A stretch of 38,828 bases of DNA, from the IMG/VR virus record IMGVR_UViG_3300000116_000061, positions 1-38,828 of that record; one strand, given 5' to 3'. Under the pieces are notes generated by a model, which was not told the origin of the DNA, did no database searches, and saw only the letters and a list, made by a program, of their open reading frames with translations. Below, piece by piece: positions 1 through 38,828 of this stretch; position 1 is the stretch's first letter, and each line of letters begins with the position of its first letter. The stretch comes from a virus. A program made the position numbers and the translations under genes.

Positions 1-294
1 AGTGTTTCCAGTATGTATGAGAATATACTCAAACCCAGGAACATTAGTGATATGAAGCATACCAATGTGAAAACCACCATATTTCTTAATATATCTGGCA
101 TGAAATCCACCTTCTTTTCTTAGTTCAATTTTATACGCACCAGCTGGAACTCTTGTTTCACCTTTTACCTTTAACACTCTAGCTTCATCTTCTAGTGTAT
201 AACATAAAAAATGTTTACCCAACTCGTTCACTTCAAACAACAAACCAGACGTAGAATCTGCCTGGCTGCTAAATCTTAATACTTGTAATTTCAT
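1..294 (-). CDS. DUF5675-like protein, 3' end cut by window edge
   Basis: The frame is open from an ATG at 294-292 to the window edge, giving 98 codons with no stop. The start overlaps the stop of the preceding gene as ATGA, which fixes it. The protein begins MKLQVLRFSS, then shows a TLEDEAR segment (about residues 34-40), a VPAGAYKIEL segment and finally VPGFEYILIHTGN at the edge. This order matches the DUF5675 family as I remember it. In that family an IHxGN segment is followed by a T-x-GC segment, reminiscent of the His and Cys of L,D-transpeptidase-type enzymes. That Cys part would lie outside this window. Its place after two small membrane proteins suggests a cell-wall or lysis role, which is inference. 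Family call fairly sure, function unsure. Confidence 0.7.
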   Translation of the reverse strand, partial: MKLQVLRFSSQADSTSGLLFEVNELGKHFLCYTLEDEARVLKVKGETRVPAGAYKIELRKEGGFHARYIKKYGGFHIGMLHITNVPGFEYILIHTGNT

Positions 295-509
295 TCGCAA
301 GATTTTAGTTTTGCTAACTCTTTTTCAAGCTCAACTATACGGTCTTCGTTTTCGTTGATTATCTTTATTTTCTTTTCAAGCCTTTGTTCCAAGATTTTTA
401 TATCTTCATCTAGCTGACCTATTTGACTATAGGCAATACCCATGGTGAAAATAATACCGATAATCCATATAATATTACCGATCGATATAGTAAAGTCTTT
501 TTGCATCAT
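291..509 (-). CDS. small membrane-anchored coiled-coil protein, spanin-like
   Basis: This 72-aa protein has one hydrophobic segment at about residues 8-28 (SIGNIIWIIGIIFTMGIAYS), followed by a charged heptad-rich coiled coil of about 40 residues ending LAKLKSCE. An N-terminal membrane anchor with a coiled coil behind it is the layout of an inner-membrane spanin (Rz-type), but no Rz1-like lipoprotein partner is visible. It begins with two Met codons; the first overlaps the upstream stop as ATGA. It sits between an XhlA-like gene and a DUF5675-like gene, which supports a lysis cassette. It could equally be a holin accessory protein. The gene is secure, the role is inferred. Confidence 0.6.
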   Translation of the reverse strand: MMQKDFTISIGNIIWIIGIIFTMGIAYSQIGQLDEDIKILEQRLEKKIKIINENEDRIVELEKELAKLKSCE

Positions 510-745
510 GAACCAAAAAACATTTTAGCAAGAGCAGCGGCGACTATACCATACAATATCCACATAGCTTTAGCTAAAGTTTTTCTAGCCGATGTGTTTT
601 GATTTACTCTAGCAGTAACACCCGTGTCAGGGTCTAATAATTGTTTAGTAAGCATATCTAACTTCTCGTCCATCTTGTCGAGCTTCTTGTCCATCTGATC
701 CATTCTCTGTTGCATTAATGCTATTTCTTTGTCAACCGTTGCCAT
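506..745 (-). CDS. XhlA-like coiled-coil protein with C-terminal membrane segment
   Basis: This 79-aa protein opens with an amphipathic coiled coil of Met/Asp/Lys heptads (about residues 5-37), has a polar linker, and ends in one hydrophobic helix at about residues 60-76 before FFGS. This resembles the haemolysin XhlA family, membrane-bound partners of phage holins. It lies 17 nt after the giant 3177-aa gene and overlaps the next gene by 4 nt, so it is probably translated with it. The start follows an A/T-only leader without a Shine-Dalgarno sequence. Role in lysis is inferred from topology and position. Confidence 0.6.
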   Translation of the reverse strand: MATVDKEIALMQQRMDQMDKKLDKMDEKLDMLTKQLLDPDTGVTARVNQNTSARKTLAKAMWILYGIVAAALAKMFFGS

Positions 746-762
746 TATTTTATTATTACATA

Positions 763-3700
763 TTAATCGTGGTAGTAACAGTTACCAGATTTAGAATTAG
801 TTTTCATTTTACATCTTTTGCCATCTGGCTTAATATGCGTACACTGTTTTTTCTCTCCAGTTTCGTTTTGCTCTACTTTTTCGTGAACAGTACAAAACCC
901 ATCTTTAACTGGTTTTCTTTTACATCTATTACCTTTAGAACTTATAGCGGCACAAGTAGCGTCTTCACCTTCTTTTTTCTGCTTTTCAATATTCTCTTGA
1001 ACTTTTTGCTCGTTTTCCTTAACCTCTTGTTCTTTCTTTTCTTGCTTTTTCTTTTCAGCTTGTTCTTTTCGATCTTTAGCTTTTTTAGCATCAAGCTCTT
1101 GTTCAACCTTAAGCTGATTCATACGTTTGGTGTCTAATGTAACTACGTACTCGTTTTCTTTACCTTCGTTTTTAATAACCTCAGTTCCAACGTTTAAGTC
1201 CCAAGCGCTCCAACCTAAGAACAACATCATACGTTGCATGTTAGTGTTGTCTTCGTTAAAAGCTTCTCTTAAGTTGTCTATTTTACGTATAGCTCTAGCC
1301 ATAGGTATGTTTGTTGTAGCTTCAACAACATTACCAACAGCTTGCCAACCAGGATTATCGTAGTCTAACATAGACATTTCGTTCATTACATCTCTACTAA
1401 ACTTACGGGTTCTACCTGCAGAGTAAAGTTTTCGAGCTTTTGACCCAAGCGGTGGAGACACGTTTAAAGCTTCGATAACAACCTGAGCATAGTCCGCCCT
1501 CCAGCCTTTGTTATCTTCTTCTATGTATTTTATAATCGCGTTTTTAAGAGTAGCAAGGGCAGCTCCATATATACCAGATCCTCTAGCTAAAGAGTCAAAC
1601 ATACTATTTAATATTCTAGAGTGTTTAGTGTCTTCGGTTCTATCTTTAGCCGCTTGCTGTGCTTCTGTTAACTCTTCGTCGTCATCAAAAGCTAAAGCGA
1701 ACAACGCGTTTTGCATGGCTGCAAATATAAAGTTTTGAACAGCGCCATAGTAGACTATTCTTGAAACGTTGCTTCTCCAGTCGCCTCTACCATTTATTAA
1801 ATCACCAGCCGCTTTCTTTATAAGTCTGTTGTACTGCATTGGTGTATTTGCAAACGCTAGTATAATTCTACCTAAATTGGAAGCTTGTTGTTGCGATATT
1901 TTGTCAGGCCTAGCCGACTGTTGAGTTTCCTCTGCTATTTCTTGAAAGTCTAAAAAAGCTTGAGACTCAGCTTCAGCTTGAGACATACCTTGTTTTAAGT
2001 ACGTGTTAACTCTGTTCCTATAAAATGTAGCGCCACCAGAAGCAATAGCGAAGCTATCCGCTATTTGTGTCGGTGTAAAACCTATTTTAAGTAAATAGCT
2101 TAAAGCGGCTTTAGCTTTGTTTGTAGCGCCAGCAACAGCGTTAGCAAGTTCTGCTTCGTTTACGTTGGTAGCTAAACCAGCTCTTCTGTTTCTTAAAAAG
2201 TCAGAGTTAAACAAGAAACTAAAATCAGACCAGTATTGTTTTTGATTAGCAAAAGCTCTACCAGCGGCGAATACGTTGTTGTCTTCAAAGTTAACAAAGT
2301 TAACAGTTGATAATGTTTGTAGAACGGCGGATCTAGCGTTAAAGAACATGATAGCACCAACAGAGTTATTAATCCAATTGTTCCACGCGTTTTCAAATTT
2401 AGTAGCACCTCTTCTACGGTTTTGTCCAGTCTCCATACGATACAGTATATCCTCTAGAGCTGATCTAAAGTTGCTACCATATATAGCTTCGATTTTGTTT
2501 AAGTTATCTGGCGAAAATATTATATCTTTGTTTTCTAAAAACTCAGCTAAAAACTGTTTTCTACCAATTCTACCAGTGGCGTTTTGTAAGTCAAAGGCAA
2601 TGTTCTCAACGTCCCAATTTTCAGTGGGCTCTAAATAACCCTGCTCTTGTCTAGATATTTTACCCAACGCATCAGCGTAAGCTCTAAGCTCTTGATTTTG
2701 CTTGACTATGTTTACCATATTAATTCTAGCTGAGTTAGATAATCCAGGAACATCGTAGCCAGCCTTGTCAAATAAGTAAACTCTTACAGCCATATCGTAA
2801 GTGTATTTGCCGCCATCTGTAAGTTTGCCTAGTATCTTTTTTACGCTAGGGAATTCTTTTTGCAAAGCTTTATAATCGTCTCTAATAGCTTGCTTTTGTT
2901 GGCTCATAGCTCTGTCTGCTCTAGCAAAAGGCTTTATTAAAGCTTCTTCAAAAAACTTTATGTCAGCGTCTCCCTGTGCTCCTGTTCCAGCAAAGTATCT
3001 AAGTAAGCCCGCAAAGTCCTCTGCTGAAGGAGGAACAAAGAAAGTAAACCTACCTTTGTTTTTGCCTCTCCTTCTAGCCTCAACTCTTGAGAATCTTTTT
3101 TCAGCCCCAACACCTTTTGTGTTTTCTAAAATTCTATTAAACGTTATGTCTATGTCTTTACTAAAGTTTATTTTAGCTTGAACAACGCTTCCTTTTATGT
3201 CTAGCGAATTAAAAGCTTCTTTAACAGCCTTAACATTACTTATAGCATCGTCAACAAAGTATATATCGTTGTAACCTTTGGAATATTTGTCCACTAGCCA
3301 ATCAGCTTTAGCTTTACCTGTACTGTTACCTAAACCAGTTATGTTTTCAAAAGGTATATTAATACCTTTAGTTTTTAACCACTCGTATATTGCCGCGGCA
3401 GACTCGGCGGGCCTAGCCGTAAGTATAAAGTTGTTTTTAGGTCCGTATTTAGCTATTCTGTTTCTAAGTTTGTTTAACAGTGGTCCTTCTACGCCACCTC
3501 TTACATTTACAAAATCTGCAAAATCAAAAGTAAATCCTCTTTCGGCAAGACCAGGTCCTTTTACGGGCCAATCACCAGAGCTTATTTTTGTTTCTTTACC
3601 AGTGGCCGGATCTGTAGCTATAATAAAATTGTCGCCATCGATAATAAGTGTTTCGTCAAAGTCAAAAACAGAGGCGCCGTTAGGTTTTATGTCTCTACTT

Positions 3701-6700
3701 GCTAGTATGTTGTTTCTAGCCTTGGTGTACTTTTTAGCGTTTTCTATTTTTTTATCTATCTCTATTCTAGTATAAGGCTCTCCGATTAACTCGCCAGTGC
3801 TTATGTCTCTAATAGTTTCAAGTTCTGCAAAAGGTATAGTTAAAGAGTTGTAGTATCTAAACCAACTAGGATCAACCCCAAATTGATAACCAGCATTCAT
3901 TAAGCTTTGTAATCCTTGAGCATTTAAAACGTCATTCATTGTTTTAGGTATAACAGCTACAGTGTAGTCTTTGTAAAACTCGTTAATGTTTTTTATACCG
4001 CCTTTTTTATGCTCTTGTATTATTTTTATAGCCATGTAGTTTGCGGGTATCATGTGCTCGTACTCCGCTAGCGATCCTAATTGTTTAGGATTCATATTTT
4101 TAACCTTGTCTGCTATATATTTTAAATTAGCAGCCCTTCTTATAGGCGCTTTCATAGAACTGTTTGCGCTAATCATAAACATAGCTAAGCTTATGTCATT
4201 GTCTCCAACCACGTTTAAAGCCATGTTTATAACTTCTCTAACTTCCGTAGCTTCCGCTAAACTTGCATCGTAATCTCCTTTTTCTACAGCATACTTACTA
4301 GTTTGAGGTATAAGTTTGGTGTTAGCGGCGTCATATATTTCTTGCGTCATACCTGGTATTTGCAATACTCCCCACTTCATAAAGTCACTAGCGCTGTCAA
4401 ACACTTGGTATCTTTGATCGCTAAACTTAGTTCTAGGCTTACCATCTTTCATTAGTTGATCAGGCGTAACCTCATATAGTTTTCCGTTATCATCAACCTT
4501 AAACTTTTGTCTACCTATCTGAGTAGCGCCAGCGTACATAGGTTTTAATATAGCCATTACTCTAGCTATTTCAGGTAAAGTATATTCTATCCCTGTTCTT
4601 GGGTTAATAGTGTTTAGTAAGGCTTTACCAATGTCGCTAGGCACTTTTCTTGCCGCGGCCACTAAATCTATATCATCATATAAGTCTGAGCCTTTAACTT
4701 TTTTACCATTTATTTCAATGCCTAAAAGCTTTGTTATATTGTCTGCCTCGCTAGTAAAGCTATTAGCAACATAATTACTCCAGTCAAAGCCATCTTGATC
4801 TAATCCAGAGTCTGCGACAGGTTTAAAATAGTTGGCTAGCTTTACAATATCTTTCGCTATACCGCCTAGCGACGATTTAGGTATTGACCCTTCAAAAACG
4901 CTAACTAGCACGTCTCTAACCTGCTTCCAGTCTGATACGTTTCTTATTGAAGGGTTTAACATGGCAGATATTTGTGGAATTTCACTAACAAATAATATTT
5001 GCTTTTCAGGTGGTAGTATTCTAAAGTCTTTACTGAACGCTATAGAGCTACGGCCATCGCCAAACAAAGCTACAGCGGCTGTTTCAGCTGTACCGTTTTT
5101 GATGTCGTTCATTCTGACGCCTTGGTTAGCTGTTATAGCTGCAGCTTGCTTTATAAGCTCTCTTATGTTATTATCAAACTTAGTTCCGGTCATAAAAGAT
5201 CCATCTGGATTTATGCCAAACTCCGCCCAAAACTGCTCTTTAGTTATATCAGTTCTTTTTGTTTGAGCCTCTTTACCAACAGCGCTACCGCTTTGCTTCA
5301 TTGATATTCGTTCGCCTTTATTGTAAAACACGCCAAGACCAGTATTAGCAACTAACGTTGATTGACCAGACACTGTTTCACCCTCTGGTAAAGCAAGATC
5401 TCTAAGGTCTTTCCAGTTTTCTTTTATTGCATTCTGCGCGTTAATCCTAAGTTTATCGTTAAGCGTTTGATTTGCTAAAACTCTACTAGCTGGTACCCCA
5501 AACTTCGCTGCCACTATCTCCATTATATTGAACAACGGTCCTGTTGGAACGACATCAGAAGACTTTGTTGGCACAACTAGCTTTCCTTTTTTGTTTTTTA
5601 CTTTCTGGACATCAGACACAGCTTTCTTAGCGTCTACATAAGCTAAACCAGTAGAAGTAACGTTTGACTCAGCTATAGCGTTTGATATGGCTTCCATGTT
5701 TAACCCAAATGCACTAGCAAAAACCCCAGGTATAACAGCTTGCTCTCTAGCCTCTGTGTGACTAAGGTTTTGCTGCTCAAACGTGTTTATCATATTGTTA
5801 CCTTCGTCTACAAGCATGTCACCAAACGTAGCACCTTCTCCAATACTTTTATCTAAAGACACAATATCGCCGCCTTTATCTTTTTTGTATTGGTTCATTA
5901 CGTCACCCTTAGCTCTAAATATAATAGACTTACCTTGACCACCAGCAACACCTGTAATCCAGCCAAACAAACTAGCGTTAGTGGCTTCTATATCAAAACC
6001 TCTACCTCTTTCGCCTGTTTTTTTATTTATTTTACCTAAATATCTATCTCCTATCTCTTCTTTTACTTTTCTTACAAAGTCTTCCATAGCCGCGCCTCTA
6101 AGACCTTTTTCAGTCATACCAGCCATTATCAAGCCGTCTAAAGCAGAAGAGTCAACTATAGACGAATAGCCATTGTAGTAATCTTCTGACATTTTGAAAT
6201 CTTCTTGAGTACTGTATTTAGGCGTACCGTCAGGATTTTGAGTAAAATTATCAAAGTCTTTTAAGTCGTTTAAATCTCTAGACGAAAGATAATTACCAAC
6301 TTTTGTGTTTTTTGTTCTTTCAGATGGAGCAACAATATATTGAGATATTCCTTGCTCTAAAAGATTTTCTATTAAAACTTCTTTTTTAACTCTAGGATCA
6401 GACGCAAGTTTGCTAATATCTCCTTTAAGCTCTGCTCCAAATCTAAACATGCTCTTTTGAGCCTCGGTAAATTCACCTTTAGCTATACTTTCGTTGTAGT
6501 CTCTTAAAAAGTTAAATACATCTTTTCCTGTTCTAAACGTTATAGGCATACCCATTTTTTGAGTAGCTTTTCTAACAAAGTCTCCAATTTTAGTAAATAC
6601 GTTTTCTTCGTACTTAATATCTCCAGATGCCAATGCATCTCCAAAAAGCGTTAACAGCTCTACAGCTTGAACGCTAGATGGGTCTGACTGGTAAGCTTCA

Positions 6701-9700
6701 ACTCTTCTTGAAAAAGTAGAGTCAGCTATACGCTTAGGATTTAACTTCATTATTTCTGCACCTAAACCTTGTTGTATTGCTAACGCAGCCTCTTTGTTAA
6801 GCAAAGGGTTTCCATCTTGGTCTGTTATTATAAAACCATCTTCTGTAGTTTCAGCCATTGTCATAGCCATAAACTTATGTAAAAGCTCGTGCGCGGCAAC
6901 ATTTGCCCCAGACGAAGTCATAGCTTTACTCTTGTTGACTATAAAAACTTCGTTTCCATTGTTGTCGGTAAAAGCGCCACCTTGCTCTCTTGCCGCTTGC
7001 TTGATTTTGTCTTTAGATAAATTAGTGTTTTCTGATAAATAAGTTTCTATTTCAGCTGAAGGGTCAGTATTTTTATCGCCGAAAACCTTAACTACAATAC
7101 CCATTTTTTCGCCCATAAGCTTAGCGTTTTTTGTAGTTCTATCAAACATCTTTTCTGTAACTTGAGCTACACCAGAGTTGTTAATTTGAACATCAAGAGC
7201 CTCAATGTTTGCGTCATACATACCTGCAAAAGCCGGGTCTAACTCTTTTTTCTTAGCTAGCAGCTCTTGTTTCTGTATAACTAGATCTAACTGCTCGTCA
7301 GTCACGCTTTCAGGCGATAAGTTTATAGCGTTGTTTATTAGTAAAGAAAAGTCTCTACCCTTTTTCATTTTATTGTATAGATCGGTAAAATACTCTACTT
7401 TACTATCGTTTCCAGCTGCGCTATATATGTTAATTTTTTCTGCAACTTGTAGCATGTCGTTTTCTATGTCTTGAACAACATCTAAGCCTCTTTGTCTAAA
7501 CCCATCGAAAAGTTGATTTCTAAACGCTTGATAATCTCCGCTACCCATAGCTGTGCTAGTACCTTGTAAAGTTCCGTTTAGCAAAAGCACGCTTTCGGCT
7601 ATATCTCTATGGTTTTCTAAAGTACCAAATATACTACCGTGACCTAAAGCTAAAGAGTGTTTGTTTATGTTTTGAAAAGTAAGTTCGGTAAGTTCTTCCG
7701 TGTATTCTCTTGTGTAGTTTAACCAAAATTGACCAACAGCGTTTAACGCGGCTTTTCTATTAACAGCTGCTTTTAAATTAGTTCCAAATGAGCTTTTTAA
7801 TCCTGACAGAACCCTACTTGATCCACTTACTAGCTTAAAGTCTGGCATTATCAACTGACTCAAGGATGTAGCTACAGAAGCGTAAAAACCGTACTGTTGA
7901 GCTTTTTCATCATCTAAGCCTAGCGCTTTACCCTCTTGAACGTTGTCATGTATTGTTAGTCTCCAAGCTGTTTCCGAACCTTTTAGTGCTGTTAGTTTTT
8001 TTGCGTCTACACCTTTTTTAGCTAAAGTGCTATATAGTTTACCCATTTTAGTAACATCACCTTTTCTAGCAGAAACTATTATTTGTATTGTAAAAGGCAA
8101 CATGTTAGCTGTAGTTTTCATAGCGTGCTTATAACCTCCAAGAAATTGACCTTCTTTTCTTAAATTAGTTCCGTCCGCTATCGGTACAAACGTAGTTAAA
8201 GCGGCGACTAAGCCATTAAACTTATTATTTATCCAATCGTACTTGTCGTATACGTTCTCACTAGTAGAAAAACCAGCGTCAACACCTATACCCTCTACTT
8301 TACTACCTAACCACTCCGTCGCAGACAACACTGTGCCGGCAGTGAATTTGAGGCCACCTCCTATAAGGCCAGTTACTAAAGTATTTGCAAAGTCTCTAGA
8401 GCTACCAAAAACACCAGTATTGTCAGTAACTCTCTTGTTCTTCCATTCGTAGTAGTCTTCGTCTAGCTTAAAGCCACTATTTATAACTTTAGTCGATTCA
8501 TCATAACTAAACTCAGCGTATAATCTTTCTTCGGCGTTTGTTATTTTAGAGATCATAAAGTCTAACTCTCCACCCTCAGCTTCTAGTTGCTGTCTTTGTG
8601 ATTCTAGATCAAGATATTCATTTTCAAGCTGCCTTGCTCTTTCTAAATATGGCTGGGCGCTTTCCCTAAGCTCTTTGTACTCGTTGTATCTTTGGTTATA
8701 TTCTTCAAATCTACTGTCATATAGCTTTTGTAGTTCTCCTTTAAGATAATCGTCTGTTTGACTGTCAATTCTTTTTTGAAAATCATTTAGCGCCTCAACA
8801 TCACCTTCTAACAACTTTTGTACGCTTTCTAGTTGAGATCCTATACTACCGTATTCTTCGCTTAACGCTGTAGATCTTTCTTGATAGTCAGCTACTAAGT
8901 CGTCATAATCTTTTTTATCTTGCTCGAAATCATCAACCGCTAGCTCTAGTTGATCTGACTGCTGGTTTAGTTCATCTATATTTTTGCTAAACAACTTTTG
9001 CTTTTCTTGAGCTAAAAAGTTTCTTTGCCAACTTTCACCTAAATCGCCGTTTGCTAGGGCCTTAACATCTTTATACGGTAAGTTTCTAAATATATCAAAC
9101 TTGTTGTCCCCAATCCAATCTAAATTGTTAAACTCTTGTTCGCCTCGTTGAGTTGTACTACCGATTTTACCTTGCATTAAGTTTTGAACCATGTTAAACC
9201 CAGAGTTAGTTTGAAGCCTTTCGATAGCTTTTTCATAGTCTTTTATTACTTTGGTTTCTTCAGGGTTTTGCGCGGCTCTTTCTTCGTTTAGTTTTTGATT
9301 TATATAGTTTTCTCTTTCTATTTCAAAGTTTTCGCCGCCTTCTCTTGGATCATTTTCTCTATTGTATTCTACTCTATATTGATTAGCTAACTCTTGCCCA
9401 ACAGTGTTGTTCCAATCATCGAGCCTTTGTTTGTTTAATTCGTAGATGTCTTTTTCTCTTAAAGCCTCTAAGTCTATGTTGTTTTTAACTTCCTCGGGAT
9501 TTTGCTCGTTAAAAAGCAGCTCATCTTGTAGTCTTTGTTTTTCTTCGTCTGTTTCAGCAACCTCAAGAGCGTTTTTTAACTGAAAGTTTATGTTGTGTAG
9601 AGCTATATCTTTAGTATACTCGTCGTTTCTTTTTCTTAAGTTTTCTCTTTCTTCAGCTGTTTCTGGAGCTGAGTTTGCTCCCTCGAAATGCAGCTCAGTC

Positions 9701-10296
9701 ATTCTGACGTAAGCGTTGTAAGCTTTTATCCAATCTTCTCTATTACTACCTCCAGCTGTTACGTTTCCGTCTTCATCAGCGTGGTGTCTGTAAGGTTGTT
9801 TGGGTATAAATATTTTTTGAGATCCACTTAAAAGATAACCAGACTTAATTTTTATTTGATTCTTACCAAATATACCGTCTGTGCCCAAGCCTAGCATGTT
9901 TGTGTTTTCAAAAGTTAACTCTGCCGCTTTTGGATCGTCAGAGTAATAGGTGTTCAAACCTTCTGATAAACCTTTTTCAACCTTATAACCTTTTGTGTTT
10001 GAAGCTAACTCGATAAAAGTCTCAAGAGTCATAATTTGAGGCCTAATATTGATTTCCTCTATATTTTCACCTCTGTATATAGTTTCATCTTCTGGTGAAT
10101 CCGAAGAAGTATCTTCCCCATCTGATCCCGTATTCATCGACGTGTCGTTGGGATCTACTGTCTCCACGTCGTTCTCGTTTCCCTCTAATTGCTTTAAAGG
10201 GCTTAATAGTTTTGCTTTTGGAAATTTTGCAAGAAAAGCTTGTTCCTTGTCTTCTGGAATGTTATAGACTTTATCGTCTACTGAATATCTAGGCAT
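763..10296 (-). CDS. giant multidomain internal virion protein (3177 aa)
   Basis: This is the largest gene in the window and probably encodes an ejected internal virion protein, like T7 gp16 but far longer. Visible parts in order: an N-terminal segment YSVDDKVYNIPED with LSPLK at 31-35; an acidic linker; a long coiled coil at about 420-600; hydrophobic, possibly membrane-active stretches at about 650-780; a zinc-protease-like HELLH at 1136-1140 with a candidate third ligand E1213 in VELLTLFGDAL; a segment around 1480 (SLDKSIGEG) resembling sigma-factor linkers; a HAD phosphatase-like domain with DFDET at 2212-2216, LTAR at 2292-2295 and VDD at 2348-2350; a region at about 2640-2960 resembling 'large polyvalent protein' LPD38; a charged coiled coil; and two Cys/His repeats at 3115-3138 and 3152-3176. 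The frame is uninterrupted. No lysozyme or transglycosylase motif was recognised. It follows the 522-aa and 279-aa genes, recalling T7 gp14-gp15-gp16. Confidence 0.85.
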   Translation of the reverse strand: MPRYSVDDKVYNIPEDKEQAFLAKFPKAKLLSPLKQLEGNENDVETVDPNDTSMNTGSDGEDTSSDSPEDETIYRGENIEEINIRPQIMTLETFIELASNTKGYKVEKGLSEGLNTYYSDDPKAAELTFENTNMLGLGTDGIFGKNQIKIKSGYLLSGSQKIFIPKQPYRHHADEDGNVTAGGSNREDWIKAYNAYVRMTELHFEGANSAPETAEERENLRKRNDEYTKDIALHNINFQLKNALEVAETDEEKQRLQDELLFNEQNPEEVKNNIDLEALREKDIYELNKQRLDDWNNTVGQELANQYRVEYNRENDPREGGENFEIERENYINQKLNEERAAQNPEETKVIKDYEKAIERLQTNSGFNMVQNLMQGKIGSTTQRGEQEFNNLDWIGDNKFDIFRNLPYKDVKALANGDLGESWQRNFLAQEKQKLFSKNIDELNQQSDQLELAVDDFEQDKKDYDDLVADYQERSTALSEEYGSIGSQLESVQKLLEGDVEALNDFQKRIDSQTDDYLKGELQKLYDSRFEEYNQRYNEYKELRESAQPYLERARQLENEYLDLESQRQQLEAEGGELDFMISKITNAEERLYAEFSYDESTKVINSGFKLDEDYYEWKNKRVTDNTGVFGSSRDFANTLVTGLIGGGLKFTAGTVLSATEWLGSKVEGIGVDAGFSTSENVYDKYDWINNKFNGLVAALTTFVPIADGTNLRKEGQFLGGYKHAMKTTANMLPFTIQIIVSARKGDVTKMGKLYSTLAKKGVDAKKLTALKGSETAWRLTIHDNVQEGKALGLDDEKAQQYGFYASVATSLSQLIMPDFKLVSGSSRVLSGLKSSFGTNLKAAVNRKAALNAVGQFWLNYTREYTEELTELTFQNINKHSLALGHGSIFGTLENHRDIAESVLLLNGTLQGTSTAMGSGDYQAFRNQLFDGFRQRGLDVVQDIENDMLQVAEKINIYSAAGNDSKVEYFTDLYNKMKKGRDFSLLINNAINLSPESVTDEQLDLVIQKQELLAKKKELDPAFAGMYDANIEALDVQINNSGVAQVTEKMFDRTTKNAKLMGEKMGIVVKVFGDKNTDPSAEIETYLSENTNLSKDKIKQAAREQGGAFTDNNGNEVFIVNKSKAMTSSGANVAAHELLHKFMAMTMAETTEDGFIITDQDGNPLLNKEAALAIQQGLGAEIMKLNPKRIADSTFSRRVEAYQSDPSSVQAVELLTLFGDALASGDIKYEENVFTKIGDFVRKATQKMGMPITFRTGKDVFNFLRDYNESIAKGEFTEAQKSMFRFGAELKGDISKLASDPRVKKEVLIENLLEQGISQYIVAPSERTKNTKVGNYLSSRDLNDLKDFDNFTQNPDGTPKYSTQEDFKMSEDYYNGYSSIVDSSALDGLIMAGMTEKGLRGAAMEDFVRKVKEEIGDRYLGKINKKTGERGRGFDIEATNASLFGWITGVAGGQGKSIIFRAKGDVMNQYKKDKGGDIVSLDKSIGEGATFGDMLVDEGNNMINTFEQQNLSHTEAREQAVIPGVFASAFGLNMEAISNAIAESNVTSTGLAYVDAKKAVSDVQKVKNKKGKLVVPTKSSDVVPTGPLFNIMEIVAAKFGVPASRVLANQTLNDKLRINAQNAIKENWKDLRDLALPEGETVSGQSTLVANTGLGVFYNKGERISMKQSGSAVGKEAQTKRTDITKEQFWAEFGINPDGSFMTGTKFDNNIRELIKQAAAITANQGVRMNDIKNGTAETAAVALFGDGRSSIAFSKDFRILPPEKQILFVSEIPQISAMLNPSIRNVSDWKQVRDVLVSVFEGSIPKSSLGGIAKDIVKLANYFKPVADSGLDQDGFDWSNYVANSFTSEADNITKLLGIEINGKKVKGSDLYDDIDLVAAARKVPSDIGKALLNTINPRTGIEYTLPEIARVMAILKPMYAGATQIGRQKFKVDDNGKLYEVTPDQLMKDGKPRTKFSDQRYQVFDSASDFMKWGVLQIPGMTQEIYDAANTKLIPQTSKYAVEKGDYDASLAEATEVREVINMALNVVGDNDISLAMFMISANSSMKAPIRRAANLKYIADKVKNMNPKQLGSLAEYEHMIPANYMAIKIIQEHKKGGIKNINEFYKDYTVAVIPKTMNDVLNAQGLQSLMNAGYQFGVDPSWFRYYNSLTIPFAELETIRDISTGELIGEPYTRIEIDKKIENAKKYTKARNNILASRDIKPNGASVFDFDETLIIDGDNFIIATDPATGKETKISSGDWPVKGPGLAERGFTFDFADFVNVRGGVEGPLLNKLRNRIAKYGPKNNFILTARPAESAAAIYEWLKTKGINIPFENITGLGNSTGKAKADWLVDKYSKGYNDIYFVDDAISNVKAVKEAFNSLDIKGSVVQAKINFSKDIDITFNRILENTKGVGAEKRFSRVEARRRGKNKGRFTFFVPPSAEDFAGLLRYFAGTGAQGDADIKFFEEALIKPFARADRAMSQQKQAIRDDYKALQKEFPSVKKILGKLTDGGKYTYDMAVRVYLFDKAGYDVPGLSNSARINMVNIVKQNQELRAYADALGKISRQEQGYLEPTENWDVENIAFDLQNATGRIGRKQFLAEFLENKDIIFSPDNLNKIEAIYGSNFRSALEDILYRMETGQNRRRGATKFENAWNNWINNSVGAIMFFNARSAVLQTLSTVNFVNFEDNNVFAAGRAFANQKQYWSDFSFLFNSDFLRNRRAGLATNVNEAELANAVAGATNKAKAALSYLLKIGFTPTQIADSFAIASGGATFYRNRVNTYLKQGMSQAEAESQAFLDFQEIAEETQQSARPDKISQQQASNLGRIILAFANTPMQYNRLIKKAAGDLINGRGDWRSNVSRIVYYGAVQNFIFAAMQNALFALAFDDDEELTEAQQAAKDRTEDTKHSRILNSMFDSLARGSGIYGAALATLKNAIIKYIEEDNKGWRADYAQVVIEALNVSPPLGSKARKLYSAGRTRKFSRDVMNEMSMLDYDNPGWQAVGNVVEATTNIPMARAIRKIDNLREAFNEDNTNMQRMMLFLGWSAWDLNVGTEVIKNEGKENEYVVTLDTKRMNQLKVEQELDAKKAKDRKEQAEKKKQEKKEQEVKENEQKVQENIEKQKKEGEDATCAAISSKGNRCKRKPVKDGFCTVHEKVEQNETGEKKQCTHIKPDGKRCKMKTNSKSGNCYYHD

Positions 10297-10397
10297 GATA
10301 ATAAATTTTTAATTACTCTTCTTCTACGTCCTAATTAGTTGCAAAGCTTACGGACGAAGATGTAACCTCACTTTGGCTATATTTATTATCACTTGAT
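10297..10397 (-). other. 101-nt intergenic leader before the giant gene
   Basis: This is the longest gap between genes in the window. It holds the untranslated leader of the 3177-aa gene, ending in an A/T-only stretch with no Shine-Dalgarno sequence. Weak CGTCC/GGACG arms flank about 20 nt and could form a poor hairpin. On the minus strand an AAGCTTTG is one mismatch from the Bacteroidota -7 element TAnnTTTG, so a promoter is possible but unproven. In the +1 frame relative to the 522-aa gene, the reading frame stays open past that gene's stop and ends at a TAG within this gap. Confidence 0.35.
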
Positions 10398-11966
10398 TTA
10401 TTCAGAATTTGACTCTAAAAATTGTTCAAATCCTTCTTCAAAAGTATTACTTGTTGGCTCACTGTAACTACCCTTGTTGTTACTTGCCTCTTGATACTTG
10501 TTATAAGTACTTCTAGACATCTCTAAATAATACTCTTTAATCTCTTCTTTTAAAGCATCTACAAAGCCTTCTTTTTTCCAAAGATCTGACGAAGGGTTTA
10601 AGTCTTCCTCGCTCAAACCTGTGTTGGCTGCAGCAAAGTCTTCTACAAAACTTCTGCCAGTACCATTTAGATCGTCATACATCCAAGACATAAGCTGATT
10701 ATCGCCAGCGTCTCTAAGCATGTAGTCTAAGTCTGATTTAATAGCGCCCTCGTCAAAACTTAAGTTGTCTTTAACTGATTTGCGTAAGCTTTCTCTTTGT
10801 TTTTTTAACGCGTCTCTGCTTCTTTCGTCTATTTTATACACGCCCTCCATAGCTTGCTCTAAAGTCATTTGCTTTGGTTCACCTGTGTTTGGATCTTTAA
10901 TAGTAAAAATCATTTGCCCGTCAGTCATCTGAACAGGTGCGTTTTTAGAAAATATTTCGTTTAAGTAGTGTTTATTTTCTTGACTAGAACCATTAGAGTA
11001 AGTGCTAATACCGTTTCCTTCAGGGCCATATCCATTTGCAGTAACCCATTCAAGTTTAGCATCTTGAAGCTCTTTCATTCTATTGTTCATGTTGATAGAG
11101 TTATCTTCTATCTCTTGCATTTTAAGCTTTAAGTTTTTATACCTTTTGCCTCTATAGCTTGTTTTAGCAGCTTCGTTTTTTAGTCTTGCTAACTCTTCTT
11201 TTTGAGCTGTAAAGTATTCTGTGGCCATGTTTTGTCCATTACCAAAGCCTTTAAAACCCTCTACGCTAGCTTCGTTTATATCGTAAGCTTCTAATTCTTT
11301 TTTAGCTAAAGCTTCAACTTGACTTTTGTATGCGTCTGCAACGGCGTCTATTTGAGATCTAATGTTGCCGTAATTAACTTGTCTTGGAGAGCTTTGTCTG
11401 TAGCTTCTAATAAGGCTAGCCGAACCACCACCAAACTTCATAGGTGATTTATTTTTTTTAGAACTTAATGGAAAAAATCCACGATCTAGCATAGGAGCAC
11501 CGGGCTTTACGTGTGGTGATAGACTTCTATTGACAGTGTTTGTGTTGAAGGTAAAATTATCTTCGTTATCTGTATTTTCGTTGCCGCCCGTGGTTGTTTG
11601 CGTTGTGTTTTCTTCAACCTCCGCGTCTTCTAGGTAGTCTATTTTTGACGCTTTTCTTTTAGCTTTCTTTTCTAGTCTTTTGTATTCTTTGCTGTTGGAA
11701 TTTAAGGCTTTCTTTTTTTCCTCAAGCTTAGCCACTTTCTTGCCTTTACGCATAGACTTGCGGTCTTCATAGCCCTCTTCTTGGGCCTCAGCTTTTCGTC
11801 TTAACTGTCTTTCAGTGTTACCAGCTATTAAATCTTCTACGCTTTTTAAATCTGAAGCTACTTTACCCCAGTCAACTCTAGACGTCCAGCTTCCAGGAAC
11901 TGATGTTCCAGCTCCAAACGACCCTCCACTACCGAAAGTTTTATTGTCTTTTTTTTCTTCAGCCAT
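10398..11966 (-). CDS. probable internal/ejection virion protein (522 aa)
   Basis: A hydrophilic, charged protein that I cannot place in a named family. It starts with a Gly/Ser-rich stretch, then a Lys/Arg/Glu-rich basic helical region (about 50-110), an acidic Thr/Asn-rich linker (115-147) and the segment KSPMKF at 173-178. A long helical region rich in Lys, Glu and Asn follows. It sits between a 279-aa protein and the giant 3177-aa protein. This matches the place of gp15 in the T7 ejection trio, so an internal-core role is my best inference. KSPMKF resembles motifs in neighbouring proteins. The start is preceded by an A/T-rich leader, with a 9-nt gap to the upstream gene. Confidence 0.6.
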   Translation of the reverse strand: MAEEKKDNKTFGSGGSFGAGTSVPGSWTSRVDWGKVASDLKSVEDLIAGNTERQLRRKAEAQEEGYEDRKSMRKGKKVAKLEEKKKALNSNSKEYKRLEKKAKRKASKIDYLEDAEVEENTTQTTTGGNENTDNEDNFTFNTNTVNRSLSPHVKPGAPMLDRGFFPLSSKKNKSPMKFGGGSASLIRSYRQSSPRQVNYGNIRSQIDAVADAYKSQVEALAKKELEAYDINEASVEGFKGFGNGQNMATEYFTAQKEELARLKNEAAKTSYRGKRYKNLKLKMQEIEDNSINMNNRMKELQDAKLEWVTANGYGPEGNGISTYSNGSSQENKHYLNEIFSKNAPVQMTDGQMIFTIKDPNTGEPKQMTLEQAMEGVYKIDERSRDALKKQRESLRKSVKDNLSFDEGAIKSDLDYMLRDAGDNQLMSWMYDDLNGTGRSFVEDFAAANTGLSEEDLNPSSDLWKKEGFVDALKEEIKEYYLEMSRSTYNKYQEASNNKGSYSEPTSNTFEEGFEQFLESNSE

Positions 11967-11975
11967 AATTATATT

Positions 11976-12815
11976 TTATTTTTTGTTACCCTTAATAGAT
12001 TTAGCTACTACATCAATTAAATTGTAGTTTACTATATCAGGCTTACCTGGTCTACTAACAACGGCGTATGAAGGTACTTCATCAGACATAACACCTTGAA
12101 ACTTACCTTTACCGTGCTTTTTGTTTTTGTACTCAAAGTTATAAACGTTAAGCCCGCTAGGAGATTCACCAACTTTCTTTATGTTCTTTTTCATAGACCT
12201 ATCAGAGAACATGTTCGCAACACCACCTACTATACCTGCGCCTCCACCAACAATGTCCGCTGTAGATTGATCAACAGCAGCTTGAGCATTAGCTGCGTCT
12301 TCTCTAGACATGCTCATTAAGTTTGCGTTCATGTCAGCTTGTCTTGCTTGACGTTCCGATTCTCCTTGAGCCCTAGCCATTTGGTTAGCGCCGGCCGCCT
12401 GCGCGGCGGCTTTAGTATTAGCAGACTCTTGAGCACCTATACTAGCAGACGCTTGTCTAGCGGATTGATTAGCCGCACCCATCATAGCCTGAATATTACC
12501 AGCGTCAAAACTACCAGCTTGCTCCATACTGCCCATCATGTTAGCCTGCTGCTGCTGCATTGCGTCTCTTTGAAACTCCGCCTCTTGAGTGTTGACAGTT
12601 AGATCTTCCATAGTGTTTTCTAAGTTTTCGTATGGATTTGTTATTTCTGTGTTTCTGTACGCCTCCTTATCATCTTGAGCTTGCTGATTAGCCGCTTTTA
12701 AGGCATCCTTCTTTTTACCTCTACCTATTAGACCACCAGCTAGCTGAGCTACAGCGCCCAAAAACTTCATAGGGCTATTACTGTAGTGCATTGGATCGTT
12801 GCTTTTATTATTCAT
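11976..12815 (-). CDS. internal virion protein with C-terminal S74-like chaperone domain
   Basis: A 279-aa protein. The N-terminus carries NSPMKF at 13-18 followed by a short hydrophobic, Gly-rich helix. The middle (about 80-185) is very rich in Gln, Ala and Met. A Gly-rich hydrophobic patch (about 188-202) precedes SDRSMKKNIKKVG at 204-216. That is the signature start of the peptidase S74 / endosialidase intramolecular chaperone family, and GVMSDEVP at 241-248 fits the family's later conserved block. At about 75 residues the domain is short for S74. Such domains usually assist trimerisation of tail spikes and cleave themselves off; here one is attached to what looks like a gp14-type internal protein. 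The S74 call is good, its activity is uncertain. Confidence 0.65.
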   Translation of the reverse strand: MNNKSNDPMHYSNSPMKFLGAVAQLAGGLIGRGKKKDALKAANQQAQDDKEAYRNTEITNPYENLENTMEDLTVNTQEAEFQRDAMQQQQANMMGSMEQAGSFDAGNIQAMMGAANQSARQASASIGAQESANTKAAAQAAGANQMARAQGESERQARQADMNANLMSMSREDAANAQAAVDQSTADIVGGGAGIVGGVANMFSDRSMKKNIKKVGESPSGLNVYNFEYKNKKHGKGKFQGVMSDEVPSYAVVSRPGKPDIVNYNLIDVVAKSIKGNKK

Positions 12816-12846
12816 AATGTTTTGTTTACTATAAAATTATTACATG

Positions 12847-13215
12847 TTATTTGCTGCTTTCATTTACTTCAACGCCTATTTGATACATTTCAGCTTTTTC
12901 TATTGACGTGTTTATAAACTTAAGCTCTGCGTAATAACCTATTAAAGAGCTTAAGTTAGCTTTATTGTCTTTACTAAAAAACAAAAAATCATTAGTAGTA
13001 GGTAAACTTACAGCTGCGTCGTGGTTTATAGTTATAAACCCTCCTGATCTACCTTTTCTAACTATATTAAGAATAGGTCCCATTTTTTTTATATTGCTAT
13101 AAGCTGTAACGGTATTAACGTTACCAGTGTTACTTGTTGGAGAATAAAACAATATATCTCCAACTTGCACAGAGTCGTTTATATGAGCGTTAAATTTTAA
13201 TGTTAAGTTAGGCAT
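12847..13215 (-). CDS. small conserved virion-associated protein (122 aa)
   Basis: A beta-rich protein with no recognised domain. It has short hydrophobic strands (for example VQVGDILFYS at about 16-25, and GYYAELKFIN at about 92-101) and ends in a charged tail. It lies 5 nt upstream of nothing else but directly after the 2063-aa tail gene and before the 279-aa gene, inside the structural block, so a tail or neck role is likely. I recall similar small proteins beside the tail gene in marine phage genomes, but cannot name a function. Confidence 0.5.
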   Translation of the reverse strand: MPNLTLKFNAHINDSVQVGDILFYSPTSNTGNVNTVTAYSNIKKMGPILNIVRKGRSGGFITINHDAAVSLPTTNDFLFFSKDNKANLSSLIGYYAELKFINTSIEKAEMYQIGVEVNESSK

Positions 13216-13220
13216 AATTA

Positions 13221-16200
13221 TTAAGCGTAGTTAGCAAAGTTAATTAATACAGCTACTGCCTCCGAAAAATTTAAAGAGTTATCTTGTGCTGTTAGATTTT
13301 GACTAGGTGGCGTAAACTTAATTGTTAACGTTAGCGTGTCGTCTGTATTTACGTCAGTAGTTATTGTTGCTGTAGTTGAAAAATCGTATATTCCTATATA
13401 GTAGTAGCCTGGCATACCATTATATACATTTATAAAATCGGTGCTAGAATAATCAAAATCACTATTCCAGCCATCTGGATTCAATAAAGCTACGGTGTAC
13501 AAGGTGTACTGATTGTTTGCCGGAGTTAAACCAAAATCGTAAGCTTCTACTAATCCTGCTGTATTGAGACCACCAGCGCCGCCAATTGAAAAAGAAACAC
13601 TTTCATATGCACCACCATCGCTAGTATATGCAAGCACCGAGCTTACATCTGTATCTCCAGCGTTAGGTGTTGTAACCGTAACTTCAGGTTTTTCATAATT
13701 TAATCCACCAACAACAGACAATAAACTACTATACCTAAGAGTTTCTTGACCTGATGTAGTTAAGTTTGCTGGATTTCCAGCTATAGCAAATTGCCAATAT
13801 TCGTTGTCGCTTTCGGCGTACTGATCTGAAGCAAATGTTAATGTTGCTATTACAGTCCCATCTGGACCATCCGCAAACGTAGCGTTGGTAATGTCGTCTT
13901 GCCCATAGCTAGAAAAAGACCAATTACTAGCCGCGACAAGTATATAACCTGGTAATGGAGAAAACACGATTTGATGACCGTTAGCTGTGCTTAAAGCGTT
14001 TCCTTCTACGTAACTAATAGGCAGCGAGCTTTGACTTATCCCAGTTAAGCTACTATAGCCACCATCAGTCCCCGCAGAAACAAAGTGAGTAAACATTTGT
14101 AATGTTTCACTATCGTCTACAAAGCTAGGCTCTTCAACCAAAGCCTCCATAGTAACGCTAGGAAAAACGTACTTGTCAAAAGGAGTTGAGCTGTTAGGTA
14201 TTGTGTTGCCCGAGGTTAAAAGATATGTGTAGGAGTATTTAACAACTACTATATCGCCATTATCGTTGTACGTATAAGTTTTAGTTTCAGTCCAGTCATT
14301 ACTGTCGTCAAAACTAGTGGTTGGATCAAACGAGGTTGTAGATGGAATAACATATCCATCGAAAGCCGTAAATGTTATAGAAAATACACTTGCAGCAGAA
14401 CCATTATCAGTATAAGTTCCAACAAGTTCTGTTTCCAACAAAGAGCCTGACAAACCTTCTTGGTACAATGTGTAGTCATCAGTAAATATACTGTAAGAAT
14501 AGTTGTTGTTAGGAAGAGTTACGTCTACGTCAACTTGATGATCTAAACATACGTTCTCAACACCGTTGGCAAAGAAAATGTCTCCAGCCACAAAAGTTAA
14601 ATCTCCACTAGCAGTACCTGTTAGATTAAATGATATTTGAGCAGATCCATTTGAGTACACTAAGTCTCCAGCCTCCCAATTATCGCTATAACTAGCAATC
14701 CAACTAGGTAAACTGTCAGCAAAATCAAAATCGTCCACATCTATTTCATAGCATGAATCTGGGGTCCATGTTATAGTTAATTGGCCGTTTAGCGTATTTA
14801 AGTTTGTTCCTTCTACAATAGTTGCTGAAGATCCAGTAACAGTGTATCCTGTGCCAGTTATTTGATTAACGTCTATTGCTATAGTATAAGTTCCAGCTGC
14901 AACACCTTCTATGCCTTGAGCTCTACCTAGACCTTGCACGGAAAACTCTTGAGTATCTAAGTTTGCTGCCGCGTAGTCGCTATTGTCAAAAACTAAGCTA
15001 TCACCGTGAATGTAGTTAAACCACTTACCTTCTTTTTCTTTAAACTCTAAAACTTTACCTGTCTGCTTGTTTGTTGTTATAGAATCTAAATACCAGCCTC
15101 TTCTAGCTGTATTATTATAGTACTCTTGATAACCCGGACTTAAAAGGTCATGCGTTGAGTCATCGTCTAACTCTAGTATTCTAGCTTGAGTTCCTTCATA
15201 GTTTACAGCCATAAAGCTTTTTACACTACTAGGCATTTCGTTTACTACAGGAGTAATACTAGAATAAAACTGCACGCCGTAAAAGTTATTTACAGTTGCC
15301 GACTCAGTATGCTCGTATGTCTCCCCTTTTTTAAACGTGTAGTAAGTATTGTTTAAAGAAACTCCAGACTCTAGATAATAAGACTTAAAGCTGGACCAAC
15401 CTTTAATAGACTCGTTATACGAAATAGTTTTAGCTCTAGCTGTAGGTTGAGTGGCGGAGGTGTAGTCGTAGTATATTGTTAAATCATACTCACCTTTGTC
15501 TCTATTGTAAGCGCCTACGCAAGCCTCTGCCGTTTTTAAAGTATCTCCAAAATAATCGCCCATACCAGCTAGCGCAATGTTTGTTAAGCCATCTTTTGAC
15601 AATCTAATAACAGCACCTCTAGCTTTGTCTACAAAATAAGATCTATATTCTTCGGTAACAAAAGATTCAGGATTTTTTCCTATACCATATTCTCCTTGAT
15701 AAGGTACAGTTTGACCAAGAACATTTTTAGTAGATGTAACCTGATTTGCGCCTGAAGCCGTAAACAAAGCGTCTTTGTTAGCTAGCACTTTAACTACCTT
15801 GTCTTCGCAGCAAACAGTTATATCAGTGTCTCTAGAGTTCATTTTTTGTATAGAACCAAACTGAGGGTTTAGGTCTTTTGTTATACCTTCAGCCGTAATA
15901 AACTGGTTTAAGTTATTTACGCCGTTTTTAGAGTTGTATATACCAGAAAATATTAATCCATTTTTTCTTTGTTGTTCTTTATAGTTTTCTGAAGTAGTTG
16001 AAACTTTAACGCCATTATCGATAGTTGTAGCATTAAAATCATCTCTAATTCTATTAGATTCAACACCTTGATGAAAGCTAAAGCAATTAAAGAATGGTAG
16101 GTATATACTGTTGTTATGTACCGTGTCTGATTTTAAATATATCGTGTTTGTTGCTCCACCTATACCATACTGAGCATACCCTACAGGAGGAGCTAAATTA

Positions 16201-19200
16201 GCAACTACTTTACTACCGTCTTTTTTTACTATGTGAACGCTTCCAGGCTTAGCAAGAGTATTTGCTGCTGGCGCAGGCGCACCGTGTAAAGCTGGAAACG
16301 TTATATCTGTATCTAAAACTACTTTAGTTAATCCTCCAGCTACTCTAGGTCCTTCGATAGACTGTATGGCTACACTAAGAAGATTATAGCCTGGGGAAGA
16401 CATTCCCGCAGGAACACTACCACCATCTAACTCGCCATTGTAAAAGTCGGGTATTATAGCTGAGCTTGGAATACTCTTATAATATATGTACACCCTGTCT
16501 CCAACAGTTGCCCAGTTGTTTACATTATCGTAAGTTAGCTTAATAGGATATGTTCTTGGTATTTCGTAAAATACATCTATATCAATTTTTGGATCTGGCT
16601 TAACCTCAAACACGGCTGAAGCTGGAGACGCTATACCTGGATTTAACCAATTATACCATTCTTCATCTCCAGTGTTAATACCCACAGCCCCAGTAAGAGT
16701 AGCTGAGTTTTTTACTTTAACAAAGAACTTTCCATCTTGATCTACTGAAGGATCAAAACCAGGCGCAGCATCATCTCCGTCAAAAAGCTCTTTTGGAGTT
16801 TCGTTAGATATTTCTATTATTTTAAACTCAACGTTAGCAGAAGCTGGGGTTGGTGAAGAAAACCTATGCGCCATTTTAGGTATTAAATAATCTCCTTCTG
16901 AAACTTTATTTCTATCTGACGAATTAAATATCAACCAGCACTCTGTTGTTTTGTTGTCTTCAGTTGGGTTAGAGGAAAAAGCTCTATATAAAGATATATT
17001 GTAGTATTCGTTAGAGTTTTCTTTAACAAAAAACTTAAAGTACTCTGCCCAAGGCGGAGGTGGATTATTTAAAAATACTGATATTAAACGAGGATCATAA
17101 TCGCTGTAAGGCGTTTGAATAGATGAGTTTTCACCTATCAACACAGAAGACTCTCTACCAAACTTATCTTTATACACAACGCCTAAAGTATATGTTCTTC
17201 CACTCTTTATAGAAAGAGCGCCTCTAGAGTTCACTGAATTAATACTTTCAGTAGATCTATTTCTAACAGAAGCCACTCCTTTACCGCCGTTCCAATTTAT
17301 AAATGATAAATCTATATTGCTTCCAGTAGAGTCTACTAAGTCGTAGCCTTGAGTGTAGTTTCCGTATATAAGTCTACTAGCTGAGATCTCTTGAGCTTTA
17401 GCTTTTCTTGGAACGTTATCAAAAGGTCTTAATATTTGATTTGAGGGTATAACGCTTCCGTATGTAGAACCAACAACTTCCAACACACCTTTGTCCCGAC
17501 AGCTTGAGCCCAAAGGTCCATCTTCAACCCAAGGATATACAGTGGTTCCTCCTTCTATAGCTTGTCTTTTATCTTTTCTCTTTATAGTCTTAAGAAGATA
17601 TATGTTTGTATTTCCATCTTCTCTGTATAATACGTCTACTTCTTCAACTTCTTTTGGTATATCAAAAGGAATAAATCGATGTAGCACTATTTTCCTAACA
17701 TCGTTAACCATTGACGTGTTGAACGCTTCTTTAGCGGAAAAAGAGTACAATCCTTTAGGTATGAAAGCTACGTTAGTAAATGGTGATATGGCAGAAACCT
17801 CGTTATCGCTATACCTCCATCTAGTAGCAAATCTAACAAACTTTTCTTCAAATAAAGGCTCTACTTTTTCAATTAAAGAAGCTTCCCAAGATATAGCGCC
17901 TACATCAACAGCTTCTATATAAGCGGCGTTAGCAGATTCAAATTCAGCTGTAAAAGTCCCAGCTGCATAATTATAACTTACTATCTTTAGCGTAACTTCA
18001 AAGCCACCATTGTCACTAACGTTGTACGACTGTAGTAATATTTTGTCTCCATCACCCCAACCTCTATTATCATTAGGAGCTGCTAAATCTTTTAAAGGCT
18101 TTATAAGATTTCCTTCTTGATTTTCAATTATTGTCAAACCACCAGTAATAGGGTCTCCAGCGGAAAAACTAGATAGATCAATAGCTTGTATACCAACCCT
18201 GCTAGTATCTCCAATTTTTAAAGTGTTGTGAAGATCCATGTCTGGAGCTTGAAGAGGAGATCTTTTTATTACCGTAACATCTTCTAAATTCATTTTTGAT
18301 CTCTGATATTCCTGAAGATGGTCTTGATATAAAAACTCCGTTGTCTTATATAGACTGTTGTTTGTTCCTATTCTACTTCTTTCTATGTTTATTTTTTTAG
18401 GTTCTGATCTACCGTCAGTAAAATAAATCAAGCCGTCAAAAACGTTAACAGCTGTAATTTTGTTTGTTCTAGGTATATACGTAGACGGCGTATAGCTGGT
18501 TACAGTTCCGCTAGAATCTAAATATGTTTCATCTAATAAATTTACAGCAACATTGTTGTCGGGGCTTTCGTCAAACGCTGTAACAAAGTTTAATAACCTT
18601 TCTTCTTTTTCAAAAAATAAAATATTATCGTTATCTGTGTTAGAGACTTCTTTGTCTAGTACTATTTTTATGTATGGACTTACGTCATCATAAACTGGTG
18701 TAAAGCTTTTAAGTACTACTTTTCCTTCTTCGGCCCATAAGTTTGTTCCGTTAGAATTAAGAAGTTTTGCAGTCATGCCTACTTCAAGACCGTTTAAGTA
18801 ATTCCAATAAGCTGATTGATATAATCTTATCTCAGTAACACCAGCGCTAGCCGTTTGAGCTCCTGCGCTAGTGATATTTGCTTTAGCATTTATTTGACCA
18901 CCGTTAAATAAGCCCCACTGTCTTTTTGAAGCGTATACATCTACGAATATATAATCTAAACGTTGAGTTTTATCGTTATACTCAAATATAACATCTGTTT
19001 TTATTCCTGATAAGTGAGTTCCTGAGCCATCTATATCATTTGTTGTTTTGTAGCTCAACGCACTACCGGTAAAACAATATACATTACCAGTTCTTTCATC
19101 ACTAACGCTAGCAACAACTTCAGCTGCAGAACTAAAGCTTGTAGTGTACGGTCCAGATGTAGTACTTCCAAACCCTATCGGCAGGCCGTCCCTGTCAAAA

Positions 19201-19412
19201 GCTTGTTGTTCACCGTCATAAAAAGGTTCTCTAAATTGAATTAAGTTTAAAGATTTATTACCTATAATGTTTTCAACAGAGCCTATATTAGATCCTTCAG
19301 AAGTTGTTACCTCTATGTTTAAAGCGTCTCTATATTCTCCATTAGGTATTAACCTTTCATCAAGGTCTTTATTCATTTTACCTTGCATGAAGTTTCTCTT
19401 CAACTCCGCCAT
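13221..19412 (-). CDS. large tail 'stabilization' / tubular tail protein (2063 aa)
   Basis: The N-terminus (KRNFMQGKMNKDLDERLIPN and GEYRDALNI, about residues 5-33) is the conserved opening of the crAss-like 'stabilization' protein and of related podoviral tubular tail proteins, which build the tail tube below the connector. Most of the protein (to about residue 1490) is beta-rich, as in T7 gp12-like tail proteins. The C-terminal third is an extension of Ser/Thr/Asp-rich modules. Similar units centred near residues 1546, 1679 and 1812 each hold an I-T/V-F-(about 4)-GY-x-I-like core and a Trp or Asp-rich loop, and look like repeated beta-sandwich domains suited to surface binding. The protein is longer than I would expect for the family. 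It lies between the connector genes and the internal proteins. Start at 19412 retains the conserved N-terminus. Confidence 0.8.
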   Translation of the reverse strand: MAELKRNFMQGKMNKDLDERLIPNGEYRDALNIEVTTSEGSNIGSVENIIGNKSLNLIQFREPFYDGEQQAFDRDGLPIGFGSTTSGPYTTSFSSAAEVVASVSDERTGNVYCFTGSALSYKTTNDIDGSGTHLSGIKTDVIFEYNDKTQRLDYIFVDVYASKRQWGLFNGGQINAKANITSAGAQTASAGVTEIRLYQSAYWNYLNGLEVGMTAKLLNSNGTNLWAEEGKVVLKSFTPVYDDVSPYIKIVLDKEVSNTDNDNILFFEKEERLLNFVTAFDESPDNNVAVNLLDETYLDSSGTVTSYTPSTYIPRTNKITAVNVFDGLIYFTDGRSEPKKINIERSRIGTNNSLYKTTEFLYQDHLQEYQRSKMNLEDVTVIKRSPLQAPDMDLHNTLKIGDTSRVGIQAIDLSSFSAGDPITGGLTIIENQEGNLIKPLKDLAAPNDNRGWGDGDKILLQSYNVSDNGGFEVTLKIVSYNYAAGTFTAEFESANAAYIEAVDVGAISWEASLIEKVEPLFEEKFVRFATRWRYSDNEVSAISPFTNVAFIPKGLYSFSAKEAFNTSMVNDVRKIVLHRFIPFDIPKEVEEVDVLYREDGNTNIYLLKTIKRKDKRQAIEGGTTVYPWVEDGPLGSSCRDKGVLEVVGSTYGSVIPSNQILRPFDNVPRKAKAQEISASRLIYGNYTQGYDLVDSTGSNIDLSFINWNGGKGVASVRNRSTESINSVNSRGALSIKSGRTYTLGVVYKDKFGRESSVLIGENSSIQTPYSDYDPRLISVFLNNPPPPWAEYFKFFVKENSNEYYNISLYRAFSSNPTEDNKTTECWLIFNSSDRNKVSEGDYLIPKMAHRFSSPTPASANVEFKIIEISNETPKELFDGDDAAPGFDPSVDQDGKFFVKVKNSATLTGAVGINTGDEEWYNWLNPGIASPASAVFEVKPDPKIDIDVFYEIPRTYPIKLTYDNVNNWATVGDRVYIYYKSIPSSAIIPDFYNGELDGGSVPAGMSSPGYNLLSVAIQSIEGPRVAGGLTKVVLDTDITFPALHGAPAPAANTLAKPGSVHIVKKDGSKVVANLAPPVGYAQYGIGGATNTIYLKSDTVHNNSIYLPFFNCFSFHQGVESNRIRDDFNATTIDNGVKVSTTSENYKEQQRKNGLIFSGIYNSKNGVNNLNQFITAEGITKDLNPQFGSIQKMNSRDTDITVCCEDKVVKVLANKDALFTASGANQVTSTKNVLGQTVPYQGEYGIGKNPESFVTEEYRSYFVDKARGAVIRLSKDGLTNIALAGMGDYFGDTLKTAEACVGAYNRDKGEYDLTIYYDYTSATQPTARAKTISYNESIKGWSSFKSYYLESGVSLNNTYYTFKKGETYEHTESATVNNFYGVQFYSSITPVVNEMPSSVKSFMAVNYEGTQARILELDDDSTHDLLSPGYQEYYNNTARRGWYLDSITTNKQTGKVLEFKEKEGKWFNYIHGDSLVFDNSDYAAANLDTQEFSVQGLGRAQGIEGVAAGTYTIAIDVNQITGTGYTVTGSSATIVEGTNLNTLNGQLTITWTPDSCYEIDVDDFDFADSLPSWIASYSDNWEAGDLVYSNGSAQISFNLTGTASGDLTFVAGDIFFANGVENVCLDHQVDVDVTLPNNNYSYSIFTDDYTLYQEGLSGSLLETELVGTYTDNGSAASVFSITFTAFDGYVIPSTTSFDPTTSFDDSNDWTETKTYTYNDNGDIVVVKYSYTYLLTSGNTIPNSSTPFDKYVFPSVTMEALVEEPSFVDDSETLQMFTHFVSAGTDGGYSSLTGISQSSLPISYVEGNALSTANGHQIVFSPLPGYILVAASNWSFSSYGQDDITNATFADGPDGTVIATLTFASDQYAESDNEYWQFAIAGNPANLTTSGQETLRYSSLLSVVGGLNYEKPEVTVTTPNAGDTDVSSVLAYTSDGGAYESVSFSIGGAGGLNTAGLVEAYDFGLTPANNQYTLYTVALLNPDGWNSDFDYSSTDFINVYNGMPGYYYIGIYDFSTTATITTDVNTDDTLTLTIKFTPPSQNLTAQDNSLNFSEAVAVLINFANYA

Positions 19413-19416
19413 ATTA

Positions 19417-20328
19417 CTAGTGTTTTATATGTTTAGATTTACCTCTCATAACTTGAACTAGTTCGTTTAAGTTTAAGCTAGACAATCTAAGTTTTGCAAT
19501 TCTTTTTGAAGCATAAGCTTCTCTTCTAAATCTTTGAACTACATACTCCGGTGTATTAGCTCTAGTCGATAGTATAGCGTATGCTATATTTTTGTACATA
19601 GCTTCTTCAGCAAACTTGTGAACCTTCATTTCTTCCTCTGTTCCTAAGCCGTCACTTATATACTCAAGCACAACGTATTGGTCAGTCATGTTAGATGAGA
19701 AGTGTATTCTGCCAGTTTTAGGATCTATGTAAAAAGTACCGTTGGACTGTGCTCTTTCTGGATCTATACCGTATCTTCTTCCTTCGTTATAAGAGTATAT
19801 GTTTTCTTCATCATACTCAAACGCTTCGTTTTGATTTTCTGGTGGTGTGCCAGATTTGTATTTACTCCAACTGTGAGACTCAGAGTTATAGTTTAAAGTG
19901 TCTTCACCCGCGTCGCTTGTATCACCGTCACTGTTATGGTCAAACCTATAAGTAGCATCTGCGTTTTGGATTATACTACTAGGATTTGACGAGTCTCTGT
20001 TAGGATACAAAGGGTGATGAATACCTGAGTTATCAACCCAAGAAATCTTAACGTAGTTAACGTAATCTTTAGGCAACATCATAGTTAAAGTGTTTCCAAC
20101 TTTTATTTCCTGAGCTTTTATAGATTTAAAAGTATCAAAACTAAACTCTTGCATTGCTCTTTGAGCATGAAAAACTACGTCTGGCCTTCTTATTTTAGAT
20201 ATAATCTTATCTTCACCTACGTAAGCTAGTATAAATTGATCTATAATAGTTTGCAAAGAAGTAAACTGATAGTTGCCTAAGTCGCTACCACCGTAATACT
20301 GAGAGTCTGTCTGTGTTATTAATGCCAT
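19417..20328 (-). CDS. head-tail connector / ring (tail adaptor) protein (303 aa)
   Basis: A protein lying between a ring-like gene and the large tail gene. It has an N-terminal helical segment with SLQTIIDQFILAYVGEDKII (about 24-43), beta-rich middle parts (MMLPKDYVNYVKISWVDN at about 83-100), an acidic Asp/Gly-rich loop (about 130-145) and a long C-terminal helical region rich in Arg and Ala that ends GKSKHIKH. This pattern resembles podoviral adaptor proteins that join portal to tail. It is 3-4 nt from both neighbours, so co-translation is likely. The call rests on position and general pattern, since I see no diagnostic motif. Confidence 0.55.
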   Translation of the reverse strand: MALITQTDSQYYGGSDLGNYQFTSLQTIIDQFILAYVGEDKIISKIRRPDVVFHAQRAMQEFSFDTFKSIKAQEIKVGNTLTMMLPKDYVNYVKISWVDNSGIHHPLYPNRDSSNPSSIIQNADATYRFDHNSDGDTSDAGEDTLNYNSESHSWSKYKSGTPPENQNEAFEYDEENIYSYNEGRRYGIDPERAQSNGTFYIDPKTGRIHFSSNMTDQYVVLEYISDGLGTEEEMKVHKFAEEAMYKNIAYAILSTRANTPEYVVQRFRREAYASKRIAKLRLSSLNLNELVQVMRGKSKHIKH

Positions 20329-20331
20329 GTT

Positions 20332-21483
20332 TTACGAGTTTTCTTTTTGAAATTCTTCAGTATTTTTTGTATTACCATACTGTACTATATCAGGCTGCTT
20401 AACTATAACGCCAGACATTTCTAATATTTTATTTATTAGAGTCGTTTCTTCTGATTCATGTAGCTCAAAATTAGTAGAGTTGTTGGCGTCGTACAGTGGA
20501 TATTCATTACCGCCACTAGAACTAGGAACAACAACATAACCCCAATAAGGATCTGTTGGTGTTTTAACGTAGCTGTAAGTTACAGTGTCTGTTGAGCTTG
20601 GTGTTGGATATAGCTTTATAGATGTTTCACCAGTCCTAACATAGGTAGGATTTGAGCTTGTTGGCCTTGCTAGTGGCGAAACGTTATATTTTTTTATTTG
20701 ATTAGCCGTAACCTCAGGCACTATTGTAGGATATGCGGCCCCAGATTTAGTCCAAGACACGTCACCTAATCTATAGACGTTGTTAGCTAACGTAGCGTTA
20801 TCAACTTCTTCTACTTTTACCTCTCCAACTGTTATGTATTTACCAGCATCACTAACGTCGTAGTTTACAAATCTTATTATATAGTTATTAGAGCTATCCG
20901 CCTCAAACGTAAAACTAAAAGCTCCTACACTAGGATCGTAAAAATCATATAGAGTATGGGTTGAACCTGCATCGAAAAGAGCCACTCCGTACCTTTGAGG
21001 CTCGCTCATGTCTATTATTGTCCAGCTTGCTTTATACTTTTTACCAGCCGTAAGATTTCCAATTGCAGCCTGAGCACTTATAATACCTGAGTTTGCGTTT
21101 TGAAGAATTTTCATACCACCATTGTAACTGTTAGCGGAAGATGGAGCTACGTGAGAAACATTTCCGTTCGCGCTATTATTAATAGTCCAATCCGTTATAT
21201 CTAATTCAAAATCGTCAGTATAACTAAGCGTACCTGTTAAAGCTGCGTCATTTATTTTAAACGGAGCTATTTTTTCTTCTAATATATGAAGCATGTCTGA
21301 AAACTCTGTTGAGTTACCAGGCATCCTATTGAATTTATTTATATCGTAAAAATACTGCTCAAATATTTCTCTTTGAGCTTTGCTAGCTAGTAGATTAAAC
21401 TCAAGCGGCGTTATATAACCTCTTTGTTCTTTGTTTGCTAGCGCTAATACTGATTGATATACTGTGTCTATATTTACGGCCAT
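20332..21483 (-). CDS. ring/adaptor protein with inserted carbohydrate-binding-like domain (383 aa)
   Basis: The N-terminal part (1-85, with NKEQRGYITPLEFNLL at 17-32) and the C-terminal part (229-383, with NVYRLGDV and a YPTPSS strand) resemble a connector ring protein I know from marine phages without an insertion. Between them, residues about 88-227 form a separate beta-rich module with TAGKKYKASW at 145-154 and ITVGEVKVEEVD near its end, a pattern of CBM4/9-type jelly rolls. The module resembles one in the LamG-type protein at 31025-32629. The gene follows a 61-nt gap that contains a hairpin, with an A/T-rich leader. An inserted binding domain in a connector is unusual. Confidence 0.65.
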   Translation of the reverse strand: MAVNIDTVYQSVLALANKEQRGYITPLEFNLLASKAQREIFEQYFYDINKFNRMPGNSTEFSDMLHILEEKIAPFKINDAALTGTLSYTDDFELDITDWTINNSANGNVSHVAPSSANSYNGGMKILQNANSGIISAQAAIGNLTAGKKYKASWTIIDMSEPQRYGVALFDAGSTHTLYDFYDPSVGAFSFTFEADSSNNYIIRFVNYDVSDAGKYITVGEVKVEEVDNATLANNVYRLGDVSWTKSGAAYPTIVPEVTANQIKKYNVSPLARPTSSNPTYVRTGETSIKLYPTPSSTDTVTYSYVKTPTDPYWGYVVVPSSSGGNEYPLYDANNSTNFELHESEETTLINKILEMSGVIVKQPDIVQYGNTKNTEEFQKENS

Positions 21484-21496
21484 GTAATATTTTTTT

Positions 21497-21537
21497 ATGG
21501 ATTAGAGTGGCTGCTCAACGAACAACCACTCCTCCAT
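21497..21537 (-). promoter_or_regulatory. hairpin in the leader of the 383-aa gene
   Basis: GAGTGGCTG at 21505-21513 pairs with CAACCACTC at 21523-21531 with one mismatch. Outer arms ATGGA at 21497-21501 and TCCAT at 21533-21537 extend the stem across a small internal loop. The minus-strand side is followed by an A-run, not a T-run, so it is not a standard terminator in that direction. It may protect the RNA 5' end, be a processing site, or affect translation of the ring gene 14 nt away. Confidence 0.5.
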
Positions 21538-21544
21538 AAAGTAA

Positions 21545-22387
21545 TTACACGTTTAAGCGCTTTTCAATACTCTTATATACCTCTAAGCCTTCGTCAGTCT
21601 TAAACCAAGCGGCTAAAGCTGAGTATGGATGCTCGTTGTAAGGTACTGTCATTAGTTTTCTATCGTTAGAAGCCCAAATGAATGTACGTTGATCTTGAGA
21701 TAATTTAATTATTCCAAACTCAACAGCTTTGATACCAAAGTTTCTAAGCGTTACGTTTTCATCTGTAGTAAGCTCTAAGAACAAAGCAGGATTACTTCGA
21801 GCAAATAGTAGTAAATCTCTTTTAAGCTCTTTAGAACTCATCTTAGACACTTTAGATCCTAACTCTACACGCATAACAGCTTCAGCAGTGTCAATATCTA
21901 AATCTTTAGCTATACCTAGCGCTTCAACTTGGAACTCTAAGAAGTCTAACTCACTAGCAGCTTCTTTCTGAGGCATTATCTCGTGAAATACAACTCCTTT
22001 TTGAGGGTGATATAAAGAAAGCATTTTTTGAAGCACCGTTTTAGATTTTGGCACTGTTAAAACTCCGTTTCTAAATATAACGTGCTCTAATCTTCCATCG
22101 CCAACAAATTCATCTACAAACGGTGTTCTTTGATTAGAAGTATACTTAAGCTCGCGCTCGTATCCTTTTTCTTCGTCAAAATAATAAATGTTTGTTGTTT
22201 TAAGCTTGTAGCTTAGTGGACTTCTATTTTCTGCTAGATAGTAAGTTCTATCTTTTATTTCCCATTCAGGTTTTTTTGGTTGAGGCTTTTCAATAGCCAC
22301 TTCAACCATTTTATTTGTAGCTTTAATTTCTGGTTGTTCTACTTCAACCTTAGGTGCAGCTTTTGCTGCGGTTTGCTTTTTAGCCAT
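21545..22387 (-). CDS. conserved virion-associated protein (280 aa)
   Basis: Not assigned to a named family. The N-terminus (1-45) is Lys/Ala/Pro-rich and probably disordered. A conserved-looking body follows: YYLAENRSPLSYKL (about 49-62), YFDEEKGYERELKY (about 69-82), then TPFVDEF and an IFRNGVLTVPKS strand pair. The C-terminal half is helical. It sits between the major capsid gene, after a terminator, and the ring gene. I recall it as recurring next to marine phage capsid genes, so a head or neck role is likely. It is the first gene downstream of a strong terminator, so it needs readthrough or its own promoter. Its leader is A/T-only. Confidence 0.5.
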   Translation of the reverse strand: MAKKQTAAKAAPKVEVEQPEIKATNKMVEVAIEKPQPKKPEWEIKDRTYYLAENRSPLSYKLKTTNIYYFDEEKGYERELKYTSNQRTPFVDEFVGDGRLEHVIFRNGVLTVPKSKTVLQKMLSLYHPQKGVVFHEIMPQKEAASELDFLEFQVEALGIAKDLDIDTAEAVMRVELGSKVSKMSSKELKRDLLLFARSNPALFLELTTDENVTLRNFGIKAVEFGIIKLSQDQRTFIWASNDRKLMTVPYNEHPYSALAAWFKTDEGLEVYKSIEKRLNV

Positions 22388-22403
22388 AATATAATATAAT
22401 AAT
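22388..22403 (-). promoter_or_regulatory. A/T-only translation leader of the 280-aa gene
   Basis: Reading the minus strand, TATTATATTATATT runs directly into the ATG. The same kind of sequence precedes the scaffold gene and similar ones precede groEL and the 90-aa gene. It probably takes the place of a Shine-Dalgarno sequence. Its fixed place at the start codon argues against its being a -10 box. Confidence 0.45.
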
Positions 22404-22410
22404 AGTTAAT

Positions 22411-22447
22411 AAAAAAAAATAAAGGGGAGAACTTAATCTCCCCTTTA
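22411..22447 (-). terminator. strong intrinsic terminator after the major capsid gene
   Basis: AAAGGGGAGA at 22421-22430 and TCTCCCCTTT at 22437-22446 form a perfect 10-bp stem with a 6-nt loop, extended by one T-A pair. On the minus strand nine T residues (22419-22411) follow the stem after one A, the textbook layout of a rho-independent terminator. It starts 12 nt past the capsid stop and ends before the 280-aa gene. It would raise capsid mRNA relative to downstream tail genes. Confidence 0.9.
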
Positions 22448-22458
22448 AGTAATGTTGC

Positions 22459-23895
22459 TTACTTCATTAACATGAAGTTGTTAGCACCTTGAACGATTAA
22501 ACATCTTTCAGATAAGTAGTGCATTTCCATAGCATCCAAATCAGAAGTGAATTGTCCACCAACTGATCCAGTCACCCATGTTTTCATCTTACGATCTTCC
22601 ATTTGAGAAGCTCTATAACGAACGTGTAAGAACGGACGCTTTAAGTTTCTACCTAATTGCTGATCGTAAACTGAAGATACACCTGCAGGTACAATAACCC
22701 CACGGATAGCGTTAACAGCATCAATTAAACCTCCACGAGTTCCTTTGTCGTTCAAATATTTGAAGTCAGACTTATAGAAATCGTAAGATCCTCTACGGAA
22801 ACCAGAGAAGCCTAAGTTTAATGCCATATCTTCAGAGTTGTTGAATACACCGTAAGATGTACCACCAGCACCATAAGAATTCATAGAAGCTAACATATCG
22901 TCCATAGCTAGAGACACGTCTCTGTTTACAAACATCATGTTTTCTTCAATAGCACCTTGCTTGTCAAACTCAGCTAAGATAGCGTCAAATTCAGCTAGAT
23001 CAGTAGCAGCGTTAACACCAGTAATACCAGTTGTAACGTGGCCACGAGTTTCGATAGCAGAGAATAAACCTTCAGTACCTACTTTACCAGTAGAAGCCAC
23101 ACTGTCAACAGTTAAATAATCATCGACGTCGTTTGTAGCTGCACCTTTTTCAGACTCTAACATAGTCATCTCTAGGTAATCAGCGAAACGAGCGCGAGTG
23201 TCACCTTCAGCTTTTAAGTACCAGTAGTAACCGTTTTGTCCGTCTTCACCAGAAACTTCAACCCAACCGATTTGAGTAGTGTCAGATCCAGAGATCTCAT
23301 ACTTATCTTTAACGATGATTGGCTTGTTAGTGAACGATTTGAACTGAGGCTCAATAGCTCCTTCTCTACCATTAGCACCTTTTTGATATTCAGAACCATA
23401 AACTAACACTTGAAGCGTAGCGCCTGCAAAATGAGAAGTAAAAGTAGCGTTTTCAAATAGTTCAACAGTAATAGTATCTGTAGAAACATTAGAAACAATA
23501 GCTCTCTTAGTTTTAGTAGCACTAGTAATTAATACTAAGTCGTTCTTTCTAATAGCGTGAGAACCTGTCATACTGTTGCCGTCTACGTCTTTAGTAATGT
23601 CAAACGTCTCGTTAGAAGCGTGTGCGTCTGCAACGTATGATAAGTGTAAACGACCTTGCTCAGACCAAATAACTTGGTCAGAAGCCATAGCTTCTTCAGC
23701 ACCTACTTGAGATAAGAAACCTGAGATAGTTCTGTTACCAAATACTTCAGCTTCTTGCTCTAGTAGGTCTGGTAAATGTTGTTGAGCCCAACCTTTAGTT
23801 GCGTCGCTCGTAAAGTCAATGTAATTAGACTGCGACGTGTGCTTCTGCGGAGCAGGAACAGCATTCAACGTTGCAGCATTATTAGTAATTGCCAT
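22459..23895 (-). CDS. major capsid protein (478 aa)
   Basis: The gene lies directly after an acidic scaffold and the portal, in the usual place of the major capsid protein, and is followed by a strong terminator as expected for a highly expressed gene. Length is right for an HK97-fold capsid protein with an N-terminal arm. Recognisable stretches are an N-terminal QQHLPDLLEQEAEVFGNRTI segment (about 38-57), a middle GREGAIEPQFKSF segment, and a C-terminal HVRYRASQMEDRKMKTW stretch. I recall similar stretches from marine podovirus capsids. Codon use looks more G/C-rich at third positions than in neighbouring genes, fitting high expression. The HK97 fold is inferred, not directly visible. Confidence 0.82.
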   Translation of the reverse strand: MAITNNAATLNAVPAPQKHTSQSNYIDFTSDATKGWAQQHLPDLLEQEAEVFGNRTISGFLSQVGAEEAMASDQVIWSEQGRLHLSYVADAHASNETFDITKDVDGNSMTGSHAIRKNDLVLITSATKTKRAIVSNVSTDTITVELFENATFTSHFAGATLQVLVYGSEYQKGANGREGAIEPQFKSFTNKPIIVKDKYEISGSDTTQIGWVEVSGEDGQNGYYWYLKAEGDTRARFADYLEMTMLESEKGAATNDVDDYLTVDSVASTGKVGTEGLFSAIETRGHVTTGITGVNAATDLAEFDAILAEFDKQGAIEENMMFVNRDVSLAMDDMLASMNSYGAGGTSYGVFNNSEDMALNLGFSGFRRGSYDFYKSDFKYLNDKGTRGGLIDAVNAIRGVIVPAGVSSVYDQQLGRNLKRPFLHVRYRASQMEDRKMKTWVTGSVGGQFTSDLDAMEMHYLSERCLIVQGANNFMLMK

Positions 23896-23913
23896 AATTA
23901 AATGTTTTTAGAG

Positions 23914-25026
23914 TTATTTTTTAATTTTAAATTTAAGCGAATTAGAATCATCACCAAGAACTCTATATTTTACACCACCAGTCTCTACACCATCGCTAAG
24001 CGATTGCCTTGGAGCCATGTCTATATTTTTAGCACTCGAAACACTATCCTTGATAGCGTCTGCTTTACCTTGTTCGTAAAAGTGCTTTGCTACAGCGTCG
24101 GCATTCATTGCTGTGTAAAGTGATTTGTGGTATGCGTCTGCGTTTGTCAAGTTACCGTCATTGTCAAGAAACTTCTTAACAAAGTTATTGATGTCGCTTT
24201 GCTCTTCTTTTACTTGATCTTTATTGTTAACATTAAACCTAAAATTCTTCTCACCTAAGTTAAATTCAAAACCTTTGAATTTTTCGCTAAAAAGATTATC
24301 AGTCTTTTGTTGAAACCTTGAAGATCTTTCTTCTATAGTTCTTTGGTTTTCTTCTGATTCTTTTTGGTAGCGATTGAAAAAATCTACCGCTTTCTGCTGT
24401 TCTTTAGACAGAGTGTTGTTGGTTTTAACTTCGGTGTAATACTTAGCTTTTTGATCTTCTAAGTATTGTTTAGCGCTGGCAACTTGCTCTTTTAACGCTA
24501 ATTTTTTTCTTTTTATATCGTTTTCTTCATCGATCTCTTCGTCGTACGAAAAGTTATCTTCTAATAAAAAATCAATCTCGTCACTTGACAAGTGAGGCTT
24601 TGTCTTAGAGTAATACTCTCTTAAAGCATCTTGATTATCCATCTTAGAATAATCTCTGTTTAGCGAAACATAATCTTCTACAGACCCACCCGTTTCTTTT
24701 ATAAAGCTAACTAAATTGTCTATCCCTTCAGGTAAATCATTACTTGTTTCACTTGATTGTTTAACTTCTTCTACAACTTTTTGCTCCACAGGCTGCTCTT
24801 CTACAGCCTTGACTTCTTCAACAATCTCTTTTAAAGCCTCGGTAGGCTCTTCTACAGCAGGCTCTTCTATTTTAGGTGTTGACAAGTCAACTTTGTAAAC
24901 AGAGTCGTCATCTTTAGATTCAAACTTGCTAAAGTCTTGTTTTACCTCTTCCTTAGGTTGTTCTACAGCCTCTGGAGTTTCTTGCTGAATCTCTTCAACA
25001 ATAGGTTCTTTTTTTTCTTCTTCCAT
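23914..25026 (-). CDS. scaffold-like acidic protein (370 aa)
   Basis: A very acidic, helical protein between portal and capsid genes, the standard place for a scaffold. The first 110 residues are dominated by Glu, Val, Gln and Lys in low-complexity runs. The middle (about 165-260) is a long charged helix with a probable coiled coil. The C-terminus is short and basic (SLKFKIKK), as expected of a scaffold's capsid-binding end. No protease motif is visible, so if the scaffold is removed by cleavage the protease is elsewhere. The start follows an A/T-only leader. Confidence 0.72.
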   Translation of the reverse strand: MEEEKKEPIVEEIQQETPEAVEQPKEEVKQDFSKFESKDDDSVYKVDLSTPKIEEPAVEEPTEALKEIVEEVKAVEEQPVEQKVVEEVKQSSETSNDLPEGIDNLVSFIKETGGSVEDYVSLNRDYSKMDNQDALREYYSKTKPHLSSDEIDFLLEDNFSYDEEIDEENDIKRKKLALKEQVASAKQYLEDQKAKYYTEVKTNNTLSKEQQKAVDFFNRYQKESEENQRTIEERSSRFQQKTDNLFSEKFKGFEFNLGEKNFRFNVNNKDQVKEEQSDINNFVKKFLDNDGNLTNADAYHKSLYTAMNADAVAKHFYEQGKADAIKDSVSSAKNIDMAPRQSLSDGVETGGVKYRVLGDDSNSLKFKIKK

Positions 25027-25041
25027 AATATAATATAATTA
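25027..25041 (-). promoter_or_regulatory. A/T-only translation leader of the scaffold gene
   Basis: On the minus strand TTATATTATATT abuts the ATG with no Shine-Dalgarno sequence, almost identical to the leader of the 280-aa gene. Confidence 0.45.
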
Positions 25042-25049
25042 GTTAATAG

Positions 25050-27473
25050 TTATCTTGGATCAAACTTATTCAATCGCATACCTCCGCCTAACACGTCATT
25101 TCCAGACGACTCAAATTTTTGCGGGCCCTTGCCTTTTTCTTTTTGATCCATTAAAGCGCTCTTCTGCGAGGCTTGCATTTTTGTTCTTTCGTCTTTTCTG
25201 TCTTCTCTAGTAACCTCAGCTTCCTTGCTAGCTCTAGCTTCAACATCTTTTAGCTGCATGTTTAATTCAAACTCATACTTCATAAGATCTTTCTTAACTA
25301 GAGCTTCTTGTTCTAGCTCTTGCATTTTCAACTGAGACTTAGCTTGCTCTAGCTGGGTGTTCATCTGAACCATAGCTTGCTGTTTTTGTATTTCAGCTTG
25401 AGCCACAGCTTGTTGAGATTGAGCGTTAGCTTGGGCTTGAGCTTGTATGTTTTGCTGCTGTATTTCTTGATCTCTTTCTGCTTTTTGCTTTCTTCTAATT
25501 TTAAGAAGTTGATTAGCTAGCTTTAAATTTCTTATGTCTCTAAGATCGATAGCGTCTTCTAGGTCTATTAGCTTCTGGCCTAAAGCTACTTGTATGTTAT
25601 TTTCTAACATTTGTTTTTCCTCGTCGTCAGGCATTAGCTCTAAGAATATGCCAAAGTCGTATAAGTGTAAGTTTGACATTTCTTCAAGTGTAGCTACATT
25701 ATGCGCTCCTATAGCCTGTATGAAGGCGTCTTTTGTTGGAGAATACTCTATAACATCAGATATTCTAAGTGATAAAGCTTCCGCTACTTGCGCTGTTAAG
25801 AATAAGCCAGACTGTAGTATATGTCTAGTTGCTACGTTTGAGTTTGCCGCAGCTAGCTTTTGAACACCAACCAAAGCGTTTTTATCAGGAGTACTACCGT
25901 CTCTAGCTTCATTAAGACCAGTTACATCTCGCATCATCTGCAGGTAATAGTTGTAATTACCTATTAACGCTTGCATTTTGTTGCCACCACCACCAGACTG
26001 TATTTCTCTAATAGGCACAGCCCCGGGGTTACCCTCACCTAAAGCGTTCATTGATCTACCAATAACAGAACCTGTTTGGAAGAACATATTTAAAGCTTCT
26101 TGAGGATTGTAGTTTGTGCCGTTACCTAAGTCTATTTCAGCTAAACCATCCGCGTCAAGATAAACGCCATCTGGAACCATTTTAGACATTACTTGTTGTA
26201 GCTTTAAGTGTGTAAGCTGTATCATATCAGCAAAACCTGTTATTCTACTAACAATAGATTCTGTTCTACCGTTGTACATTCTAGGAGCTACTATAGCATA
26301 GTTCATTTTAACTTTAGTGAAGTCACTTTTTGGTCTAACCATGTTTTTAGCCATCTCCCACTTCAATATAATATCTGTACCTAGTATTATAGCGCCGTCG
26401 TAAACACACTCTATAGACCTAGACACTCTTTTAAAGTTTCCTTGCTTGTCTTTAGGTGGATTAAAGTCGTCGCTTTTCGGTATAGCTCTTTCGCCGCCAG
26501 TACCTGTTTCTTTTACTTTGTAAACATCGTTCATATACGTCTTGTAGTTAAAATACAAAACTTGAACTTTATTGTTGTCTGTTTTATTTGAGTTTCTAAC
26601 TCTTTGATAGCCGTACCTAGATCTATTATTTGGCTTATTAGCTATTTCTTCTAGCTCAGCTTGACTTAAGTTAGGGAACTGCTTAGCTAATTCATTTATA
26701 GGTATTGTTTTAACTTCGCCTACGTAATATATATCATCGAAGTAAGGCGAATCAGTGTACGACCAAACCATGTTAGCCGGGTCGACATAATCAACGGTAA
26801 TTCCTTCTGAAGTATTAAACCCTGTTTTAACAGCTCCAATACCTAGAACAGTAAGATCGTAGTAAAATCTTTTAGATATTAAATCGTAGTCATTGCCCTT
26901 CATCAGTACGGCTATAGCTTGTTCTTCAGCTATTTCAACCTCCTGCTTGTAAGTAAGCTGCATGTGAAGCATTAGCTCTTCCTCTGTTTGAGGCAGCGTG
27001 TCTGGTTCGTTTTCTGTTATATCTACTTTAAATGTATCTCTAACTTTTTCAGCAAAGTCTTTAGTTCGCATGTCGTCTAATATAGACTGCATGTACGAAG
27101 TTCTTTTATCTACGCCGTATGGATCTTGAGAGTAAGCTTTTATATCGTAAGATCTATCAGCCATACCGTTAACAACTATATCTACAAATTTAGGTATAAT
27201 AGGCACCGGCTTCCAGTCTAAGTTTAAGTAGCTTAAGTCACCGTTTATGGACAACTCATCTTTGTATTTTTGTATTGATTGTTCGCCTCTAGCATACAGC
27301 CTCAGTTTGTGAAATCTTTCTTTGTTTTCTATATATCTATTGTTAGTGTAGTTTTCATTAAACCACTCTTGCTCTATAGCTTTAGCTACTTTTAAACCAT
27401 ACTCGCTTGACATTTTTTCTATGTCACTAACAACCTGTGAAGGAAAATAACTTTTTACAACTGACTCAGCCAT
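25050..27473 (-). CDS. portal protein (807 aa)
   Basis: The gene follows the large terminase by 2 nt and precedes the scaffold, the normal portal position. The protein is helical and beta-mixed and has the size seen in podoviral and crAss-like portals. An N-terminal part holds WFNENYTNNRYIENKERFHK (about 37-56). A middle part has repeated aromatic-rich strands and the conserved-looking DGVYLDADGLAEIDLG. The C-terminus (about 670-780) is a long Gln/Ala/Lys-rich coiled coil with many QQ and AQ steps, followed by a Gly-rich end, plausible for a portal barrel. It forms the DNA entry vertex and motor docking site. The call rests on context and remembered similarity to marine phage portals. Confidence 0.8.
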   Translation of the reverse strand: MAESVVKSYFPSQVVSDIEKMSSEYGLKVAKAIEQEWFNENYTNNRYIENKERFHKLRLYARGEQSIQKYKDELSINGDLSYLNLDWKPVPIIPKFVDIVVNGMADRSYDIKAYSQDPYGVDKRTSYMQSILDDMRTKDFAEKVRDTFKVDITENEPDTLPQTEEELMLHMQLTYKQEVEIAEEQAIAVLMKGNDYDLISKRFYYDLTVLGIGAVKTGFNTSEGITVDYVDPANMVWSYTDSPYFDDIYYVGEVKTIPINELAKQFPNLSQAELEEIANKPNNRSRYGYQRVRNSNKTDNNKVQVLYFNYKTYMNDVYKVKETGTGGERAIPKSDDFNPPKDKQGNFKRVSRSIECVYDGAIILGTDIILKWEMAKNMVRPKSDFTKVKMNYAIVAPRMYNGRTESIVSRITGFADMIQLTHLKLQQVMSKMVPDGVYLDADGLAEIDLGNGTNYNPQEALNMFFQTGSVIGRSMNALGEGNPGAVPIREIQSGGGGNKMQALIGNYNYYLQMMRDVTGLNEARDGSTPDKNALVGVQKLAAANSNVATRHILQSGLFLTAQVAEALSLRISDVIEYSPTKDAFIQAIGAHNVATLEEMSNLHLYDFGIFLELMPDDEEKQMLENNIQVALGQKLIDLEDAIDLRDIRNLKLANQLLKIRRKQKAERDQEIQQQNIQAQAQANAQSQQAVAQAEIQKQQAMVQMNTQLEQAKSQLKMQELEQEALVKKDLMKYEFELNMQLKDVEARASKEAEVTREDRKDERTKMQASQKSALMDQKEKGKGPQKFESSGNDVLGGGMRLNKFDPR

Positions 27474-27475
27474 AC

Positions 27476-29689
27476 TTATTTTTTAATTAATATTGATGAT
27501 AAACCATCGTTCTTATATCGAGCAATATTTAAGCTCACTTTATTAGTATTACTTGATTTAGGATAGTATAAATGTCTGTTGCAAGCCATAATGGCCAACC
27601 CTGAGCTTATAGCGGCGTCAAACTTAGTTCTTTTGTTGATGTCAAACTTAGCCCAATCATTAAGGGTTTCGTTAAAGTATACGTTACCGTAGTTGCCATC
27701 TCCCTTGTGACCAACGTGATCGTTTATGTACATCTCGATAGCGGCGGCGTGAGACTGCTTTATGTCTTCACTAGAGTTTGGTATACCTCCAACTTCTTTC
27801 TCAGCAACAGACAGTTTATTCCAAACTTTATCTGGTCTATTCATAGAGTATCCCCTGTATCCTCTTCTCTTTAAGTAATATAAAAGTCTAGGCTTATTGT
27901 TTTCAGCGAGCAACGGCATACCGTAAAATACTAAAGCCATTAATACGTCTTCAAAGAATATCTCGGCTGTAGGTGGTCTTGAAACGTACTCTAAGAAAAA
28001 AGTGTTTGCAGGAGCATCTTCCATTGAAAACTTAGTTAAGCCATGCAAAGCCCCGTTAGAACCTCTTCCATCTACTGTTCCACTAATGTCATAGCTATCA
28101 CAACCAAACGCACCCACGTGCTCGTTTCCTGGCAATTTAATACCTTGTTTTATTATCTGTCTGTTTTGTAAACCTATACTAGGAACCCAGCTAACTTTAA
28201 ATCTACCGCTTGGGTCTGGTATAAAAACAACCTTAGTGTCTTTTATTCCGTTTTGCCATTGAAAGTTTCCTGTAGTAACAGCGTTAGAGTTTCTTATCCC
28301 TTCGTTGTAATCTATCTGCTCGTATATCTTAACTAGATTAAACAAACTATTTTTCGTTTCATCTCTAAACGCGTGCTCCGTGGTTCTAGGAAACTGACGG
28401 TAAAATTCGTTTAAACCATCTTGATCGCCTTTTAACCCTTCTACTTCATTGTCCCAGTATTCTATTATACCTATATCTATTAGTTCACCGTCGGGTCCAC
28501 GAGTCTCTCCTCTTGGAGTGTTAAACACAGGTCGTCCATACTCATCAATAAAACCTTCATAGTTCCATTCCATTGGGATAAACAGAGAATATAAACCAGA
28601 GCGTGTTTGTCCATTCGCGTTTCTTTTAGTGACATCACTGTCGTTATATAATTTTTTAAAGTTGTCACCACCTTTGTCTAAAGCGTTTGACGTTGATCCC
28701 ATCATACACTTGCCAACTATTCTAGAACCTAACCTAAGGCATGTTTTAGTTACTCGCCAGTTGTTGAGTATGTTGTCAGGCCTTTCCCACTTACCACTTT
28801 CATCGTGAACTAGTAGGCTAAGTTTTTCACCATCATAACTGTTGTCACCTGTATTTTTCCAATCAATTGTAGTGTCTAGACCTTGTATGTCTTCTAGCTT
28901 TTCTTTTGACGTAATTTTTTTACGAGTAAATTTACTTGCAGGAACACGATAAGCAAGCTCACTTTTAGGCCTGTCCATACCATCTTGTATTGGCTTGAAA
29001 AAGAAAGGATAGTTAATAGATATTGGTACAACCTTGTCGGTAAACATTTTTTTAGCATCTGCACCAGACTTAGATAGTATGCCGTATCTACTGTCGCTAG
29101 ATATTGTTGCTTGGTTAACAGTTTCAGCGCTACTCATAAATGAAAAACCAGAACGTCTGTTTTTAAGGTAACACATGCCGTAGCATCTAACATCTGCTTT
29201 ACAAGCTTCCCAGAATATAAAGAACAATCTATTCGCTTCACGAAAGTCTGGAGCACCAACGTCTATTTTGCTCCATTGAAGATACATATAATGGCTGCCA
29301 GGCAAATACGTGGCAACACCACCATTGTTAAACCAAAACCCTTCATCTCTGCGCTTGAACTCCTCGTCTATGTAGTCGTACCATTGTTCTTTTTGCTCCT
29401 CAGGATATTCTCTCCAGTCAAATATGCTTTTTATTTTATTTAGTATAGAAGGTTTTTCAAGCTGCTTCCACCTATTAAGCTCGTTGCTATACACATCTTT
29501 TGGAGCTGGAGGCAGGGCAATTTTTAAACCTTGTATATCGTATATTTCACCGATTTGACCTGTCTTAGATATAACAACAACGTCATGCTCTTTACTATAG
29601 CCGTAGCTCCACTTTTTAGACTTATTAAGTCTTTTGATAGTGTTGCTTCTTATTGGCTTTATTATCTTATATAAACTCTGCTCGTACAT
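27476..29689 (-). CDS. terL: terminase large subunit
   Basis: The packaging motor ATPase and nuclease, 737 aa. Visible motifs: NRRSGFS at 178-184 in the Walker A position, LLVHDE at 292-297 as Walker B with D296 and catalytic E297, and GSTS at 331-334 as the coupling motif. The nuclease part starts near GAFGCDSYD (526-534) with D531 as the first metal ligand; later acidic residues, including the D of KFDAAISSG, complete it. The Walker A lacks the usual Gly-Lys-Ser/Thr, which is odd, although R-R-x-G-x-S variants occur in large terminases. The start overlaps the small terminase stop as TAATG. Confidence 0.93.
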   Translation of the reverse strand: MYEQSLYKIIKPIRSNTIKRLNKSKKWSYGYSKEHDVVVISKTGQIGEIYDIQGLKIALPPAPKDVYSNELNRWKQLEKPSILNKIKSIFDWREYPEEQKEQWYDYIDEEFKRRDEGFWFNNGGVATYLPGSHYMYLQWSKIDVGAPDFREANRLFFIFWEACKADVRCYGMCYLKNRRSGFSFMSSAETVNQATISSDSRYGILSKSGADAKKMFTDKVVPISINYPFFFKPIQDGMDRPKSELAYRVPASKFTRKKITSKEKLEDIQGLDTTIDWKNTGDNSYDGEKLSLLVHDESGKWERPDNILNNWRVTKTCLRLGSRIVGKCMMGSTSNALDKGGDNFKKLYNDSDVTKRNANGQTRSGLYSLFIPMEWNYEGFIDEYGRPVFNTPRGETRGPDGELIDIGIIEYWDNEVEGLKGDQDGLNEFYRQFPRTTEHAFRDETKNSLFNLVKIYEQIDYNEGIRNSNAVTTGNFQWQNGIKDTKVVFIPDPSGRFKVSWVPSIGLQNRQIIKQGIKLPGNEHVGAFGCDSYDISGTVDGRGSNGALHGLTKFSMEDAPANTFFLEYVSRPPTAEIFFEDVLMALVFYGMPLLAENNKPRLLYYLKRRGYRGYSMNRPDKVWNKLSVAEKEVGGIPNSSEDIKQSHAAAIEMYINDHVGHKGDGNYGNVYFNETLNDWAKFDINKRTKFDAAISSGLAIMACNRHLYYPKSSNTNKVSLNIARYKNDGLSSILIKK

Positions 29690-29964
29690 TATTTAGATCT
29701 ACCTTCAGCAAAACCTTTAAAAACTCTTTCTTTTTTCTCTTCTACAACCTTGCCATCAAGCAAAGCCTGTTCTTCCTGTATACGGTTAAGTATCTCGAAC
29801 GCGTCAAATATAGCCAACTTTTTTGTAGCCGCGGCGTTCTTAAGTCTATCAGCGGTAATATCATCACCACTATCAACAATGGCTTCTTTAGCTACTTTAA
29901 TAAGCTCTTCAACAGCCCTATGCCCAGCTTGGATTATACTCTTCTTCGTCTCCTTGATATTCAT
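29689..29964 (-). CDS. probable terminase small subunit (91 aa)
   Basis: A short helical protein immediately upstream of terL, with a TAATG overlap. It has the segment ADRLKNAAATKKLAIFDAFE (about 38-57) followed by ILNRIQEEQALLDGK and a basic tail ending FAEGRSK. I recall this block as a conserved gene in front of marine phage terL. Size, position and the Arg/Lys-rich tail fit a small DNA-recognition terminase subunit, but no helix-turn-helix is obvious. Its start lies inside the end of the 194-aa gene (47-nt overlap), and no later Met exists. Confidence 0.6.
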   Translation of the reverse strand: MNIKETKKSIIQAGHRAVEELIKVAKEAIVDSGDDITADRLKNAAATKKLAIFDAFEILNRIQEEQALLDGKVVEEKKERVFKGFAEGRSK

Positions 29965-30502
29965 ATTTAATTGTAATAAAATTAGACATTACTCTGTATA
30001 GCCTTTTTCCCTCTATAATAAACTCATATTCAGAGCTAGGTCTAAAGCCTACTAAGTCTCCCACGTCTACAGTGCCGTCGGAATACTTAACTACACCCAT
30101 TAACGGTTTTTCTTTTTCTACAGCAAAATCTTTATTGTCTTTTATAGGCTGAATAAAACAATACCCTTTGGGAGCTTTCCACTTTTCTTGTGACTTAAAT
30201 AAAAATATCTGATCTTGGTAGACTATATACATGTCTTCGTGAAAATAGTTCTTACTATTTCTTTCGTTGCCGTACTGATCCTCCCACCTTCTAAAGACGT
30301 TGTGGTGTAGCACTACAATATCACCAGGATTTATCCCCATGTTATTGTTAATGATTGGGCAGCTTATAACCTCAGCTTCTCTGTTAACAAATTGATGATT
30401 AAAGTTTTCAGAGTTTACAATTAACTCTTTATCACCTACAGACTTTGTGTTGTTGTATCTAGACCCTAACGGCCTTACAACAAAACCGTAAACGCTTTTC
30501 AT
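29918..30502 (-). CDS. tandem GroES-like beta-barrel protein (194 aa)
   Basis: Two segments each follow the GroES pattern: a first strand, a loop, a strand with GDxV, then a xxV..xxI end. Segment 1 (about 3-102) has YGFVVRPLG, a longer loop around 17-40, REAEVISCP, NPGDIVVLHH (58-67) and YIVYQDQIFLF (92-102). Segment 2 (about 113-181) has YCFIQPIK, GVVKYSDG, VGDLVGFRP (147-155) and LYRVMSNFITIKY (168-180). Segment 2 seems to lack a mobile loop. The C-terminus (GDEEEYNPSWA) is acidic. The start shares TAATG with the 73-aa gene. It may be a co-chaperonin working with the GroEL of this phage, or a structural barrel unrelated to chaperonins. Fold call moderate, function open. Confidence 0.55.
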   Translation of the reverse strand: MKSVYGFVVRPLGSRYNNTKSVGDKELIVNSENFNHQFVNREAEVISCPIINNNMGINPGDIVVLHHNVFRRWEDQYGNERNSKNYFHEDMYIVYQDQIFLFKSQEKWKAPKGYCFIQPIKDNKDFAVEKEKPLMGVVKYSDGTVDVGDLVGFRPSSEYEFIIEGKRLYRVMSNFITIKYEYQGDEEEYNPSWA

Positions 30503-30723
30503 TAGTACTCTAGATTATACTCTACAGACACTGCCATGTTCTTGTTGAAATCTTTCCAAGGTAGTACGTCTTTTCTTTTTTTTATATATATAGAGTACTT
30601 GTCGTCTTCTTCTATAATGTCACAGATAGTATGCCCTCCATAGACCTCTTGGCCTACGGAGTAATGCATAGCATCTATTTTATAATCTTTACCTATTGTT
30701 ATTTTACGAATCAGCTTGCTCAT
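30502..30723 (-). CDS. small conserved phage protein (73 aa)
   Basis: A mixed alpha/beta protein with no named domain. Conserved-looking stretches are IRKITIGKDYKIDAMHY (about 5-21), GQEVYGGHTI (24-33) and PWKDFNKNMAVSVEYN (about 55-70). I recall this pattern as recurring before terminase genes in marine phage genomes. It overlaps the 90-aa gene by 20 nt and the next gene by one base in TAATG, so all three are probably translated together. Function unknown. Confidence 0.45.
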   Translation of the reverse strand: MSKLIRKITIGKDYKIDAMHYSVGQEVYGGHTICDIIEEDDKYSIYIKKRKDVLPWKDFNKNMAVSVEYNLEY

Positions 30724-30976
30724 CTTCTGGGTATTTTATTGCTCCAGTGTTAATGTCAATATCCATCTTGCCATATTCTTCCTCAAGCGTCTTATTAATT
30801 TCGCTCATCTTTTTATTGATCAAATCTAACTCGTGAAGCAGCATATGCTTTCTAGCTTCAGAGTTACCTATTTCTAGCTTAATCTGGTTTGATGTTGAGA
30901 TTACCTGCTGAACCTCTTTTAACTGTTCGTCTGTGATTTTTTCTGGCTTAGCAGCCAAGTCTATTGATTTTCCCAT
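30704..30976 (-). CDS. small coiled-coil protein (90 aa)
   Basis: A helical, charged protein with a coiled coil at about residues 17-68 (leucines in heptad spacing), ending in an acidic tail EDEQADS. No family recognised. It follows a 48-nt gap after the lectin-like gene and has an A/T-only leader of AATTTAATT type, so it is the first gene of the terminase group. The short polar composition could fit a small packaging or head factor, but this is guesswork. Confidence 0.4.
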   Translation of the reverse strand: MGKSIDLAAKPEKITDEQLKEVQQVISTSNQIKLEIGNSEARKHMLLHELDLINKKMSEINKTLEEEYGKMDIDINTGAIKYPEDEQADS

Positions 30977-31024
30977 AATTTAATTTAATTAGTTTTATTT
31001 ATTATTACTCTTTAAAATAGTAAG

Positions 31025-32629
31025 TTAATTATCTGCTACAAAAGTAGCTCCTGTTACTATTCCTGCCGCGTCGTTTATTTGTTTTAACGAAGCGTCATTT
31101 ATTGAGCCTATTGCTAGATCACCACCGACAGGAGAGCCGTAGAATCTAAAAGTTTTATCTGATCCACCAAACTCAAATATTGCTTCGTATCGCCCAGTTT
31201 CTCTTTCTGGAGTTGCAAGAACTCTAGTAAAAGTTCCAGATGATCCAACGTAAGCATAAACTCTAAAAAATCCCTGCGTAACAGTTGGGGCATCAAAGCT
31301 TAGTTTGTACGTTTTACCAGCTGTAAATCCATCTACAACTTGAGCCGTTGCTGTAGTTCCTCCTGGAGTACTAGCTTTAAGCTCACCATCTTCTATACTC
31401 CAATCTGTACCTAAATTCCACCTGCCATTAGGATCTACTTCTTTCAACGATATATTATCTAAAGTTATAGAAGAGCCTTCGTGTTCTTGCTTAAATACAA
31501 CTAATCTATTTGTTGATGAAGTAAAATATATTGTTTTTTTACCTAAAGTAGTGTCGGTAAAAGTAACATATCCGTTGTTATACCATCTTAAAGTAGGAGT
31601 TCCTGTTTTTGCTACAATTTCAAACTCTAACTTAAATAGATTTCCTGAGTGATCTGAAGGTTTTACATTTATAGAGTTGACTCCATTAGTAGCGTAGGCT
31701 CTCCCGTAATCAGTGTTTTCGCCTACAGGTCTAGATAATAATAATTGATTATTAACTATTGATACACCTAAGTTGTCTAAAGCACTTGTTTTCCAACCTA
31801 AACTAAAACTATCCGTTGTTACATCTCCACTTGTTGAAAAATCACCGTTAGTAATTAATTCTCCACCTAACTCATCAAAACTATTGTTAAGTAATAGTTC
31901 GCTTCCAAAACCAGGATTGGCTTGATTTTGAATAACGCCGTTAACTCTATCGTCAAATAAACCATCACCCATTTTCCAATAACCTATTATTGAGCTATGA
32001 TTTTGATAGCCTGTTTGAGGAGCGTTTAAATCTGCGTTTCTACCAGCGTTATAAATAGCACTAACGTCGTCTCTTAGCAGCTCTGTTTTCCAAAAAGCTA
32101 ATTGTGCTATTTCGCCGCCAAAGAAGTCAGTGGCAACAGTTGGACTTGCGGGATCGTATTCTTGACCAATGCTAGCAAAAGTTAAATCATTATCCCACAA
32201 CACCTCTGTGTTAGCAACTGAACCAGCGGAATTACCATCTATATATACAGTTAATGTTTGATTAAGTCCAGAGGGTCTAGATATTATAACTAAATGCCAG
32301 TTTCCATCGTCTAAATCAACGTTTCCAATATCGGCTTGGGTGGCTTGAGCATCCGAGTAATAAACTCCTTTAGTTCCATCAGCATCTATGCCTATTCTAA
32401 GTCTATTGGACGCGTCTGAAGAATGTGCTGAGAAAAGTATATTAGTGTGAGCGCCTGATGTTGCGTTACCATTACCTTTAAACCATACAGCTAAAGACCA
32501 TGCCATTCCGTTAGCAAGATCAGCATGTTGGGTGAAGCTATCTATATTGATATAGTCACTAGTTCCATTTAAAGATATATTGTACTTATTCTCTACTACA
32601 GAGCTTATTGAACCGCCAACACCTAACAT
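31025..32629 (-). CDS. LamG-type lectin-like protein, probable fibre or decoration (534 aa)
   Basis: A LamG/concanavalin-like domain at about 15-197 has SLAVWFKG (45-52), GNWHLVIIS (109-117), LTVYIDGN (126-133) and the closing IAQLAFWKTEL. Residues about 256-398 form a beta module beginning ITNGDFS, and residues about 401-517 another, with FTAGKTYKLSF at 435-445 and a Gly/Phe-rich strand end, like CBM4/9 jelly rolls. The N-terminus has no signal peptide. This looks like a glycan-binding virion protein, a fibre tip or capsid decoration, and may recognise host surface polysaccharide. It overlaps the 121-aa gene as TAATG, so the two may form one structure. It has no catalytic residues that I can point to. 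Confidence 0.7.
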   Translation of the reverse strand: MLGVGGSISSVVENKYNISLNGTSDYINIDSFTQHADLANGMAWSLAVWFKGNGNATSGAHTNILFSAHSSDASNRLRIGIDADGTKGVYYSDAQATQADIGNVDLDDGNWHLVIISRPSGLNQTLTVYIDGNSAGSVANTEVLWDNDLTFASIGQEYDPASPTVATDFFGGEIAQLAFWKTELLRDDVSAIYNAGRNADLNAPQTGYQNHSSIIGYWKMGDGLFDDRVNGVIQNQANPGFGSELLLNNSFDELGGELITNGDFSTSGDVTTDSFSLGWKTSALDNLGVSIVNNQLLLSRPVGENTDYGRAYATNGVNSINVKPSDHSGNLFKLEFEIVAKTGTPTLRWYNNGYVTFTDTTLGKKTIYFTSSTNRLVVFKQEHEGSSITLDNISLKEVDPNGRWNLGTDWSIEDGELKASTPGGTTATAQVVDGFTAGKTYKLSFDAPTVTQGFFRVYAYVGSSGTFTRVLATPERETGRYEAIFEFGGSDKTFRFYGSPVGGDLAIGSINDASLKQINDAAGIVTGATFVADN

Positions 32630-32994
32630 TACGCTCCTATATAAGCTACAACTGAACCACTGTTTACGTCAATCTCAGTCCATCTTCCGTAGATAGTAAC
32701 ACCTTTTGGAAAAACAACTGAATCAACAACTTTACCACCAGAGCCTTCGTCTGTAGTTTCAGAGCCTGCAGCTAAATCGTGAGCTGGTTGATCTGTTCCA
32801 ATATATTGATCAGATCCAGTAAGAGGTATGTCTGCGATTAAACCGCCTGCTGCATCAAATACAGTGTCCGCAAGCATTGTTATCGCAACAAAAACTTTGT
32901 TTGTTGGTGGTTTTATAGCATCACTACCAGCTGTAGTGTAAACGCTTCCTAGTTGTCCAAAAGCGTATGACGTATGTGTATTATTAATCCCCAT
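32629..32994 (-). CDS. small beta-rich virion protein (121 aa)
   Basis: A protein of unknown family, Gly/Thr/Ala/Val-rich, with the strand-like segments KVFVAITMLAD (about 33-43) and VVFPKGVTIYGRWTEID (about 92-108). Composition and lack of charge suggest a capsid decoration or fibre base. It is 1 nt after the holin-like gene and shares TAATG with the lectin-like gene, so it may anchor that protein to the particle. I cannot name it. Confidence 0.45.
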   Translation of the reverse strand: MGINNTHTSYAFGQLGSVYTTAGSDAIKPPTNKVFVAITMLADTVFDAAGGLIADIPLTGSDQYIGTDQPAHDLAAGSETTDEGSGGKVVDSVVFPKGVTIYGRWTEIDVNSGSVVAYIGA

Positions 32995-32995
32995 T

Positions 32996-33382
32996 TTATT
33001 TTTTTATTTTCTCGTACGAGCGACCTCCGAAGTAAGCCCCAATTACAGTTATTAATACTAATTGTAGTAGATCAACCCATTTGTCCTCTACTGTAAACAT
33101 AATTACACCAGCGTCTATAAAAATTAGTAGCGTAGTGCAAATAACTAGCCAAGCTAACACGAGCGGGCGTATTGATTTACTAAGCCATGAATCAGACTGC
33201 ATGTCCGATTTCCATCTAGCTGTAACCTCTTCTTGCATCTTAGCTTCGCTATCTAAAAGCATTTGCTTTATCTTAGCTTTAGCCTCCTCTCGCTCTTTGT
33301 CTGTAGTAATAACCTTATCTAATATTCCTTCAGCGTTATCTACCACCTTACCTAATATTCCACCAAGTAAGTTATTTATCAT
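32996..33382 (-). CDS. holin-like protein of the 3-TM gene-transfer-agent type
   Basis: A 128-aa protein. The N-terminal part (1-60) is helical and amphipathic. RWKSDMQSDSWLSKSIRPLV (about 56-75) is followed by two clear hydrophobic helices: about 73-97 (VLAWLVICTTLLIFIDAGVI) and about 105-119 (LLQLVLITVIGAYFGG), ending YEKIKK. The order SDSWLSKSIRP, membrane helix, then a YFGGRS-like end matches the GTA_holin_3TM family, which releases particles through the inner membrane. It sits in the structural block, not beside the other lysis-like genes at 0-0.75 kb. It overlaps the upstream gene by 4 nt (ATGA). Confidence 0.7.
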   Translation of the reverse strand: MINNLLGGILGKVVDNAEGILDKVITTDKEREEAKAKIKQMLLDSEAKMQEEVTARWKSDMQSDSWLSKSIRPLVLAWLVICTTLLIFIDAGVIMFTVEDKWVDLLQLVLITVIGAYFGGRSYEKIKK

Positions 33383-33690
33383 TTTTTATTCTTTCTATTG
33401 TTTATTGCCTCACCAATTTGATCACTAAAGGTTGGTACAGCGCCTATGTGAGCGTCTGAATCAGGGTGAGGACCTTTTTTAACAGGCATAGGTCTAGCGT
33501 CCATCATTCCTTTTGGTTTAGCCGGGCCTTTACCTAAATATATATTGTCGTTCATTTCTTCGCGCTTAGCGTCGCTTACTTGACCCTTATGATAACCACC
33601 CTTTTTTTTCAACGGTGATTTGTTAGAATCTGCATTGCACTTACAGTTCTTTCCAAAAAATGAAGAGCCTTGCATTTTAAAGTTTTTCAT
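33379..33690 (-). CDS. basic protein with KSPLKKK motif (103 aa)
   Basis: A strongly basic, Gly/Lys/Pro-rich protein, probably disordered. It starts MKNFKMQGSS, has a Cys pair at C16/C18, and KSPLKKK at 24-30. The beginning resembles those of the next two upstream proteins (FKM or FKL near the start). No known domain. Its place beside the larger basic protein suggests DNA-associated virion cargo, which is inference. It overlaps the holin gene by 4 nt (ATGA). Confidence 0.5.
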   Translation of the reverse strand: MKNFKMQGSSFFGKNCKCNADSNKSPLKKKGGYHKGQVSDAKREEMNDNIYLGKGPAKPKGMMDARPMPVKKGPHPDSDAHIGAVPTFSDQIGEAINNRKNKK

Positions 33691-33692
33691 AA

Positions 33693-34451
33693 TTAATATT
33701 TTTTAGATTTACAACCTCTTTTAGTTAAAGCGGAATCTCCACCTTTCTTTTTTCTACCTCTAATGTTAGATCCTTGTTTTGCTACTATTGCCTCTGCGGC
33801 TGCAGCGCCTTTTAAGTCTTTACCTTCTTTAGTGCCCACGGCAACAGAAGCGCTAGTTCGTTTTTTCTTGCTTAAGCCAAGTTTTCCGTATCTTGTAGAT
33901 TCTTTTTTAACATTGCCTTGCTTGTCGTATTTTACTTTAACAGTTTTTTTACTTTTTCCTTTACCAGCAGACATTTTAACTTTTTTAACGTCCTTAACTC
34001 TAGAGCCCGGAGCGCTCGGGTCGGCAACCAATCCGTCTTTTGCTTTTTTACCCTTGACTTTAACTTTAACGTTAGTTTTTCTTACTTTTAAGTTGCCGTC
34101 ATTGTCTGAAGTTAAATTATCGTCAGACTTTCTTTTCTTAACATTAGCTGCGGCTTGAGACTCAACGTCAGTGACTTTCATTTTAGGATCTACACCCATG
34201 TTTTGCACATTCTTCTGCTGAGCGTCAATAGACATATCTCTTTCTGTCTTAGTTTCTGGGCGAGCTGTTGTTTTTCTAATATCGTCGTAGTAGTCACCTA
34301 TATATTCTTTACTTCTAGTGTCTTCCGTAAACTTTGCTTTTTTCTTTACAGGAGACGCCTCTATTTTTGCTTTTAAATGCTCAGGTAGTCTATGCTGCTT
34401 ACCAACTAACTTTTTCATTAGTGGACTTTTAGGTCTCATTTTAAATGCCAT
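33693..34451 (-). CDS. histone-like, lysine-rich protein (252 aa)
   Basis: A very basic, low-complexity protein: long runs alternate Lys with Val, Ser, Gly and Ala, especially in the second half. The N-terminus reads MAFKMRPKSPLMKK, and a second motif, ASPVKKK, lies at 32-38. KQHRLPEHLKAKI (18-30) may be a short helix. There is no known fold. Composition resembles histone H1 tails or nucleoid-condensing proteins, so it may pack DNA in the capsid or enter the host with it. It is 2 nt from the 103-aa gene, which shares motif and N-terminal style. Role inferred. Confidence 0.5.
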   Translation of the reverse strand: MAFKMRPKSPLMKKLVGKQHRLPEHLKAKIEASPVKKKAKFTEDTRSKEYIGDYYDDIRKTTARPETKTERDMSIDAQQKNVQNMGVDPKMKVTDVESQAAANVKKRKSDDNLTSDNDGNLKVRKTNVKVKVKGKKAKDGLVADPSAPGSRVKDVKKVKMSAGKGKSKKTVKVKYDKQGNVKKESTRYGKLGLSKKKRTSASVAVGTKEGKDLKGAAAAEAIVAKQGSNIRGRKKKGGDSALTKRGCKSKKY

Positions 34452-34455
34452 AGTT

Positions 34456-34800
34456 TTATTTTTCTGCTTTTTTAGCGACCTTTTCCCAAGGAAAGTTCAT
34501 ACTTCCTTCTTCTGACCACTTGCCGTTATACTTTATTTTACCATCTTTTCTAGGATACGTGACTCCCTTATACCTAACGTAATCATCACCGTAAGAAAGT
34601 TGACCGTTAGCCATATCTTCAGCGTGTTTACCTTCATGTTTAATTACACGTTTTTCTAAACTACTACCTTTTGGAACTGATTTATCCACGTAAATACTAC
34701 CGTCCATATTGGCTTCGCCTAAAACTCCTTTAGCTAAAGTCTTTCTTAGTATTGGACCTTTAAATCCTCTTTTTTCGTTACCTAATTTAAAGTTTGCCAT
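34456..34800 (-). CDS. small HExxH protein, possible metallopeptidase (114 aa)
   Basis: KHEGKHAEDM (about 54-63) contains HExxH, the zinc-binding motif of metallopeptidases. It is followed by a conserved-looking YGDDYVRYKGVTYPRKDGK block (about 69-87) and GKWSEEGSMNFPWEK (about 92-106). I recall the same block in small proteins of marine phages. The N-terminus (MANFKLGNEKRG) resembles those of its two neighbours. It might act as a head or scaffold maturation protease, but a short chain with only one motif could also be structural. No clear third ligand was found. It shares TAATG with the gene upstream. Confidence 0.55.
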   Translation of the reverse strand: MANFKLGNEKRGFKGPILRKTLAKGVLGEANMDGSIYVDKSVPKGSSLEKRVIKHEGKHAEDMANGQLSYGDDYVRYKGVTYPRKDGKIKYNGKWSEEGSMNFPWEKVAKKAEK

Positions 34801-35240
34801 TATCTGTTTTTATCGTTAATCATATCATCTATAGCTTTATTAAAAACTTTGTCCGTATATGATTTGTTATTGTAAAATACACTTCTTTCAGAAGTAGGTA
34901 GATCTTCTTCACCTAAAAGTATTCTGTATATTCTACTTATTAGCTGGCTGCACTTAAATGAAGTTTTAAATATAGAGTACTTAATAGTTGTTCTATTTCT
35001 GTGCCTCCAAACCTCTATCCAACCCAGCTTCCTTAGTTTGTCCCACCGGGTTTTATCCCAGCTCATGGTATAAGTACCATCAATAAACTCTTGTCTTGTG
35101 AACCGTCCTTGGCAGTCTAAAAATATAAGTAGTTCAAGATCGGCATCTGTTAACCCGTAAGTTTTACAAGCCCACTTTCTAGTGAGCCTGTAATACTTTA
35201 GGATTTGTAATTCACGTAAATCGTGACTAGTTAATCTCAT
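34800..35240 (-). CDS. winged-helix (MarR-like) DNA-binding protein (146 aa)
   Basis: KYYRLTRKWACKTYGLTDAD (about 15-34) and LLIFLDCQGRFTRQEFIDGT (about 37-56) give a helical start. WDKTRWDKLRKLGWIEVWRH (about 61-80) and RTTIKYSIF then read as the recognition helix and beta wing of a winged helix. I recall this protein as common in marine phage structural regions, where it is often annotated MarR-like. It could regulate late genes or bind DNA at packaging. It starts at a TAATG overlap and ends at another, so it is embedded in a coupled operon. Confidence 0.6.
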   Translation of the reverse strand: MRLTSHDLRELQILKYYRLTRKWACKTYGLTDADLELLIFLDCQGRFTRQEFIDGTYTMSWDKTRWDKLRKLGWIEVWRHRNRTTIKYSIFKTSFKCSQLISRIYRILLGEEDLPTSERSVFYNNKSYTDKVFNKAIDDMINDKNR

Positions 35241-35926
35241 TAAGCAGAGCCAAGAAGCATATTAGTTATGCCAAGGCCTTTAAGTTGCTTAGGTATATCG
35301 TTTGACTCTGCGTCAAAAGCAATAATACAAGATCCAGAGTTAACAAAGTTTCCATCAGCTGCTTCAGCAAAGTAGTTTGCTATAGCTCTAAAAGTAACTC
35401 CGTCGTCATCATCATGAGTGAACGCTACAGTATCATCAGCCGCTGAACCATCTGCAGCTTTAAACGTAACCTCTGTTTCAGTGTCGCTATTAGCATGTAC
35501 AGATAAAAGTCTGTCAGCTCTATAAGCGCCTACGTTACCTTTAGCGGCGTTAGCCGTTATAGTAACAATATCACCAACTTTAATATTGTAACCGTGGTCA
35601 CCATCACCAGATACGTTAGCAATAACCATATCGTTAGAACTTATTGATAAAGCTTCTACTTCTAGCGTTGTTACTTCACCAGCAACAGTGTCGGCGCTAG
35701 CGTAATCACCACCTCTATTGCCAGTGTTATCAGCAAGAGAGGTTATTGTTACAACATAATTAGATCTAAGAGCTGCAGTGTCAGCAATTGCAACTGAAAA
35801 TCCACCACCACCAAAACTTCCAGGTACTAGTGAAGCAGAGCCTTTTACAGCAAAAGTAGTTTGACCACCCGTAGCTGTAAACGATATGCTACCGTGCTCT
35901 CTAAAGTATAAAAAATTTGTTTTCAT
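35240..35926 (-). CDS. beta-rich virion protein, paralogue 1 with inserted domain (228 aa)
   Basis: Its ends match the two shorter genes upstream. The start MKTNFLYFREHG parallels YLYFVKTS and FLLFIKDN. The end, EVTFKAADGSAADDTVAFTH with CIIAFDAESND and GLGITNMLLG, parallels VRLVPRDG.. / FVVAFDAENN and VSFLKEDG.. of the others. Between them is an extra Ser/Gly/Ala-rich beta region of roughly 110 residues (about 20-130) that the others lack. The protein is probably a capsid decoration or a neck or fibre component. No catalytic motif. It follows the 110-aa gene by 11 nt with an A/T-rich leader and ends with a TAATG overlap. Confidence 0.5.
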   Translation of the reverse strand: MKTNFLYFREHGSISFTATGGQTTFAVKGSASLVPGSFGGGGFSVAIADTAALRSNYVVTITSLADNTGNRGGDYASADTVAGEVTTLEVEALSISSNDMVIANVSGDGDHGYNIKVGDIVTITANAAKGNVGAYRADRLLSVHANSDTETEVTFKAADGSAADDTVAFTHDDDDGVTFRAIANYFAEAADGNFVNSGSCIIAFDAESNDIPKQLKGLGITNMLLGSA

Positions 35927-35937
35927 AATTATATGTT

Positions 35938-36270
35938 TTAGTCTAAGGACGCTATACTTACAGCAGTAACACCTTCTATGTTAATAATATTGTTTTCAGC
36001 ATCAAAAGCAACAACGAAAGGATCTTTGTTTTTTTGAGCGTTTATTAAAGATACCAAAGAGTTCATGACAACTTTTTGGTTGTTAGCAGCATGCGATAAA
36101 GTGATTTTATCTTCAGTAGTTCCAGTACCGTCTCTTGGTACAAGTCTAACTACAGTGCTAGTAGATGAACCGCCTTCAATAGCAGTTACACTTGAAGTAG
36201 GATATAACGCTACTTCTTGAGTTGCGTCAGGAGCGTCTGACGTTTTTACGAAATATAAGTATCTTTCCAT
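35938..36270 (-). CDS. beta-rich virion protein, paralogue 2 (110 aa)
   Basis: Short protein with ERYLYFVKTS at the start, VRLVPRDGTG near residue 42-51, a KITLSHAANN segment, and FVVAFDAENN at about 84-93. The same blocks in the same order occur in the 228-aa and 104-aa neighbours, so these genes probably arose by tandem duplication. Function unknown; small capsid or decoration protein is the best guess. The start overlaps the 104-aa stop as TAATG. Confidence 0.5.
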   Translation of the reverse strand: MERYLYFVKTSDAPDATQEVALYPTSSVTAIEGGSSTSTVVRLVPRDGTGTTEDKITLSHAANNQKVVMNSLVSLINAQKNKDPFVVAFDAENNIINIEGVTAVSIASLD

Positions 36271-36584
36271 TATGCAATTGAATCTAAAGCGTTGAATGGA
36301 TGTAAGAACTTACTAGCTCTTTCATCTACAACTGTTATTAAACCTCTATTTTGTCCTGCTAAAGCACCCGCTAAAGCTTTGCACGCTTCTTTTACAGCGC
36401 CTGTAAACCCTAAAGTAATCATTGCTTTATCAGCTGATCCGTCTTCTTTTAGAAAAGACACTTGTAAAGTCGTCGTATCTGTGTCTGCATCTACTCCTAA
36501 AAAGTTTCGAGCAGGCAACGTTGTGGCAGCGTAAGTGTCGTCACCGTTGTCTTTGATAAATAATAAAAATGTTTCTTTTGCCAT
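36270..36584 (-). CDS. beta-rich virion protein, paralogue 3 (104 aa)
   Basis: The most divergent of the three related genes. It begins ETFLLFIKDNG, has QVSFLKEDGS (about 42-51) and MITLGFTGAVKEACKALAGA (about 55-74), and ends in a Leu/Asp-rich tail. The block order matches its neighbours, but the late AFDAE segment is replaced by ITVVDERAS. It is the first of the trio and follows a 71-nt A/T-rich gap after groES, with an A/T leader. Probably a virion component, function unknown. Confidence 0.5.
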   Translation of the reverse strand: MAKETFLLFIKDNGDDTYAATTLPARNFLGVDADTDTTTLQVSFLKEDGSADKAMITLGFTGAVKEACKALAGALAGQNRGLITVVDERASKFLHPFNALDSIA

Positions 36585-36655
36585 TTTTTAAAATTTTTTG
36601 ATTAATAATTTGTTTAAAGATTTTGTGTTTAAGGATTATGGTTTATAGTTTATGT
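36585..36655 (-). other. 71-nt A/T-rich intergenic gap after groES
   Basis: The gap between groES and the first structural gene is almost pure A/T, with TAAACATAAAC- and CTATAAACCATAATC-like stretches on the minus strand. I see no hairpin that would act as a terminator. It could hold a promoter for the structural operon, but no clear TAnnTTTG or TTGACA-type box is visible. Confidence 0.3.
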
Positions 36656-36913
36656 TTAATCTACTAATACAATATCACTTGATTTAATAACAAAATAAAG
36701 TTTGTCATTAAACTCTATTCCGTGCCCAGCTCTTTTGTCATAGTACACCGTGTCACCATCTACAATACCCTCTACTAAATTACCTGTTGATACAACTAAA
36801 CCTTTTAAATATCTAGTGTCTTCAGCAAGCTCTTCAGTTAATATAAGACCACCTACTTTCTTTTCAGTGTTCTTTATTTTATCTACTACTACGTAATTAT
36901 TTATTGCTTTCAT
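36656..36913 (-). CDS. groES: co-chaperonin GroES (10 kDa chaperonin)
   Basis: The 85-aa protein forms the lid of the GroEL folding chamber. NNYVVVDKI (5-13) is the first strand, and KKVGGLILTEE (18-28) is the mobile loop with hydrophobic L23-I24-L25, equivalent to the IVL that grips GroEL apical domains. Then come GLVVSTG, DGDTVYYDKRAGHGIEFN and the closing VIKSSDIVLVD. It is shorter than E. coli GroES (97 aa), mostly by a shortened mid-section including the roof loop. Its start lies within the last 17 nt of groEL, so translation is probably coupled. In bacteria groES usually comes before groEL, whereas here it comes after. Close in kind to cellular GroES, unlike T4 gp31. Confidence 0.9.
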   Translation of the reverse strand: MKAINNYVVVDKIKNTEKKVGGLILTEELAEDTRYLKGLVVSTGNLVEGIVDGDTVYYDKRAGHGIEFNDKLYFVIKSSDIVLVD

Positions 36914-38471
36914 AATCTTCTTGTCTAGCGTTTGAAATTACACAATCTGCAGATACTATAGTGTTTACTACACTCACCGCGTTTTTCAGCGCCGATTTTG
37001 TAACCAAAACCGGATCTATTATTCCTGATTTAACCATATCAACTTCTTCACCGGTAACAACATCAACGCCACGCCCGTACTTAGATGGGTAGCCTAACAT
37101 TTCAAAACCAGCGTTCTGCATTATAGTTATAAATGGAGCTTTAATAGCATCGAGAAGGATGCGTTCACCCTCGTTAGAGGGTTCGATTTTTTGAAAAGCG
37201 TTAAGGAGGGCAATACCACCTCCAGGTACTATGCCTTCTTTCAAAGCTGCTTTTGTCGCGTAGATCGCGTCTTCAACCCTATCCTTCTTTTCTTTGAGCT
37301 CGACTTTAGAATCAGCGCCGACTTTAATAACGCCAACCGAACCTGATAGCATAGACAATCTTTGTTCCAGCTTCTTTTTAAAAAAACCATTCTTTTCATC
37401 AGCTATTAGTTTGTTTACTTGATCTATTCTTTCTTCTAGTTCTTCAACGTCTGTGTCTATAGTCAGTACAGTAGTTTTGTCGTCTGTAGCTGAGTATTCA
37501 GCTTCTCCAAGCATTTCTACGGTCATAGAGTCTAGATCGTCCCCTAACTCTTCGTTTAGTACAGTAGCACCAGTAAGTATAGCTAGATCTTCGCAAGTAT
37601 CTTTTTTAGTAGGACCAAAGCCTGGTAAGTCGATAATATTAACTTTAATATTGCCTTTTACCTTGTTCATCAAAAGCGCAGACTTTACTTGCTGTGACAC
37701 GGGCGCTACTATAAGTAAAGATCTGTTTTGCTTTATAACATACTCTAATATGCTTTGTATTTTACGTACGTTAGGTATCTCAGACATGCATATTAATACT
37801 AGAGGATTATCTAGCTCTGCTTTTTGTTTGTCTGTGTTTGTTACGAAATGAGGTGATGTTAACCCACAGTCTATTTGTACGCCGTCAGTTACATCTACGT
37901 AAGTTTCTTCTGTCTCAGACTCTTCCATAATAACAACGCCGTCTTTACCTACTTCATTGTAAGCCTGTGCTATTATAGCTCCAAGCTGAGAATCGTTGTT
38001 ACAAGATATTGAAGCAACGCTTTCTAGCGTTCCATCAGTAACTTCTATCTTTATAGAATCTAAATAGTCGTTTATCTTGACTAATCCAGACTCTATACCA
38101 TTCCTTACTTCTCTTGCTGTTGCACTATCTTTAGAACTGTTGATAGTGTTTAGTAGTGATTCAGCCAGTACTGTAGCGGTGGTTGTTCCATCACCTGCTT
38201 CTCTAACTGTGTTCTTAGCAGCTTCTTTTATAAGTGTTGCTCCTAAGTTTTCTACCGGATCATATAAGACTACGCTTTCTGCAACGGTTACACCGTCTTT
38301 TGTGATCACCGGTATGCCGCGCGCATCTTCATATATTACGCATCGGCCGGATGCTCCAAGAGTTGACTTTACTGCTTTAGCTAGTTTTTCAACACCAGCA
38401 CCAATTTTAGATTTAGCGTCCTGACCAAAGTTTAGTTCTTTGATCAGGAGACTAGGATTGTTGTACTCCAT
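36897..38471 (-). CDS. groEL: chaperonin GroEL (60 kDa chaperonin)
   Basis: Full-length 524-aa group I chaperonin. Equatorial motifs: TLGASG at 37-42, ITKDG at 56-60 (D59 matches E. coli D52), GDGTTTAT at 93-100 (D94 matches D87), RVEDA at 398-402 (D401 matches catalytic D398) and VPGGG at 415-419. The apical segment includes GLTSPHFV (203-210) and LPGFGPTK (282-289). Differences from E. coli: TLGPKG has become TLGASG in the nucleotide loop, Y203 has become His at 208, and L234 reads Gln at 239, both apical client/GroES sites. The GGM-repeat C-terminal tail is absent. ATPase residues are kept, so it should be active. It is followed directly by groES. It may fold the large phage proteins. Confidence 0.95.
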   Translation of the reverse strand: MEYNNPSLLIKELNFGQDAKSKIGAGVEKLAKAVKSTLGASGRCVIYEDARGIPVITKDGVTVAESVVLYDPVENLGATLIKEAAKNTVREAGDGTTTATVLAESLLNTINSSKDSATAREVRNGIESGLVKINDYLDSIKIEVTDGTLESVASISCNNDSQLGAIIAQAYNEVGKDGVVIMEESETEETYVDVTDGVQIDCGLTSPHFVTNTDKQKAELDNPLVLICMSEIPNVRKIQSILEYVIKQNRSLLIVAPVSQQVKSALLMNKVKGNIKVNIIDLPGFGPTKKDTCEDLAILTGATVLNEELGDDLDSMTVEMLGEAEYSATDDKTTVLTIDTDVEELEERIDQVNKLIADEKNGFFKKKLEQRLSMLSGSVGVIKVGADSKVELKEKKDRVEDAIYATKAALKEGIVPGGGIALLNAFQKIEPSNEGERILLDAIKAPFITIMQNAGFEMLGYPSKYGRGVDVVTGEEVDMVKSGIIDPVLVTKSALKNAVSVVNTIVSADCVISNARQEDYESNK

Positions 38472-38502
38472 TATATTATATTTAATTAAATTAGGTTTGA
38501 GT

Positions 38503-38799
38503 TTATTTTTTGAAGGTCTTAACGACTTTCGGTCCTTTGGTAGCTTCTAACTTTTTAGAGAAGTGGTCGATGCTTCCGTCAATTGCTGACTCCGCTCCTT
38601 CCATTGTCTCTCGACGTGTGACGTCATGCCACGTGTCGTTTTTAGGGTTAGATACTTCGGTTTGATAATAACCATTAGGCAACTGAGTTATCCTCCAGTT
38701 TTCCTTGTTAGCCAAGTGCTCCCACTCTGCTTTGGTTTTATCGTTCACTTTTAGTTGACCACCTGTTGTTGAGGTAGTCTGGTAATATAGGTACGTCAT
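38503..38799 (-). CDS. conserved hypothetical protein (98 aa)
   Basis: A small soluble protein with an N-terminal YLYYQTTSTTGG, the segment WRITQLPNGYYQTEV (about 35-49), an alpha-helical WHDVTRRETMEGAESAIDGS (about 57-76) and a basic C-terminus ending VVKTFKK. No family recognised. It precedes groEL by 31 nt and has an A/T-rich leader, so it may share that operon. Only 29 nt remain upstream of its start, so its promoter is not visible here. Confidence 0.4.
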   Translation of the reverse strand: MTYLYYQTTSTTGGQLKVNDKTKAEWEHLANKENWRITQLPNGYYQTEVSNPKNDTWHDVTRRETMEGAESAIDGSIDHFSKKLEATKGPKVVKTFKK

Positions 38800-38828
38800 T
38801 TTAATTTGGTTTTAGGTTAATAACGTGG

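Follow-up and report, generated by a model that had tools for sequence, protein, structure and literature searches.

A tandem GroES gene beside the large terminase points to a three-part chaperonin system in a group of marine Bacteroidetes phages

The phage genome fragment examined here carries its own copies of both halves of a group I chaperonin, and the question raised by this locus is whether these genes form a folding machine tailored to the phage, and of which parts such a machine would consist. The window, meaning the whole stretch of DNA that was analysed, is IMG/VR virus record IMGVR_UViG_3300000116_000061 (38,828 bases, positions 1 to 38,828). The reading preferred here, with a probability of about two in three, is that the phage encodes a self-contained chaperonin of three parts, namely a divergent GroEL, a single-domain GroES lacking the roof and a tandem GroES, in which the two GroES proteins would form a mixed lid over a possibly single-ringed GroEL and the whole would be used for virion proteins. 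The groEL and groES genes lie as follows:

36897-38471, minus strand: groEL, a divergent group I chaperonin of 524 aa (PF00118, 178.9 bits; phrog_5725, 449 bits), with the catalytic residues kept and apical and inter-ring residues replaced
36656-36913, minus strand: groES, a single-domain co-chaperonin of 85 aa that has GGLIL as its mobile-loop motif and no roof hairpin (PF00166, 49.3 bits)
36897-36913, minus strand: the overlap of 17 nt that couples groEL and groES (from the ORF coordinates)

Both genes are intact, with groEL first and overlapping by 17 nt, as the original prediction stated and as the ORFs, Pfam, PHROGs and NCBIfam all confirm. The groEL product matches the Cpn60/GroEL domain family (Cpn60_TCP1, cut-off 34.3 bits) over its full length and exceeds the threshold of NF000592 (466 bits, cut-off 397), and the groES ORF is above the threshold for the Cpn10 domain (21.1 bits) and retains the mobile-loop tripeptide, which reads LI(M/L/I) in most relatives. 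Both proteins are nonetheless divergent members of their families, as neither attains the strict NCBIfam equivalog cut-offs (456.8 bits for GroEL against the 582.1 of TIGR02348). The small GroES has no roof beta-hairpin, owing to a nine-residue gap relative to E. coli GroES that is found in all 12 aligned phage sequences; this hairpin is not required of phage co-chaperonins. The order of the two genes, described beforehand as the reverse of that in bacteria, is indeed so, with groEL preceding groES in 113 of 113 phage loci and groES preceding groEL in all 73 bacterial loci in which both were found. The phage genes overlap by 14, 17 or 1 nt, mostly 14 or 17, in 102 of these 113 loci. There are at least 593 relatives of this GroEL in IMG/VR. 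In one of the contigs (G003, the record of L118; 10076-11419) the GroEL match falls in two stretches inside a single open frame of 494 aa, with about 80 profile positions absent, perhaps because part of the apical domain has been deleted.

A second co-chaperonin gene, designated tES, is situated beside the large terminase gene and thus outside the region of 36656-38471 to which the original prediction was confined. It lies 6 kb from groEL and in a different module, and the two are on opposite strands in the Flavobacterium phage elemo. The features of tES and its surroundings are:

29918-30502, minus strand: tES, a tandem (two-domain) GroES of 194 aa directly upstream of the large terminase gene (phrog_13932, E 2.1e-15; AF2 and Foldseek, Cpn20; found in 107 of 107 loci)
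30191-30502, minus strand: N-terminal GroES domain of tES, about residues 1-104 (canonical GroES profile on the elemo homologue; hhalign to the small GroES, P 0.001)
30377-30469, minus strand: mobile loop of the N-terminal domain, residues 12-42, with LIV here and LIL in most relatives (aliphatic triplet in 211 of 223)
29963-30184, minus strand: C-terminal GroES domain of tES, about residues 107-180 (Pfam Cpn10 and phrog_3188 on the phi38:1 homologue)
30098-30145, minus strand: short loop of the C-terminal domain, residues 120-135, without the GroEL-binding motif (16 residues in 215 of 223; triplet in 1 of 223)
27476-29689, minus strand: large terminase (phrog_6681, 568 bits)
25050-27473, minus strand: portal protein (phrog_6547, 507 bits)

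Whilst a normal GroES is about 95 residues long, the 194-aa tES protein matches over its full length a PHROG annotated as co-chaperonin GroES. An AF2 model of the window protein, built with 72 homologues (pLDDT 77, pTM 0.71), was searched with Foldseek against all PDB chains, and the best matches, again over the full length, were 7ekq_R (E 8.5e-5) and 7ekq_Q (E 4e-3), which are tandem chains of 194 and 205 residues named Cpn20 co-chaperonin subunit and Chaperonin 23. These are followed by some 30 GroES and Cpn10 chains and by gp31, and the TM-scores are moderate (0.5). A separate AF2 model of the elemo homologue, which is 34% identical, placed 7ekq_R at the top once more (E 3.2e-4). Each half of tES is also tied to GroES independently, since the canonical GroES profile phrog_3188 matches residues 108-194 of the phi38:1 homologue (E 7.5e-7), a half that is above the Pfam Cpn10 cut-off as well, and in the elemo homologue matches residues 14-64 (E 3e-4). 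The window protein itself has no Pfam Cpn10 match, a direct comparison of its N-terminal and C-terminal halves detected no similarity, and the tES profile found neither Cpn20 nor GroES by sequence in the PDB, so that the assignment is founded on the fold and on these intermediate sequences. With two models that agree on Cpn20 and with profiles that reach both halves through relatives, it is highly likely that tES is folded as two GroES domains placed head to tail. PHROGs and some database records already label the gene as GroES or cpn10, and no annotation or paper was found that states it to be a tandem.

The two domains differ in their mobile loops. That of the N-terminal domain spans 31 residues between the first strands and carries LIL, LIV or LII, much as the small GroES carries LIL, LIM or LII, and in the elemo model it is the sole segment of three or more residues with a pLDDT below 50, which is as expected of a GroES mobile loop. 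In the C-terminal domain this motif has almost disappeared, and an intact loop is therefore present in one domain rather than in both. There is, in addition, an insertion in the N-terminal domain that is absent from normal GroES, in which an invariant HHN and a nearly invariant FRR/FR (residues 66-72) are kept in nearly all tES relatives; a role as a co-chaperonin does not account for it. A longer protein in BFVD (A0A516L046, 304 aa) also matches the tES model well (E 1e-9, TMq 0.68), and its further 100 residues possibly represent a third domain or a fusion.

The large terminase of the window is closest to that of a circular podovirus genome of 60.8 kb from Manatee Spring (64% identical), followed by those of the Flavobacterium elemo phages (45%), with Cellulophaga, Tenacibaculum and Maribacter phages next. 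The portal and the order of genes in the capsid module are common to the window, elemo, phi38:1, Calle and Panino. This suggests that the window is probably about two thirds of a genome of roughly 60 kb and that the host is probably a bacterium of the Bacteroidota. The structural module has two very large ORFs at its end, of 3177 aa (763-10296) and 2063 aa (13221-19412), the relatives of which are annotated as structural. Two smaller ORFs were also noted: one of 114 aa (34456-34800) has an HEGKH (HExxH) motif and may be a small zinc metallopeptidase, and another, encoding a protein of 252 aa (33693-34451), is 28% Lys+Arg and has no PHROG match. An apparent SPLxK motif in neighbouring ORFs was rejected because its frequency is near chance.

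The three chaperonin genes occur together throughout these phages. All 107 related loci that span groEL and the terminase gene have both groES and tES, with tES just before the terminase, from which it is mostly separated by a gap of 200-230 nt or which it overlaps by 4 nt. These loci were collected for their resemblance to this phage or its relatives, and the counts describe this group. Taken from the other side, GroEL is present in 20 of 24 large contigs with tES, the four others being fragments of 36-42 kb, and in each of the 13 large tES contigs searched with the Cpn10 family a small GroES was matched, in one case slightly below the cut-off. The tES profile, which did find the four positive phage genomes, found nothing in phi14:2, cr111_1, immuto or DAC16, and in a sample of 395 Bacteroidota genomes, a set with no cellular positive control, gave two weak and broken partial matches and otherwise none. 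With Panino tES as the query, no relatives were found in IMG/VR.

Some GroES-like proteins were seen in more distant phages. Three genes upstream of the terminase, crAss phage cr111_1 encodes a single-domain GroES-like protein of 136 aa (L335, 5807-6217), and phi14:2 has a GroES-fold protein of 129 aa in BFVD (S0A2F3), so that a co-chaperonin near the terminase may predate this phage group. Another gene of cr111_1, of 182 aa and two places ahead of the terminase, was considered as a tES and rejected. In Bacteroides phage DAC16 (MT074137.1, 67022-67129; L330) a weak second Cpn10 match lies inside a frame of 218 aa, besides the GroES that adjoins GroEL.

The residues of GroEL were compared in an alignment of 84 members of the clade to which the window protein belongs, 78 bacterial GroELs and a hand-entered E. 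coli reference, the numbering of which is used here. One of the changes lies in the equatorial nucleotide loop:

38346-38363, minus strand: TLGASG in place of TLGPKG (84 of 84 in the clade; also in Panino and phi38:1)

The residues singled out in the original prediction were read correctly, and they are traits of the lineage rather than noise, because they are fixed across the clade. Thus the ATPase and nucleotide residues D87, T89-T91 and D398 are identical in 84 of 84 members, P33A and K34S are equally universal, apical Tyr203 and Leu234 are His and Gln in the window (H or N at 203, and Q at 234, in all 84), and the GGM tail, present in 72 of the 78 bacterial proteins, is found in none of the clade. 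Beyond these residues, Y199L and L259K alter the same apical binding surface. In the window this surface carries Y199L, Y203H, L234Q, L259K, V263L and V264M, with L237 and F204 alone retained, and the changes are fixed or nearly so in the clade: Y199, Y203 and L259 are replaced, and V264M is fixed, in all 84. With polar residues at 203, 234 and 259, ordinary hydrophobic clients and the host GroES should be bound less strongly, and this suggests that the phage GroEL has a dedicated client range.

The contacts between rings are altered too. Position 434 is deleted in all 84 members and positions 463 and 464 in 83 of them, K105, A109 and R452 are lost from most, and E461 is kept in 41 of the 84. 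R452, E461, S463 and V464, which are among the positions that join the two rings, are altered in the single-ring mutant SR1. Since the canonical inter-ring contacts are deleted or unconserved, the phage GroEL may work as a single ring, for which the chances appear to be about even from these residues.

From the genes, the folds (by profile and by prediction), the co-occurrence, the synteny and the residue changes described above, a mechanism is proposed, of which the stoichiometry, the ring number and the substrate are the inferred parts. The tandem and single GroES would assemble with each other into a common lid on the phage GroEL, acting as a single ring, and the capped chaperonin would enclose virion proteins, for instance the capsid, the portal or the very large structural proteins. 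The role of tES as a co-chaperonin of the phage GroEL is probable, with the distance of 6 kb between genes in different modules, the moderate TM-scores, the lack of a Pfam Cpn10 match in the window protein, the absence of similarity between its halves and the HHN-FR insertion counting against it. By arithmetic on the sequences, three tES and one GroES would give seven beta-barrels with four intact mobile loops, and four is also the minimum number, out of seven, of functional GroES subunits reported to be needed for binding to GroEL (PMC4242682); this 3:1 lid is the favoured one, but can be put forward only tentatively. The most likely use is as an aid to the folding or assembly of the capsid, the portal or the structural proteins of 2,000-3,000 residues, as tES lies in the packaging module and the annotation of phi38:1 does not count it as a structural protein. 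The original idea of a chaperonin adapted to phage substrates or to its own GroES holds in part: the binding-surface changes, fixed in 84 of 84, are what would be expected of a GroEL adapted to the phage's co-chaperonins and substrates, but the account was incomplete in that there are three components and not two, and tES, the most unusual of them, was not included.

It is also conceivable, if unlikely, that the two co-chaperonins are alternative lids for two sets of substrates, with homo-heptamers of the small GroES serving early or general folding and homo-oligomers of tES, with six or eight barrels and on the phage or the host GroEL, serving late capsid proteins in the manner of T4 gp31. 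The location of tES and groES in different gene modules would agree with this, as would the findings that concatemers of six to eight GroES domains function with GroEL and that in E. coli the Cpn20 of Plasmodium can by itself take the place of GroES (both reviewed in PMC5780408). A tES homo-oligomer, however, would have only three or four intact loops, which is at or below the reported minimum (PMC4242682).

A slightly less likely alternative is that tES, though of GroES fold, has been taken over for packaging or for the assembly of the virion, for instance as a partner of the terminase or portal or as a scaffold, and no longer caps GroEL, leaving the small GroES as the only lid. Its place directly upstream of the terminase gene, at the short spacing given above, the loss of one of its two mobile loops and the invariant HHN-FR insertion are all compatible with such a recruitment. 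Nevertheless, the N-terminal domain keeps a loop of the GroEL-binding type with a motif matching that of the small GroES, tES is absent from the proteins annotated as structural in phi38:1, and it is always accompanied by GroEL on contigs of sufficient length. A co-chaperonin within the three-part system is therefore preferred.

As to the origin of the phage GroEL, the best 80 cellular matches among 84,980 GTDB species representatives are 38-43% identical and scattered over phyla, and in the tree the clade of the window protein consists of phages alone (99 SH-aLRT) and is placed among further, long-branched phage GroELs. Close to it, and separate from the cellular sequences, are the GroELs of crAss phages and the remaining ones of these Bacteroidetes phages; as several of the branches are very long, the detailed relationships among the phage lineages are uncertain. 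It is very improbable that the genes are an ordinary phage copy of a groESL operon taken up recently from a host, or that the contig joins host groEL to phage genes, for although certain phage GroELs do cluster with those of their bacterial hosts and host contamination probably accounts for some of the phage records in the search, none of those 80 best matches exceeds 43% identity, the clade holds phages only, groEL precedes groES in every phage locus, and the recurrence of the same arrangement in 107 related loci from many contigs excludes a chimera. Of the two refuting conditions named in the original prediction, a position inside one host genus with near-identical sequence and a chimeric contig, neither holds.

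Carriage of GroEL and GroES by this phage group is already known; what is new here is the tandem co-chaperonin and the three-part system. Among 78 related environmental genomes of marine Bacteroidetes phages, 36 were reported to contain GroEL (Nishimura, 2017; PMC5332604), and mass spectrometry has detected the GroEL of phi38:1 in the course of infection (PMC13288928). The terminase, the portal and the order of the genes place the window with Cellulophaga phi38:1 (Callevirus), Flavobacterium elemo and Maribacter Panino, i.e. with the "group 2" of Nishimura. GroEL and the small GroES are carried by elemo, the Manatee Spring genome, Panino and phi38:1, and are annotated in related Flavobacterium, Cellulophaga and Maribacter phages; phi38:1, elemo and Panino have all three genes, like the window. 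Their GroELs are, however, only 37-39% identical to that of the window, and in phi38:1, unlike the window, groES is upstream of groEL with one ORF between them.

Phage-encoded lids are also known from T4 gp31 and other phage co-chaperonins. T4 gp31 lacks the roof hairpin, like the small GroES here, but works with the host GroEL, whereas the present phage has a GroEL of its own and two kinds of co-chaperonin; gp31 also ranks well below Cpn20 in the tES fold search. The chaperonins of Pseudomonas phage EL (gp146) and AR9 are phage-encoded GroEL-like proteins that probably lack stable double rings, as proposed here. That of phage EL is about 28% identical over 79% of the window GroEL and has no known GroES partner (PMC7185714), whereas the window GroEL has two candidate partners.

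The closest parallel to tES is with the plastid proteins of the Cpn20 type (Cpn20, Cpn21, CrCPN23 and the apicoplast PfCpn20), which likewise have two GroES domains head to tail in about 190-200 aa and occur alongside a single-domain Cpn10. In chloroplasts, Cpn10 and Cpn20 join in mixed rings with a total of seven GroES domains (PMC5780408), and in the literature searched tandem GroES proteins appeared in plastid contexts only. Unlike plastid Cpn20, tES has lost the second mobile loop and is encoded by a phage, beside the terminase. The identity in the fold alignment is about 15% and no relationship was found at the sequence level, so that the two fusions are probably independent and tES is likened to Cpn20 in its architecture and not classed with it by descent. 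The fullest version of the comparison, that this virus lineage independently evolved a plastid-style lid of three tandem and one single GroES, with exactly four loops, over a single-ring GroEL with a polar surface for virion proteins, is rather unlikely. Tandem co-chaperonins have been described as specific to chloroplasts, with an apicoplast relative, and the puzzle they pose is an even number of GroES domains set against a chaperonin of seven-fold symmetry. If tandems arose a second time, apparently without relation to the first, in marine phages that are abundant, where one loop has been lost and a single GroES is always present, this offers a natural experiment on this puzzle. The system is small enough, at three genes, to be rebuilt in vitro, and it illustrates the extent to which viruses can fit a folding machine to the proteins that they make.
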